Part shown: piece after piece, positions 1 to 64,000 of the stretch | Numbering within the stretch: the first letter of the stretch is position 1 | Layout of the letters: every line of letters starts with the position of its first letter | NCBI RefSeq assembly: GCF_000482865.1 | Contig: NZ_KI519519.1 | Span: 81,652-145,651, forward strand | Origin: Actinokineospora inagensis DSM 44258 | Lineage (GTDB): Bacteria > Actinomycetota > Actinomycetes > Mycobacteriales > Pseudonocardiaceae | Direction: 5' to 3' | DNA: 64,000 nt | Notes under the pieces: model-generated | Databases searched by the model: none | Seen by the model: only the letters and a program-made list of their open reading frames with translations | What the model was told of the DNA's origin: nothing | Made by a program: the position numbers and the translations under genes

Positions 1-141
1 CTGCCTCGTGCGGTTTGGCCAACCGGGTGGCCCAGCGGGATGCCCAGCGCCGCAGGTCGGGAGCGGCTTCGTCCACGGGCGGCGATCCGCTGTGGGCGGA
101 AGTCCTTCCAGGCTGGGCCAACCGGGTGGTTGACTGGCGGT

Positions 142-1830
142 ATGACGACAGCGGAGGCGGCCGGGCGGGTGGCGCGGCCCTCGATCCTCACGGTGGACGA
201 CGACCCGAGTGTGTCGCGGGCGATCGCGCGGGATCTGCGGCGGGAGTACGGGGAGGCGTACCGGGTGGTGCGTGCGGAGTCCGGGGAGCAGGCGCTGGCG
301 GCGGTGCGGGAGATCAAGCTGCGCGGGGAGGAGGTGGCGGCACTGCTGGCCGACTACCGGATGCCGGGGATGTCCGGGATCGAGTTCCTCGAGCAGGCGA
401 TGGAGGTGTTCCCGCTGGCCCGGCGGGTCCTGCTGACGGCGTACGCGGACACGGACGCGGCGATCCGGGCGATCAACGTGGTGGACCTGGACCACTACCT
501 GCTCAAGCCGTGGGACCCGCCGACGGAGAAGCTGTACCCGGTGTTGGACGAGCTGTTGGCGGCCTGGTCGGTGGCGGACCGGCAGCCGGTGCGGCAGGTT
601 CGGGTGGTGGGGCACCGGTGGTCGAGCAGGTCGTACGCGGTCCGGGACTTCCTGGCCCGCAACTCGGTTCCGTTCCGGTGGCACGCGCTGGGTGAGGACG
701 CCGAGGCGGAGCGGTTGTTGACGGCGGCGGGCGCGGACGGGTCGCGGTTGCCGGTGGTGGTCACCGCGACGGGGGACGCGCTGGTCGAACCGTCCGACGG
801 GGAGTTGGCGACGACGGTCGGGCTGACCATCGACCCCGCCACGGATTTCTACGACCTGATCGTGGTCGGCGGCGGCCCGGCGGGGCTGGGCGCGGCGGTG
901 TACGGCGGGTCCGAGGGGCTGCGCACGGTGCTCGTCGAGCGGATGGCCACCGGCGGGCAGGCGGGGACGAGCAGCCGGATCGAGAACTACCTGGGGTTCC
1001 CGGACGGGGTCTCCGGTGAGCAGTTGACCGAGCGGGCGCGCAGGCAGGCGGCCAAGTTCGCGGTCGAGATGCTGACCACCCGCCAGGTCGTGGCCCTGGA
1101 GCCGCGCGGCGCGGCGCGGGTCGTCCGGTTCGACGACGGCACCGAGTTGGCCGCGCACACCGTCATCCTCGCGACCGGCGTCTCCTACCGGCTGCTGCGC
1201 GCGCCCGGCCTCGACGAGTTGTCCGGCCGCGGCGTCTTCTACGGCGCGGCGACAACCGAGGGGCCGAGTTGTTCCGGTCAGGACGTGTACCTGGTCGGCG
1301 GCGCGAACTCGGCCGGTCAGGCGGCGATGTACTTCGCCCGGCACGCGCGCACCGTGGTGCTCGTGGTCCGCGGCGACTCGCTGGACCGGTCGATGTCGCG
1401 GTACCTGATCGACCAGATCGCCGAGGTGCCCAACATCGAGGTCCGCACCTGCACCGAGGTCGTCGCGGGCACCGGCACCGACCACCTGGAAACCTTGACG
1501 CTGCGCGACAACCGCACCAACGAGAAGACCACGGTCGACGCGTCGTGGCTGTTCGTCTTCATCGGCGCCGCGCCGCGCACGGACTGGCTGGACGGGACGC
1601 TCTCGCGGGACGAACGCGGGTTCGTACTGGCCGGTCCCGACCTGGTGTCCGACGGGAAGCGGCCGCCGGGCTGGGAGCTCGACCGCGACCCGTACCACCT
1701 GGAGACCAGCGTGCCCGGCGTGTTCGTCGCCGGGGACGTGCGGGCCGACTCGGTCAAGCGCGTGGCGTCCGCGGTGGGCGAGGGCGCGATGGCCGTCACC
1801 CTGGTGCACCGCTACCTGGAGAAGGCATGA
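142..1830 (+). CDS. Response regulator fused to thioredoxin-reductase-like flavoprotein
   Basis: 562 residues. Residues about 14-140 form a CheY-like receiver: acidic DDD at 19-21, probable phospho-acceptor D71 in LLADYRMPGMSG, and K122 in LLKPW. Residues about 153-230 look like a thioredoxin/glutaredoxin-fold segment. From residue 238 there is an FAD/NAD(P)H two-Rossmann module with GGGPAG at 243-248, a second nucleotide motif VGGANSAGQA, and a C-terminal GDVRADSVKR flavin motif. Where thioredoxin reductases have the redox CxxC, this protein reads GAATTEGPSCSGQ, so the dithiol pair is missing. The ATG at 142 is chosen because the receiver begins shortly after it. The stop overlaps the kinase start as ATGA, so the two are translationally coupled and probably form one signalling pair. 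What the flavin domain senses or reduces is unknown. Confidence 0.85.
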   Translation: MTTAEAAGRVARPSILTVDDDPSVSRAIARDLRREYGEAYRVVRAESGEQALAAVREIKLRGEEVAALLADYRMPGMSGIEFLEQAMEVFPLARRVLLTAYADTDAAIRAINVVDLDHYLLKPWDPPTEKLYPVLDELLAAWSVADRQPVRQVRVVGHRWSSRSYAVRDFLARNSVPFRWHALGEDAEAERLLTAAGADGSRLPVVVTATGDALVEPSDGELATTVGLTIDPATDFYDLIVVGGGPAGLGAAVYGGSEGLRTVLVERMATGGQAGTSSRIENYLGFPDGVSGEQLTERARRQAAKFAVEMLTTRQVVALEPRGAARVVRFDDGTELAAHTVILATGVSYRLLRAPGLDELSGRGVFYGAATTEGPSCSGQDVYLVGGANSAGQAAMYFARHARTVVLVVRGDSLDRSMSRYLIDQIAEVPNIEVRTCTEVVAGTGTDHLETLTLRDNRTNEKTTVDASWLFVFIGAAPRTDWLDGTLSRDERGFVLAGPDLVSDGKRPPGWELDRDPYHLETSVPGVFVAGDVRADSVKRVASAVGEGAMAVTLVHRYLEKA

Positions 1831-3233
1831 CCCCCGACGACCTGCGCGACCTGTTCCTGTTCGAGAGCCTCGACGACGACAAGCTGGCCTGGTTGGCCGA
1901 GCACGGCGTCGAGGAGACCTCGCCGCGCGGCACCGACATCCTGGCCGAGGGCCAACCGGCGACCTGCTTCTACGTGCTGCTCGACGGCACGGTCTCGCTG
2001 CACCGCACGATCGGCGGCGAGCGGGTCGAGGTGCAGCGCAGCGACCACCGCGGGTCGTACTTCGGCGCGACCCAGTCGTACCTGAGCGGCGACATCCAGG
2101 CCCGGCCGGTGTACATGATGTCGGTCGTCGCGGTCACCGACGTGCGGATGCTGCAGTTGCCCGCGGCGGAGTTCGGCCCGGTGCTGCGGTCCTGGTTCCC
2201 GATGGCCACCCACCTGTTGGAGGGCCTGTTCTGGGGCATGCAGAACACCCAGGCCGTGGTGGGGCAACGGGAACGGCTGCTCGCGCTCGGCTCGCTGACC
2301 GCCGGGCTGACCCACGAGCTGAACAACCCGGCCGCCGCGGCGGTGCGGGCGACGGCGTCGCTGCGCGAGCGGGTGGCCGGGATGCGGCACAAGCTGGCCC
2401 TGCTCGCGGGCGGCCGGATCGACCCGGAAACGCTGCCCGCCCTCGTCCACCTGCAGGAGGAGGCGGTGGAGCGGGTCGCCAAGGCACCCAAGCTGACCGC
2501 GATGGAGTCCAGCGACCGCGAGGACGAGCTGGCCGACTGGCTCGACGACCGCGGCATCGGCGGCGGCTGGGACCTGGCGCCGGTGCTGGTCGCGGGCGGC
2601 CTGGACGTCGCGTGGCTGGAGCACGCCGTCGGCCTGTGCCCGGTGTCGTCGACCGAGGCGGCGGTGCGCTGGCTGGCGTACACGGTCGAGACCGAGACCC
2701 TGATGAACGAGATCGAGGACGCCACCACCCGGATGTCCACCCTGGTCGGCGCGGCCAAGCAGTACTCCCAGATGGACCGCGCCCCGTTCCAGGTGGTCGA
2801 CGTGCACGACCTGCTGGACTCCACCCTGGTCATGCTCGGCGGCAAGATCGGCTCGGGGGTCGAGGTGGTCAAGGACTACGACCGCTCGCTGCCCCCGCTG
2901 CACGCCTACGCCGCCGAGCTCAACCAGGTCTGGACCAACCTGATCGACAACGCGGTCGCCGCCATGGCCGGGTCCGGCACCCTCACCATCCGCACCGCCA
3001 CCCGCGACGACCGCCTGGTGGTGGAGATCGGCGACACCGGTCCGGGCATCCCGGAAGAGGTCCTCGGCCGGATCTTCGAACCGTTCTTCACCACCAAGGC
3101 GGTCGGCGAGGGCACCGGGCTCGGGCTGGACATCTCCTGGCGGATCGTGGTCAACAAGCACCACGGCGACATCCGGGTGAACTCCGCACCCGGCGACACC
3201 CGGTTCCAGGTCGTCCTGCCCTTCGGCGAGTGA
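1827..3233 (+). CDS. Sensor histidine kinase with N-terminal cyclic-nucleotide-binding-type domain
   Basis: 468 residues, probably cytoplasmic because no membrane segment is visible. Residues about 8-125 resemble a cNMP/CRP-type beta-roll (FYVLLDGTVSLHR). The phospho-acceptor is H163 in GLTHELNNP. The ATP-binding region has an N box (NQVWTNLIDNAVAAM), a G1 box (DTGPGIPEE), an F box (FEPFFTTK) and a G2 box (GTGLGLDIS), ending in VNSAPGDTRFQVVLP. It starts inside the stop of the preceding response-regulator fusion (ATGA overlap), so the two are very likely cognate. The input ligand is not evident; the beta-roll could bind a nucleotide or act only as a dimer/sensor scaffold. Confidence 0.88.
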   Translation: MTPDDLRDLFLFESLDDDKLAWLAEHGVEETSPRGTDILAEGQPATCFYVLLDGTVSLHRTIGGERVEVQRSDHRGSYFGATQSYLSGDIQARPVYMMSVVAVTDVRMLQLPAAEFGPVLRSWFPMATHLLEGLFWGMQNTQAVVGQRERLLALGSLTAGLTHELNNPAAAAVRATASLRERVAGMRHKLALLAGGRIDPETLPALVHLQEEAVERVAKAPKLTAMESSDREDELADWLDDRGIGGGWDLAPVLVAGGLDVAWLEHAVGLCPVSSTEAAVRWLAYTVETETLMNEIEDATTRMSTLVGAAKQYSQMDRAPFQVVDVHDLLDSTLVMLGGKIGSGVEVVKDYDRSLPPLHAYAAELNQVWTNLIDNAVAAMAGSGTLTIRTATRDDRLVVEIGDTGPGIPEEVLGRIFEPFFTTKAVGEGTGLGLDISWRIVVNKHHGDIRVNSAPGDTRFQVVLPFGE

Positions 3234-3290
3234 CCGCTTCCCTTCCCGACGCCGCATCTCGATGGTGGTCCGCCTGGCCTTGATCCACTC

Positions 3291-3634
3291 TGACTCGGCA
3301 GCCCCCGAATCAAGTCCAGTGCGGGACAGCGGTGTCGCCGGGCTCGATGGCGGGCCTGTGCGCCACTGAAAGCCTTGTGGACAACTCGAAGTGGATGCTT
3401 TGCCCACATGGTCGTGCCTGCCAGGTGGATGGATTGTCCACAACGATCTGGCCATCCAGTGGATGGATTGTCCACAGTGGTCGTGGCCACCTAGTGGATG
3501 GCCTGTCCACAACGCGGTCGAGGCCATCCAGTGGGCGACTTGTCCACAACGGTCGAGTACGCCCACAGCCGGTCGATTCGGCTTCCGGGCCGATGGCGAT
3601 CCACCGTAGGCTGGATTCGGGGGCTGCTGAGTCA
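3291..3634. repeat. Element bracketed by inverted repeats (MITE-like)
   Basis: The left end at 3291-3317 (TGACTCGGCAGCCCCCGAAT...) and the right end at 3609-3634 are inverted copies of each other over about 26 bp with about four mismatches; the shared core is GCAGCCCCCGAATC. The interior holds degenerate 34-37-bp tandem repeats with DnaA-box-like sequences. The right end supplies the TGA stop of the leftward SnoaL-like gene. A third copy of the end sequence lies between two permease genes at 22381. No transposase is present, so if mobile it would be non-autonomous. No target-site duplication could be identified. Confidence 0.5.
3376..3548. promoter_or_regulatory. Cluster of DnaA-box-like 9-mers
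   Basis: TTGTCCACA, the DnaA-box form preferred in high-GC actinomycetes, occurs exactly at 3434-3442, 3468-3476 and 3540-3548 and reversed at 3376-3384. One-mismatch versions are CTGTCCACA at 3503-3511 and TTGCCCACA at 3400-3408. The forward boxes are spaced 34, 35 and 37 bp, part of a degenerate tandem repeat with GTGGATGG upstream of each box. Outside this cluster only two exact copies were noticed in the window (7324-7332 reversed; 13445-13453). Whether DnaA binds here is untested. Confidence 0.5.
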
Positions 3635-4021
3635 GGGCTGGGCGGCGCGGGCTCGGTCGGGTACGCGGATCTGGCTGAGGTGCTGGCCCGCCAACCGCCA
3701 CCGGTGGCCGTCGCGGTGGAGCAGGTGGGTCACCCGGAACTCGCCGCTGGTGGGGTTGCCCTGGTAGGCGAGGGTCATTGTGTGCCTGCCGATGGCGACG
3801 GCGGTGTCGCCGTGGTCGCGGACGGCCAGGTCGTCGACGGTGATGGAGTCGGTGCGGAGGGCGCCGGTGCGGTAGCGGTCGAGCCACTGGTCCCTGCTCA
3901 GGACGAAACCGACCGGGCCGACGGCGGTGAAGTCGGGGGTGGTGATCTCCTGCAGGGCGGGGAGATCACCGGCGGCCTCGGCGGTGGCCCAGCGCTGGAT
4001 GAGGGTGTTGATCTCGGTCAT
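3632..4021 (-). CDS. SnoaL-like / NTF2-fold protein
   Basis: 129 residues from the ATG at 4021. An upstream start at 4060 would add 13 residues but would run through the operator palindrome, so it is less likely. The sequence fits the small DUF4440/SnoaL-like family: an N-terminal helix (INTLIQRWATAEAAGDLPAL), then ITPDF-type and FVLSRDQWLDRY segments, and late beta strands with HLLHRDGHRWRLAGQHLS. Such proteins are cone-shaped pockets used as isomerases, cyclases or ligand binders; the substrate cannot be read from sequence. It is divergent from a MarR regulator across a perfect palindrome and is the likely target of that regulator. Confidence 0.75.
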   Translation of the reverse strand: MTEINTLIQRWATAEAAGDLPALQEITTPDFTAVGPVGFVLSRDQWLDRYRTGALRTDSITVDDLAVRDHGDTAVAIGRHTMTLAYQGNPTSGEFRVTHLLHRDGHRWRLAGQHLSQIRVPDRARAAQP

Positions 4022-4035
4022 GCGCCCGACCATAT

Positions 4036-4066
4036 CATTAGATGTCGAACGATTCGACATCTAATG
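4036..4066. promoter_or_regulatory. Perfect palindromic operator, probably MarR-bound
   Basis: Two 14-bp arms, CATTAGATGTCGAA and TTCGACATCTAATG, are exact inverted copies separated by CGA. The site fills the 64-bp gap between the divergent SnoaL-like gene (start 4021) and the MarR gene (start 4086). It is AT-rich relative to its surroundings, as expected for overlapping promoters with an operator. Binding by the adjacent MarR protein is inferred from position and symmetry. Confidence 0.75.
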
Positions 4067-4085
4067 CGAATGTTAGGCTCCCCGG

Positions 4086-4520
4086 GTGCACTTCCTCGCT
4101 CCACCGCCGCTGGGCCTGCTGCTCAGCCAGACCGCCAAGGTGATCGGCCGCGCGATGGAGGACGCGATGGCGGCGGAGGGCGGCACCGTGCCCGTGTGGC
4201 AGGTGCTGCTGACCCTGAAAACCCGCCCCGTGTCCAACCAGCGCGAACTGGCCGCCGCGGTCGGGATCCAGGGGGCCACGCTGACCCACCACCTCAACGC
4301 GATGGAGGACGACGGGCTGCTGACCCGGCGCCGCTCCCCCGGCAACCGGCGGGTGCACGAGGTCGAGCTGACCGAGCGCGGCGAGGAGCTCTTCGCCCGG
4401 CTGCGCGGGGTGGCAGTCGGGTTCGACCAGCGGCTGCGGTCGGGGTTCAGTCCAGAGGAGACGGCGACGCTGGCGGAGTTGTTGACCCGGTTGAAGTCCA
4501 GCGTCGACGATCCCGAGTAG
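4086..4520 (+). CDS. MarR family transcriptional regulator
   Basis: 144 residues starting with GTG. It has the winged helix-turn-helix arrangement of the family: VWQVLLTLKTRPVSNQRELAAAVGI, recognition-helix region GATLTHHLNAMEDDGLLTRR, and the wing RSPGNRRVHEVELTERGEEL. It is divergent from a small SnoaL-like protein with a perfect palindrome between them, so autoregulation plus control of the neighbour is likely. The ligand is unknown. Confidence 0.88.
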   Translation: MHFLAPPPLGLLLSQTAKVIGRAMEDAMAAEGGTVPVWQVLLTLKTRPVSNQRELAAAVGIQGATLTHHLNAMEDDGLLTRRRSPGNRRVHEVELTERGEELFARLRGVAVGFDQRLRSGFSPEETATLAELLTRLKSSVDDPE

Positions 4521-4559
4521 ACGGTGGTGCCCCCTGCACGGACGCCACCGCCCACTCGC

Positions 4560-5558
4560 CTAGCGCTCGGCCAGGTACCGAGAGGCCGACGAGCGCAGAC
4601 GGTCGTGGATCCCGTCGTACGCGCTGGTGCCCAGGAGTGATTTCGGGAGTTTCGCGAGCATCGTGTAATTGGTGTCGACGACATTCCCCACCGGTGCCAG
4701 ACCGGCCTGGCTGACGAGCTGGTAAGCGTCGAGAGAATCGAGGTCCAGCAATTCCCCGGTCCATCCGACGAGATCGTGCTGACTGATCCGGAACGCGTCT
4801 TCCAGCGGGCGGGCGGACCCGGTCGACATCAGGTAGTCGTCGTTTTCCAGGCGTGGCCACGGACAAGCGGTCGCCTTGATCAGGTCGACGATCACCACGG
4901 TCGACATGGCGGCCTCGACGGCGGTGCCGCAGACCTCGCCCTCGCCCTGGCGGCAATGCCCATCACCGATGCCGACCAGGCCGCCGGGCACGTTGACCCC
5001 GAAGTACGCCGTGGTCCCGGCCCGCATCTCGGGGGTGTCCATGTTCCCGCCGTGCGCGCCGGGGGTGATGCTCATGATCACCTCGCCCGCGGCCGGGGCG
5101 ACGCCGACGGTGCCGTGCATCGGGTCGAGCGGCAGTTCGACGGTGAACTCACTCGCCCGTGCGTTGAACCGGCAAACGCCCCGTTCCACGTCGACGTCGT
5201 AGAGCCACACCCGTTCCGGGAGGGCGTCGTGCAGCATGGCCGTCGTGTGGGTTGTGGTGAGCGCACCGAAATGCGGGAATGTGGACGAGACAGCCCAGTC
5301 GCGAACCGGTCGGATGTCCACGAAATGGACCGCGATCGTATCCCCGGGCTCGGCGCCCTCGACCGCGATCGGGCCGGTCACCGGGTTCAGGTACGGGAAC
5401 TGGCACACCTGGCTCGGCAGATCCGCCACACCGCGGACCGCGCCGCCAAAACAGTCCTCAGTGGACAATTCGACGACCGTTCCGGGTGGGACGGTCAGTG
5501 CCGCGGCCCGTCCGCCGAACGCGTACCCGGGTGCCGACTCCAGCCGTTCGACCCTCAC
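4560..5558 (-). CDS. Acetamidase/formamidase family amidohydrolase
   Basis: 332 residues. The GTG at 5558 is chosen because it overlaps the stop of the upstream permease as GTGA; longer readings upstream are arginine/glycine-rich out-of-frame sequence. Family features include GTVVELSTEDCFGGAV near the start, NPVTGPIAVEGAEPGDTIAV, the central GEVIMSITPGAHGGNMD, and GIGDGHCRQGEGEVCGTAVE. Members hydrolyse formamide or short amides to ammonia and the acid. The coupled APC permease upstream suggests uptake followed by hydrolysis of an amide or amino-acid-like nitrogen source. The exact substrate is not determined. Confidence 0.85.
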   Translation of the reverse strand: MRVERLESAPGYAFGGRAAALTVPPGTVVELSTEDCFGGAVRGVADLPSQVCQFPYLNPVTGPIAVEGAEPGDTIAVHFVDIRPVRDWAVSSTFPHFGALTTTHTTAMLHDALPERVWLYDVDVERGVCRFNARASEFTVELPLDPMHGTVGVAPAAGEVIMSITPGAHGGNMDTPEMRAGTTAYFGVNVPGGLVGIGDGHCRQGEGEVCGTAVEAAMSTVVIVDLIKATACPWPRLENDDYLMSTGSARPLEDAFRISQHDLVGWTGELLDLDSLDAYQLVSQAGLAPVGNVVDTNYTMLAKLPKSLLGTSAYDGIHDRLRSSASRYLAER

Positions 5559-6940
5559 TTGTCCTCCCCTCCGATGCCCGCGAGCTCCGGCCGTCGACCG
5601 GTGAGCAGCAGGCCCGCCAGGATCACCGCGCCGATCCCGAGCCAGACGAACCCCATGGTCTGCGCGGCGACCTTGGCGTTGATGACGACGTACCCGAGGA
5701 TCACGAACCCGATGACCGGCGCGACCAGGTGCCGCCACCAGTCCTTGCTGCGGTGCCGCACCACGTAGTGCACGACGACGGACACGTGCAGCACCAGGAA
5801 CGCGGTCATCGCACCGAAGTTCACCAGCGTGCTGAGCAGCGTCACCCCGTCGTCGCGGGACGACATGCAGAGCCCCAGCGCCAACGACACCCCGGCGACC
5901 AGCAACGTCGCGTTCACCGGGACCCGCCGGGTCGGGTGGATCTTCGCGAGGAACCCGGGCAACTGGCGGTCGCGGGCCATCGCGTAGAGCAACCGCGACG
6001 TGGCGGCCTGCGCGACAAGCGAGTTGGCGAACCCCCAGGACACGGCGGTCGCGGCGGCCGTCAACGTCGCCAGCCAGCCGCCGCCCGCGACCCGCGCGGC
6101 GTCGTAGAACGAGGTGCCCGCCGCGTCACCGTTGGCGATCAGGCCCTGTGGGTCCGGCACCAGCAGCGCGGCCACCCAGGTCTGCACGATGAACAGCACC
6201 CCGGTGACCAGCAGCGCCGCCACCATCGACCGCCCGATCGCGCGCGCCGAGTCCCGGTTCTCCTCGGCCAGCGTCGAGATCCCGTCGAACCCGAGGAAGC
6301 TGAGCACCGCGATCGACACCGCCCCGAACACGAGCGGCCAGGCGAACGTGTGGCTGTCGAAGATCGGCGAGAAGCTGAACCCGTGCCCCTTGCCCTGCGC
6401 CAGGGCCACCACACCGATCGCGATGAACACCGCCAGGATGATCAACTGGGCGACCAGCGTGACCCGGTTCACCCGCGCCGTCATCTCGATCCCCAGGTAG
6501 TTGACCGCCGTGTTGAGCGCCACGAACGCGATCAGCCACAGCCACACCGGAATCCCGGGCAGCAACGAGTTCATCGCGATCCCGGCGATGAGGTAGAGCA
6601 GGCTCGGCACGAGGACGTAGTCCAGCAGGATCATCCACCCGGACAAGAACCCGACCGGCGCCGCGATCCCCCGCCCCGCGTAGGTGTAGACGGACCCGGC
6701 GACCGGGAACGCCTTCGCCATCTGCGCGTACGAGTTGGCGGTGAACAACATCGCCACCATGCCGACCGCGTACGCCAACGCGATCATGCCCCCCGACCCC
6801 TGGAACACACTCCCGAAGATCCCGAACGGCGCGATCGGCACCATGAAGACCAGCCCGTAGATCAGCAGATCCCGAAACCCGAGCGACCGCCGCAACTCCT
6901 GCTTGTACCCGTACCGCCCCAGCTCGCCCTCGTCGCCCAT
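5555..6940 (-). CDS. APC-superfamily amino acid/amide permease
   Basis: 461 residues with about 12 hydrophobic segments. The N-terminal region has RSLGFRDLLIYGLVFMVPIAPFG followed by a glycine-rich second helix, and FLGFDGISTLAEENRD is a typical APC motif in the sixth helix region. The start at 6940 is preceded by GGAGG at good spacing. The 3' end overlaps the formamidase by 4 bp, so the two form an operon. Transport of an amino acid, amine or amide is likely; the substrate is not identifiable. Confidence 0.85.
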   Translation of the reverse strand: MGDEGELGRYGYKQELRRSLGFRDLLIYGLVFMVPIAPFGIFGSVFQGSGGMIALAYAVGMVAMLFTANSYAQMAKAFPVAGSVYTYAGRGIAAPVGFLSGWMILLDYVLVPSLLYLIAGIAMNSLLPGIPVWLWLIAFVALNTAVNYLGIEMTARVNRVTLVAQLIILAVFIAIGVVALAQGKGHGFSFSPIFDSHTFAWPLVFGAVSIAVLSFLGFDGISTLAEENRDSARAIGRSMVAALLVTGVLFIVQTWVAALLVPDPQGLIANGDAAGTSFYDAARVAGGGWLATLTAAATAVSWGFANSLVAQAATSRLLYAMARDRQLPGFLAKIHPTRRVPVNATLLVAGVSLALGLCMSSRDDGVTLLSTLVNFGAMTAFLVLHVSVVVHYVVRHRSKDWWRHLVAPVIGFVILGYVVINAKVAAQTMGFVWLGIGAVILAGLLLTGRRPELAGIGGEDK

Positions 6941-7379
6941 CCGCAACCTCCAACCCAACCGTGGTCCGCGGAAGCGTAGACAGATTCCTTCCATTTGGAA
7001 ACAGTTCATCCACCCCCGTTTCCACCCGAAGATCAACACCCGTTGCCCCTGCCCGACCACCACCCCCAGCCCACCCGAACCACCCCGCCGATCGCCCCCA
7101 CCCGCCGCAAACCCGCGCAACTCCCCCGATCGAACCGCACCGCACGCCCGTCAGCGACGCCACTCAACCCCGCACACTCACCCACCCCAGCGATTGACGC
7201 CACCGCCACCCCGGCCCTACCCAGGACCCCTCCCACCCGGGGCGCCGGGGCCCATCTCTGAACCTAGCCGAGAGCGGATCTGTCAAGGGGCGGTCGGAGG
7301 CGGTTGTGCACAAGTCAAGGGGATGTGGACAACCCGGGGCGGCGGGCACGGCTTTGGGCGAGACCAGGCGACCACGCCG
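6941..7379. other. Permease upstream region, no gene seen
   Basis: This 440-bp stretch is C-rich on the top strand and has no convincing coding frame. It holds the upstream region of the leftward permease; a short palindrome TTCCATTTGGAA at 6989-7000 could be an operator, about 50 bp upstream of the start. A single reversed DnaA-box-like 9-mer lies at 7324-7332. Otherwise nothing is recognised. Confidence 0.4.
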
Positions 7380-7760
7380 GACAGGCAAGGCCAGCCGACA
7401 CGCAGGCCAGGCCGGAGGGCGGACACGCCGGGCGGCCCAAACGGGTGGGCATGCCGGGCAGGCCAACATGCTGGGCAGGCGGGTCGGGCCGGACAGGCGG
7501 GGCAGGTCGGGGCAGACCAGGCAGGCCAACATGCCGGGCAGGCGGGGCGGGCCGGACAGGCGGGGCAGGCCGGGACATGCGGGGCAGGCCAGGCAGGCCA
7601 ACATGCCGGGCAGGCAGGGCGGGCCAGACAGGCGGGGAATGGCGGGCATGGCGGATAGGCCAGACATGTCGGGCAGGCCGAACAGGGGGCAAGCCAGATG
7701 GCGGGGGAGGCGGACAGGCGGGATGGGCAGGCCCGCGCCGGGACGCCCGGCTTCCGGAGT
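7380..7760. repeat. Purine-skewed GGCAGGC repeat array
   Basis: The top strand is a G/A-rich, T-poor array of short degenerate units such as GGGCAGGC and GGACAGGC. A higher-order unit beginning CAGGCCAACATG recurs at 7459, 7522 and 7594 (63 and 72 bp apart), with another related segment before it. All long frames here are low-complexity on both strands, either Gly/Gln/Arg-rich or Cys/Pro/Ala-rich, so they are judged non-coding. The array lies between a permease upstream region and the HSP18-type regulator's operators. Confidence 0.65.
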
Positions 7761-7933
7761 CGGCACGGCAGGCCCGGGACCCGTGCCCCGTTGGCGTGGC
7801 AGTACGGCACGGGGGTGGCACGGTCGGGATCGGCGCCGGTGGGTGGGGACGCGGGCAGCCTCCGGCCCCACCCACCGACATGTCCGGCCTGGACGACCTG
7901 CCGGTTCGCGAATCGCGTGGCACAGTTCTAACA

Positions 7934-8033
7934 TGTCATCACAACAATGACAACTCAGATGTCGTTGACACGATGACATCACATCGTTGTTCACCCAGTT
8001 CACCTGCTCTACAGTGTCATCATCAGGACGACG
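7934..8033. promoter_or_regulatory. Three RheA-type operators before the HSP18-type regulator
   Basis: The known RheA operator of Streptomyces albus hsp18 is TGTCATC-N5-GATGACA. Matches with the same 5-bp spacer occur at 7934-7952 (TGTCATC..AATGACA, one mismatch), 7960-7978 (TGTCGTT..GATGACA, three mismatches, all in the left arm) and 8015-8033 (TGTCATC..GACGACG, two mismatches). The last site covers the ribosome-binding region of the gene starting at 8044. The first two are 26 bp apart, so a repressor could bind on one face or cooperatively. Regulation is inferred. Confidence 0.55.
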
Positions 8034-8043
8034 GTGAGGCGGC

Positions 8044-8673
8044 ATGACGCAGGATGAACGGAGCGACGCGCGGTCTCGGCTGCGTGGGCAACCGCATCGG
8101 GTTGATGACGCGGCGGCCGATTTGGCGTTGGTGTCCGCGGTCGCCGAGCAGGGCAGCGACGACGTCGACGACCTGTTGGCGGCGTTGAGCCTGCTGCGGC
8201 ACATCCGCGACGAGATCGTCGACTGGGAGCCCAGGTTGATCACCGCGGCGCGGGCGGCGGGGGTGAGTTGGGCCAGGTTGGCGCCCGCGCTCGGGGTGGC
8301 GAGCAGACAGGCCGCCGAGCGCCGGTACCTGCGGTTGCGGCCGGACGGTACGGACAACTCGGCCGAGCAGCGGGTGCGCGCCGAGCGTGACCGGCGGGCG
8401 GGCGACCGGGCCGTGCTGCGTTGGGCCAGGGAGAACGCGACGCTCCTGCGTCAACTGGCCGCCGCGGTCAGCGCCGCCGACGGGTTGGCGGCCGATGCGC
8501 AACGCAGCGTCGACGACGTCACCACGGCACTGGGCGACGACGACAGCGCATCGTTGCTCACCCCGCTCGCGGGCGCAGGCCCCATGCTGCGCGACACGCA
8601 TCCCGACCTGGCCAATCGCATCGCCGAGGTCGGCGTGCAGACCGAGCGGACCAGGGATCGGCCAGCCGGGTGA
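8044..8673 (+). CDS. HSP18-type transcriptional regulator (small HTH protein)
   Basis: 209 residues. A central helix-turn-helix-like segment (ARAAGVSWARLAPALGVASR followed by QAAERRYLRLR) resembles the small actinobacterial proteins annotated as HSP18 transcriptional regulators. N-terminal residues to about 50 are acidic and helical (ALVSAVAEQGSDDVDDLLAA). The C-terminal half is an Ala/Arg-rich helical region without a recognised ligand domain. The gene sits directly downstream of three RheA-like operators, consistent with autoregulation. No small heat-shock gene is next to it, so any stress target is elsewhere. Confidence 0.65.
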   Translation: MTQDERSDARSRLRGQPHRVDDAAADLALVSAVAEQGSDDVDDLLAALSLLRHIRDEIVDWEPRLITAARAAGVSWARLAPALGVASRQAAERRYLRLRPDGTDNSAEQRVRAERDRRAGDRAVLRWARENATLLRQLAAAVSAADGLAADAQRSVDDVTTALGDDDSASLLTPLAGAGPMLRDTHPDLANRIAEVGVQTERTRDRPAG

Positions 8674-8780
8674 TCGGCCGGTGACCCGGGCCACATCGCC
8701 ACCCGTTCGGTGTAGGTGGCTGGGACGAGGGGTATCTGGTCGGTGAGAATCAGATCGGCCACGGAAGAGGGGAACGTCCA

Positions 8781-8903
8781 ATGTGGATCGCGCTCGCCAT
8801 CCCGTTCGTCCTGATGCTCGGCGCTGTCGGCATGCAGCGCCTGGAGCCGACCGCGATCACGCCCGTCACCAGCGACGACGCCCTGCAGCAGAGCGAGATC
8901 TGA
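8781..8903 (+). CDS. Small single-pass membrane protein (40 aa)
   Basis: A 40-residue frame begins ATG TGG at 8781, preceded by GAAGAGGGGAAC as a plausible ribosome-binding site. The protein is MWIALAIPFVLMLGAVG... (one N-terminal membrane segment) followed by a short polar tail ending in DDALQQSEI. Very small proteins of this layout (hydrophobic start, acidic tail) are common in actinomycetes but have no assigned role. Support rests on ribosome-binding site, codon choice and the clean membrane segment only. Confidence 0.5.
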   Translation: MWIALAIPFVLMLGAVGMQRLEPTAITPVTSDDALQQSEI

Positions 8904-8951
8904 TCAGTCCGTTGTGGAGGTAACCCCGCACGGTCCGTCCTTTGTGGATCT

Positions 8952-9380
8952 CTAGAGCCGCAGGTCGCGCAGCAGCCCGGCGAGTGCCTCGACCGTGTCG
9001 GCGCTGAGCCTGCCGACCAGGGTCCGCTCGTGCGCGGCGGCCAGCGCCTCCAGCCGGTCCAGCTTGGCCCGGCCCGGTTCGGAGATGTGCACCGACACCC
9101 GGCGGCGGTCCTCGGCCGACTGGGTGCGGTAGAGGAACGCCGAGTCGACGAGGGCGTCGACCAGGCGGGTCAGCGTCGGGTGCGGGATCTCGACGGTGAC
9201 CGCCAACTCCCCCATCGAGCGACCGTCCGGTGCGGCGGCGAGCGCGCGCAGCACCCGCCACTGGTCGACCGTGGTGGCCTCCTCCTCGAACACGGTGCCC
9301 AGGTCACGGGCAAGGGCGCGCTGGGCGCGGGTCAGCAGATCGACCAGGTCGGGGACCCGCGTACCGCGCTGACCAGCCAT
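8952..9380 (-). CDS. MarR family transcriptional regulator
   Basis: 142 residues from the ATG at 9380 (GAAAGG upstream); an in-frame ATG at 9416 would add 12 residues. Winged-helix features: VDQWRVLRALAAAPDGRSMGEL, the recognition segment IPHPTLTRLVDALVDSAFLYR, and the wing SAEDRRRVSVHISEPGRAKLD. It is divergent from an AmiC-like binding protein with under 50 bp between starts, so it probably controls that gene. The effector is unknown. Confidence 0.85.
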   Translation of the reverse strand: MAGQRGTRVPDLVDLLTRAQRALARDLGTVFEEEATTVDQWRVLRALAAAPDGRSMGELAVTVEIPHPTLTRLVDALVDSAFLYRTQSAEDRRRVSVHISEPGRAKLDRLEALAAAHERTLVGRLSADTVEALAGLLRDLRL

Positions 9381-9427
9381 GACGCGCCTTTCGCCGGGGA
9401 GGTTCACGGCGAGCATACTGTCCGGTC

Positions 9428-10549
9428 ATGGACTCCACCTCGGTCGTGCGCGCGGTGCTGCGGGACCGGGTGGAGGTCGCGCTCACCGGGCCGGACCCGG
9501 CGGTGCTGCGGCTCGGCCTGCTGCTCCCGCTGTCCGGCGCGCTCGGCCTGACCGGCCCGTCCGGCCTGATGGCGGCCGCGCTGGCGGCGACCGAGTTGAA
9601 CACGGCGGGTGGCGTCAACGGTCGACCGGTGCAGTTGGTGCTGCTGGACGCGGGTAGGTCTCCCGTCGAGGTCGCCGCGGACGCGTCAGCGCTGGGTGAC
9701 CTGGTGGACGCCTACGTCGGATTCCACACGAGCGACGTGCACCGGGCGCTGGAGGTCGCGCTCGGCGGGCGGGTGCCGTACATCTTCACGCCGCCGCACG
9801 AGGGTGGCGGTCGACGCGCCGGGGTCGTCCTGCTCGGCGACAGCCCGACCCGGCAACTGGCCCCCGCGGTGCGCTGGCTCGCGGCCCGGCGCGGCGCCCG
9901 CCGGTGGGCGCTGGTGGGCAGCGACTACATCTGGCCGCGGGCGGTGCACCGGGTCGCGGGCGGGATCGTCCGGTCGCTCGGCGGGGAAGTCGTGGCGCAG
10001 TGGCTGGTGCCGTTCCCCGGCCGCGGCATCGACGCGGAGGAAATCGTCGCCGGGCTGGGTCGGGTCCGCGCTGAGGCGATCCTGCTGAGCCTGGTCGGGC
10101 GGGACCTCGCGCAGTTCAACCGCGCGTTCGCCACGTCGCCGTTGGCGTCGCGGGTGGTGCGGCTGTCGGGTTCGCTGGAGGAGAACGGCCTGCTCGCCGC
10201 GGGCGGCGACGACACCGGCGAGCTCTACGCGGCAATGCGATCGTTCGCAGGGCAAGGTGACGACCGTCGGATCGCGTTGGCCGAGCGACACCACGCCCTG
10301 TTCGGCGGGCACGCCCCCGTCCTCGACGCTTACGCCGAAGGTTGCTACGACGGCGTGCACCTCGCGGCGGCGTTGGCCACACGCGGAGCGCTGACCGCGC
10401 CACTGGCCCAGCCGACGACAGCGGCGTTGCTGGCCGACGGGGACCGGACGCCTTGGTCGTCGTCTCCGTTGGGGCCACCGCGGGCGGGGAGCTTCCTGGC
10501 TCGGGCGGACGGGCTCGACCTCACGGTGATCGCGCCGCTGTCCGGCTGA
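9428..10549 (+). CDS. Type 1 periplasmic-binding-fold protein, AmiC-like
   Basis: 373 residues. After a short N-terminal segment without a signal peptide, the protein has the two-lobed branched-chain amino acid/amide binding fold: LRLGLLLPLSGALGLTGPSG, ATELNTAGGVNGRPVQLVLLD, then RRWALVGSDYIWPRAVH and AEAILLSLVGRDLAQFNRAF. Lack of secretion and of transporter genes nearby suggests a cytoplasmic ligand sensor like Pseudomonas AmiC rather than an importer component. It is divergent from a MarR gene. The formamidase operon 3 kb to the left would fit an amide ligand, but that link is speculative. Confidence 0.75.
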   Translation: MDSTSVVRAVLRDRVEVALTGPDPAVLRLGLLLPLSGALGLTGPSGLMAAALAATELNTAGGVNGRPVQLVLLDAGRSPVEVAADASALGDLVDAYVGFHTSDVHRALEVALGGRVPYIFTPPHEGGGRRAGVVLLGDSPTRQLAPAVRWLAARRGARRWALVGSDYIWPRAVHRVAGGIVRSLGGEVVAQWLVPFPGRGIDAEEIVAGLGRVRAEAILLSLVGRDLAQFNRAFATSPLASRVVRLSGSLEENGLLAAGGDDTGELYAAMRSFAGQGDDRRIALAERHHALFGGHAPVLDAYAEGCYDGVHLAAALATRGALTAPLAQPTTAALLADGDRTPWSSSPLGPPRAGSFLARADGLDLTVIAPLSG

Positions 10550-10640
10550 CTTTCGGTCTACGTGCCGGTGTCCTCGCTTGTCTCCGCCTGACCAGGGCTG
10601 TCCCATCCCGTCCGCAACCAGTTCCACCCCACTGGGCTAC

Positions 10641-10751
10641 CGAGTTATCCACAGTAGGGCCTCCCCGGTTACTTGCTGGAGATCAACTGTCGGTGGGGGG
10701 CGGTAGACTGGGTCCGGGGCCGCCCCCCGGGAAGGGTGGGGGCTGGGCTGG
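10641..10751 (+). repeat. Dispersed repeat, intergenic copy
   Basis: Two blocks recur here in the same order as inside two NRPS epimerization domains. Block 1 is CGAGTTATCCACA at 10641-10653, which includes the classical DnaA-box sequence TTATCCACA. Block 2 at 10701-10751 contains CGGTAGACTGG, CGCCCCCCGGGA and GGGTGGGGGCTGGGCTGG; 41 of its 51 bases match the coding copies at 53161-53211 and 48629-48679 (opposite strand). The spacer between blocks is 47 nt here and 54 nt in the coding copies, and is not conserved. The site lies 90 bp past the AmiC-like gene. Confidence 0.65.
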
Positions 10752-11209
10752 ACGTGGGGGGCGAGTTGAAGAGGGCGGTAAGGCCGTCGGGTGGGAGTTG
10801 GCGGTGGGGTAACGGGGGGATGGGGCTGTTGGGCGCGGGGAGACGGTGGGGCGACCGGGGGGTGAGGCTGGGTGGAAGTTGGTGACGGGTGGTGCCGCTG
10901 GGGGCGGGAACAGAGGGCGAGCGTTGGGATGGCCGGGAACGGGCGAGTTTCCGGCGGGCGATAGGGGTAGGGGCGGGGGCATCGAAGTGGACAGATAGCT
11001 ATAGAAAGAGATAGTGGGGATGGCAGGTGAAATGGGGGCGGCTTGTCCGGTTGGGGTGGGTTGAAAGGGGAATGGAGGCCGAGACAGGGGTGATTGGTAC
11101 ACGATCGGGTGGCACGAGGAAGCGGAATCGGTGGTGATCCGTATGGTGGGTCCGCACCGCGTGGGGAGTTGCTGGTGAGCGCGGGAAAAGCCCAGTCGGA
11201 GGAGCTGCC
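10752..11209. other. G-rich intergenic region, no gene seen
   Basis: The top strand is strongly G-rich with short T/A interruptions. The opposite-strand frames are Pro/Ser-rich low complexity and are rejected as genes. A weak AT-richer stretch around 10985-11030 may be part of a promoter region. Near the right end CGGAGGAG at 11198-11205 is the ribosome-binding site of the next gene. Confidence 0.4.
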
Positions 11210-11758
11210 GTGCTCGCGTTCGCAGTCGTGTCCGCGGTGTTGGTGGCGGCGGTGCCCGCGCCGGGGGTTGGGGTGGCGACGGCGCCGCGATTGAGCATTT
11301 CGGTGGAGAACGGGCGGGTGACGGCGGCGGCCGGGGACCAGTTGGCGTACACGGTGACGCTGCGGAACCTGGGGGCGAACGCGGTGGACAACCTCGACCT
11401 GACGCAGAGCGTGCCGGTGGGGCTGCGGTTCGACGCGGCCGACCCGCGGGGGACGGCGGGGGCGAAGGCCGTGGAGTGGGTGGTGGACCTGGCGCCGGGT
11501 GGGGCGGCGGTGTTCCGGTCGCGGATGACGGTGGTCGGCTCGGGCGACCGGTACCGGGTGGCGACTGTTGCGTGCGCGCGCACCACTTCGGACAGCCCGC
11601 CACTGGTGTGCGCGACGCACTCGGCGCGGCTGACGGCGGAGGCGGCGGGTGACTCGTGGGTGACCCGGAACCGCTGGTACGTGGCGGGCGGGCTCATCCT
11701 GGCGGCCGCGGTGGCCTTGTTCGCCCGGCGGCGGTTCGGCCGCGAGGACATCGGGTAA
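11210..11758 (+). CDS. Secreted, C-terminally membrane-anchored DUF11-like protein
   Basis: 182 residues starting with GTG after a strong GGAGGAG site. Residues 1-24 are a signal peptide (MLAFAVVSAVLVAAVPAPGV). The middle is a conserved-repeat/DUF11-like beta domain: LSISVENGRVTAAAGDQLAY, TVTLRNLGANAVDNLDLTQ, VPVGLRFDAADPRGTAG. The C-terminus has one membrane segment, YVAGGLILAAAVALFARRRF, followed by a short charged tail. The layout suggests a wall-exposed domain tethered to the membrane. Its function is unknown; no sortase motif is seen. Confidence 0.7.
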   Translation: MLAFAVVSAVLVAAVPAPGVGVATAPRLSISVENGRVTAAAGDQLAYTVTLRNLGANAVDNLDLTQSVPVGLRFDAADPRGTAGAKAVEWVVDLAPGGAAVFRSRMTVVGSGDRYRVATVACARTTSDSPPLVCATHSARLTAEAAGDSWVTRNRWYVAGGLILAAAVALFARRRFGREDIG

Positions 11759-12101
11759 CCAGGTGCGCGTTATATCAGTTCTTGTTCAACCGGGTGCGCT
11801 AAAAGCGAATTCATAACGTGATCTCGTTCATATAGAGATTGAATCTGCGACAAACTCTGAGTGGCCGTCCATCTATTCACGACACCCGTTGGTACCAATC
11901 GCGAACACCGGCTGTTCGCATTCGGTGAATACGCCCTGCCGGTTTGCCGGTAGTACACCTGATGCCCGCTCCGAATGGACCAGTGCGACTCGCCGGCCGT
12001 CTTGCGACATCGCTGAAGTCGACTGGTAACGGGGAACGGGAGTGGGCGACACTGCTGATGTCGCCGTAATCGCGCCTGGGGATGACCGAGGGGGAAGTCT
12101 C
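11759..12101. other. AT-richer intergenic region
   Basis: This stretch is noticeably less GC-rich than the rest of the window, with runs such as GTTATATCAG and TTCATATAGAG between 11767 and 11840. It probably holds the promoter of the glycosyltransferase gene downstream. The small frames on either strand look accidental. A GTG at 12042 in frame with the glycosyltransferase could extend that gene upstream by 20 residues. Confidence 0.4.
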
Positions 12102-12905
12102 ATGGATGTCGTTGTGCCCGCGCACAACGAGGAGTCCGGAATCACCGCTTGTCTCGACCGACTTGCCGAGTCGATCGAGGTAAAGCGGGTGGTGGTGGTC
12201 GCGAATGCCTGCTCCGACCGGACCGCGGAACTCGCGAGGAACCACCACAGCAACCCGGACGTAATCGTCGTTGAACAACCGGGAAAGGCGCTGGCACTGA
12301 ATGCAGGTGACGCGCTGTGCGAGGGCTTCCCGCGCGCGTACCTCGACGCGGACATCGACCTCGCAGGCGCCGACCTCGACGCGCTGGCCAAGGCCGTCGT
12401 GCCCGGTGTCGACGCGTCCTACCCGGCCTCCCGGATCGACCTGGACGGCACGTCGTGGCTGGTCAGGCGGTACTACGCGGTGTGGCAGCGGCTGCCGTCG
12501 GTCAGCCGGTCGTCGGCGGGGCGCGGGGTCTACGTGCTCAGCGAGGCCGCGCACAACCTGCTGTTCCCGCTCCCGGAAGACCTCATCAGCGACGACGGCC
12601 ACGTTTCCAGAACCATCACAAATCGGACGGTCGTCCCCACTGCCGTGGTCACCGTGAAAGCGCCGCGTGACATCCGCAGCCTTGTGCGCAGGCGACTGCG
12701 GGTACACCGGGGAAACACCAGGATTCAGCAGAGCAGTGCCACGGGCAGTGGGCTGGCGTCGGTGTTCAACCTCCTCAGGACACGACAGGCCTATGTCACC
12801 GACGTGGCCGTGTTCATCTCGGTGACGATGCTCGCGCGAATTATGGTGAGTACCCGCCGCGGCCCGGTCGACTGGGGCACCGACCATTCCAGCAGGACCC
12901 CGTGA
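12102..12905 (+). CDS. Family 2 glycosyltransferase
   Basis: 267 residues from the ATG at 12102, chosen because the fold begins immediately (MDVVVPAHNEESGI) and GAGGGGGAAG lies upstream. GT-A features: nucleotide-binding VVVPAHNEE, VVANACSDRTAELA, the metal-binding AYLDADIDL (DxD), and a later DLISDDGHVSRTI acidic acceptor-side motif. The C-terminus has a hydrophobic segment (VAVFISVTMLARIMV) that may associate with the membrane. It stands alone without other sugar or lipid genes, so donor and acceptor are unknown. Confidence 0.8.
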   Translation: MDVVVPAHNEESGITACLDRLAESIEVKRVVVVANACSDRTAELARNHHSNPDVIVVEQPGKALALNAGDALCEGFPRAYLDADIDLAGADLDALAKAVVPGVDASYPASRIDLDGTSWLVRRYYAVWQRLPSVSRSSAGRGVYVLSEAAHNLLFPLPEDLISDDGHVSRTITNRTVVPTAVVTVKAPRDIRSLVRRRLRVHRGNTRIQQSSATGSGLASVFNLLRTRQAYVTDVAVFISVTMLARIMVSTRRGPVDWGTDHSSRTP

Positions 12906-13183
12906 ATCAACCGGACCCCGACCGTCGGGTTTAGGCGAAACCCCGATCCGCGAACGGCGCGTCGGCCACGGCGGCCGCCGCGCGGAACAGTCCGGTGTGC
13001 GCGTCGGCGGAGTCAAAGGCGTACAGGTCGGCGATGAATGCGCCAATCTTGTCCTGAGTGGTCGCGCCCATCAGAAAAACGTGGGCCACATGGCGGACGC
13101 TGCTGTCGTCACCCGGTTTCATCCGCACGCTCACGGCGGACAGCGACCGCTTGGCGACCAGCAGGCTCAACGAGCACGACGCC

Positions 13184-13340
13184 GAGTTCACCACGGACTG
13201 GGTGACCGGCTCGCCGATGAGCCGGCGGGAGAACGGGGTCACCATCACCGACCCCGAACAGGTCGTCCTCGAAGCCGACCCACCCCGGCGGCTCTCCTAC
13301 ACCTGGCACACCCTGTCCGACGAATGGCGCGACTCGCACG
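13184..13340 (+). pseudogene. SRPBCC/AHSA1-domain remnant
   Basis: The top-strand frame reads FTTDWVTGSPM followed by GVTITDPEQVVLEADPP and RRLSYTWHTLSDEW, closely like the middle of an SRPBCC (AHSA1-type) protein. The typical N-terminal part (entry helices and LWEALTDP-type motif) and the C-terminal helix are not found in any frame nearby, and the frame runs on into low-complexity sequence. This is best read as a decayed fragment. The opposite strand at 12931-13100 has a protein-like stretch (HVFLMGATTQDKIGAFIADL) of unknown affiliation, perhaps another remnant. Confidence 0.4.
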
Positions 13341-13663
13341 GGTCGGCTGGGGGCGGCCCGACCCGGACCCGGCTCGTCCGGGTAACCCCTCTGCCCGGCT
13401 CCAGGGGGCGCGGCGTGGGGATTGTCCGGCTGGCGGGCGGGCGGTTGTCCACAAGCCGGTTGTTCGTCCACAGGGGACGGGTGGCCGCTCTTGACAGGTC
13501 GTCGTTCGCGATACGTTCAGGAATGGGCCCCCGGCCCCCGGGTGGGCGGGCTCCTGCGTAGCCGCCGGAGGGCGAAATCGGGGGAGGCGCGGCGTGCTCG
13601 ACGGGGTGTCCGGTGGCATCCCGCACAGCCGCCGGACCCGCGATGGCGCGGGAGTCGACGGCC

Positions 13664-13731
13664 GCTTGGCGGGGTGCCCTGCTTGGCGGAGTGCCCTGCT
13701 TGGCGGAGTGCCCTGCTTGACGGGATGCCCC
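13664..13731. repeat. Four tandem 17-bp repeats
   Basis: Copies of GCTTGGCGGAGTGCCCT lie head to tail at 13664-13680 (GGGGT variant), 13681-13697, 13698-13714 and 13715-13731 (more diverged). Looser versions flank the array at about 13595 and 13810-13850. No credible gene overlaps it. It follows the SRPBCC remnant in a 1-kb region without intact genes. Confidence 0.75.
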
Positions 13732-14358
13732 GCGTGGCGGATGCCGTAGAGGTCGAGGGTCATCAGCAGGCGCAGCCGGGTGCCGGTGGGGACGTCGCAC
13801 TCCCAGTGCCCTGCTTGACGGCGTGTCCCGCTCGACGGGGCGCCTGCTCGGTGGGGGCAGGCCAGGGTGCGTATCGGGCTCGCCGGGACGGGCTACCCGA
13901 GGCGCAACCGAGTGGCTACTGGGCCGCGCACGGTTGGGTGGTGTAGTGGCTATTACTCACTGGTAGTGGTGTTGGGCGACCACGCGGTGCACCCGATCGT
14001 GTACTGCTGGTGACTCATTGCGGTATGTGACCGGCCAGACCGGCAGATTCACCCGTTCTAGCTACCCGGTCCGATCTGTTCGGCCAATTTGCCACTCAGC
14101 GTGTAGTTACTACCCGTTCGCGGCGGGTAGGGGGGCGGTGGACCCGGGGGTGGGGCCGCCAGTGCTACGGAGTGTCTGAGTTGGACCGTCCACTGTCACC
14201 CGGTCGGCGCGGGCTCGGCGTCACCGGGGGCACACTCGTACGTGTCTGGGGATAAGGAACAGCTCGTGGCCAGCGATGAATGGGCTGGTGCAGCCAAAGC
14301 GAGACCCGCGTCCCCGCCCAACCGGCACCACCCCTGCCGGGCCGAGAAAGGGTTGCCA
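13732..14358. other. Intergenic region before the TasA-like gene
   Basis: No gene is recognised. A hairpin of CTACCCG and CGGGTAG arms with a 7-nt loop lies at 14110-14130. A moderately AT-richer stretch with repeated TAGTGG/GGTAGTGG motifs occupies about 13940-14100 and probably contains the promoter for the surface-protein operon. In-frame codons upstream of 14359 exist, but the protein from 14359 starts with a proper export signal. Confidence 0.4.
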
Positions 14359-15006
14359 ATGACTACGCACACCGGACGTGCCGCGCGGCGCCGCCGCGAT
14401 CGGTCGCGCAACCGCACCTCTGCCCTGCTCGTGCTCGCGGGTGGTCTGGTCGGCACCACGCTGCTGGCGTTGGCGCTGACCGGGACGCTGTCGGCGTTCA
14501 CCGCCGCCATCACCAACACGACCGACACCGTGTCGACCGGCTCGCTGATCATGCAGGAGTCCGACGGCTCCAACACGTGCACCAGCAACAGCTCGTCCAC
14601 CAACTCCGCCAACTGCGCCACCATCAACAAGTACAGCGGCTCCACGCTGCTGCCCGGCGGGTCGGCCACCAAGACGGTGACGTTGACCAACAACGGCACC
14701 ATCACCCCGGCGACGTTCACGCTGACCCCGGGCTCGTGCAGCCAGTCCGGCTCGGTCAGCGGCATCACGCCCGCGTCGGACTTCTGCGCGCAGGTGACGC
14801 TGAAGCTGTACGCCGCGGCGACCGCCACCGGTTCGCCGATCTACAACGGGGCACTGTCCGCGTTCACCACGCCGCTGTCGCTGACCGCGCTCGGCCCGTC
14901 GAGCAACCAACCGTACACATTCGTCGTGAGCCTGCCGTCGTCGCTGGGCAACAGCTACATGGGACTGACCGCGTCGCAGGCGCTCACCTGGACGTTCAGC
15001 TCGTGA
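14359..15006 (+). CDS. TasA-like surface protein with SipW-type signal
   Basis: 215 residues from the ATG at 14359, preceded by GAGAAAGGG. An arginine-rich N-terminus (RAARRRRDRSR) is followed by a hydrophobic segment and LTGTLSAFTAAITNTTDTVS, the SipW-dependent signal style of TasA/CalY proteins, where cleavage follows the small-residue stretch. The mature part is Ser/Thr/Asn-rich, contains LLPGGSATKTVTLTNNGT (a TasA-like beta strand) and ends in SQALTWTFSS. It is four bases from the signal peptidase gene. It may form a wall or matrix fibre subunit by analogy with Bacillus TasA; this is inference. Confidence 0.75.
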   Translation: MTTHTGRAARRRRDRSRNRTSALLVLAGGLVGTTLLALALTGTLSAFTAAITNTTDTVSTGSLIMQESDGSNTCTSNSSSTNSANCATINKYSGSTLLPGGSATKTVTLTNNGTITPATFTLTPGSCSQSGSVSGITPASDFCAQVTLKLYAAATATGSPIYNGALSAFTTPLSLTALGPSSNQPYTFVVSLPSSLGNSYMGLTASQALTWTFSS

Positions 15007-15010
15007 TCCG

Positions 15011-15877
15011 GTGAAGGTCGACCTGCGGTCGAGGCGGCGCGGTGGGAAACACCGCGCCGCCCCGGTCCGCGAACGCCACCGCCGTCAGCTCATGCTGGCG
15101 GCGGTTGTGCTGTTCACCTTCGTCCTGATCGCGCTGGGGTGGCGGGTCACCGGCGGGCGCTGGCTGTCGGTCGACTCGCCGTCGATGGGGGAGGCCGCGC
15201 CGGTCGGGACGCTGGTGCTGACCCGGCCGACCCACCTCGACCAACTGCGCCAAGGCGACATCATCTCGTTCACCCCCACCGGTGGCGGACCCGTCCACAC
15301 GCACCGGGTCGAGCGGATCACCCTGGGCCAGGTGTTCACCAAGGGCGACATCAACGGCGCCGAGGACCCGCGGCCGGTGGCCGAGGAGCAACTGGTCGGC
15401 AAGGCCGTCGCGCGGTGGTGGGGGCTGGCGTGGCTGGTCAAGTCGCTGCCGATCCTGATCCCGGGGTCGGCCCTGGTGTGGCTGGCCACCCGGTGGACCG
15501 GGTCGCGCTGGCGCACCCCGCTGCGGCTGGTCGGGTACCCGCTGGTCGTGTGCGCCGCGATCGTGGTGCTGCGGCCGCTGGTCAACGCGAGCCTGCTCAC
15601 CACGCTCGGCCAGGAGGACTCGGTCCGGGCGACCGTGGTGTCCACCGGGTTGCTGCCGATCCGGGTGCAGACCCCGGACGACGTGTTCGCCGACCTGCGC
15701 TCCGGGCAGGTGTCCGACCTGGTCAGCCACGCCGCCGACGCCAAGGGGCAGGTCTCGCTGTCGGTTGACGCGCACATGTCGTGGCTGTGGTGGACAGTGT
15801 GTTTCGCGCTGTGTTCGATACCGCTGGCCGCCTCGGTGTACCTGGGGCTGCGCGCGAACCGGGGACCGGTGACATGA
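15011..15877 (+). CDS. Signal peptidase I, SipW/ER type
   Basis: 288 residues from GTG. An N-terminal membrane segment (residues about 28-43) is followed by the nucleophile region SVDSPSMGEAAPVGTLVL with S58, and by HTHRV with H98 in the position where SipW/ER-type (Ser/His) enzymes have histidine instead of lysine. FTKGDINGAEDPRPV is the conserved box E. Further membrane segments lie near 160-180, 195-210 and 260-280. It lies between its probable substrates, all of which share the same signal style, and its stop overlaps the next start as ATGA. Confidence 0.85.
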   Translation: MKVDLRSRRRGGKHRAAPVRERHRRQLMLAAVVLFTFVLIALGWRVTGGRWLSVDSPSMGEAAPVGTLVLTRPTHLDQLRQGDIISFTPTGGGPVHTHRVERITLGQVFTKGDINGAEDPRPVAEEQLVGKAVARWWGLAWLVKSLPILIPGSALVWLATRWTGSRWRTPLRLVGYPLVVCAAIVVLRPLVNASLLTTLGQEDSVRATVVSTGLLPIRVQTPDDVFADLRSGQVSDLVSHAADAKGQVSLSVDAHMSWLWWTVCFALCSIPLAASVYLGLRANRGPVT

Positions 15878-16707
15878 CGAGGTGGAGGCTGGCCGCGCTG
15901 GTCGGGGTGCTCGCCCTGATCGCGTACCTCGGCACGACCTCCACCATCAGCACCTTCATCGCCCGGATCACCAACACCACGAACACCATCTCCTCCGCCG
16001 GGCCCTCGTGCCACTCGGTGCCCTTGGCCGACGGGGCCACGCGGCTCTATCCACTGAACGAGCAGACAGGTCTCTCGGCCACTGACGAGAGTTCCACCAA
16101 CGCCACCGGTACATACCAAGGCGGTAGGCAGTCGGTGTCGCAGACCCCGTACCCGTGCGTGCGCGACAACGACTGGTACTCCCGGGTCGACCAGACCCAC
16201 TGGGTGTCCACACCGGGCACGATCAGCATCGCGCCGGGCAGCAGCACCAGCCAGGAAGCCTGGTTCCGCACGGTCAACAGCCAGGGTGTGATCTCCGCGT
16301 TCGGCAGCACGCAGACCGGCCAGTCGACGAACAAGACGAACCTCATCACCATCACCAGCAACGGCCATCTCGCGTTCCTCGTGCAGGGCTCGTCGACCAC
16401 CTATGAGGTCGTCAACACCTACGCGGTGAACGACGGCGCCTGGCACAACGTCATCGCCGTGCACGACGCGTCCTACGGGGTCAAGGTGTACCTGGACGGT
16501 GCGCTGCTGATGCAGCAATCGAGCGCCCACCCGGCGGCGCTCACCGGCTACCTGCGCATCGGCTACGAGAACACCAACGGCTTCACGAACGGGTTCGGCA
16601 CCGACCAGTCGCTGGCCCACTTCTGGGACAACCTGGCCTTCATCTCCTTCTACCCGTTCGCCTTGTCGGCCACGCAGGCCACCCAGCATTACCAGGCAGG
16701 CAGGTGA
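15874..16707 (+). CDS. LamG-like surface protein, copy 1
   Basis: 277 residues. The N-terminus LAALVGVLALIAYLGTTSTI followed by STFIARITNTTNTISS is a SipW-type signal. The mature domain is a concanavalin/LamG-like jellyroll with an N-terminal ATRLYPLNEQTGLSATDES, a central EAWFRTVNSQGVISAFGS, GAWHNVIAVHDASYGVKVYL and DGALLMQQ. Two cysteines (CHSV and PCVRD) could form a disulfide. It starts inside the stop of the signal peptidase gene (ATGA). A close duplicate follows immediately. Such domains bind carbohydrate or protein, but the ligand is unknown. Confidence 0.78.
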   Translation: MTRWRLAALVGVLALIAYLGTTSTISTFIARITNTTNTISSAGPSCHSVPLADGATRLYPLNEQTGLSATDESSTNATGTYQGGRQSVSQTPYPCVRDNDWYSRVDQTHWVSTPGTISIAPGSSTSQEAWFRTVNSQGVISAFGSTQTGQSTNKTNLITITSNGHLAFLVQGSSTTYEVVNTYAVNDGAWHNVIAVHDASYGVKVYLDGALLMQQSSAHPAALTGYLRIGYENTNGFTNGFGTDQSLAHFWDNLAFISFYPFALSATQATQHYQAGR

Positions 16708-16712
16708 CCACC

Positions 16713-17546
16713 ATGACCACACGGAGGCTGGCCGCGCTGGTCGGGGTGCTCGCCCTGATCGCGTACCTCGGCACGACCTCCACCATCAGCGCCTTCATCG
16801 CCCGCCTCAACAACACCGGCAACACCATCTCGTCGTCCGGGCCGTCGTGCCACTCGGTGCCGCTGGCGGACGGGGCCACGCGGCTCTACCCCCTGAACGA
16901 GTCGACGGGTCTGGTGGCTTACGACGAGAGTTCCAACCACGCGACCGGCACGTACCAGGGCGGTAGGCAGTCGCAGTCCCAGGTCGAGTACCCGTGCGTG
17001 CGGGAGCAGGACTGGTACGCGAACCTGGACCAGACGCACTGGGTGTCGACGCCGGGCACCTACAGCATCGCCCCGGGCAGCAGCACCAGCCAGGAAGCCT
17101 GGTTCAACTCGTACAACAACCAGGGCGTCATCTGCGGTTTCGGCAGCACCCAGACCGCCCAGTCGTCGACCAAGACGAACCTTCTCGCCCTCAACACCAG
17201 CGGCGACCTGCTGTTCCTGGTCCAGGGCGCGTCCACGACCTACGAACTGGTGAGCCCGTTCGCCTACAGCGACGGCGGCTGGCACAACGTCATCGCCGTG
17301 CACGACGCGTCGTACGGCATCAAGGTCTACCTCGACGGGGCGCTGCTGATGCAGCAGGCGGGCGCGCACCCCGCCGCCATGACCGGCTATTTCCGCATCG
17401 GGTACGAGAACACCAACGGCTTCACCAACGGGTTCGGCACCAACCAGTCGTTGGCGCACTGGTGGGGGAGCATGGCGTTCGTGTCGTTCTACCCGTTCGC
17501 GTTGTCGGCTTCGCAGGCCGCGCAGCACTACCAGGTGGGGGCGTAA
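16713..17546 (+). CDS. LamG-like surface protein, copy 2
   Basis: 277 residues, the same length as copy 1 when read from the ATG at 16713, which is why this start is preferred over the GTG at 16704 that overlaps the previous stop. Its signal and domain layout match copy 1 nearly residue for residue; differences concentrate in the exposed parts (for example ICGFGSTQTAQSSTKTNLLA against ISAFGSTQTGQSTNKTNLIT). Tandem duplication within one operon suggests paired or alternating subunits. The convergent ABC ATPase gene ends five bases downstream. Confidence 0.78.
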   Translation: MTTRRLAALVGVLALIAYLGTTSTISAFIARLNNTGNTISSSGPSCHSVPLADGATRLYPLNESTGLVAYDESSNHATGTYQGGRQSQSQVEYPCVREQDWYANLDQTHWVSTPGTYSIAPGSSTSQEAWFNSYNNQGVICGFGSTQTAQSSTKTNLLALNTSGDLLFLVQGASTTYELVSPFAYSDGGWHNVIAVHDASYGIKVYLDGALLMQQAGAHPAAMTGYFRIGYENTNGFTNGFGTNQSLAHWWGSMAFVSFYPFALSASQAAQHYQVGA

Positions 17547-17550
17547 GCGG

Positions 17551-19116
17551 TCAGGTCACGGGCGCGACCTCGCGGGTGCGGCGGCGCTGCTCGACGGGGT
17601 CGGGGATGGGGACGGCGGCTACCAGGCGGCGGGTGTAGTCGGCGGTGGGGGTGCGCAGGACCTCGTGGTGCGGGCCTTCCTCGACGACCTGGCCGCGGTG
17701 CAGGACGGTGACCCGGTGGGCCAGCGAGTCGACGACGGCGAGGTCGTGGCTGATGAACAGGCAGGCGAAGCCCAGGGTCCGTTGCAGTGACGTCAACAGC
17801 TCCAGAACAGCGGCCTGGACGGAGACGTCAAGGGCGCTGGTGGGTTCGTCGGCGATGAGCAGGCCGGGATTGAGCGCCAGGGCGCGGGCGATGCCGACGC
17901 GCTGGCGTTGGCCGCCGGAGAGCTCGCGGGGGCGGCGGCGGGCGTAGCCGCGTGGGAGTTGGACGGCGTCGAGGAGTTCGGCGACGCGGTTGTGGTAGGG
18001 CCGGCCGCGCAGGGTGCGGTGGATGCGCAGGGGTTCGCCGACGCAGTCTGAAATGGACATTCGCGGGTTCAGCGAGCCCGCGGGGTCTTGGAAGATGAAG
18101 CCGAGGCGGTCGCGAGAAGCTGACGGGTCGCCGCCGAGCAGGGAGACGGTTCCCGAGGCGGGGTGCAGCAAACCGGCCGCGACCTTGCCCAAAGTGGACT
18201 TACCGGACCCGGACTCCCCCACCAGGCCGACGACCTCGCCCTGGGCGATCCGCAAGTCTACCCCGTCCAGGGCAACGAAATCCTTGTACCGAACGACGAC
18301 CTGGTCCAGCCGGAGCGCGTCCACAGCGGACACTGGAGACGACGGCGTGCGGTGACCGAGACGGGGAACGGCGGCGAGGAGGGCCTGGGTATAGGCGCGA
18401 GTGGGGCGGGCGAAGAGGTCTTCGACCGGGGCCTGCTCGACCAAGATCCCCTGGTGCATGACGGCGACGCGGTCGGCAAGGTCGGCGACGACACCCATGT
18501 TGTGGGTGATGAGCAGGATCGCGGTACCGAGGCGGTCGCGAAGATCCCGCAGCAACGACAGGATCTCGGCCTGGACGGTCACGTCGAGCGCGGTGGTCGG
18601 CTCGTCGGCGATGATCAGGCGGGGGTTGTTGGCCAGGGCGAGCGCGATGACCACGCGTTGTTTCTGGCCGCCGGAGAGCTGGTGCGGGTAGTGGCGGACG
18701 CGGGTGCCGGGATCGGGGATGCCGACCAGGTCGAGCAGGCGGACGGCCTCCTGCCGCGCCTGGGTGCGGCTGAGCGAGCGGTGCGCGCGCAGAACGGCCG
18801 CGATCTGCCAGCCCACGGTGTGCACCGGGTTCAGGGCCGTCGCCGGTTCCTGGAAGACCATGGCGATCTGGCTGCCGCGCACCTCCAGCAGCGACTCCTC
18901 GTCGGCGCCGATCAGTTCCCGGTCGCCGAGCGTGGCGCTGCCGCCGACGGTGGCGGTGGGCGGCAGCAGGCCGAGCAGCGCGCGGGCGGTCACCGACTTG
19001 CCGGAGCCGGATTCCCCCACCAGCGCGAGGATCTCGCCCTCGACCACGGTGAAATCAATGCCCCGCACAGCTTCCGCGGCGCCGAAGGACACCCGCAGGT
19101 CCTTGACGGTCAACAC
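17551..19116 (-). CDS. Double ABC transporter ATPase (peptide/oligosaccharide type)
   Basis: 521 residues from the GTG at 19116, which has GGGAG at good spacing and lies beyond a hairpin; an in-frame GTG at 19188 would add a Pro-rich 24-residue leader running through that hairpin. Two complete nucleotide-binding domains are fused, each with Walker A (GESGSGKS), signature (LSGGQKQR, LSGGQRQR) and Walker B (LIIADEPTTALD, LLIADEPTSALD), as in DppD-DppF/OppD-OppF fusions. It powers the permeases encoded upstream in the same operon. Substrate choice comes from the binding protein, and the neighbouring sulfatases suggest a sulfated compound. Confidence 0.87.
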   Translation of the reverse strand: MLTVKDLRVSFGAAEAVRGIDFTVVEGEILALVGESGSGKSVTARALLGLLPPTATVGGSATLGDRELIGADEESLLEVRGSQIAMVFQEPATALNPVHTVGWQIAAVLRAHRSLSRTQARQEAVRLLDLVGIPDPGTRVRHYPHQLSGGQKQRVVIALALANNPRLIIADEPTTALDVTVQAEILSLLRDLRDRLGTAILLITHNMGVVADLADRVAVMHQGILVEQAPVEDLFARPTRAYTQALLAAVPRLGHRTPSSPVSAVDALRLDQVVVRYKDFVALDGVDLRIAQGEVVGLVGESGSGKSTLGKVAAGLLHPASGTVSLLGGDPSASRDRLGFIFQDPAGSLNPRMSISDCVGEPLRIHRTLRGRPYHNRVAELLDAVQLPRGYARRRPRELSGGQRQRVGIARALALNPGLLIADEPTSALDVSVQAAVLELLTSLQRTLGFACLFISHDLAVVDSLAHRVTVLHRGQVVEEGPHHEVLRTPTADYTRRLVAAVPIPDPVEQRRRTREVAPVT

Positions 19117-19139
19117 TGGGCCAGCTCCCGGAGAAGTAG

Positions 19140-19167
19140 GCGGGGCGGGCGGTGAGACCCGCCCCGC
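19140..19167 (-). terminator. GC-rich hairpin after the sulfatase gene
   Basis: Perfect 10-bp arms GCGGGGCGGG and CCCGCCCCGC with an 8-nt loop lie just after the sulfatase stop. There is no T tract, so it may be an attenuator or mRNA stabiliser rather than a full terminator, allowing lower expression of the ATPase downstream. Confidence 0.5.
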
Positions 19168-19174
19168 GTGATTA

Positions 19175-21469
19175 CTAGTCGTAGACACGTTCTGCCTCGG
19201 CCCAGAGCCGGGCGAGCAGGCTCGGGTCGTAGGGCGCCTGCTTGCCCGGCTCGTAGCGGACGTGGTGCAGCGTCCCGGTGAACGGCGCGGTCCCGGCGCG
19301 GGTGTGCAGGTCCCAGTCGACCGGGCCGCCGCGGTCGGCGCCGACGCTGATGCCGGTGAACGGGGCCATGCCGATCATCTGCGGGACCGGGCCCAGCTCG
19401 GTGGTGCCCGCCCCGGTGTCCAGGACCAGGTTGGCCTGGAAGTCCGGCAGCGCCGAGGACGCCAGTCGGATCTCCACCGGCCCAGCGGTCAGCGGGAGGG
19501 CGGCCGAGCGGTGTACGACGCCGTAGGCATTGTACGTCAGGTGAACCGATCCGTCCTCGATGTACACGCCGTACCCGCCGCCCTGGTCGCCGTGGGCGAA
19601 GAGGACGCCGTGGTCGCCGTCCCGGTAGTCCACTGAGGACACTACGACGAAGTCGCGGAACTGGATGAGCTGACCGGAACGGTACCGTTCCAGCAGCGGT
19701 GTGCCGGGGTACAACGTCACCGGGCGTTCCAGGCGCTCGTCGGACGGGCGGCGCAGGTCGGCGGCGGCGGTGTGGTCGGTCAGCGGGAACACCGTGTTGT
19801 GCCAGGCCGCGCGTTCCCAGTCGGCCGCCAGTTCGGCCAGCTTCTCCGGGTGCCGGGCGGCCACGTTGGTGGTCTCGGTCGGGTCGGTGGCGACGTGGTA
19901 GAGCTCCCACTCGCTGTCGTCGTACGGGGTTCCGGGGCGGTGCCGGGTGACGATCTTCCAGCCGTCCGCGTAGTAGCCGCGGTTGCCGCCGGTCTCGGTG
20001 TACTGCGTGACGTGCTCGCTCACCGCGTCGGCGTCGTGCAGCACGGGCACGGCGCTGACCCCGTCCTGCTCGGCGGCGGCGACACCGTGGCGCTCGGGCA
20101 GCCGGGGCACTCCCGCGAGGTCGAGCAGCGTCGGGGCCACGTCGGTGACGTACACGTACTGGTGCCGCAGTCCCGGTTCCAGGCCGGCGGGCCAGTGCAC
20201 GATGAACGGGGTCCGCACACCACCGGCGTAGGTGTCGAACTTGTAGAGCCGGAACGGGGTGTTCGACGCCTGCGCCCAGCCGCGCGGGTAGTGGATCGTG
20301 GTCTGCGGGCCGCCGAGCAGGTCGAGCTCGCGTTCGACGTCACGGTCCCAACTGGACGGTACGCCGGGGACGTGCACGAACTGGCTGAAGTAGCTGCGGG
20401 TGCCCTCCGGTCCGCCCTCGGCGGTGGCGCCGTTGTCCGAGGTGAACACGAGGATGGTGTTGTCCAGCTCGCCGTGGCGGCGCAGGGCCTCGACGATCCG
20501 GCCGACGCTTTGGTCCACATTGTCCAGTGCGGCCGCGTAGACCTCCATGTACCGGGCGAACAGCTCTTTCCGGTCGTCCGGCACCTCGGACCACGGCGGC
20601 ACGTCGCGGCCGGGTTCGCTGTTGCGCGGCGGCAGCGCGGTACCGGGCGGGAACAGGCCCTCGGCCAACTGCTTGGCGAACCGGCGTTCCCGGATGACGT
20701 CCCAGCCCTCGGCGTAGCGACCGCGGTAGCGTTGGAGGTCGGATTCCTTGGCGCCCAAGGGTCCGTGCATGGCGTGGTGGGCGTAGTAGAGGAAGAACGG
20801 CTTGTCCGGGTCGTTGGCCCGCAACGTGTCGATCATGCGGACGGCGCGGTCGGTCAGGTCGTCGGTGAGGTAGTAGCCGTCCGGGTAGTCACCGTCGTAG
20901 GGGCTGTTGTCCCAGACCAGGCGGTGCGGGTGGTGCAGGTTGGTCAGGCCCTCCAGGCTGCCGAAGTACCGGTCGAACCCGCGCTGCAGCGGCCACGACG
21001 ACCGGTCCGCCGCGTCGTGGCTCGCGGCGTCGCGGGTCAGGTGCCACTTGCCGACGGCGAAGGTCGCGTACCCGGCGGCGCGCAACGACTCGGCCAGCGA
21101 CGGCGCGTTGTCCGGGAGCTGGAACGAGTACGCGGGATAGCCCGGGTCCGCGTTGGCCGGGAAGGCGAAACCCGCGCGGTGCGGGTTGAGGCCGGTCAGC
21201 AGCGCCGCGCGCGACGGCGAGCACAGCGGGGTGGTGTGGTAGTTGGTCAGCCGGAGACCGCCCGCGGCGAGCGCGTCCAGGGTGGGGGTGGCGACCTCGC
21301 CGCCGAACGGGCCGATGTCGGCGTAGCCCAGGTCGTCCACCAGGATCACGACGACGTTGGGGCCGGTCGACCGCCGCTCGGCGGGCCAGCCGGGCCGGGA
21401 CTCGGCGAACACCCGGCCGACCCGGCCGGTGAAACCCTCGTACCCGCGGGCGTGTGGGGGGAGCGTCAT
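19175..21469 (-). CDS. Formylglycine-dependent sulfatase (arylsulfatase family)
   Basis: 764 residues. The catalytic signature LCSPSRAALLTG has C83 as the residue converted to formylglycine. Metal ligands include D45-D46 in VILVDDLGYAD and the later FTSDNGATAEGG. GKWHL and HAMHGPLG supply other active-site residues. The C-terminal part (from about 560) has extra beta-rich sequence (YGVYIEDGSVHLTYNAYGVV) seen in long arylsulfatases. No clear signal peptide is seen, so it may act in the cytoplasm on imported substrate. It lies between permease and ATPase genes of an ABC importer, implying uptake and desulfation in one unit. Confidence 0.88.
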   Translation of the reverse strand: MTLPPHARGYEGFTGRVGRVFAESRPGWPAERRSTGPNVVVILVDDLGYADIGPFGGEVATPTLDALAAGGLRLTNYHTTPLCSPSRAALLTGLNPHRAGFAFPANADPGYPAYSFQLPDNAPSLAESLRAAGYATFAVGKWHLTRDAASHDAADRSSWPLQRGFDRYFGSLEGLTNLHHPHRLVWDNSPYDGDYPDGYYLTDDLTDRAVRMIDTLRANDPDKPFFLYYAHHAMHGPLGAKESDLQRYRGRYAEGWDVIRERRFAKQLAEGLFPPGTALPPRNSEPGRDVPPWSEVPDDRKELFARYMEVYAAALDNVDQSVGRIVEALRRHGELDNTILVFTSDNGATAEGGPEGTRSYFSQFVHVPGVPSSWDRDVERELDLLGGPQTTIHYPRGWAQASNTPFRLYKFDTYAGGVRTPFIVHWPAGLEPGLRHQYVYVTDVAPTLLDLAGVPRLPERHGVAAAEQDGVSAVPVLHDADAVSEHVTQYTETGGNRGYYADGWKIVTRHRPGTPYDDSEWELYHVATDPTETTNVAARHPEKLAELAADWERAAWHNTVFPLTDHTAAADLRRPSDERLERPVTLYPGTPLLERYRSGQLIQFRDFVVVSSVDYRDGDHGVLFAHGDQGGGYGVYIEDGSVHLTYNAYGVVHRSAALPLTAGPVEIRLASSALPDFQANLVLDTGAGTTELGPVPQMIGMAPFTGISVGADRGGPVDWDLHTRAGTAPFTGTLHHVRYEPGKQAPYDPSLLARLWAEAERVYD

Positions 21470-21485
21470 GGTGTGGTCCTTCTTC

Positions 21486-22343
21486 TCAGGCGCCGCGTGC
21501 GGCGTTCGCGGCCTGGGCGATCAACTGGAACCCCAGCACGAGGACGGCCGTCACCGCCAGGGGGCCGATCGCGAACAACGGGTTGAGGTCGAGGTAGCGC
21601 AGTGAGGTGGTCAGCACCGCGCCCAGCGACGGTGACGGCGGCGTGACCCCGATGCCCAGCACGCTCATCGCGCCCTCGACGAACACGGCGACCGACATGG
21701 ACAGTGCCAACTGGACCAACACCGGCTCCAGCGAGTTCGGCAACACGTGTTGACGCAAGATGTGCGCCCTGCGCCCGCCGACCACCTCCGCCGCCGTCAC
21801 GTACTGCGACTCGCGCACCCGCAACACCGCCGCCCGGAGCAACCGCCCGAACACCGGGATCTCCACGCTGACCACCACGATCAGCACCGACCCGGTGCCC
21901 GGCCCGATGACGGCCGCCAGCCCGATGGCGAGGATGAGTTGCGGGAAGGCGAGCAACACGTCGAACAGCCGCTGCACCGCGACGTCGAGCACGGAGTTGA
22001 CGGTGGCCAGCGCCCCGATCGCGCACCCGATGAGCGCGCCGAGCGGGACGGCGGTGAGGCTGATCAGCAGGTCGACCCGGATGCCCGCGAGCAGCCGGGC
22101 GAGCACGTCCCGGTTGAGGTCGTCGGTGCCGAGCGGGTGGGTGGCGGACGGGCCGAGCAGGTTGGCGCCGGGGATCTGCTGGTAGGCGTCCCACTGCCAG
22201 AGCAGCGGGCCGACCAGGCCGAGCAGGACGACGACGCCGACCAGCACCAGGCCGACCAGGCCCTTGCCCCGCCGGAAAGTACGCGGCCGCTCGGGAACGG
22301 CGACCTCGACGGGCTCGACGGGCTCCTCCACGGCGGCGGTCAT
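21486..22343 (-). CDS. ABC transporter permease, DppC/OppC type
   Basis: 285 residues with a cytoplasmic N-terminal tail, about six membrane segments and the EAA-loop sequence QYVTAAEVVGGRRAHILRQHVLPNSLEP typical of DppC/OppC. LGTDDLNRDVLARLLAGIR is the characteristic motif after the first segment. It is 16 bp upstream of the sulfatase gene and 148 bp downstream of the DppB-type permease; the gap contains a dispersed repeat. Together with that permease it forms the membrane channel of the importer. Confidence 0.87.
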   Translation of the reverse strand: MTAAVEEPVEPVEVAVPERPRTFRRGKGLVGLVLVGVVVLLGLVGPLLWQWDAYQQIPGANLLGPSATHPLGTDDLNRDVLARLLAGIRVDLLISLTAVPLGALIGCAIGALATVNSVLDVAVQRLFDVLLAFPQLILAIGLAAVIGPGTGSVLIVVVSVEIPVFGRLLRAAVLRVRESQYVTAAEVVGGRRAHILRQHVLPNSLEPVLVQLALSMSVAVFVEGAMSVLGIGVTPPSPSLGAVLTTSLRYLDLNPLFAIGPLAVTAVLVLGFQLIAQAANAARGA

Positions 22344-22380
22344 GAGTCCGCCCCCGGGCGAAGATCGCGAACCGGGTTGA

Positions 22381-22450
22381 GCAGCCCCCGAATCGAGCCT
22401 ACTGGTGCCGACCGACGCGGAACGGGGGTCGACGGCGGGCTGTGCGCAAC
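22381..22450. repeat. Dispersed repeat between permease genes
   Basis: GCAGCCCCCGAATCGAGCCT at 22381-22400 matches the ends of the element at 3291-3634. The following bases up to about 22450 (including GTCGACGGCGGGCTGTGCGC) also resemble the interior of that element at 3340-3362. So about 70 bp are shared between two unrelated loci. It separates two permease genes of one operon. Confidence 0.5.
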
Positions 22451-22491
22451 TCGGGTGTTTGTGGATGGTTGGGATGGGCGATGCCTCAGCG

Positions 22492-23451
22492 TCATGACTG
22501 CGCCCCCAGTCTGATTCTCGGGTCCAGTGCGGCGTGGATGACGTCGGTCAGCAGTTGGACCAGCACGAACACCGTCACCGACAGCATCAGCAGCACCTGG
22601 ACCAGCGGGTAGTCCCGGCGGGTGATGCCCTGCTCGACGAGCAGTCCCAAGCCGGGCCAGGAGAAGATCGACTCGACCAGGACCGCGCCGCCGAGCAGGG
22701 CGCCGGTCTGCAGACCGAGCGTGGTGATGGCGACCGGCAGCGCGCCGCGCAGCGCGTGCCGGTAGACGACCGCGCGGCGGCGCACCCCGGCCGCCAGCAC
22801 CGTCGTCACGTAGTCCTGTCGCAGTTCGCCGCGCAGCGTCTCGGCGAGGAAGCCGGTGAGCACCCCGGCGACCGGCAGGGCGAGGCACACGGCGGGCAGG
22901 ACCAGGTACTGGGCGGTGATGTCGAGCCGGTCGACCATGCCCTTCGGGGGGATTCCGCCGGTGGGCAGCACCCGGAAGAACACGCCGAAGACGATGATCA
23001 AGACGACGCCGGTGACGAAGGTGGGCAGGGCGACGGCGGCCGTGTGGAAGGCCGTGAGCACCCGGTCCACCCAGCGGTTGCGGGTGGCCGCCCAGAGCGG
23101 GCCGAGGCCCAACGCGATCAGCACGGCGATGAGCAGTGCCGTCGCGGTGAGGACGACCGTGTTGCCCAGGCCGGTGCCGACCAGGTCGGCGATGTCGCCG
23201 CCGATCAGGTAGGAGCGGCCGAGGTCGCCGGTGAACAGGCCGCCGAGCCAGTGCAGGTACTGCGTCACCACGGGCAGGTCGAGACCGAGGTCGTGCCGGA
23301 TCGCGGCGATCGTCTCGGGGGTGGCGTCCGGGCCCGCCATCGCGGTCGCCGCGTCACCGGGGATGGCCCGCAGGACGAGGAAGATCAGCACGGACGAGAG
23401 CCACAGCACGACCAGTGCGGACGGGGCGCGGCGCAGCACGTAGCGGGTCAT
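22492..23451 (-). CDS. ABC transporter permease, DppB/OppB type
   Basis: 319 residues from the ATG at 23451, which overlaps the stop of the binding-protein gene as ATGA. DppB/OppB hallmarks: MTRYVLRRAPSALVVLWLSS, IPGDAATAMAG, a long periplasmic loop, six membrane segments, and the EAA loop RQDYVTTVLAAGVRRRAVVYRHALRGALP. It pairs with the DppC-type permease downstream. The extended reading upstream of this ATG is an arginine-rich shadow of the binding-protein gene. Confidence 0.87.
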   Translation of the reverse strand: MTRYVLRRAPSALVVLWLSSVLIFLVLRAIPGDAATAMAGPDATPETIAAIRHDLGLDLPVVTQYLHWLGGLFTGDLGRSYLIGGDIADLVGTGLGNTVVLTATALLIAVLIALGLGPLWAATRNRWVDRVLTAFHTAAVALPTFVTGVVLIIVFGVFFRVLPTGGIPPKGMVDRLDITAQYLVLPAVCLALPVAGVLTGFLAETLRGELRQDYVTTVLAAGVRRRAVVYRHALRGALPVAITTLGLQTGALLGGAVLVESIFSWPGLGLLVEQGITRRDYPLVQVLLMLSVTVFVLVQLLTDVIHAALDPRIRLGAQS

Positions 23452-25001
23452 GCCAGGTACGCCTTGCCGAAGTCCAGCTCGCGCCGCTTGTTCCAGGTGA
23501 CGCCGTGCAGGTTGTCGCGGTGCACGATCTGCTCGTAGGTCACGCCGATCTCGGCCAGGAAGGTCGCGTCGAGCAGTTGGTTCGAGAGCTCCTTGTAGGC
23601 GGCGGTCGCCTGCGGGCCGGTCGCGGTGCCCAACTGCCAGGCGTCCTCGGCGGCGGTGGTGTACGCGGGCGAGGTGAAGTGCGACGAGTTGCGGTGGGCG
23701 TTGAACGGGTAGGCGCTCACGGTCAGCGTGGCCGGGGAGAACTGGGCCCACGAGTGGCTGGTGGTCCACAGACCGGGGAACTGGGCGCCGATCAACTGCT
23801 TGACGAACTGGGTCGAGTCGACCGGGGTCAGCTTGACCGTGATGCCCGCCTCGGCGAGGTTGTTCTGGATGATCTGCGCGATCGCGGTGAACACCTGGTC
23901 GTTGCCGACGTAGCTCAGCGGGATCTCGGGGAGCTGCTTGTCCGCCAGCAACTGCTTGGCCTTGGCGACGTCGTGCCGGTAGCGGCTGTCCAGGTCCTGG
24001 TCGTACGCCGGGCTGGTCTTCGGCCAGGGCAGCGACACGGGGTAGCCCTGGTCGCGGAAGACCTCCGTGATGATCCGCTGCTTGTCCAGCGCGTAGGCGA
24101 TGGCCTGGCGCACGGTCGGGTCGTCGAGGCCCGGCGCGGTGACGTTGATGCCGACGTACGCCTGCAACTCGGCGCCCTCCAGCGACTCGACCTTGATGCC
24201 GGGCGCGCTCGACAGGGTCTGCGCGTCGCGGTAGCCGACACCCCGGGCGAGCTGGACCTGACCGGACTTGACCGCGGCCGCCAGCGACTGCACGTCCGGG
24301 ATGACCCGCACGTGCACGCCGTCGAGGTACGGCGCGCCGCCCCAGTAGTCGGTGTTGTGGGAGAAGGTCAGGTCGGTGTTGGGGCGCCACGAGTCGAACT
24401 TGAACGGGCCGGTGCCGACGAACTTCTTGCCGGTGCCGATGTCGGCGGCGGTCTCGGAGTCGATCAGCGGCACCGTGTCGAGCAGGTCGAACAGGTTGCT
24501 CACCGGGTGCGCCAGGTGCAGCACGACCTGGTCCGGCGCCGGGGTGTCGATGGTGCTGATCGTCTTCGCGGTGCTGGCGAGCTGGCCGTTCCACTTGGGA
24601 TCGGCGTAGCTGGTGAGCGAGAACTTGACGTCGGCTGAGGTCAGCGTGCGGCCGGTGTGGTACTTGACGTCCGTGCGCAGCTTGAGGGTGACGGTCTTGC
24701 CGCCGTCGGTCTGCTGCCACTCGGTCGCCACCCGCGGCTTCGGGTCCAGCGACTTGTTGTCGTAGCGGACAAGCGTGTCGTACACGAGTCCGACGACGGT
24801 GGTGATGGACACGTTGCTGTTGGTGAACAGGTTGGCGGGCACCAGGTCGAGGTTGACGCCGAGCTCGGCCACCCCACCCTGCTTCGGTGCCGCCGACGCG
24901 CCCGCGGAGCTGGTCTCCGCGTCCACAGCGGACTGGCAGGCGGTCGCGGCCACCAGCAGGAGCACTGCCGCGAGGGCCTTGAGCGTCTGACGTGCGTTCA
25001 T
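23448..25001 (-). CDS. Solute-binding lipoprotein, family 5 (peptide/oligosaccharide)
   Basis: 517 residues. A signal with a relaxed lipobox (LLLVAATAC, C22) anchors it to the membrane outer face. Family 5 features: the N-terminal VAELGVNLDLVPANLF, TEWQQTDGGKTVTLKLRTDVKYHT-type stretch, ADVKFSLTSYADPKW, GTGPFKFDSWRPN and VRQAIAYALDKQRI. Family members bind peptides, nickel, opines or oligosaccharides, so the ligand is not fixed by the family. Context (ROK regulator upstream, sulfatase downstream) suggests a sulfated sugar or other organosulfate. It is coupled on both sides by 4-bp overlaps. Confidence 0.87.
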   Translation of the reverse strand: MNARQTLKALAAVLLLVAATACQSAVDAETSSAGASAAPKQGGVAELGVNLDLVPANLFTNSNVSITTVVGLVYDTLVRYDNKSLDPKPRVATEWQQTDGGKTVTLKLRTDVKYHTGRTLTSADVKFSLTSYADPKWNGQLASTAKTISTIDTPAPDQVVLHLAHPVSNLFDLLDTVPLIDSETAADIGTGKKFVGTGPFKFDSWRPNTDLTFSHNTDYWGGAPYLDGVHVRVIPDVQSLAAAVKSGQVQLARGVGYRDAQTLSSAPGIKVESLEGAELQAYVGINVTAPGLDDPTVRQAIAYALDKQRIITEVFRDQGYPVSLPWPKTSPAYDQDLDSRYRHDVAKAKQLLADKQLPEIPLSYVGNDQVFTAIAQIIQNNLAEAGITVKLTPVDSTQFVKQLIGAQFPGLWTTSHSWAQFSPATLTVSAYPFNAHRNSSHFTSPAYTTAAEDAWQLGTATGPQATAAYKELSNQLLDATFLAEIGVTYEQIVHRDNLHGVTWNKRRELDFGKAYLA

Positions 25002-26209
25002 CGGGCGGGGACCTTTCTCAGGTTCTCCCGCTCGTCCAGGCCAGGTGCCTGGTCGAGCAGGTCGAGCGGGTGGTCGAAGAGGCGGTTGAGCAGTCCGGTG
25101 CAGGCGGCGGTGGCCTGCAGGGTCGGGCCGAAGCGGGTGGCGGAGACGATGTCGGTACCGGGCAGCGCGGTCGCCCTGGCGAAGGCGCCGAGCAGGTCGG
25201 GCAGCCGCTCGGCGGGGTCGGTGATCGCCTGCCCGCCGAGCACGACCCGGTCCGGGTTGAGCGCGTCGCGGAGCAGGGCCACCGCACGGCCCAGCGCGGT
25301 CGCGCGGTCGGTGAGCAGGGCGACGGCGGTGGGGTCACCGGCGGTGGCGGCGGCCCGGACCAGCTTGATGTCCGGTTCGTCGACCACGCCCGCCGCGACG
25401 GCCTTCTCGGCGACCGTGCGGTCGGCGACGGTGACCTCCAGGCAGCCGGTGGCCCCGCACGGACATCGGATGTCGCCGCCGACCGGCAGGTGGGCCACGC
25501 TGCCCCCGCCGCCGGGGCCGCGGTGCAGCACGCCGTCGAGGGCGAACGCGATGCCGACGACCTCGCGGGCGTAGAAGTACAGCAGGCTGGACACCCGCGG
25601 ACCCCAACCGAAGAGGAGTTCGGCGTTCGCCATGGCGGCGACGTGGCCGTCGAGGTGCACGGGGTAGCCGGTGGCGCGGCGCAGCAGGTCGGCGGCGGGG
25701 ACCCGGTACCAGCCGAGCCGGTCGTGGTCGAGCACCCCGTGCTCGGCGTCAACCAGGCCGCCGCTGGCCAGGCCGATGCCGACGACCTTGCGGCGCGGCC
25801 ACCGGCGCAGGAACGCCCGGACCTTGCCCGCGATGTGCGCGAGGGCGTCCTCGGCGCTGCCCTGCGGGGTCGGGATCTCCTCCGCGTCGAGCAGGGCGCC
25901 ACGCAGGTCGGCCAGGCCGTAGGTGACCGTGCTCACCCCGATGTGCACGCCCGCGGCGGCGTACACGGTGTCGTCGAGGTGGATCGGCACCCGCGGGCGG
26001 CCGATCGCGCCGACCGGGACCAGCTCCGGCACCTCGCGCAGCAGGCCCAGCTCGATCAGCACGGCCACCTGCCTGCTGACCGTGGGCATGCTCAGCCCGG
26101 TGTGCTCGCCGATCGCCGCGCGCGAGAGCGGGCCCTCGCGGCGGATGACGGCCAGCACCGCGGCCGCGTTGGCGGCGCGCACGCTCGGGCGGCGCGGGGA
26201 CTCGGGCAC
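24998..26209 (-). CDS. ROK family transcriptional regulator
   Basis: 403 residues from GTG. An N-terminal MarR-like helix-turn-helix (AAAVLAVIRREGPLSRAAIG, then LSMPTVSRQVAVLIELGLL) is joined to a ROK domain with the zinc site CPCGATGCLE and the sugar-phosphate-like GIGLASGGLVDAEHG. ROK regulators normally respond to sugars or sugar phosphates. It is the first gene of the leftward importer/sulfatase operon and is divergent from the alkylsulfatase dioxygenase, so it probably governs both. Confidence 0.87.
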   Translation of the reverse strand: MPESPRRPSVRAANAAAVLAVIRREGPLSRAAIGEHTGLSMPTVSRQVAVLIELGLLREVPELVPVGAIGRPRVPIHLDDTVYAAAGVHIGVSTVTYGLADLRGALLDAEEIPTPQGSAEDALAHIAGKVRAFLRRWPRRKVVGIGLASGGLVDAEHGVLDHDRLGWYRVPAADLLRRATGYPVHLDGHVAAMANAELLFGWGPRVSSLLYFYAREVVGIAFALDGVLHRGPGGGGSVAHLPVGGDIRCPCGATGCLEVTVADRTVAEKAVAAGVVDEPDIKLVRAAATAGDPTAVALLTDRATALGRAVALLRDALNPDRVVLGGQAITDPAERLPDLLGAFARATALPGTDIVSATRFGPTLQATAACTGLLNRLFDHPLDLLDQAPGLDERENLRKVPAR

Positions 26210-26574
26210 GGCGGACCCTTCTCGGTTCGTTCAGTGACAGTCGGTGTCGGTCGGCGGCGGTTGGTGGTTGTCGGCGCGCGGCGCGGTCGCGGTGCTTTTG
26301 TGCACGCGAGGAAGAATCCGGGCGAACGCGGGCAGACCCGACGGGCGGGCGGCGGCGGGAAGAGTCGATCAACAACAGCGGCGCACAACGGAAGAATCCG
26401 TGTGTCCACACGGGATGTCAACGGCGTCCGGGATATGGAACCCCTGGTGTCCCGTTAATTTCAGTGCTTACCGGAAGCTTGTTGGTCTCCGGGTGTGGTT
26501 CGTAGGTTCGAATCGCGGGGGCAGCCCCGCGTCTCGCCGCGGTCGCGGCATCCGCAGCAGAAAGGAACCCCACC
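26210..26574. promoter_or_regulatory. Divergent promoter region with operator-like palindrome
   Basis: This 365-bp gap separates the ROK regulator from the dioxygenase. A perfect palindrome, CCGTGTG-TC-CACACGG, lies at 26398-26413 and is a good operator candidate. AAAGGAA at 26561-26567 is the ribosome-binding site of the dioxygenase. A TTCGAATC sequence near 26509 recalls a tRNA T-loop but has no supporting stem. No gene is seen in the gap. Confidence 0.5.
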
Positions 26575-27492
26575 GTGAGCCTGTCCGTGGAGAACGAGGT
26601 GTCGGTCGTCAAGCTCGGTTCGGCCATCGGGGCGCGGATCGACGGCGTCCAGTTGGGTGGCGACCTGGCGCCCGCGACCGTCGCCGCGATCCGGTCCGCC
26701 CTGCTGGCCAACAAAGTGGTCTTCTTCCGGGACCAGCAGGACCTCGACGACGAGGGTCAACTGGCGTTCGGGGCGCTGCTGGGCGAGGTGACGCTCGCAC
26801 ACCCCACTGTGCGCGGGGTGAAGAACCCGAACGTGCTGCCGATCGATTCGGAGTACGGCAAGGCCAACAGCTGGCACACCGACGTCACGTTCGTCGACCG
26901 GATCCCGGCCTTCAGCGTGCTGCGCGCGGTGAACCTGCCGCCGTACGGCGGGAACACCGTGTGGGCCAACACGGTCGCGGCCTACGAGTCGCTGCCGCTG
27001 TCGCTCAAGGCACTGGTCGACGGGCTGTGGGCGGTGCACACCAACGCCTACGACTACGCCGCCAACATCGACGAGCTGCGCATCGGCGGCGTGGACGTCA
27101 AGACCGAGCAGTACCGGGCCGAGTTCCAGTCCGACCTGTTCGAGACCGAGCACCCGGTCGTCCGGGTGCACCCGGAGACCGGCGAGCGCTCGCTGTTGTT
27201 GGGACATTTCGTGAAGCGGTTGGTCGGGGTCACCTCGACCGAGTCGCAAGCGCTGTTCGGGTTGCTGCAGCAGCGGGTGACCCGCTTGGAGCACACCGTC
27301 CGCTGGCAGTGGCAGCCGGGCGACGTGGCGATCTGGGACAACCGCGCCACCCAGCACTACGCCATCGCCGACTACGACAACCAGCCGCGCCGCATGCACC
27401 GCATCACCATCGCGGGCGACGTCCCGGTCAGCGTCGACGGCACCCCCAGCGTCGTGCGCACCGGCGACGCGTCGCACTACTCCACCGTCTGA
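26575..27492 (+). CDS. Alpha-ketoglutarate-dependent alkylsulfatase-like dioxygenase (TauD/AtsK family)
   Basis: 305 residues from GTG. Iron ligands are H101 and D103 in NSWHTDVTF and H261 in [12 protein letters not shown]276 in the RRMHRITI motif should bind 2-oxoglutarate. Spacing and many segments ([50 protein letters not shown]-like [20 protein letters not shown]) strongly resemble Pseudomonas AtsK and Mycobacterium Rv3406, which oxidatively cleave alkyl sulfates to an aldehyde and sulfate. TauD-type taurine cleavage is possible but less likely. It is divergent from a sulfatase/importer operon, consistent with sulfur scavenging. Confidence 0.85.
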
Positions 27493-27562
27493 GTCCTCTG
27501 TGGACAGAGGTGGCGTGATGGACCGAGTGGAGCAGTGAGGCCGCCGACATCCGGAGGCGAGT

Positions 27563-27596
27563 CGAGGTCGTGGTCGGCGTATCGACCACGACCTCG
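27563..27596. terminator. Bidirectional terminator hairpin
   Basis: A perfect 14-bp stem, CGAGGTCGTGGTCG and CGACCACGACCTCG, with a 6-nt loop lies between the convergent dioxygenase (ends 27492) and MFS gene (ends 27626). A smaller hairpin (CCTCTG/CAGAGG) is at 27495-27510. There is no clear T tract, as is common in GC-rich actinomycetes. Confidence 0.75.
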
Positions 27597-27625
27597 GCAT
27601 CTCGGTGGGTCTCTGTGGACAGTGA

Positions 27626-29050
27626 CTACTGGGCGGTCAGCGGTTTCGCGATGTCCTCCAGGTTGGCCTGCTCGGTGCGCACGCCGAGGAAGATCTCGGT
27701 GATGCCGCCGACCGCCATCACACCGGCGCTGACCAGGAACCCGATGGCGACCTTGCCCGCGTTGCCCGTCTCGACCAGGCTGCCGAACAGGACCGGGCCG
27801 ATGACGCCGCCCGCCGCCGTGCCGACGGCGTAGAAGAAGGCGATGGCCAGGGCGCGGGTCTCCATCGGGAAGATCTCGCTGACGGTCAGGTACGCGGCGC
27901 TGGCCCCGGCGGAGGCGAGGAAGAAGACGCCGAGGAGCCAGCACAGGAACGTCCAGGGGCCGAGCGTGCCGCCGGTGAACATCCAGACCATCGGCAGCGT
28001 GAGCGCGGCGGCCCCCAGGTAGGCGGCGGCGATCATCGGGATGCGGCCGACCGTGTCGAACAGCCTGCCGAGGATGACCGGGCCGAGGAAGTTGCCGAGG
28101 GCGAAGACGACCAGGAAAAGCGGCGCACCGGAGGACGAGACGCCGTAGAATTTGCCCAGCAAAGTGCCGAGGTTGAAGGTGATCCCGTTGTAGAGGAACG
28201 CCTGCCCGACGAACAACGCCAAACCGAGAATTGTCCGTTTGGGGTATTTGCGCACCGCGGTCGCGATGATTTCCCGCAAGGGGATGGTGCGGCGCTGGTG
28301 AATGCGAATGGACTTGTCCGGCTCGTCCAGTCGGACGCCGCCGCGCTCCTCCACCTCCCGTTCGATATCGGCCATGACCTGCTCGGCCTCGTCCTCCCGG
28401 CCGTGGATGAACAGCCAGCGCGGGCTCTCCGGCACATGCCGCCGCACCAGCAGGATCACCACGGCCAGCACGGCGCCGATGCCGAACGCCAGCCGCCAGC
28501 CCAGGTCCGCCGGGAAGATCGACTCGTCGAGCAGCAGGATCGCCGCCGCGGCGCCCACCGCCGAGCCGAGCCAGTACGAGCCGCTGATCAGCAGGTCCAC
28601 CCGGCCGCGCACCCGCGCCGGGATCAACTCGTCGATCGCCGAGTGGATGGCCGCGTACTCGCCGCCGATGCCCGCGCCGGTGAGGAACCGGGTCAGGTAG
28701 AAGAACCACGGCGCCCACGCGAACGCCGTGGCCACCGTGGCGACGAGGTAGAGGGCCAGGGTCAGGATGAACAGCTTCTTGCGACCGAACCGGTCGGTGA
28801 GCTGCCCGAACACCAGCGCGCCCACGCACGCGCCGAGGATGTAGAGGGCGGCGGCCAGCCCGACCTCGCCGTCGGTGAGCGACACCCCGCTGCCCGGCTC
28901 CACCAGCCGGGCGGCCACCGACCCCACCATGGTCACTTCCAGGCCGTCGAGCAGCCACACGGTGCCGAGGCCGACGATGACCCGCCAGTGGAACCGCGAC
29001 CACGGCAGCCGGTCGAGCCGGGCCGGGATCTTGGTGTCGATGGTCGCCAT
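27626..29050 (-). CDS. MFS transporter, sugar-porter type
   Basis: 474 residues from the ATG at 29050 (GGGGAAG nine bases upstream); a GTG six bases earlier is too close to that site. Twelve membrane segments are expected. Diagnostic motifs: loop 2-3 GQLTDRFGRKKL, GAGIGGEYAAIHSAIDEL, PESPRWLFIHG after the sixth segment, and VSEIFPMETRALAIAF. The family carries sugars, organic acids or aromatic acids. Location beside organosulfate genes hints at export or import of a related compound, but the substrate is unknown. Confidence 0.82.
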   Translation of the reverse strand: MATIDTKIPARLDRLPWSRFHWRVIVGLGTVWLLDGLEVTMVGSVAARLVEPGSGVSLTDGEVGLAAALYILGACVGALVFGQLTDRFGRKKLFILTLALYLVATVATAFAWAPWFFYLTRFLTGAGIGGEYAAIHSAIDELIPARVRGRVDLLISGSYWLGSAVGAAAAILLLDESIFPADLGWRLAFGIGAVLAVVILLVRRHVPESPRWLFIHGREDEAEQVMADIEREVEERGGVRLDEPDKSIRIHQRRTIPLREIIATAVRKYPKRTILGLALFVGQAFLYNGITFNLGTLLGKFYGVSSSGAPLFLVVFALGNFLGPVILGRLFDTVGRIPMIAAAYLGAAALTLPMVWMFTGGTLGPWTFLCWLLGVFFLASAGASAAYLTVSEIFPMETRALAIAFFYAVGTAAGGVIGPVLFGSLVETGNAGKVAIGFLVSAGVMAVGGITEIFLGVRTEQANLEDIAKPLTAQ

Positions 29051-29083
29051 GGGCACTTACTTCCCCGTGCCGACCCCGATGAA

Positions 29084-29557
29084 TCACCCCTGCGGGGTCA
29101 CCGCCTGCGGCAGCCGCCACCGCTCCCCCACCACCGACCCGTCACACGGCTGCAGGCCGACGTAGTCGCTGCCGTCGGCCTGCCACAGGCACCAGGTGAG
29201 GTCCCCGTCGTCCTTGGCCGACTGGATCCAGTAGGACCCGTCCTGCGCCACCAACCGCCACGCCTGCATCGTCTCCAACTCGTCGCACGGGGTGCTGACG
29301 ACCTCCACCTCGTCGTAGGCCAGGCACAGGTCGGCCCCCGCCGCCGTGATCGCCAGCCGCAGGTCCGACGTCTGGGTCAGGTGCCAGCTCTGCTCGACGA
29401 CGGCACCGCAGGTCGCCCCGTGCACCGCCCCGGACACCTCCCGCTGCACGCACTTCCCCGACCCGACCGACGCCAGCGCCACCTCCCCCTCAGCAGGCGC
29501 CGCGACCGCGACCCCCGGCACCAACACAAGCGCGGCGGCCAGCACAAGAGCACGCAT
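29084..29557 (-). CDS. Secreted ricin-type beta-trefoil protein
   Basis: 157 residues. Signal peptide MRALVLAAALVLVPGVAVAA, then a single trefoil-like domain with three QxW-type repeats (VEQSWHL, MQAWRL, GERWRL) and six cysteines in the mature chain. Ricin-type trefoils usually bind sugars. It is 33 bp upstream of the MFS gene on the same strand, so the two may be cotranscribed. No catalytic domain is attached. Confidence 0.72.
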   Translation of the reverse strand: MRALVLAAALVLVPGVAVAAPAEGEVALASVGSGKCVQREVSGAVHGATCGAVVEQSWHLTQTSDLRLAITAAGADLCLAYDEVEVVSTPCDELETMQAWRLVAQDGSYWIQSAKDDGDLTWCLWQADGSDYVGLQPCDGSVVGERWRLPQAVTPQG

Positions 29558-29758
29558 GATGTCTCCTCAACGACGACAACCGGTCCACTCCGGACACTGC
29601 CGCCCGCACCGACCCGACACTCCCCCGAGCCCGCACTTCCCACCCGATCGTGCGGCCCGGATCAGCCGGTGGGCGACTGTTCGGCGACCCCAGCACAATC
29701 AGCTACCAGCCGACCCGCGACCTGGAACCAGACGGCATACAACCAGCCGACAACGGCC

Positions 29759-29980
29759 CTAGCGGTCCGGTGCCACGATGGCCGACCAGGCGGCGATGGT
29801 CGGGGTCTCGGCGAGGTCGGCGAAGGTCAGGTCGAAGCCTGCCGCACGCCAGGTCTCCAGCAGGCTCATCACCCGGATGGAGTCGAGGCCGTGGTCGAGC
29901 AGGTTGTCCTCAATGGACAGATCGGCCTGCGGGACCTCCAGCAGGGCGGCGATCTGGGCGCGGATGTCGTCGGGGGTCAT
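29759..29980 (-). CDS. Stand-alone aryl carrier protein
   Basis: 73 residues, a complete carrier domain: MTPDDIRAQIAALLEV, the phosphopantetheine site NLLDHGLDSIRVMSLLE with the modified serine in GLDS, and a C-terminal helix PTIAAWSAIV. In bacillibactin and enterobactin systems this domain is fused to the isochorismatase; here it is a separate gene starting inside the isochorismatase stop (ATGA). It should carry 2,3-dihydroxybenzoate from the DhbE-type ligase to the first condensation domain of the NRPS. Confidence 0.87.
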   Translation of the reverse strand: MTPDDIRAQIAALLEVPQADLSIEDNLLDHGLDSIRVMSLLETWRAAGFDLTFADLAETPTIAAWSAIVAPDR

Positions 29981-30600
29981 GCGGGGTCCAAGAGGGTGAG
30001 GAGGCGGTCGGTGGTGAGGGTCGTGGCGCAGCGGCCTGCGGCGTAGCGCAGGGCCATGGCGTGGTCCTCGGGGGTGAAGTCGGCGACCGCGTCGGCGACG
30101 AAGAACGCCTGGATGTCGCGCGTGAAGGCGTCGGCGGCGGTCATCAGGCAGCCGATGTGCGCGTAGACGCCGGTGATGATGAGCTGGTCGCGGGCGGTCA
30201 TCAGCGATTCGAGGTCGGTGCGGTGGAAGGCGTTGTAGCGCCACTTGGTCATCAGGACGTCGGGTGCCAGCGGGGCCAGCGCGGGGGTGATCTCGGCGTC
30301 GGCCGGGGAGGCGATGCCGCCGCCCCACATGTCGAGCTGCAGGCCGCGCTCGGACGGGGATTGCGCGCCGGGTTGGGCGGAGAACACGACCGGGATGCCC
30401 AGGCGGCGGCAGAGATCGCGCAGGCGCTGGATGTTGCCGACGAGGTCGGCGACGGGCTGGGACCCGGTGAACGCGCGCAGGAAGTGGGTCTGCATGTCGT
30501 GGACGAGCAGCACGGCCCGCGCGGGGTCCGGGGTCCACTCGACCCGGTTCGCCGGCAGCGTGGTCGGCATGGGGTAGGGGGCGATGGCGGGTAAGGCCAT
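29977..30600 (-). CDS. Isochorismatase (no fused carrier domain)
   Basis: 207 residues. It hydrolyses isochorismate to 2,3-dihydro-2,3-dihydroxybenzoate. The catalytic residues of the family are visible: D35 in LLVHDMQTHF, K119 in MTKWRYNAF and C151 in GVYAHIGCLM. The N-terminal YPMPTTLPANRVEWTPDP matches siderophore isochorismatases such as EntB/DhbB. The C-terminal carrier domain present in those proteins is absent and encoded by the next gene. It lies four bases downstream of the ligase gene. Confidence 0.92.
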   Translation of the reverse strand: MALPAIAPYPMPTTLPANRVEWTPDPARAVLLVHDMQTHFLRAFTGSQPVADLVGNIQRLRDLCRRLGIPVVFSAQPGAQSPSERGLQLDMWGGGIASPADAEITPALAPLAPDVLMTKWRYNAFHRTDLESLMTARDQLIITGVYAHIGCLMTAADAFTRDIQAFFVADAVADFTPEDHAMALRYAAGRCATTLTTDRLLTLLDPA

Positions 30601-30604
30601 GGGG

Positions 30605-32190
<1,586 letters not shown>

Positions 32191-32194
<4 letters not shown>

Positions 32195-33312
32195 GCCGAC
32201 TCCTCCACGCCCAACGCGCCGAGGAAGGTGCGCAGCTTGGCCCCGGTCTCGGCCAGTTCCTCCTCCGGGTCCGACCCCGGCACCAGGCCCGCGCCCGCGA
32301 ACAGCCGCAGCGTGGTGCCGCGCACCTCACCGCAGCGGATAGTGACGATCCACTCGCCGTCGCCGCGCGCGTCCGACCAGCCGACCATCCCGGTGTAGAA
32401 ACCGCGGTCGAAGGGTTCCAGCTCGCGGATCACCTTGCGCGCCAACGCCGTTGGCGTCCCACACACAGCCGGGGTGGGGTGCAGCGCGCTCGCCAACTCG
32501 AGAACGGGCGTGTCGGGATCGGCGAGCACACCGGACACCCTGGTCGACAGGTGCCACATCGACCGGGTGGGCAACAGTTCCGGGTTCGCGGGCACGGTCA
32601 ACTCGCGACAGTACGGCGCCAACGCGTCGGCGACAGCGGTCACCACGACCGCGTGCTCGCGGCGGTCTTTGCCGGAGCACAACAGTTCGGTCGCGTTCCG
32701 ACCGTCCACAACGGGATCGTCCGACCTGGGACGCGATCCGGCGAGCGGATTGGACAGTACGGCCGTGCCCGCGCGGCGGATCAGCAGTTCCGGGCTCGTC
32801 CCCAGCAAGGTCCGGTCTCCGAGATCCGCGGCGAAGGTGTGGCCGCGAGGATCGCGGGCAGCCAAGGCGACAACCAGGTCCAGGATGTCGACCGGTTCCG
32901 CGGCGACGAGGTCGAGCCTGCGCGCGAGGACCACCTTGCGCAGTTCGCCGGAATCCATGAGTTCGAGCGCGCGCCGCACACCGCCGCGGTACGCCTCGAC
33001 GTCGGTGTGCTGGGCCAGCCACCGCGCGGACATCTTCGGACGGGGCCTGGGCACAGCCGCAAGCGCGCCGGCGCGATGCACGGTATGCGGGATGACGAGT
33101 CTGCTGGGCGCGCTCGGGTCGAACGGCACCGCGCCGACGACGATCTCGCCCTTGTCGAGCATCCCGGCGGCCTCGGTCGGTGAGCTCAGCACCGCCCGCT
33201 GCCCCTCGGCGAGCAGGACCCCGGCCCGCGAGGTGAACAGGAACGAACCCTCGCGGTAGGCGGCCGGTAAGTCGGTGGCGGGCGCTTCGGGAAGGGTTCC
33301 CAGGACTGACAC
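32191..33312 (-). CDS. dhbC: Isochorismate synthase
   Basis: 373 residues from the GTG at 33312 (GGAG seven bases upstream); a GTG at 33342 would add ten residues. It converts chorismate to isochorismate. Family motifs include [79 protein letters not shown] and the metal/active-site end [16 protein letters not shown]. It is the second gene of the iron-controlled catechol operon. Confidence 0.92.
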
Positions 33313-33365
33313 AGACTGCTCCGTTCCGGGTCGGGGGTCCACTCGCTACTCGTCCACAGTGGACG

Positions 33366-34142
33366 TCAGCCGACCAGCGTCGCGCCGCCGTCAACATACA
33401 AGTTTTGCATGGTTATGTGTTTTGCCTTGTCGGAGGCCAGGAACAGGACGGCGTCGGCGACGTCGGCCGCGTCGGCGATGCGGCCGAGCGGGATGCCGAC
33501 CCGGTAGTTCTCCGGGGAACCCTCGATGACCCGACGAGCGCCCCCACCGGTCCACAACGCGCGCTGCATGGGGGTGTCGGTGGAGCCGGGCGAGACGACG
33601 TTGCACCGGATACCGTGACCGGCCAGTTCCAGGCCGAGGCAGCGGGTGAACATGGTGGCGGCGGCCTTGGACGCGGCGTAGGCGGCCATCTCGGTGCGCG
33701 GCACGCCCGCCGCGTTGGAGCCGACGGTGATGATCACGCCGGTGCCGCGCGGGACCATCCGGCGGGCCACGGCGCGGGAGGTGAAGTAGACGCCGTCCGA
33801 GTTCACCGCGAAGGTGCCCAGCCAGTCCTCGTCGGTGGACTTGACCACCGAACCGGGACGCAGCACGCCTGCGACGTTGGCGAGGAAGTCGATCGGACCC
33901 AGGTCGTCCTCGACCCGGGCGACCACCCGATCCACGGCATCGGCGTAGCTGACGTCGGCGGTGTACGGGCGCACCCGGCGGCCCTGGGCGCGGTGTTCGG
34001 CGGCGACGGCCTCCACCCGGACCCGGTCGAGGTCGACCGCGGCGACGACGGCACCCTCGGCGGCGAACGCGGCGGCCACGGCGGCCCCGATGCCCTGCCC
34101 GGCCCCGGTCACGACCGCGATCCTGCCTGCGAAACCGGACAT
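33366..34142 (-). CDS. dhbA: 2,3-dihydro-2,3-dihydroxybenzoate dehydrogenase
   Basis: 258 residues of the short-chain dehydrogenase family. The nucleotide motif is [14 protein letters not shown], the catalytic tyrosine/lysine are in [13 protein letters not shown], and [12 protein letters not shown] carries the serine-region. Position as first gene of a dhbA-C-E-isochorismatase-carrier operon gives the assignment. GGGGAGC precedes the ATG. A 19-bp iron box lies 41 bp upstream. The 53-bp gap to dhbC contains the palindrome GTCCACAGTGGAC. Confidence 0.9.
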
Positions 34143-34182
34143 CGGGCTCCCCTGGGTGCTGAGACGGGCGGTGGCGCGTCTT

Positions 34183-34201
34183 TTAGGTTAGCCTAACTTA
34201 A
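34183..34201. promoter_or_regulatory. IdeR/DmdR iron box before the catechol operon
   Basis: TTAGGTTAGCCTAACTTAA matches the actinobacterial iron-regulator consensus (TTAGGTTAGGCTAACCTAA) at nearly all positions and is almost a perfect palindrome. It is 41 bp upstream of dhbA, so Fe(II)-bound IdeR/DmdR should repress 2,3-dihydroxybenzoate synthesis when iron is plentiful. Confidence 0.88.
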
Positions 34202-34241
34202 TCTTTTCGGGCAGGGGTCGGCCGGGGGTGTGGCGTCAGTC

Positions 34242-35045
34242 CTACGTGGATACCCGCGCCGAGGTCCTGGCCAGCGGGACGATCAGCGGGGTGCCGGTCT
34301 CCGGGTCGTCGACCACCCGGCAGCGCAGGCCGAAGACGTCTTCCACCAGGTCAGCGGTGACGATGTCGATCGGGTGGCCCTCGGCGGCGACCACTCCCCC
34401 GGGCCGCAGCGCGATCATGTGGCTGGCGTAGCGGCAGGCCTGGTTGAGGTCGTGCAGCACCGCGACCAGCGTGTACCCGTCGCGTTCGTGCAGCTCGGCG
34501 CACAGGTCGAGCACCTCGACCTGGTGCGCGATGTCGAGGAACGTGGTCGGCTCGTCCAGCAGCAGCAGCGAGGTGCGCTGGGCGAGGACCATGGCCAGCC
34601 AGACCCGTTGGCGCTGACCGCCGGACAGTTCGTCGACCAGCCGCCCGGCCAGTTCGGCGACCCCGGTGCGGGCCATGACCTCGTTGACGACCTTCTCGTC
34701 GTCGACCGACCATTGCCGTAAGAGGCCCTGATGGGGGTACCGGCCACGGGCGACCAAGTCGCCGACGGTGATCCCACTCGGCGCGATCGAGGTTTGCGGT
34801 AAGAGGCCGAGCCTGCGGGCCACTTCTTTGGACCGGTAAGAGGCGATGACCTCCCCGTCCAGGTACACCGCGCCCCTACTCGGTTTCAGCACACGCGCGA
34901 ACGCCTTGAGCAGCGTGGACTTGCCGCACGCGTTAGGGCCGACGATGACGGTGAAAGACCCGTCGGGGATGGTCACGCCGAGTTCGCTCGCCACGACGCG
35001 CTTGTCGTAGGCGAGGGTCAGGTCGTCCGCACGCAACCGGCTCAC
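34242..35045 (-). CDS. Ferric-siderophore ABC transporter ATPase (FecE/FepC type)
   Basis: 267 residues from GTG, overlapping the preceding stop as GTGA. Walker A is GPNACGKST, signature LSGGQRQRVW, Walker B LLLLDEPTTFLD, with VARGRYPHQGLLRQWS and VLHDLNQACRYA typical of iron-siderophore ATPases. It is cotranscribed with a siderophore-interacting reductase. Matching FecCD-type permeases are not in the window, so the complete importer must use genes elsewhere. Confidence 0.9.
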   Translation of the reverse strand: MSRLRADDLTLAYDKRVVASELGVTIPDGSFTVIVGPNACGKSTLLKAFARVLKPSRGAVYLDGEVIASYRSKEVARRLGLLPQTSIAPSGITVGDLVARGRYPHQGLLRQWSVDDEKVVNEVMARTGVAELAGRLVDELSGGQRQRVWLAMVLAQRTSLLLLDEPTTFLDIAHQVEVLDLCAELHERDGYTLVAVLHDLNQACRYASHMIALRPGGVVAAEGHPIDIVTADLVEDVFGLRCRVVDDPETGTPLIVPLARTSARVST

Positions 35046-35845
35046 AGGCCCACCTCCGCGTAGATGTCGTCCACCGCGTCGAAGTACTGCTCGTCGTCCT
35101 CGATGGCGTCGGCGGCCGCGAGTTTCGGGTCGACGATTCCGGCGACCTCCTGGTACCGCCGCTCCCAGCGCTCGGCGCCGAGTCGCCAGTAGCCAACGGT
35201 GTCGTAGCGATCGGCGGTCAGGCCGAAGGTGTGTCGGAAGCGCCTGCGGATGTCCCGCGTGGCCGCCGCCTCACCCGCGACCCAGGTGTACCCAGGGCCC
35301 TCGGGGAGATCGCGATCGCAGGCGATCCGGCGCAGCGCGTCGCCCGCGTCACCGGATCGGGCATAGACCCATTCGATGTCCACGTCACCCTGGGTGTCGA
35401 AGGTCTGCCGCTCGTTCGGGTTGTCCACCACGACGACGACGAGCGCGCGGGCGCCTGCCGGTAGTTCCTCGACGGCCCGACCGATCGCGGGCAGCGCGGT
35501 CGCGTCGCCGATCAGCCGCCGCCACGGGACGTCCGGCGCCGGGTGGTACTTGCCCGCCGGAGCGCCGCTGATCGTGATCTCCGCGCCCGGTTCGACCGCG
35601 GCGGCCCAGGCCGAGGCCACACCGCCGTCATGCAGGACGAAGTCGATGTCGATCTCTTCAGCGGCTGGATCACGACGGCGGATCGTGTAATTTCGGGTGA
35701 TCTCCCCGGGGAACACGACCCGGCACGACTCGTCCGGCAGGCCGCTGCCCGAGTAGTCGCGCAGGGATTCACCGCCGAGGGTGATCCGGCGCATGAGCGG
35801 GGTCACCGCGACGGTCCGGCGCACCGCGGCGCGGTAAGCGGTCAT
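35042..35845 (-). CDS. Siderophore-interacting protein (ferric-siderophore reductase, ViuB-like)
   Basis: 267 residues. The N-terminal FAD-binding part has MRRITLGGESLRDYSG and RNYTIRRRDP; the C-terminal NAD(P)H part has WVAGEAAATRDIRRRFR and a late DRYDTVGYWRLG. Such enzymes release iron in the cytoplasm by reducing the imported ferric siderophore. It starts near an iron box shared with the divergent binding-protein gene and is coupled to the ATPase downstream. Confidence 0.9.
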   Translation of the reverse strand: MTAYRAAVRRTVAVTPLMRRITLGGESLRDYSGSGLPDESCRVVFPGEITRNYTIRRRDPAAEEIDIDFVLHDGGVASAWAAAVEPGAEITISGAPAGKYHPAPDVPWRRLIGDATALPAIGRAVEELPAGARALVVVVVDNPNERQTFDTQGDVDIEWVYARSGDAGDALRRIACDRDLPEGPGYTWVAGEAAATRDIRRRFRHTFGLTADRYDTVGYWRLGAERWERRYQEVAGIVDPKLAAADAIEDDEQYFDAVDDIYAEVGL

Positions 35846-35886
35846 GGTCTCCCGGTCTCTCCTGTGACTGTGGACGCGTTGTCAAA

Positions 35887-35905
35887 ATAGGATAGCCTCA
35901 CCTAA
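35887..35905. promoter_or_regulatory. IdeR/DmdR iron box in divergent promoter
   Basis: ATAGGATAGCCTCACCTAA agrees with the iron-box consensus at about 16 of 19 positions. It sits between the reductase gene (leftward, start 35845) and the siderophore-binding lipoprotein (rightward, start 35962), so one site can control uptake in both directions. Confidence 0.82.
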
Positions 35906-35961
35906 CCTCCGGGTCAGGGCCGCCCGTTCGGGCGAAGCGACAGTTCACTTGGAGTAGCCAC

Positions 35962-36942
35962 ATGAGAGCGACAGCCCACCCCGTCCGGCGCCTGGTCGCG
36001 CTGGGCGCGGCGGCACTGCTGACCCTGGGGGCCGCGGCCTGCGGTTCGGCCGACCCGGGCACCGGCGGGACGGGGGCGGCTGGGCAGTCCAGCGCGGCCG
36101 CCGCCCCGGCGAAGCGCACGGTGCAGACCGCCAAGGGTCCGGTGCAGGTGCCCGGCGACCCGAAGAAGATCGTCGCGATCGACTTCCAGATCCCGTACAT
36201 CCTGCTCGACCTCAAGGCGAACCTGGCGGGCGCGATCGACCTGACCGGGGCCAAGGACGGCGAGCCGTTCACCAAGCTGACCATCATCGGCAGCGACACC
36301 GGCGAGCTGAACTACGACAAGATCGCCGCACTGGACCCGGACCTGATCCTCGCGGGCGACTACCAGGAGCCCGAGTACGACAAGCTCAAGGACCGCTACC
36401 CGACCGTGCTGATCCCCGCCGCAGGCGACCAGCCGGGGTGGAAGCCGCAGGTCAAGGCGGTCGCCGAGGCGATCGGCAAGAGCGGTGACGTCACCGAGCT
36501 GGAGAAGAAGTACCAGGCGCGGGTCGGCGAGATCAAGGACAAGCACAAGGACAAGATCACCGCCAAGAAGTGGGCCACGCTGGGCACCTACGACGGGTCC
36601 GGCTGGTACCTCTACGACAAGGTCGGCGGCCCGTCCACCGCGCTGGCCGACCTGGGCATCCCGCTCGACGAGGCGACCACCAAGGTCGCCGACGGCAACG
36701 TCGCGCAGTACTCGATCGAGCAGCTCAACCAGCTCAACGGCGCCGACGTGCTGCTGTTCGACGACCTCGGCCCGCCGGTCACCGCCCCCGGCGCGGGCGC
36801 CAAGCTGAAGGCGAACCCGCTGTTCACCTCGATCTCCGCGGTCAAGGCGGGCACTGTGTTCGACGGTGAGTACAACATCATCGACTACGGCGACGCGATG
36901 CGCGTGCTCGACGAGATCGACGGCGTGCTCGGCAAGATCTGA
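35962..36942 (+). CDS. Ferric-siderophore-binding lipoprotein
   Basis: 326 residues. Lipoprotein signal with LGAAACGSAD (C27), followed by a low-complexity linker. The FepB/FhuD-type fold shows KKIVAIDFQIPYILLDLKAN, KIAALDPDLILAGDYQEPEYD, YPTVLIPA, a long helix with KAVAEAIGKSGDVTELEKKY and LNGADVLLFDDLG. GGAG precedes the ATG. It is expected to capture the ferric siderophore made by this locus, but cognate pairing is inferred from position. Confidence 0.9.
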   Translation: MRATAHPVRRLVALGAAALLTLGAAACGSADPGTGGTGAAGQSSAAAAPAKRTVQTAKGPVQVPGDPKKIVAIDFQIPYILLDLKANLAGAIDLTGAKDGEPFTKLTIIGSDTGELNYDKIAALDPDLILAGDYQEPEYDKLKDRYPTVLIPAAGDQPGWKPQVKAVAEAIGKSGDVTELEKKYQARVGEIKDKHKDKITAKKWATLGTYDGSGWYLYDKVGGPSTALADLGIPLDEATTKVADGNVAQYSIEQLNQLNGADVLLFDDLGPPVTAPGAGAKLKANPLFTSISAVKAGTVFDGEYNIIDYGDAMRVLDEIDGVLGKI

Positions 36943-36954
36943 TCCCATCCCGCG

Positions 36955-36985
36955 ACGGGGGCTGTCCATTGTGGACGGCCCCCGT
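36955..36985. terminator. Strong hairpin after the binding-protein gene
   Basis: ACGGGGGC-T-GTCCA pairs with TGGAC-G-GCCCCCGT around a 3-nt loop, giving 13 paired bases with one mismatch. It begins 13 bp after the stop codon. The inner part is an instance of the dispersed GTCCA..TGGAC palindrome. Confidence 0.8.
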
Positions 36986-37045
36986 TCCGCTGTGCCCGGG
37001 ATCGCACTACCGCTCGGCGGAGTTCGCGCCTAACATGGGGTCCTA

Positions 37046-37513
37046 ATGATTGGCACACCAAGCAATCCAGAGGACCCCTTGGCGTTAGAGCGCCAGGTCT
37101 GCTTCGCGCTGTCCATCGCCTCGCGCAGCGTCATCGGCCTCTACCGGCCACTGCTCGAACCGATGGGCCTCACGCACCCGCAGTACCTGGTGATGCTCGC
37201 GCTGTGGGGACGCACCCCGCTGTCGGTCAAGGAGCTGAGCGGCATGCTCGCGCTCGACCCCGGCACGCTGTCCCCGCTGCTCAAACGCCTGGAGGCGATC
37301 GGCTACCTCCGCCGTGACCGCGCCGTGACCGACGAACGTCAACTCGCGGTCACCCTCACCCCAGAGGGCACCGCGCTGCGCGACCAGGCCATCGCCATCC
37401 CCACCGCCGTGTTCGAGCGGCTCGGCATGGGCGTGGCGGAACTGGTCGCCCTGCACGAGTCCCTCGGCCGCGTCATCGCCGCCGCGGCCGAGTCGTCGAA
37501 AGGACGCCCATGA
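37046..37513 (+). CDS. MarR-family regulator, OhrR-like
   Basis: 155 residues. C19 in LERQVCFALSIASR corresponds to the reactive cysteine of OhrR peroxide sensors, and ELSGMLALDPGTLSPLLKRL with YLRRDRAVTDERQLAVTLT is the OhrR-type winged helix. No ohr gene is adjacent; instead it is coupled by ATGA overlap to a small membrane-protein gene. It may sense organic peroxide, or another thiol-reactive signal. Confidence 0.82.
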   Translation: MIGTPSNPEDPLALERQVCFALSIASRSVIGLYRPLLEPMGLTHPQYLVMLALWGRTPLSVKELSGMLALDPGTLSPLLKRLEAIGYLRRDRAVTDERQLAVTLTPEGTALRDQAIAIPTAVFERLGMGVAELVALHESLGRVIAAAAESSKGRP

Positions 37514-37905
37514 CCACCCCCGGCCTCCCCCGCCGCGCCTGGTACCTCCTCGGCGGCCGCCTCCCCCACCGCTACCGCGACTGGGTACTGGCCGACGCCG
37601 CCCGCCCGTCCTGGCTGGCCTGGTTCGCCCTGCGCACACTGCTCCGAATGGGGCCGCTGACCCTGGTCATCACCCTCGGCCTGCTGTTCGGCCTGGACGC
37701 CCCGGTCGGCCTCGCGCTCGCCTGCGGCGCCCTCGGCCTGGTGGTCGGCGTGTACTTCATGCTCTCGTACGCCATCGAAAGCACCGAATACCGCATGACC
37801 CGCTACGGCTTCCCCCATGGCGCCGCCGGTGAGGCCCGCCGAGCACGCACAGCCGAGCGCGACCGTGCCCGCGAGGAGCGCTATTCGGCCGCGTGGCGCC
37901 AGTAA
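37510..37905 (+). CDS. DUF5313-type small membrane protein
   Basis: 131 residues. The N-terminal PRRAWYLLGGRLPHRYRDWV leads into two membrane segments (LTLVITLGLLFGLDAPVG and ALACGALGLVVGVYFMLSY), then ESTEYRMTRYGFPHGAAGEAR and a charged C-terminus. This pattern matches the uncharacterised DUF5313 family of actinobacteria. It is translationally coupled to the OhrR-like regulator and converges with the terminal NRPS gene. Function unknown. Confidence 0.7.
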   Translation: MTTPGLPRRAWYLLGGRLPHRYRDWVLADAARPSWLAWFALRTLLRMGPLTLVITLGLLFGLDAPVGLALACGALGLVVGVYFMLSYAIESTEYRMTRYGFPHGAAGEARRARTAERDRAREERYSAAWRQ

Positions 37906-37929
37906 CCTCACGAACCTTGATGACTGTCC

Positions 37930-40900
37930 TCAGAGGAGTTGACTGAGCAGGGCGCCCAGGGTCGGAAGCATGTGCGGGGACAGGATTTGGGCGTGTCTGC
38001 ACGGGAAGTCGTGGGTGTAGATGGTGGTGGCGTGGGCGCGCCAGTCGTTGGCGGCGGGGGTGTGGGTGAAGCCGGGCTCGGGGATTTTGGCGTCAACGAG
38101 GATGACGGGGCCGGGGAAGTGGGGGTAGGTGGCGGTGGCGAGGAGTTGTTGGCTGGTCAGGTAGCTCTCGACGATGGCGGCGATGGTGGTGGGGGTGAAC
38201 TGGGACATGATGTCGCCCCGGGAGTGGATGAGGGTGACGGCCGTGTCGAGGGTGGAGTCCTCCGGGGTCGGATAGTCCAAATCGGACAGTAGGCCGGTGA
38301 TGGCGGTGGCGCGGTCGGTGGGGACCTCGTCGATTGTCGGGTCGAAGTGGCGGGAATCGAGGAGGGCGAGCAGGGACACCTCGTGGCCGCGGGAGTGGAG
38401 AGCGCAGGCGATGAGGTGGGCGACGTTGCCGCCGAAAGACCAGCCGACGAGGCGATAAGGGCCGGTTGGTTGGATGCGGGTGATCTCGGCGCAATAATGG
38501 TCGGCCAAAGCGTCGAGGGTGGGGAAAGCCCGCGAGGGGTCGCTGAGCAGCGGGGATTGCAGGCCGTAGAGGGGGATCTGGGCGGGCAGGTGGGCCTTGA
38601 GCGGGGCGAACTGCCAGGCCAGACCACTGGCGGGGTGGATGAAGAAGACCGGGGTTCCCGTACCGGGGCGTAGTTCGACGATGGGGGCGAGGGCAGCGGA
38701 TTCCTCGGATCCCATTGGGCCGTCCAGGTGAGCGGCGAGTGCGGCGGGAGTGGGGGCGGTGAACAAGGCGGTGATGGGGACTGTGACGCCGGTGTGGGAC
38801 TCGATGGCGGAGCTGAGGCGGACCAGCAGGAGTGAATGGCCGCCGAGGGCGAAGAAATCGTCGTCGGCGCCGATGGTGTCCAAGCCGAGGGTTTCCGCGA
38901 ACAGGTCGCACAGCAAGCGTTCGCGGTCGGTCGATGGGTCGCGGCGCGCGGACATCGACGCGAAGTCGGGGGCCGGAAGGGCTCGGCGGTTGACTTTTCC
39001 GTTGTTGGTCAAGGGGAATGCGTCAAGGCCGACGAAGGCGGACGGGACCATGTATTCGGGGAGTCGGGCGACGGCGTGGGCGCGGAGCACGGCCGGGTCG
39101 ATCGGAGGCGTGACGTAGCCGACCAGGCGGGAATCGCGGGCGACGACGACAGCGCGGGTCACACCATCCACATCGGACAGCACGGACTCGATCTCGCCCA
39201 GCTCGATGCGGAAACCGCGGACCTTGACCTGGTCGTCGACTCGGCTGAGGTATTCCAGGCCGTGTGCGGTTCGGCGGACGAGGTCTCCGGTGCGGTACAG
39301 GCGACCGGGGCCGTAGGGGTTGGCGATGAAACGGGACGCGGTCAGGTCGGGACGGTTGTGGTAGCCGCGCACGACACCGGCGCCCGCGATGTAGAGCTCG
39401 CCCGCGACGCCGTCGGGGACCAGGTTGAGGTGGTCGTCGAGGACATACACCTGGGTGGCCCGGATTGGGTGGCCGATTGTCACCTGGTCGGTGATCTCGG
39501 CGGCGGTGGACCAGACCGTGGTCTCGGTGGGGCCGTAGAGGTTGACGACGCGGCGGGCGCGGGTGGCCAGCGATCCGGCGAGCACGGCGGGCAGGGCCTC
39601 GCCGCCGACCAGGACGGTCGTGTCGCGCAGGGTCGCGCCGGTGTCGATGACGGCCTGCCACAACGACGGGGTCGCCTGGACGTAGTCGGTGACCAGGCAG
39701 GCGAGCAGGCGGGGGTCGAGGACTTCGTCGCGGGTGGCGATGCGGACGGTGACGCCCCGGGTGAGCGGGACCAGGAGTTCGAGCACGGCGATGTCGAACG
39801 ACAGGGTGGTCACGGCGAGCAGGCGGTCGCCCGGCCCGAACCCGATCAGCGCGGCCATGGCCTCGGCGAAGTTCGCCACGGCGCCGTGCGGGATGACGAC
39901 GCCCTTGGGGCGGCCGGTCGAGCCGGAGGTGTAGATCACGTAGGCCGGGCTGTCCATATCGGACACCAGCTCGGGTGCGTTGCCCTGCAGGTCATCCGCG
40001 AGGGCGATGGTGTCCCGGACCGGCGGCAGCGCGGCGCGGAGTGCCGCCGTGGTGATCAGGATGGCGGGCTCGGCGTCGGCGATCATGTACGCGAGGCGGT
40101 CGGTCGGGTAGTCCGGGTCGAGCGGGAGGTAGGCGGCGCCGGAACGCAGCACGGCGAGCATGGCGACGACCATGTCCACCGACCGGGGCAGGGCCAGCGC
40201 GACGATCCGCTCGGGGGCGGCGCCGCGACGGACCAGGTCACCGGCGAGCGCTTCGACGCGGCTCGCGAGTTCGGCGTAGCTGAGGGTGCCGTCGGCGGCT
40301 TCGACGGCGATGGCGTCGGGCGTGCGAGTGGCCTGTGCGGCAAATTGTTGGTGGATGGTAGTGGTGACCGGTTGGTCGACTGGGAAGGCAAGCGTGGCGT
40401 GGCGTTCGTCGGCGGACAACAGATCGATCGCGCTCACGCGGGTGTCCGGGGTGAGGGCTTCGACCAGGCGGACGAGGCGGGTGGCGAAGCCGGTCGCGGT
40501 GGCGCGGTCGAAGAGGTCGTCGGCGTACTCGACGGTGCCGGTGATGCCGTCGGGCAGCTCGGTGAAGGTGAAGGTCAGGTCGAACCGGGCGGTGGTCACC
40601 TCGGCGGCCTGCTCGGTGGTCGCGACGCCGGGGAGACCGAGGTCGCGGTCGTCGGCGTCGTGGAAGATGACCATGGTTTGGAACAGCGGGTGCCTGGCCA
40701 TCGAGCGGGCCGGGTTCAAGATCTCCACCAGGCGCTCGAACGGCACGTCCTGATGCGCGTAGGCGGCCAGGTCGGTCTCCCTGACCCGGCGCAACAATTC
40801 GCTGAACGTCGGATCGCCGGAGACGTCGGTGCGCAGGACGAGGGTGTTCAGGAAGAAGCCGACCAGGTCGTCCAAGGCTTCGTCGGTGCGGCCCGCGATG

Positions 40901-43900
40901 GGGGAACCGAGCGGGATGTCGGTGCCCGCGCCGAGCCGGGAGAGCAGGGCGGCAACGGCGGCCTGGGTGGCCATGAACAGGGTCGCGCCGCTGGCACGGG
41001 CGGCGGCGCGCAGACCGCGTAGTGCCTCACTGCTGAGGTTGAACCGGACTTCACCGCCACGGTAGGACGCGACAGGAGGTCGTGGCCGGTCGGTCGGTAG
41101 CGCCAACTCCTCCGGCATCCCGTCGAGGGCCGCGCGCCAGTACGAGACCTGTGTCGACACGAGACTGTTAGCGCTGTCTTCGGAGCCGAGCAGTTGACGC
41201 TGCCAGAGCGTGTAGTCGGCGTAGTGGACCGGCAGTGGGGCCCATTGCGGTGCGGCTCCGGCGCGGCGGGCGGCGTAAGCGGTGCCGAGGTCACCGAGGA
41301 GCGGCGCGGTGGACCACTCGTCGGCGGCGATGTGGTGCACCAGCAGAACGATCACCGAGATGTCCGCCGACTCGCGGAACAGCCACGCCCGAACCGGGAT
41401 CTCCCGGGACAGGTCGAAGGCGTACTCGGTGGCTTCCTGGACACCGTTACCCTCAACGACCTCGAACGGGACCTCGACGTCGGACCGCACGCGCTGGTAT
41501 GGCACGCCGTCGTGGTCGGGGAAGACCGTGCGCAGGCTCTCGTGTCGGGCGATGACGTCGTTGAGCGCGGCCTTGAGGGCGTCCGGGTCGACATCACCGG
41601 TGAGCCGCGCGGTAAGGGGGATGTTGTAGGTCGAGCTGGGGCCTTCCATGCGGAACAGGAACCAGAGCCGCTGCTGCGCGAACGACAACGGCAGCCGCTC
41701 GGGCCGCTCGGCACGGTTTAGAGCGGGCCGGGCAACACCGGCGGCGGGCAGGCGGGACACGAGTCCGGCGACCGTGGGGGCCTCGAAGACATCTCGGATG
41801 GTGGGCGCGGTTCCCAAGACCGAGCGGATGCGGCTGACGAGCTTGGTCGCGAGCAGGGAGTGTCCGCCGAGGGCGAAGAAGTTGTCATCGAGGCCGACCG
41901 TGTCGCGGCTGAGGAGGTCGGCGAAGATGCCCGCGACGAGTTCTTCACGCGGGTTGCGGGGCACGCGCTTCTCCCCCGTATCCATGACCGGGTCCGGTAG
42001 GGCCTTGCGGTCGACCTTGCCGTTGGGGGTAGTCGGCAGCGTGTCCAACTCCACGAATGCGGACGGGACCATGTAGTCGGGCAGGGTGGTTCGCGCCCAG
42101 GCTGGTAGGTCGGACAGATTGCCGTCCGCGACGACGTAAGCGGCCAGGTAGGCGCTACCAGCGGGGACGGTGACAACGGCGGAGCGGACGCCAGGGTGGC
42201 TGAGCAGAGCCGCTTCGACCTCTTCGAGCTCCAGGCGCATACCGCGGATCTTGACCTGGTTGTCGGCCCGTCCGACGAAGTCCAGCGTGCCGTCGCCCGC
42301 CCATCGGACGAGGTCACCCGTGCGATAGAGGCGGGTACCGGGTGCGCCTAGGGGGTTGGCGACGAAACGGGACGCGGTCAGGTCGGGGCGGTTCACGTAG
42401 CCACGGCCGAGGAGGTAACCACCGACGTACAGCTCGCCCGCGACACCCGGCGGGACAGGATTAAGGGCTTCATCGAGCACATAGAGCTGTGTGTTGGGGT
42501 TGGGGCCACCGATGGAGGTGGCGATTCGATCGGCGCCCTCGCGGTAGACGATGTGGGAGACGCCGATGGTGGTCTCGGCAGGGCCGTAGCCGTGATACAT
42601 CGTGGTGTTAAGAGCCTGGCGGAACCTGTCGAACAGCTCCGGGGTCAGGACCTCGCCGCCGCACCACACGTGCTTAAGACCCTGCAACGAGGCGGTACCC
42701 GCCGACAGCTCCAACAGCGCGTCCAGCATCGAGGAAGGCAGGTAGACGAAGGTGACGCCTTCACCGTCGATGAGGTCGAGCAGGTAACGCGGGTCGCGTT
42801 CGCCGCCGGGTTCCGCGATGACGACGCGCCCACCGGTGACCAGCGGCAGCAGGATCTCGTTGACGGAGATGTCGAACGAGAGAGGGGCCTTGAACAGGGA
42901 CGCGTCGCCCTTGCCGAAGCCGAGCAGCCCGCTCTGCCAGACCAACCGCGCGCAGATGGCCTCATGCCGGATCATCGCGCCCTTAGGCGTACCGGTGGAG
43001 CCAGAGGTGAACATGACATACGCGAGTTGGGTCCCGTGCGTCGGCGCGGCCTCGGCGACGGGGTGACCGCCATAGCCCCAGCGCGTCAGGTCTACCGACA
43101 CCGTTAGCTCTGACTCCGGCACGCCGCCTGGGCCGGTCACGGTCAACATGGCACCGGAATCGCGCAGCACGGTCTCACGGCGCGCGGTGGGCCACGTCGG
43201 GTCGAGCGGCACGAAGGCGCCACCCGCGCGAAGGATCGCCAGCAACGCGATGACCATCTCGGCGCCGCGCGGCAGCCCGATCGCCACCACGCGCTCCGAG
43301 TCCACTCCGCGTGCACGCAGCTCCGTGGCCAACTGGCCCACCAGGACGTCCAGTTCGCGGTAGGACAACCGGGTGGACCCGGAAACCAGCGCTGTCTCCT
43401 GCGGGTAGGTGCTGAACGTCGTTGCCAGCAACTCGGGCAGGGTACGGGTGATCTCGGGCTCGACGGTGTCGTTCCAAGAGTGGACGACCTGGACGCGTTC
43501 GTCGGCGGACAGCAGGTTGACGCGTCTGACGAGTTGACCGGGGTCGGTGCTGACGGCGGTAAGAAGGCGCACGAGCCGGGTAGCGATGTCTGCGACGGTT
43601 ACCTCGTCGAACAGATCGGTGGCGTACTCGATGGAGCCGACCATGCCGGTTGGTGTGTCAGTGAAGCCGAAGGACAGGTCGAACTTGGCCGTAGTAGTGG
43701 GCAGGTCCTGTGCGGCGGTATCGGTGCCGGGGATGCCGAGGTCGCTGTCGTCGAGGCCGGTGTGGGTGACCATGACGTGGAACAACGGGTGCCTGGCCAT
43801 CGAGCGGGCCGGGTTCAAGATCTCCACCAAGCGCTCGAACGGCACGTCCTGATGCGCGTATGCGGCGAGGTCGGCTTCCCGAACCCGGCGCAACAATTCA

Positions 43901-46900
43901 CTGAACGTCGGGTCGCCGGAGACATCGGTACGCAGGACGAGGGTGTTGACGAAGAAGCCGACCAGGCGGTCCAGGTTCTCGTCGGTGCGGCCCGCGATCG
44001 GGGTGCCGAGCGGGATGTCGGTGCCCGCGCCGAGCCGAGTCAGCAGGGCGGCGACGGCGGCTTGGGCGATCATGAACGCGGTGACGCCCTCGCGGCGGGC
44101 GAGGTCCTTGAGCGCGGCGGCGACCGCCGGTTCCAGCGCGAAGCGGACATCGTCGCCCCGGTAGGACGCCACGGCGGGACGCGGGCGGTCGAGGGGCAGG
44201 GCGATCTCGTCGGGGACGCCGGCGAGGGTGTCGCGCCAGTAGGCGACCTGGCGGCCGACGAGGCTGTCCGGGTCGTCCTCGGAACCAAGCAGGTCACGCT
44301 GCCACAGGGTGTAGTCACCGTACTGAACCGGCAGGTTTGTCCATTGAGAACTAGCGCCGATTTTACGCGCAGCGTAGGCGATTCCCAGGTCGCCGAGCAG
44401 CGGCGCGGTGGACCACTCGTCGGCCGCGATGTGGTGCACCAGCAGAACGATCACCGAGATGTCCGCCGACTCGCGGAACAGCCAGGCGCGAACCGGGATC
44501 TCCCCCGAGAGGTCGAATGCGTATTCGGTCGCCTCCTGGACACCATTTCCCTCGACAACCTGGAACGGGACCTCCACATCAGTCAGAACGTCCTGGTATG
44601 GGACACCGTCGTGTTCCGGGAAGACCGTGCGGAGGCTTTCGTGGCGAGCGACAACATCGTTGAGCGCAGCGTGTAGAGCCTCGGGATCGACATGGCCGGT
44701 GAGGTGGGCGACAAAGGGGATGTTGTTGGTCGAGCTGGGGCCTTCCATGCGGAACAGGAACCAGAGCCGCTGCTGCGCGAACGACAACGGCAGCCGATCC
44801 GGCCGCTCGGCAATCACCAGTGCCGGGCGGGCGTCGCCGGTCGAATTCGCCAACGCGGCGATTCCGGCGACAGTGCGGGCGGTGAAGACGTCGCGGATCG
44901 CCAACTCAGCGCCGAGGGTGGCGCGAACGCGGGACACCAGGCGGGTCGCCAGCAGGGAGTGGCCGCCGATGGCGAAGAAGTCGTCGTCGGGTCCGACCTC
45001 GGGCAGGTCAAGCACTTCGGCGAACAGTGCCGCGACGATCTCCTCGGCCGGGGTTCGCGCCCGGCCGGAGCCTGCCGTAGCGCTGAAATCGGGCGCCGGG
45101 AGGGCTTTTCGGTCGACTTTTCCGGTCGGCAACGTCGGAAACTCTTCCAGCACAACAATCGCGGCGGGAACCATGTGCTCGGGGAGGGTCTTCCCGAGCC
45201 TGACACGCAGAGAAACCGGGTCGGCTTCGAAGCCCGGCGTGGAGATGACGTAAGCCACGAGCTGACTGTCGCGGGCGATCACGGTGGCTTGGGAAACCGT
45301 GTCATCGTCGGTCAGGGCGGATTCGACCTCGCCGGGCTCGATGCGGAAGCCGCGGACCTTGATCTGCTCGTCGACCCGGCCGAGGAATTCCACTTGGCCC
45401 TCGGCAGTCCAGCGGACCAGGTCGCCGGTGCGGTAAAGGCGGCCAGTCCCGGTGATGAAGTTCGGGATGAAGCGCGACGCGGTCAGGCCGGGCCGGTTGA
45501 GGTAGCCGCGCGCGACGCCGGGGCCGCCGAGGTACAGCTCACCCGGGACGCCGACCGGGGTGTTGCCCAGGGTGCGGTTGAGCACGTGCGCCTCGGTGTT
45601 CGCCACCGGCCCGCCGATGACGGGCTTGGCGCCGTCGATTCGAGCGAACACCGCGTCCACTGTGGTCTCCGTGGGGCCGTAGAAGTTGAACGCGGCGATC
45701 CCCGTCAGGCGGTCCCACAGGGCCGGTCCAATGGCCTCGCCGCCAGTGCCGATCAACGCGATCCCGGTGTCCAACAGACCTTCGTCGACGAGCTGCGCGA
45801 GGAGGGCCGGGGCGGCATCCAAGTAGCCGATCTTGTTCTCGCGGACGTAGGCGACCAGGTCGGTGGCGTCTGAGCGGACGAGGTGCAGCTCGTGGCCCGC
45901 GATCATCCACAGCAGACCCTCGATGGACGCGTCGAACGAGAAGGACGCCGTGTTGAGGACGCGCAGGCGTTCGCCGGGCATGACCGAGGCACGGTGTGAA
46001 GCAAGCAGATTGGCCAGGCCCCGGTGCTCGACAACGACACCTTTGGGCTTGCCGGTAGAACCCGAGGTGTAGAGGACATAGGCCGCGCTGAGAAGTGGTT
46101 TGGGGCAGCGTGAATCAGACGTGCCGATGGTGTCGAGAACGAGTTTCGGCTGGGCATCGGCGACCATGTGAGCGATGCGGTCTTCCGGATACGCCGGGTC
46201 CACAACGAGATACGCCGCACCCACCTTCCACGCGCCGATGATCGCCGCCACCAAGTCCACCGAGGACTTCATGGCGAGCCCGACGATGTCGCCGGACCCC
46301 ACTCCCCCATCGGTCAAATACCCGGCGACGCCTGCAGCGAGGTCGTCGAGCTGGGCGAACGTCAATGACCCGCGCTCGTCAACCACCGCTGTAGTTGTGG
46401 GGGTCGCGGCAACCTGGTGCGCGAACACCTCTAGAACCGAATCGGGAACGTCGACTTCTAGTCCCCTGTGGATGATCGACTCGGCGAGCGTGACATCGCG
46501 GACCCGGCGGCTCGGGTCGGCGGCGAGTGCGTCGAGGACCCGCAGCAGGTCAGCGGCGAGGGTGGTCGCGGTGGCCCGGTCGACGACGTCCGGCCGGTAC
46601 TCCAAGGAGAGCTCCAGCGTGCGACCGACCTCGGCGGTGAGCGTCACCGGGTAGTCGGTGGCGTCGGTGCCGGACACGCCGGTGACGCGCAGGCCCGCCG
46701 CGGCCTCGGCGGCGCCCAAGGCCTCGGTGTCGACCGGGTAGCTCTCGAACACGGTCAGTGTGTCGAACAGTTCGGTGAACCCGCTGCCACGACGGGTTTC
46801 GGCGAGGCTGAGGTGCTGGTGCTCGATGAGCGCGGACTGCTCGGCCTGCACCCTGCGGGCCGCCTCGGCAAGGCTTTCGCCCCGGTCGAGCCGAACGCGA

Positions 46901-49900
46901 ACGGGTACGGTGTTGATGAACAGCCCGATCATCAACTCGACTCCGGGCAGGTCGGCGGGCCGCCCGGACACCGTCGCGCCGAACACCACGTCTTCCCGCC
47001 CGAGCCGCCGGGCCAGCACGAGCCCCCAGGCGAGCTGGACCGCCGTGTTCAGGGTGATTCCGAGCGCCCGAACCACATCGGCCAGATCCCGATTCCCGAC
47101 TTCGACCCGCTCTGGCCGCACCGCCGTCGTGGCGATACCGGGTCCCGCGACGAGCGTCGGTTCCGCAAGACCCCGGAGCGCCCTGTCCCACGCTTCCCGC
47201 GCCGCATTCTTATCCTGTGTGGACAGCCAGCACAGGTAGTCGGTGAATGGTTTCGGCTTGGGGAGGTCGACTTCGCCGTAGAGCTGGAAGAGTTCCTGCC
47301 CGAGCAGTGGGGTCGACCACCCGTCGAGCAGGACGTGGTGATTCGTAATGACCAGCCGCCCCTCGGGATCGAACAGGAACCGGATCAGCGGCGCGGTGCC
47401 GAGGTCGAACCGGGTGTCGAGATCGCGGTCGGCATCACCGCCCACCCGCCACGGTGCCCGCACCGCGTCCGCCACAACCTGGACGAGTTCACCGTTGGGC
47501 CGAGCGCGGAAACCTACCCGGAGATTGGCATGCCTGGCCAACAACTCGTCCGCCGCCCGTCGCAGCCTGACCGGGTCAACTTCCCCCTCCAGCTCGAAAA
47601 TCGTCTGTACCGTGTAGACATCCTGATCGCTGCTGTCCAAATTGGATAGATAGACCAGTCCTTCCTGCAACGGACTCAATGGCCAGATGTCCGCCGCACC
47701 GGTCGCCACGAGCGCGTCGACCTCGCCCTGGTCGAGATCGACCAACGGGAAGTCCGACGGCGTCCGCCCCCCGTCCGCCGCGCTCAGCTCGGCGAGCGCG
47801 GCAACCCAGTGATCGCTGATCGCCTTGATGTCCGCGTCGGTGAACACCCCGTCCGCCCACGTCCAGTCGAACACCACCCTGGCACCCACCGCCATGATGT
47901 CCACCTGCAACGCGTGGTCCAGCGGCATGTCCCCATCCGCACCACCCGCGATCCCGCCGCTACCGCCCTCCGCGAACCGCCCCAGGTAGTTCACCAACAC
48001 CTGCGGCTTCCGCGTCAACAACGGCGCCGTGCCTTCGTTCAGGTGGCGGAGCAACCCAAACCCACTCCCCCGCCGCGGCGTCGCCCGCAACTCCTCCTTG
48101 ACCCGCTTCAACGTCGCCACCGCGCCACCCGCAGGCGTCAACCGAACCGGGTACAGGCTGGTGAACCACCCCACCGTCCGGTGCAGATCCGCCCCCGGCA
48201 CCAACTCCTCATCCCGCCCATGCCCCTCTCGAGCAATGAGCACACCCACCCGTGGACTCCACCGCGCAAGCGCCACCGTCAACCCGGCCAACAACACGTC
48301 GTCAACCTCGGCCCGGAACCGCGCCGGAACCCCCGTCAACAACTCCCCCACCGGCACCTCAACCCGCGCCCGCCCCGCCGACGCCACCGTGTCCCCGGCC
48401 GTCAACGCCCGAGCGCCGAGCAGCGGATCATCCCCCGCCAACACCCCCTCCCAATACCCCAGCTCCGCCGTCTCCTGCGCGGCCGCCACCAACCCCTGCG
48501 CCCACCGCCGAAACGACGTCCCCACCGGCTGCAACTCGTCCCCCCGCAGCCCGGCTTCCAAATCGGGCACCAGGACCCGCCAGGACACCCCATCAACCAC
48601 AAAATGGTGCGCCACCACCACAAGAACCCCAGCCCAGCCCCCACCCAGTCCCGGGGGGCGTCCCTGGTCCAGTCTACCGGCACCACCCGACCGGGCAAAG
48701 AAGCCGACCGGAGCTGTGGACGACTGCGAAGGATGTGGATAACTCGTCGACAGGGTGCGATCCGGGCCGGCGGGGATCCAGGCGACGGCGAAGACGGAGC
48801 CGGTGTGGGGGTCCAGGGAGTCCAGCAGGCGGTTGACGACCGTGGTGGTGAGGTCGGGGTCCTCCGGGGCGGCTTGTGGGGTGGGTGGGGCTCCGGCGCG
48901 AGAGGCGTCAACGGTGGCGGGTCTGAGGCCCGCAGGTGCCACGTCCGGGGCGAAGTCGTCGAGGGCACTGGGGACATCGATGGTGGTGACCAGAGAAGCG
49001 GCATCGACGGCGTCGGCGATGGTGAGGCCGTCGGGGGTGAGGCGGGCGCGAAGGATGTCGTGGGTGTCGAGGAGGCGTTGGACGGCTTGGACCAGGCGGG
49101 GCTCGGTGAGGTCGGCGGGGGCGGGGATGACCTGCACCTGGGCGAAGCGGTTGATGGGACCGCCGGTGGCCAGGAGGTCGCGCATGATGGGGGTGAAGGG
49201 GACGAGGCCGGTGTCGGGAGTGTCGACGACGGTCGGCGCGGTGTCGGTGGTGGTGCGGGCCGCGAGGGCGGCGACGGTGCGTTGTTCGAAGACGTCGCGG
49301 GGGGTGAAACGCAGACCTGCGGCGCGGGCGCGGCTGACCAGTTGGATGGAGACGATGCTGTCGCCGCCGAGGGCGAAGAAGTCGTCGTCAACCGCAACGG
49401 GGACACCGAGAACGGCGGCGAAGAGGTCGACGAGGGTGGCCTCGACAGGGGTGCTGGGGCGGCGGCCCACGGAAATGGCGGAGACGGCGGGGGCGGGCAG
49501 GGCGCGGCGGTCGATCTTGCCGTTGGGGAGTTGGGGAAGCGAGTCGAGGACGACGATGGCGGCGGGGACCATGTGGTCGGGGAGCAGCGAAGCGGCGTGG
49601 GCGCGGGCATCGGCGGCGGTGGTGCCGACGACGTAGCCGATGAGGAGTCCATCGTGGACGGTGACGGCGGCGTGGGGGGCGATCTCGGCCAGCACGGATT
49701 CGATCTCGCCGAGTTCGACGCGGAAACCGCGGATCTTCACCTGGTCATCGGCGCGGCCGAGGAATTCCAAGGAGCCCGCGCTGTTCCAGCGAGCGAGGTC
49801 GCCGGTGCGGTACAACCGGCCGGGGCCGAAGGGATTCGCGACGAACCGGGACGACGTCAGCCCCGGCTGACCCCAATACCCGCGTGCCACACCAGGACCG

Positions 49901-52152
49901 CCGACATACAGCTCCCCCGCAACCCCGGGGCCAACCATGGCCAGCGTCGAGTCCAACACGTGGGCGGAGGAATTGGCGATGGGCCGACCGACAACCACAT
50001 TCGGGCCGACAATGGGGGCGAACAAAGCATCCACAGTAGACTCAGTGGGTCCGTAGAAGTTGAACGCCGCCACCGAACTGTCGGCCAGAGTTCGCCACAA
50101 AGTGGGGCTGACGGCCTCGCCGCCGGTACCGACAACAGAGATCCCGGTGTCGAGCAGGCCCACCTCGACAAGCTGGGTCAACAGTGTCGGAGCGGCATCC
50201 ACATACGCGATGTTGTTGGCGCGCACGTATTTCACGAGCGCTTCCGCATCGCGCATCAGATCGAGATCGGCGATGTGCAATGTGTGACCGGACAGCATCC
50301 ACAGCAACGGGTCCATCGACGCGTCGAACGAGAACGACGCCGCGTGCAACACGGGACCTGGGCGCATCACTGACGACCGGTGGGAAGCCAGCAGGTTCAC
50401 CAAGCCGGAATGCTCGACAACAACACCCTTGGGTCGACCGGTCGAGCCCGACGTGAAGATCATGTACGCCGCGCCATCCACCGCGACCGGGGTGAACGGG
50501 CTCGACATGTGGTCTTCGACGGCCGACAGCACCAGAACCGGCCGCGCGTCATCGAGCATCAGCCGGATGCGCGACTCGGGGTAGGCGGGATCAATCGGTA
50601 GGTGGATAGCGCCCGCCTTCCACACAGCCAACAACCCGACCACGGCATCAACCGACCGAGGCAGCATCGACGCGACGACCGACTCGCGCACCACGCCTTG
50701 CGCCTGCAGCCAACCTGCCAACTCGGACGACCGCGCGTCGAGTTCGGCGAAGGTCAGCGATCCAGCCGAATCGACAACAGCCATCCCGTCAAACGCTGCG
50801 ATATCCAGCAAATCCCCAACGGGCACGGCAGAACCCGCAGAAACCCGAGCGAGGAATGCACGATCCACAGTGGACAGCAAATCGATCGATCGAATGGGTC
50901 GCGCCGAATCGTCGACGAAAGCCGTCAGCGCGGCCACGAGTCGATCGGCGAACCACTCGGCGGAGTCGATCACGTCGGGGCGGTGGTCGATCCACACCGT
51001 GAGCCCGTCGGACGCCTCGGCCGTCAGGGTCAGCGGGTAGTTGGTGTCATCCACCCCCTGAACGCCAACAACTCGCAACCCAGCCGCGGTTTCCGCCCGG
51101 CCGAGCGCGTCCGTGTCGACCGGGTAGCTCTCGAACACGGTGATCGTGTCGAACAGCTCGGGCAGGCCGGTGCGCCGCTGGACGCGGGACAGCCCGACGT
51201 ACTGGTGGTCCATCACCCGGGTCTGTTCCGCCTGCACCCGACCGACCAGTGCGCACACCGTGTCCGCCGGTTCGATCCGGACCCGGACCGGCACCGTGTT
51301 GATGAACAACCCGATCATCGAGTCGACGCCGGGCAGGTCAGCGGGCCTGCCGGACACCGTCGCGCCGAACACGACATCGGACCGGCCGAGCCTGCGGGCG
51401 ATCACCAGCCCCCACGCGGTCTGCAGCAGGGTGTTGACGGTGACGCGCAGGCTCCGGGCCAGGTCACCGAGCCGCCGCGCCAGCTCGGGGGTCACCTCGA
51501 CCGGAACGCGCCGGGTCAGCGAACCGGAGTGGGCGGCACCGGCAGGGCCGACGAGAGTGGGTTCGGTGACGCCGTCGAGCGCGTCCGCCCAGACCTTCTC
51601 CCCCAGTTCACGGTCTTGCCGGGACAGCCAGACGAGGTAGTCGCGGAACGGCCGGACCCGGCGCAGACCGCCGGTGTCGCCGCGCGCGCCGTAGATCTCG
51701 AACAGCTCGCCGAGCAGCAGCGGCGTCGACCAGCCGTCCAGGATGATGTGGTGGTTGGTGACCAACAATCGGTGACGATTCGGGCCCACCCTGGCGAGCA
51801 GGAACCGGATCAGCGGCGGTTCGGCGAGATCGAACCGGGTGGCCCGGTCCCGCTCGACGATCGCGGGCCACTCGGCCTCGGTGGTGTCGATCTCGGTCCA
51901 CGGCACGGCGACCCGGGCGGGCACCAACTGCACGGCTTCCTCGGCGGCGAAGCAGACCCGCAGGTTGGCGTGCCTGCGCAGCAACGCGGTCGCCGACTCG
52001 CGCATCAACTCGGCGTCCAGCGGCCCGTCGATGTCCAGTACCGTTTGGACGGTGTAAATGTCTACTTCGGACTCGTCGTAGCCCGCGAGGAACAGCAATC
52101 CTTCCTGCAGCGGCGACAACGGCCAGATGTCCTGCAACCCCGCCCGCGTCAC
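37930..52152 (-). CDS. NRPS, four modules with terminal thioesterase (C-A-T-E, C-A-T, C-A-T, C-A-T-TE)
   Basis: 4740 residues from the GTG at 52152, which overlaps the previous stop as GTGA and has GGAGG upstream; a GTG at 52164 lacks such a site. Module 1: C (HHIILDGWS ~134), A (FDASMDP ~611; pocket D-A-D-D-G-G-F-V-D), T (~930), E (HHFVVDG ~1181) with a 45-residue in-frame insertion. Module 2: C (~1604), A (FDASIEG ~2073; pocket D-A-E-D-G-G-F-V-D), T (~2394). Module 3: C (~2573), A (FDISVNE ~3093; DINYWGGIG, the N5-acyl-N5-hydroxyornithine code of coelichelin CchH), T. Module 4: C (~3606), A (FDIAVLE ~4118; DILQLGLVW, glycine), T (~4435), TE (GWSFGG ~4570, EntF-like [10 protein letters not shown]). 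C domains of modules 1-2 have the DCL-like PLSPLQEG start and those of modules 3-4 an LCL-like PLSFAQQRL start, matching where E domains lie. Modules 1 and 2 probably add basic residues. Confidence 0.93.
48578..48746 (-). repeat. Repeat-derived insertion in E domain of terminal NRPS, module 1
   Basis: 48578-48728 is identical over 151 bp to 53110-53260 in the other NRPS gene. The part at 48629-48746 carries the two blocks of the dispersed repeat also found at 10641-10751: CGAGTTATCCACA (reversed at 48734-48746) and the 51-bp G-rich block (48629-48679). Read in frame it gives the extra segment [20 protein letters not shown] continuing to GGGWA immediately before the catalytic [11 protein letters not shown]. 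Unmodified E domains in this cluster lack it. Confidence 0.8.
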
Positions 52153-55100
52153 CGGGTCCTCCACTTCGCTTCGAAACTGTCGATCCGGTCCTGCCCGAAC
52201 CCGGTAACCAGCAGGTCGGACGGGGTCAGGCCACCCGCCCCCTCTTCGGCGGCGTGCTCGGCGATGGCGCGCAGGGCACCGCCGACGCAGGTGGCGAGGT
52301 CACGGACATCGCGTTCGGTGAAGACACCGTCGAGATACGTCCAGGCGATCCGCAGTTCCGCGCCAACCGCAGCAATGTCCACTTGCAACGGATACTCGGC
52401 AGGCAGATCCGCGTTGGCACCACCACCGATCCCGCCACCGGCGATGCGACCGAGGTAGTTGAACAGGACTTGACGGCGACCGGCGAGCGCGGGCCCCGTG
52501 CCCGGGTTGAGGTGCCGGAGCAGCCCGAACCCGATCCCAGTACCCGGCGTGGCCCGCAAACCCTCCTTGACCTGCTTGAGCGCCTTGCCCGCCGCCGGTC
52601 CCCCCGCCACCGCGTCAGCGATGTCGATACCCGCGACGTCGAGCCGAACCGGGTGCACGCTGGTGAACCAACCAACCGTGCGGTGCAAATCGGCCCCCGG
52701 CACAGCATCCTCATCGCGACCGTGCGACTCCAAGTCAACGGTGATGCTGGTGCGCGCCACGTTGCGATACCGCGCGGACCACCGAGCAACACCGAGCGCG
52801 AACCCAGTCAGCAACACGTCATCGACCTCAGCGTGGAACAACTCCGGAACCGCACGCAACAGCGGCTCGGCGACATCGGCGTCAACGACCGTGGTCACCC
52901 GACGCAGATCGGCCACGGTGTCACCGGACTCAAGCAGCCGATCCCCCAACACGGCCTCGTCCGCCGACACCACCGCGGTCCAATGCCCCAGCTCCCCGAC
53001 GCGGTTCTCGGCAGCCTCCACCAGCCCACTCGCCCACCGCCGAAACGACGTCCCCACCGGCCGCAGCCCATCCCCCCGCAGCGCCGCCTCCAGATCCGGC
53101 ACCAACACCCGCCAGGACACCCCATCAACCACAAAATGGTGCGCCACCACCACAAGAACCCCAGCCCAGCCCCCACCCAGTCCCGGGGGGCGTCCCTGGT
53201 CCAGTCTACCGGCACCACCCGACCGGGCAAAGAAGCCGACCGGAGCTGTGGACGACTGCGGGGGTTGTGGATAACTCGCTGACAGGGTGGGGGTGACCTG
53301 GGGGTTGGCGGACGCGAGGCTTGAGGTGTCGGGGAACGAGGCATTGGGAGGCGAGGCATCAAGGGACAAGGCATCGGAAGACGAAGCGGCCGGAGACCAG
53401 ACACCGGGGGGCCGAGCGTCGAGAGACGAAGCATCCGGGAACCAGACGCCGGAAGACGACACGCCAGCAGGCGGAGCACCGAAGGACGAAGCGGCCGGAG
53501 ACCAGGCACCGGGGGGAGGGGCGTCGAGAGACGAGGCGTCCGGGAACGAGACGCCGGAAGACGACGCGGCAGCAGGCGGAGCGCCGGAGGACGAGGCGTC
53601 CGGGAACCAAGCGCCGGGGGTCCGGGCATCGGGAGACGAAGCGGCTGGGAACCAAGCGCCGGACGACGACGCGGCAGCGGGCGGAGCGCCGGGAGACGAG
53701 GTGTCGGGAAGCGAGGCGCCCGGAGACGAGGCGCCAGCGGACGAAGTATCCGGAGACGAAGCGTCAGGAAATGAAGCGCCGGCAAACGAAGCAGGAGAAG
53801 ACGATGCACTAGAAAGCGACGCGTCGGAAAGCGAAGGGGCAGCGGGTGAACTGTCCGGAGGCGAGGCGTCGGGAAGGGAGGCGTCGGGGAACCAGGCGAC
53901 GTGGAACATGGGGCCGGTGTGGGGGGCGAGGTGGTCCAGGACGGAGTCGACGTCGAGGGGGCCGGGGTGGTGGTGGACGGACGCGGTGGCGGTTTGTGGG
54001 ACTTCGAGGCCGGCTGGGGTGAGGCGGGCGCGGAGGATGTCGTGGGTGTCCAGGAGCGCTTGGACGGCCGTGGTGAGGGTGGGCAGGGTGAGGCCAGGTG
54101 GGGCGGGGATCACCTGCGTCTGCGCGAATCGGGTGATCGGGCCGCCTTGGTCGAGCAGGTCGCGCATGATCGGGGTCAGTGGGACCAAGCCGACGCCGTT
54201 GTCGGTGCCGGCGGGCTGGTCGGGCTCGGCGATCAGGGCCAGGGCGGCGACGGTGCGCTGCTCGAACACGTCGCGGGGGGAGAACTTGAGGCCTTCGGCG
54301 CGGGCGCGGCTGACCAACTGGATCGAGACGATGCTGTCGCCGCCGAGGGCGAAGAAGTCGTCGTCGATGCCGATTGTGGGCAGGCCGAGGACGGCGGCGA
54401 AGATGTCGACGAGGGTGGCCTCGGCCGGGGTGGTGGCTGCTCGGTTGGACACCAGGGCGGCGAAGTCCGGATCCGGTAGCGCGGACCGGTCGATTTTTCC
54501 GTTGGGCTGCAACGGGAATTCGTCGACGGCTACGAATGCTGACGGGATCATGTGGTCCGGGAGCAGGGCGGCGGCGTGGGTGCGGAGATCGGTGGCGCCG
54601 ATGACATAAGCCACCAATCGACCGTCACGAACGACGGCGACGGCGGCCCGCACCTCCGGGTGCTCAGCGAGAACCGACTCCACCTCACCGAGTTCGACCC
54701 GATAACCGCGGACCTTGACCTGGTCGTCGGCGCGGCCGAGGAATTCCAGGGAACCCGCACTGTTCCAACGCACCAGGTCGCCCGTGCGGTACAGACGACC
54801 ATCGCCGAATGGGTTGGCCACGAATCTCGCGGCGGTGAGTCCGGGCTGACCGAGGTAGCCGCGCGCGAGTCCTGGGCCGCCCACATACAGCTCACCGACG
54901 ACACCAGGCGGGACCAGCCCGAGTGCCTGATCCAGCACGTGGACCACGGAGTTCGCCACTGGGCGGCCGATGACCACATCTCGTCCGGCGATCGGCGCCA
55001 CCACGGCGTCCACTGTGGACTCCGTGGGTCCGTAGAAGTTGAACGCCTCGACCGAACTGTCCGCGAGAGTGCGCCACAACTCGGGGCCAATGGCCTCGCC

Positions 55101-58100
55101 ACCGGTGCCGACAACGGAAACGTCCGTTTCGAGGAGGCCGTCGGACACCAATTGGCTCAAAAGTGAAGGTGCGGCGTCGACATAGGCGATGTTGTTGTTC
55201 CGCACGTAGTCCACGAGTCCGCGCGGATCGGCGACGATGTGGGTTTCATGGCCGGCAATCATCCACAACAACGGGTCCAGGGAGGCGTCGAACGAGAACG
55301 ACGCCGATTGCAGCGCCGCGCCCGGTCGCAGCACCGAAGCCTGGTGCGACGCCAACAGGTTCACCAACCCGGAATGCTCGACAACAACGCCCTTGGGTCG
55401 CCCGGTTGAACCAGAGGTGAAGATGACGTAGGCCGCGCCGGAAACCGGACCACCCGTGAATGAGTATCCGGAAACGTCGTCGATCTCGATGGCACCCGGC
55501 ATGGCGACCGCGGCGATGGTCAAGGTCAACCGGGGATTGGCCTGCTCGACCATGTACCGCAGCCGATCGGCCGGGTACTCGGGGTCGAGCACGAGGTACG
55601 CCGCGCCCGCCTTCCACACGCCGATCATCGCGGCGACCAACCCGGCCGACGACGGCAACGCCAGCGCGACAACGTCACCCGCGCGGACACCGTTCGCGAC
55701 CAGCAGCCCGGCGACCTGGTCGGATCGGGCGGCCAACTCGCCGTAGGTCAGGGTCGCGTCGGGGCCGACGACGGCGCGCGCGGCGGGGTCCTGACGGGCG
55801 AGCACGTCGAGCACGGACGTGTCCGCCACGTCCACAATCGGCCCACACCCGGCCACGCGCAGAAACTCCCGCTCGGCGTCCGACAGGAGGTCACCGACCA
55901 CGGTGTTCTCCGCGAACGACCGCAGCGCGCGGACGAACCGGTTGGCCCACGCGGTCACGAGTTCGGCGGAGACAAGGTCGTCGCGCACGTCCAGCCAGGC
56001 GGAACCGGCGTTGACGGTGAGGGTGATCGGGTAGTTGGTGGCGTCGGCGCCGCTGACCCCGCTCACCCGGAACCCGGCGGCGAACTCGGCGCGGTCGAGG
56101 GCGTCCGTGTCGACCGGGAAACTCTCGAACACGGTCAGCGTGTCGAACAATTCGCCGACACCGAGGGCGCGGTGCAGGTCGGCGATGCCGATGTGCTGGT
56201 GGTCGAGTACGGCGGCCTGTTCAGCCTGGACCCGGGTCAGCAGGGCTCCGGTGGTCTCCGCCGGGTCGAGCCGGACGCGAACCGGGATCGTGTTGATGAA
56301 CAAGCCGATCATCGACTCCACGCCGGGCAGGTCCGCCGGTCGCCCGGACACCGTCGCGCCGAACACCACGTCGGTGCGACCGAGACCGCGGGCCAGGGTC
56401 AAGCCCCACGCGGTTTGGACCAGGGTGTTCACCGTGACGCCGTGCTGTCGCGCCACAGTGGACAGCGACTCGGGCAGCGCCAAGTCGACCCGCCGGGGCA
56501 GCGCGCCGGAACGAGCAGCGCCCGCGGGAGCGACGAGAGTGGGCTCGACACCGGCAAGTGACTGCGTCCACACAGGAATCCCATTGTCCTTTGCAGACAA
56601 CCAGTGGAGGAAGTCCCGGTATGACCGGACGGCGGGGAGAGTGTTGCCCGCGTACAGCTCGAACAGTTCGCGCACCAGCAGCGGTGTCGACCAGCCGTCG
56701 AGCAGCAGGTGGTGGAACGTGATCAGCAACCGGTGCCGGCCCGGTCCGACCCGACCGACGAGGAACCTGATCAGTGGCGCCGAAGCGATGTCGAACCGGG
56801 TCCGCCGGTCGGCCGCGACCAACTGGTCCCAGTCGCCGTCGGTTTCCCGCCAGGCGAGTTCGGCGTGGGCGGACACGACGAGGACGGGGTGGTCGACAGA
56901 CGCGCGAAGGACCTCGTGCCGATCGAGCAGAGCAGACGCGGCAGCTCGGAGGCGCACGGTGTCCAGCGGCCCGGTGAGTTCACACTGGAACTGGACGGTG
57001 TAGACGTCGGTGGCGGTGTCGTCGAAGCGGGACAGGAAAGCGATTCCCTGTTGCAGCGCGGTCGGCCGCCAGACGTCGACGAGGTCGGGGTGCCTACGCG
57101 CCAATTCGTCCACGTCGGACTGATCGAGGTCGGCGAGCGGGAAGTCCGACGGGGTGAAGCCGCCCCCGCCGGTGGCCACGTGCCGGTCGAGCGCGTCGAG
57201 CGCGGACACCCAGGCGGCGGCGAGGTCGTCGATCTTGGTCTGGGTGAACAGGGCGGCGGGCCAGGAGAAGGTCGCGGTGAGGCGGCCGTCGGCGGTGACG
57301 GCGTTGATGTCGAGGGCGTGGCCGACCGACAGCTCGGGGTTGGCGTCGCCGCCAAGCGCCCCGGCCTCCGGCGCCCCGGACCAGGGGCCGGGGGTGCCCG
57401 CGTCGAACCGGCCGAGGTAGTTGAACAGGATGTCGGGGTTGGTCGCGGACAACTGGTCTCGCAACAACCCGAATCCGAGGCCGTCGCCCGGTACCGCGCG
57501 CACCTGTTCCTTGATCCGCTTGATGGCGTCCCCGGCCGACGCCCCCGGGTGCACGTCGATGCGGACCGGGTGGGTGCTGGTGAACCAGCCGACGGTGCGG
57601 TGCAGGTCGGCGCCAGGGACGGCGTCCTCCTCGCGACCGTGTCGTTCCAGGTCGACCACCCGCGGGCCGCCGACCTGGGCCGTGGCGAGGGCGAGGGCGG
57701 TGAGCAAGATGTCCTCCACGCCCGCGTGGTAGGCGGCGGGCACCGGCCCGAGCAGTCTGGCGGTGGTGTCCGGCGAGATCGACACCCGGACGGACCGCAC
57801 GGTGGCGACGGTGTCCCGAGCGGGCACGACCTGGCGGCCGCCGGTGGGAAGGCCGCGCCAGTGGTCGAGTTCGGCGGCGCGGTCCTGGGTGGTGAGAGCA
57901 CGCGCCCAGTCGCGGAACGAGGTGCCGACCGGGGCGAGCGGCTTGCCCGCGACGGCGTCGGCGAGGTCGGGCACGATGATCCGCCAGGACACGCCGTCGA
58001 CCACCAGGTGGTGCGCGACGACCAGCACCCGGTCGGGGGCGAACCAGACGACCCGCAGCATCTCCCCCGCCGCCGGGTCCAGTTCGCCGTAGGCCCGGAC

Positions 58101-61100
58101 GGCCTCGCCCGCGTAGTCGGTGTTGTCGACGTGACGAACAAGAGGCGCGGCATCGAGGTTCGAGCGGACGTCGAGAGCGTCAACAACCAGACGCGCGCGC
58201 AGGATGTCGTGGGTGTCGACGACGGCCTGGACGCCGGCGACGAGCCGGTCCAGGGTCAGGCCAGGCGGCGCGATGAGCAGGCGGGCCTGGGCGACGCGGG
58301 TGAACGGGCCGCCCCGGCCGAGGAGTTCGCGCATGATCGGGGTCAGCGGGACGGTCCCGGTGCCCTGGGACGCGACGACCGGGGCCGGTTCGGCGGCGAC
58401 CTCGGCGACGCGGGCGACCGTGCGCCGCTCGAAGACGTCCCGCGGGGAGAACCGGAGCCCTTCGGCGCGGGCGCGGCTGACCAACTGGATCGAGATGATG
58501 CTGTCGCCGCCGAGGGTGAAGAAGTCGTCGTCGATGCCGACCGAGGGCACGCCAAGCACCTCGGCGAACACGGCGGCCAGAGTGCGTTCGGTCTCGGTCT
58601 CGGGCTGTCGCGCGGTGGTGAGCCCGGCGAAGTCCGGTGCGGGGAGGGCTTTGCGGTCGACCTTGCCGTTGGGGGTCAACGGGATGCGGTCGAGCACTAC
58701 GAACGCGGCGGGCACCATGTGTTCTGGTAGATCCCGCCCCGCCCAGCGGCGGAGCTCGCCGCTGTCAACAGGAGCAGTGGGGACGATGTAGGCGACGAGC
58801 CGGGTTGTCCTGTCTTCGCGCACTACGGCTACCGCGTGCGCGACGGCTGGGTGCACGGACAGGACTGCCTCGATCTCGCCCAGCTCGATGCGGAACCCGC
58901 GCAGCTTGACCTGACCGTCCGCGCGGCCGAAGTACTCCAGGGTGCCGTCTTCGCGCCACCTGGCGAGGTCACCCGTGCGATAGAGGCGACCGGAGCCGAA
59001 CGGGTTGGCCACGAATCGGGTTGACGTGAGCCCGGCGCGGTTGACGTAGCCGTCGGCGAGACCGGCTCCCGAGACGTAAAGCTCGCCGACGACTCCCGGT
59101 GCGGACAGGCCGAGGCTGTTGTCGAGGACGTAACACCGGAGGTCCGGGATGGGGAGACCGATGTCCGGCGTGCCTTCGGTGGCGATGCTCTTGGTCAGGG
59201 GGAGGTAGGTGACGTGCACGGTGGTCTCGGTGATCCCGTACATGTTCACCAGACGCGGGGCGTCGTCGGCGTGGCGGTCGTACCAGCCCGTCAGCTTGCG
59301 CGGCTCCAGGGCCTCACCGCCGAGGATGACGTACCGCAGCGCGAGGTCCACACCGCCCCGGGCGGCGTCGGCGGCGTCAAGTTGGTGGAACGCCGAAGGC
59401 GTCTGGTTGAGCACGGTGACGCGTTCGCGCGCGAGTAGGTCGAGGAACGCCTCGGGGGAACGGCTGGTGGCGTGGTCGACGACGACGAGAGTCCCGCCGC
59501 GTAGCAGCGCTCCCCACAGCTCCCACACGGAGAAGTCGAAGGCGTAAGAGTGGAAGAGAGTCCACACGTCGTCGGCGCCGAAGTCGAACCAGTGGTCCGT
59601 GGCGGTGAGCAGCCGGTCGACGTTGCGGTGCGGGACGAGAACACCCTTGGGAGTACCGGTGGACCCGGAGGTGTAGATGACGTAAGCCGGGTGATCCGGA
59701 GTTAGCGCTACCTGCGGCGGTGGGCCGTCCACACTGTCTGTCGGGGATACCGTGGGCAAGTCGAAAGCCCGGTCGGTGACTACGAGCGTCGGTGCGGCGT
59801 CGGCGACCATGAGGTCAAGCCGGGCTTGCGGGTAGTCGGGGTCGAGTGGCAGGTAGGCGGCGCCGGACTTGAGGACGGCCAGCACGGCGACAACCAGGTC
59901 AGCCGACCGGGGCAGGCACACAGCGACGATCCCGCCAGGGCGGGCGCCACGCTCGATGAGCACGCGAGCGAGTTGGTCTGAGCGCACGTCCAGCTCGGCA
60001 TAAGTCAACCGGTCGTCGCCCGCGACAAGGGCTGTCGACCGTGGCGCGCGCACGGTCTGCTCGGCGAAGCGGGCCGGGATGGTGGCGGTAGCGCCAACGG
60101 TTCCGGTGGGGTTCCAACGCTCGGTGACGTTGTGGCGCTCGTCGTCGGAGAGGCCGTCGATGCGAGCGACGACGGTAGTGGAATCGGTGACAGCCGTAAG
60201 AATCCTGACCAGCCGTTCCGACAGGGTGTGTGGATCGACCAGCCCGGGGCGGTACTTGAGCAGCAAGTCGGTGCCGGTGGCGACAAGAGTCGCCGGGTAG
60301 TGCGTGGCGTCCCGGGTCTCCCCCGCGCGAACCCGCAGACCGGTGGCGGACTCGGCCCGGTCCAGAGCGGCGGTGTCGACGAAATAGCTCTCGAACACCG
60401 TCAGCGTGTCGAACAGCTCCCCGATCCCGGCCGCGCGCTGGATGTCGGCGAGCCCGAGGTGCTGGTGGTCCATCACCCTGGCCTGCTCGGCCTGCACTCG
60501 AACCAGCAGCGCGGCCACCGTCTCCGCCGGGTCGAGCCGGACCCGGACCGGCACCGTGTTGATGAACAGGCCGATCATTGACTCGACGCCGGGCAGGTCC
60601 GCCGGGCGACCGGACACGGTCGCGCCGAACACGACGTCATCGCGGCCGAGCGTGCGGCCGAGCAGCAACGCCCACGCGGCTTGGATCACGGTGTTGAGGG
60701 TGACGCCGGTCGATCGCGCGAGCGCGGCGAGTTGAGCCAAGAGGCCGTCCGGCACTGGGATGGGCTGTTGGTCGGCGGCGCCCGACGGGTCTGCCCCGGG
60801 CGCTAGCAGCGTCGGCTCATCCAAGCCGTGCAGTGACTCGGACCAGGCAGCACGGGCGGCCTCGTTGTCCTTACCGCGCAACCACGCCAGGTAGTCCTTA
60901 TATGGACGGACGGTCGGAAGTTTCGTGGGGTCGCCGTGGGCGGTGTAAAGCAGGAAGAGTTCCTTGGCCAGCAGCGGGGTGGACCAACCGTCCAGCAAGA
61001 TGTGGTGGTAGGTCAACAGCAACCGGTGCCTGTCCGGGCCAAGACGTGCGAGAAGGACTCGCAGCAACGGGGCCTGGGCGAGGTCGAAGCGCTCGGCGCG

Positions 61101-61417
61101 GTCTGCGGCGAGAACACCGTCCCATTCGGACTCGGTCACGTCCTGCTCGCGCCACGGTAGCGCTACCTCGCGCGGGACTGGGGCGAGCAATTCGCCGGTC
61201 TTACGGCGTCGGAAGCACGCGCGCAGGTTGGCGTGCCGGTCGATGAGGGCCTGCGCGGCGGTCCGCAGCACCACGGCGTCCAGTGGCCCGTCCAGGTCCA
61301 GCACGAACTGGACCAGGTAGGGGTCGTCGGTCTCGGTTCCGTACTCGCTGTGGAACAAGAGGCCTTGCTGCAGCGGGGAAAGGGGCAGGACGTCTTCCAA
61401 CCCGGGCTTGCGCGTGT

Positions 61418-61421
<4 letters not shown>
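52149..61421 (-). CDS. NRPS, two modules, both with epimerization (C-A-T-E, C-A-T-E)
   Basis: 3090 residues from the GTG at 61421, which overlaps the previous stop as GTGA and has CGGAG at good spacing. Module 1: C (HHILLDGWS ~138), A (FDFSVWE ~628; pocket D-F-W-N-I-G-M-V-H, the threonine code), T ([10 protein letters not shown] ~973), E (HHLVVDG ~1136). Module 2: C (HHLLLDGWS ~1570), A (FDASLDP ~2045; pocket D-A-D-D-G-G-F-V-D, probably a basic residue), T (~2358), E (HHFVVDG ~2758). The second E domain is split by an insertion of about 240 residues (~2510-2752) made of pentapeptide repeats plus the dispersed-repeat segment. Both C domains start with [16 protein letters not shown]-type sequence, consistent with accepting D-configured donors. 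Predicted additions: D-Thr (or allo) then D-X. Confidence 0.92.
53110..53278 (-). repeat. Repeat-derived insertion in E domain of middle NRPS, module 2
   Basis: Identical to 48578-48728 over 151 bp, then similar to about 53290. Dispersed-repeat block 1 (CGAGTTATCCACA) is reversed at 53266-53278 and block 2 at 53161-53211. It is read in frame into the E domain directly upstream of the catalytic motif, where it joins the long pentapeptide array on its other side. Confidence 0.8.
53308..53892 (-). repeat. 15-bp / 105-bp tandem repeat array coding for PDASS-like pentapeptides
   Basis: The coding strand repeats a 15-bp unit about 39 times, giving pentapeptides such as [20 protein letters not shown] and SSGVS. 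Within it three 105-bp (35-residue) higher-order copies lie at 53586-53690, 53481-53585 and 53376-53480, each beginning GAPPA and containing PDASS-like and PGAWS/PGAWF-like units. The array is in frame, free of stops and enriched in Ala, Ser, Pro, Asp and Gly, so it should be disordered. It starts right after the E-domain strand HVAWF. Confidence 0.88.

Positions 61422-64000
<2,579 letters not shown>

Follow-up and report, generated by a model that had tools for sequence, protein, structure and literature searches.

Two NRPS epimerization domains carry an in-frame insert

The window analysed here is a stretch of 64,000 nucleotides from Actinokineospora inagensis DSM 44258. It contains two NRPS genes with open frames on the minus strand (37930..52164 and 52149..61430), and in each an extra segment lies directly before HHFVVDG of an epimerization (E) domain, at site E1 in the former gene and at site E2, in the second E domain, of the latter. 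The segment is open and in frame in both genes, as a sequence-only reading of this DNA had proposed, and the first base of the core GGTAGACTGG is codon position 1 in both copies alike. The two copies (E1, 48628..48747; E2, 53160..53279; both minus strand) are 96.7% identical. That the other two E domains lack the segment was also borne out: in NRPS 52149-61430 the protein sequence of the first E domain is free of the insert, and no match to the repeat model R1 (see below) was found in the E domain of a third NRPS gene (about window 61745-62395).

The E domain of site E1 (47881..49212, minus strand) was aligned and folded. In the AlphaFold model the insert forms a hairpin loop, predicted with low confidence, between two strands adjoining HH, and the bulk of the remaining E fold is well predicted and intact next to it. 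It follows that the insert would be translated, provided that the enzyme is made, since the catalytic motifs and whole modules continue in the same frame. The E2 loop also holds a degenerate 105-bp (35-codon) tandem array (53381..53747, minus strand; TRF arrays C8:135032-135339 and C8:135075-135398 converted to window coordinates), which in the protein immediately precedes the E2 copy.

The inserts had further been said to share two blocks with non-coding DNA at 10641-10751. A copy does lie at 10640..10751 on the plus strand, outside the genes called by codon usage. The 13-mer CGAGTTATCCACA is identical throughout, and the G-rich block agrees at 39/51 bases in one ungapped register, against 41/51 claimed, and at more with two compensating 1-base gaps. 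R1 scores are 79.1 bits for E1, 80.0 bits for E2 and 64.1 bits for 10640-10751, the last two being partly by construction because both copies are among the sequences from which R1 was built.

The inserts are copies of an abundant dispersed repeat

The inserts at E1 and E2 are copies of a dispersed repeat of ~115-120 bp. At its 5′ end the repeat has an AGTTRTCCACA box (a DnaA-type 9-mer), which in many copies is followed by a second TCCACA box at a distance of 18-19 bp. Some 30 variable bases come next, and after them the highly conserved core, GCCGGTAGACTGGNNNNGGGGACGCCCCCCGGGA(N)GGGTGGGGGCYG. The near invariance of this core is partly built in, because copies were collected by exact core and congener copies do differ within it. 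The DnaA-type box TTATCCACA lies at 48734..48742 in the E1 copy and at 53266..53274 in the E2 copy, and in each a second box-like 9-mer (TCGTCCACA at 48715-48723 in E1; 53247-53255 in E2) is found 19 bp from it, all on the minus strand.

The A. inagensis genome contains 104 exact matches to GGTAGACTGGN{2,7}GGGGNCGCCCCCCGGGA, and the reversed pattern has none. A subfamily one base shorter adds 15 copies, both E-domain copies among them, and a pattern covering both subfamilies finds 120 (reversed pattern, 0). The likeness between the E inserts and intergenic DNA is thus not due to chance. A whole-genome search without further copies had been named as a refutation of the inserted-repeat interpretation, and the many further copies leave that interpretation standing. 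Model R1 was built from 79 copies, 70 of them from this genome. The repeat belongs to the family that includes Actinokineospora: it is present in further genera of that family and abundant in Actinokineospora itself, with 3 to at least 150 R1 matches per congener genome. These counts are lower bounds, since no more than 150 candidates were scored in each genome.

The A. inagensis assembly is a draft of 97 contigs and the element is repetitive, as would suit an artefact of collapsed repeats. Nevertheless, in-frame inserts recur in other genomes, including one in a single contig (G006) as well as A. enzanensis DSM 44649 and A. globicatena DSM 44256, and the frame is kept in all six in-gene copies of the A. 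inagensis genome, leaving such an artefact barely credible.

Copies are intergenic or in frame in megasynthases

With genes called by a home-made codon-usage scorer, 112 of the 120 core copies are intergenic and 6 lie wholly within long codon-biased ORFs; one other sits 75% in a weak ORF and one overlaps a gene by 9%. Every one of a further 17 copies from this genome, a selection among the R1 matches listed (C67:28885 was left out of the classification), is intergenic, as is every one of 21 copies from two congeners. In all, 137 copies from A. inagensis were examined, of which 6 are wholly in genes, 6/6 in frame and 6/6 in megasynthases. These are E1, E2, one copy between A2 and A3 of an NRPS adenylation (A) domain (C8:157279, outside the window) and three in one PKS dehydratase (DH) domain, which are read antisense (contig C29). 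In-frame insertion into NRPS E domains, as originally described, thus understated the range of domains that carry copies. A candidate seventh in-gene copy, C67:28500-29006, matches the PKS insert within an open frame of 408 residues; it was counted as non-coding on account of negative codon scores (-0.2 to -0.4 per codon, compared with 0.20 to 0.28 for four megasynthase ORFs).

A promoter or terminator role was rejected, as orientation to neighbouring genes is not clear: for the 102 copies that have called genes to the left and right, the arrangements number 30/29/25/18 (raw counts). The TAGACT in the core resembles a -10 hexamer. Tandem arrays occur near 38/114 intergenic copies and 271/1257 control positions (p = 0.007), a modest excess relative to controls that share the copies' sequence stretches and so are not independent. 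No tandem array is found near two of the six in-gene copies.

The same sites are filled or empty in related species

In orthologues from congeners, site E1 is filled in 3/9 genomes, E2 in 4/9, the A site in 3/7 (one weak) and the PKS DH site in 1/6, the DH domain being contiguous in five congeners. The A2-A3 distance is 250, 156 and 119 where the site is filled and 65, 65, 69 and 67 where it is empty. Rare copies of the repeat sit in frame in megasynthase loops, and the orthologous loops of sister species are without them.

Several species have the same site filled, and one intergenic copy does come from the E1 gene (see below), as might be expected were the segment ordinary protein sequence of the E-domain type that resembles, or has seeded, non-coding DNA. 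This is highly improbable given that orthologues lack the segment, that copies occur in unrelated protein contexts (antisense in the PKS), that the E domains compared from other genera lack it and that the repeat is present in other genera of the family. Presence in E domains of unrelated genera was the second refuting test that had been set, and the insertion claim withstood it: the segment is confined to Actinokineospora among 99 E-domain rows (from 108 loci, 9 of them without a row; 7 rows are one site taken twice). Moreover, R1 searched across 91 E-domain loci from many genera matched A. enzanensis only.

Neither this repeat nor any dispersed repeat in frame in bacterial NRPS or PKS genes turned up in the open-access PMC literature searched. 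In-frame repeats as such are already known (Rickettsia RPE, REPs in ORFs), and the copies described here extend them to actinomycete megasynthases.

Origin and movement of the copies

The E copies in the window share 86-89% identity with the nearest intergenic copies of their own genome and about 70% with congener E-domain copies. Arrivals of the repeat in E domains therefore look separate, which is well supported for the A. inagensis genome only, because the comparison covered 66 chosen loci, with the intergenic set from this genome being those already known to be most E2-like and few intergenic copies coming from G006 and G012. Inheritance from an old common copy, followed by loss and conversion, could account in part for sites filled in several species: at the A site, the A. 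inagensis copy has its best match in that of A. globicatena (75% alike). One intergenic copy (C46) has E-domain coding flanks on both sides, derived from the E1 gene, and so moved out of a gene. In addition, module-to-module tracts were found in three species, using an ungapped conversion profile that is readable up to the first indel only.

Several tests bear on how the repeat is built and moved. RNAalifold on 79 copies gave 0 compensatory changes among 10 pairs of the consensus fold, a result weak alone as most paired columns are invariant; a structured-RNA reading was dropped because covariation is absent. Rfam gave no match over the whole window and, for five loci at lax limits, nothing at gathering score and two chance-level matches. 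A plasmid or phage origin was rejected, as blastn of window 48610-48760 against 72,556 plasmid records and 50,697 phage records gave no match. Visual inspection of the E1 copy showed no target-site duplication, but its loop flanks differ from those of the empty orthologues, so that the position of the junction is not fixed.

The size, copy number and intergenic habit of the repeat are those of a MITE or REP moved in trans by a transposase (RAYT or IS) with defined ends, and its core contains the GTAG tetranucleotide as in GTAG-tagged REPs described in PMC3733652. However, the Y1 transposase (RAYT-type, Y1_Tnp PF01797), the sole transposase family covered, has 0 matches in the draft A. inagensis genome and none in 14/16 genus members, this one included. 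Three copies examined have no inverted repeat in common and no shared terminal inverted repeats, the right ends of copies are variable, and the C46 copy has E-domain sequence on either side. Mobilisation of this kind is accordingly improbable.

We consider it probable that the dispersed repeat spreads by copying and survives where it is intergenic or in frame in megasynthase loops. The repeat would be non-autonomous DNA that is copied with imprecise ends, perhaps through template switching or conversion-like repair during replication, and not excised and inserted precisely. This mechanism is suggested by ends that vary, by a single clear case of a transduced copy and by a 97-contig draft in which one transposase family is absent; the filled and empty sites are megasynthase coding sites. 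Landing places would be arbitrary, with selection retaining only intergenic copies and those that lie in frame in a surface loop of a very large modular enzyme. After its arrival in a module, a copy may be homogenised with the neighbouring module, and low-complexity tandem repeats may in some cases join it and lengthen the loop.

DnaA-type boxes in the repeat

A different possibility is that the repeat is a functional DnaA-binding element, acting in replication titration or regulation and kept as DNA even within genes, where the protein loops just tolerate it. TTRTCCACA stands at the box position in 114/120 copies and matches the actinobacterial DnaA box. Table 1 of PMC4285127 gives TTGTCCACA as the high-affinity box of S. 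coelicolor and M. tuberculosis and TTATCCACA as that of E. coli. Within 8 kb around dnaA of A. inagensis, 7/8 near-consensus boxes cluster within about 320 bp downstream of the gene. The genomes of the 16 genus members have 10 to 301 paired boxes each (136 in A. inagensis), whereas genomes from other families of the order have 0-12 and the reversed pattern gives counts of 0-1 in every genome. In stretches chosen for the repeat, 124/172 such boxes fall within it. Moreover, the repeat is conserved in sequence, not in fold. Against this, the gap between the boxes is about 10 bp, whereas E. coli double boxes are described in PMC11317965 as 2-3 bp apart. Two exact TCCACA boxes occur in only 48/120 copies, and copy number swings widely among congeners, as given above. 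The most conserved part of the repeat is its G-rich core, for which we know of no DnaA connection. On balance, a DnaA-binding function is a tentative reading, somewhat unlikely on these data.

A G-quadruplex motif is present in 82/120 cores against 23 expected from mononucleotide shuffles, only a hint of such a structure because this shuffle is a weak control for conserved sequence. It is conceivable, but doubtful, that the family-wide DnaA-box repeat multiplies via the replication machinery, with megasynthase loops as coding refuges and enzymes diversified by translated initiator sites; it would then draw on initiator binding and on a G-rich core that might stall forks and so bring about template switching. 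If so, secondary-metabolite enzymes would carry translated replication-initiator sites.

Significance and comparison with known systems

Orthologous NRPS and PKS genes, in which the sites are filled in some species and empty in others, form a natural series that shows which E, A and DH loops accept roughly 40 to 320 foreign residues, directly useful for megasynthase engineering. The analysis also brings to light an abundant repeat that carries DnaA-type boxes and went unreported in the literature searched; its effect on replication is testable.

The likeness to Rickettsia palindromic elements (RPE) that had been suggested for the repeat holds for behaviour and fails for structure. PMC3733652 describes RPE as short repeats dispersed between genes and also inserted in frame within them, and the Actinokineospora repeat is likewise dispersed, mostly intergenic and sometimes in frame within genes. 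Unlike RPE, it is not palindromic, as indicated by the lack of compensatory pairs and of an inverted repeat common to the three copies examined, and no Y1 transposase was found; it has an actinomycete host, and its known in-gene copies are all in NRPS or PKS genes. GTAG-tagged REPs with RAYT, mostly intergenic with some within ORFs according to the same source, resemble it in that distribution and in the GTAG. However, they are 20-40 bp palindromes, whereas this repeat is about 115-120 bp, its GTAG is internal and not terminal, no conserved palindrome was detected and Y1 transposase is absent from the assembly. Like MITEs it is small, non-coding and present in many copies, but its ends are not fixed and the three copies examined lack shared terminal inverted repeats. 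Lastly, it has one or two DnaA-type 9-mers, as do chromosomal DnaA-box clusters (datA, DARS, double boxes), and differs from these in its >100 dispersed copies, the spacing of about 10 bp between boxes and the additional G-rich core.

Results

The in-frame inserts noticed in two of the E domains of the window, and lacking from its other two E domains, are both real. E1 (48628..48747, minus strand) lies in the E domain of the NRPS encoded at 37930-52164, and E2 (53160..53279, minus strand) in the second E domain of the NRPS at 52149-61430. The genome-wide copy search proposed in the sequence-only reading identified the insert as a repeat family of more than 100 copies in the A. inagensis genome (7.28 Mb, 97 contigs), since a strict core pattern returned 104 exact matches against none for the reversed pattern. 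A subfamily one base shorter, to which both E1 and E2 belong, returned 15, and a pattern spanning the two returned 120.

These 120 exact-core copies and their flanks were used to describe the anatomy of the repeat in the NRPS sense direction. AGTTRTCCACA stands ~65 bp 5′ of the core (TTRTCCACA in 114/120), and 48 copies have at least two exact TCCACA, the second mostly at -42, that is 18–19 bp further on. Some 30 variable bases then lead to a core of ~40 bp, which hardly varies among the 120 copies and terminates in GGGTGGGGGC, an invariance partly built in because copies were gathered by exact core; in congeners and other genera the core does vary (e.g. GATAGACTGG or GGTAGAATGG). Right ends differ from copy to copy. 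RNAalifold, run on 79 copies, predicted 10 pairs and no compensatory change in any of them, and therefore it is the sequence of the repeat that is conserved. No inverted repeat common to the three copies examined was found. One cluster (C65:21149-21729) has cores at 21199, 21331, 21597 and 21729, spaced by 132, 266 and 132 bp. The window also holds weak matches (16–21 bits) to R1, a profile of the repeat built from 79 copies (70 from A. inagensis), at 3301-3389, 3535-3624, 7223-7337, 13442-13550 and 22384-22468, which are perhaps decayed copies or box-bearing halves.

Gene context was assigned with a purpose-written codon-usage gene finder. The great majority of core copies (112/120) are intergenic, with neighbouring genes in all four arrangements (30, 29, 25 and 18 of the 102 flanked by two called genes). 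A further 17 A. inagensis copies, selected from the R1 matches listed, and 21 copies from two congeners were likewise all intergenic. One core copy overlaps a gene by 9% and one lies 75% within a weak ORF; the other six are wholly within long, strongly coding ORFs, every one a megasynthase. Besides E1 and E2, these comprise a copy beyond the window (C8:157279), lodged between motifs A2 and A3 of an NRPS adenylation domain, and three antisense copies in a type I PKS dehydratase (DH) domain (C29:11737-12688), these three being separated by degenerate PE/SP-rich repeats. TRF placed arrays no more than 800 bp from E2 and from the PKS copies; none was detected within that distance of E1 or the adenylation-domain copy.

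Orthologues of the window's NRPS genes were found in eight congeners. E1 is filled in 3/9 genomes (A. inagensis, A. enzanensis and another Actinokineospora genome, G006) and E2 in these and A. globicatena (4/9). Both sites are empty in A. diospyrosa, A. terrae, Actinokineospora sp. NBRC 105648, A. auranticolor and A. pegani, as is E1 in A. globicatena. The adenylation-domain site is filled in three of seven genomes, a count that leaves out A. enzanensis and A. pegani, where the site was unplaced. The A2–A3 distance is 250 residues in A. inagensis, 156 in A. globicatena and 119 in NBRC 105648 (weak R1 match, 23.9 bits); at the empty sites, which have no R1 match, it is 65 in A. diospyrosa and G006, 69 in A. 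terrae and 67 in A. auranticolor. A. enzanensis has an additional in-frame copy in the A2–A3 loop of another module. Another stretch in that species, right before an A3 motif (C15:141500-161170), appears swollen with low-complexity sequence. The PKS site is filled in 1/6 genomes, with ~320 extra residues in the A. inagensis DH domain; in G006, A. terrae, A. globicatena, A. diospyrosa and NBRC 105648 the halves of the best DH match (60–74% identity) adjoin.

The E1 and E2 copies of A. inagensis are 96.7% identical to each other, 86–89% identical to the three nearest intergenic copies in the same genome and, among the matches listed, ~70% identical to E-domain copies of other species. The E pairs of G006 (97.5%) and A. 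enzanensis (85%) are each at most 74% identical to anything else compared. This pattern within pairs and across species points to separate arrival, or complete overwriting, of the repeat in each species, best supported for A. inagensis. In all three species E1/E2 identity peaks around the repeat, suggesting that the insert was subsequently shared between the two modules. An intergenic copy, C46:52063, matches E1 over 170 bp (C46:51978-52147) at 88%, taking in flanking coding sequence of ~16 bp on one side and ~34 bp on the other. As these flanks are E-domain codons, the copy most probably originated within the NRPS gene and moved out from there; the rest of a 10.7 kb stretch around it, compared with the window's NRPS genes, gave no further match. 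The ragged ends of the repeat, together with the absence of a Y1 transposase from the A. inagensis assembly, would favour spread by copying rather than by a precise transposase.

An AlphaFold model of the E1 E domain (32-row alignment, mean pLDDT 80, pTM 0.80) shows the E fold with confidence along most of the chain, and Foldseek retrieved E-domain structures with it (e.g. 6ta8, 2xhg). Confidence drops below pLDDT 50 at residues 160-185 and 187-190, which lie between strands 141-147 and 195-202, the second of which ends at the active-site motif's HH, and the insert is therefore predicted to form a probably disordered hairpin loop. Catalytic motifs and later modules continue in frame, so the insert would be translated if the enzyme is made. 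Two more stretches are below 50 (residues 93-105 and 411-431). The former corresponds to a second low-complexity insertion in this domain (48860-48960, minus strand), which has no R1 match and is absent from the aligned orthologues.

The same segment in E domains of unrelated genera would have marked it as ordinary protein sequence. We saw it in Actinokineospora only, among 99 E-domain rows (seven repeating a site) printed from 108 loci, nine of which gave no row; the rows include Mycobacterium, Rhodococcus, Streptomyces, Pseudomonas and Paenibacillus. R1, searched against 91 of these loci (a set of 78 together with 13 from the genus), matched A. enzanensis only. Genome-wide, R1 matched 16/16 members of the genus, the number of matches ranging from 3 to at least 150, and the repeat extends to other genera of the family, with the strict core in 26/297 genomes and 10/46 genera.

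Discussion

The boxes of the repeat raise the possibility that it binds DnaA, as TTGTCCACA and TTATCCACA are given as high-affinity DnaA boxes (PMC4285127). Downstream of the A. inagensis dnaA gene, one ~320 bp stretch holds 7 of the 8 near-consensus boxes in the surrounding 8 kb, as would be expected of oriC. This genome has 136 paired boxes and the 16 members of the genus range from 10 to 301; one genome from a different genus of the family has 132, and other families of the order have 0–12 (reversed pattern, 0–1). The gap within E. coli double boxes is given as 2–3 bp (PMC11317965), whereas it is ~10 bp in the repeat.

The sequence-only reading put forward an in-frame repeat in an NRPS as not known to be described, and the literature searched gave no counter-report: nothing on this repeat, nor on in-frame dispersed repeats in bacterial megasynthases. 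In-frame repeats within genes are reported for Rickettsia and for REPs of several species (PMC3733652). The phenomenon is thus of an already known kind, and what appears to be new is this repeat, of an unassigned family, and its megasynthase targets.
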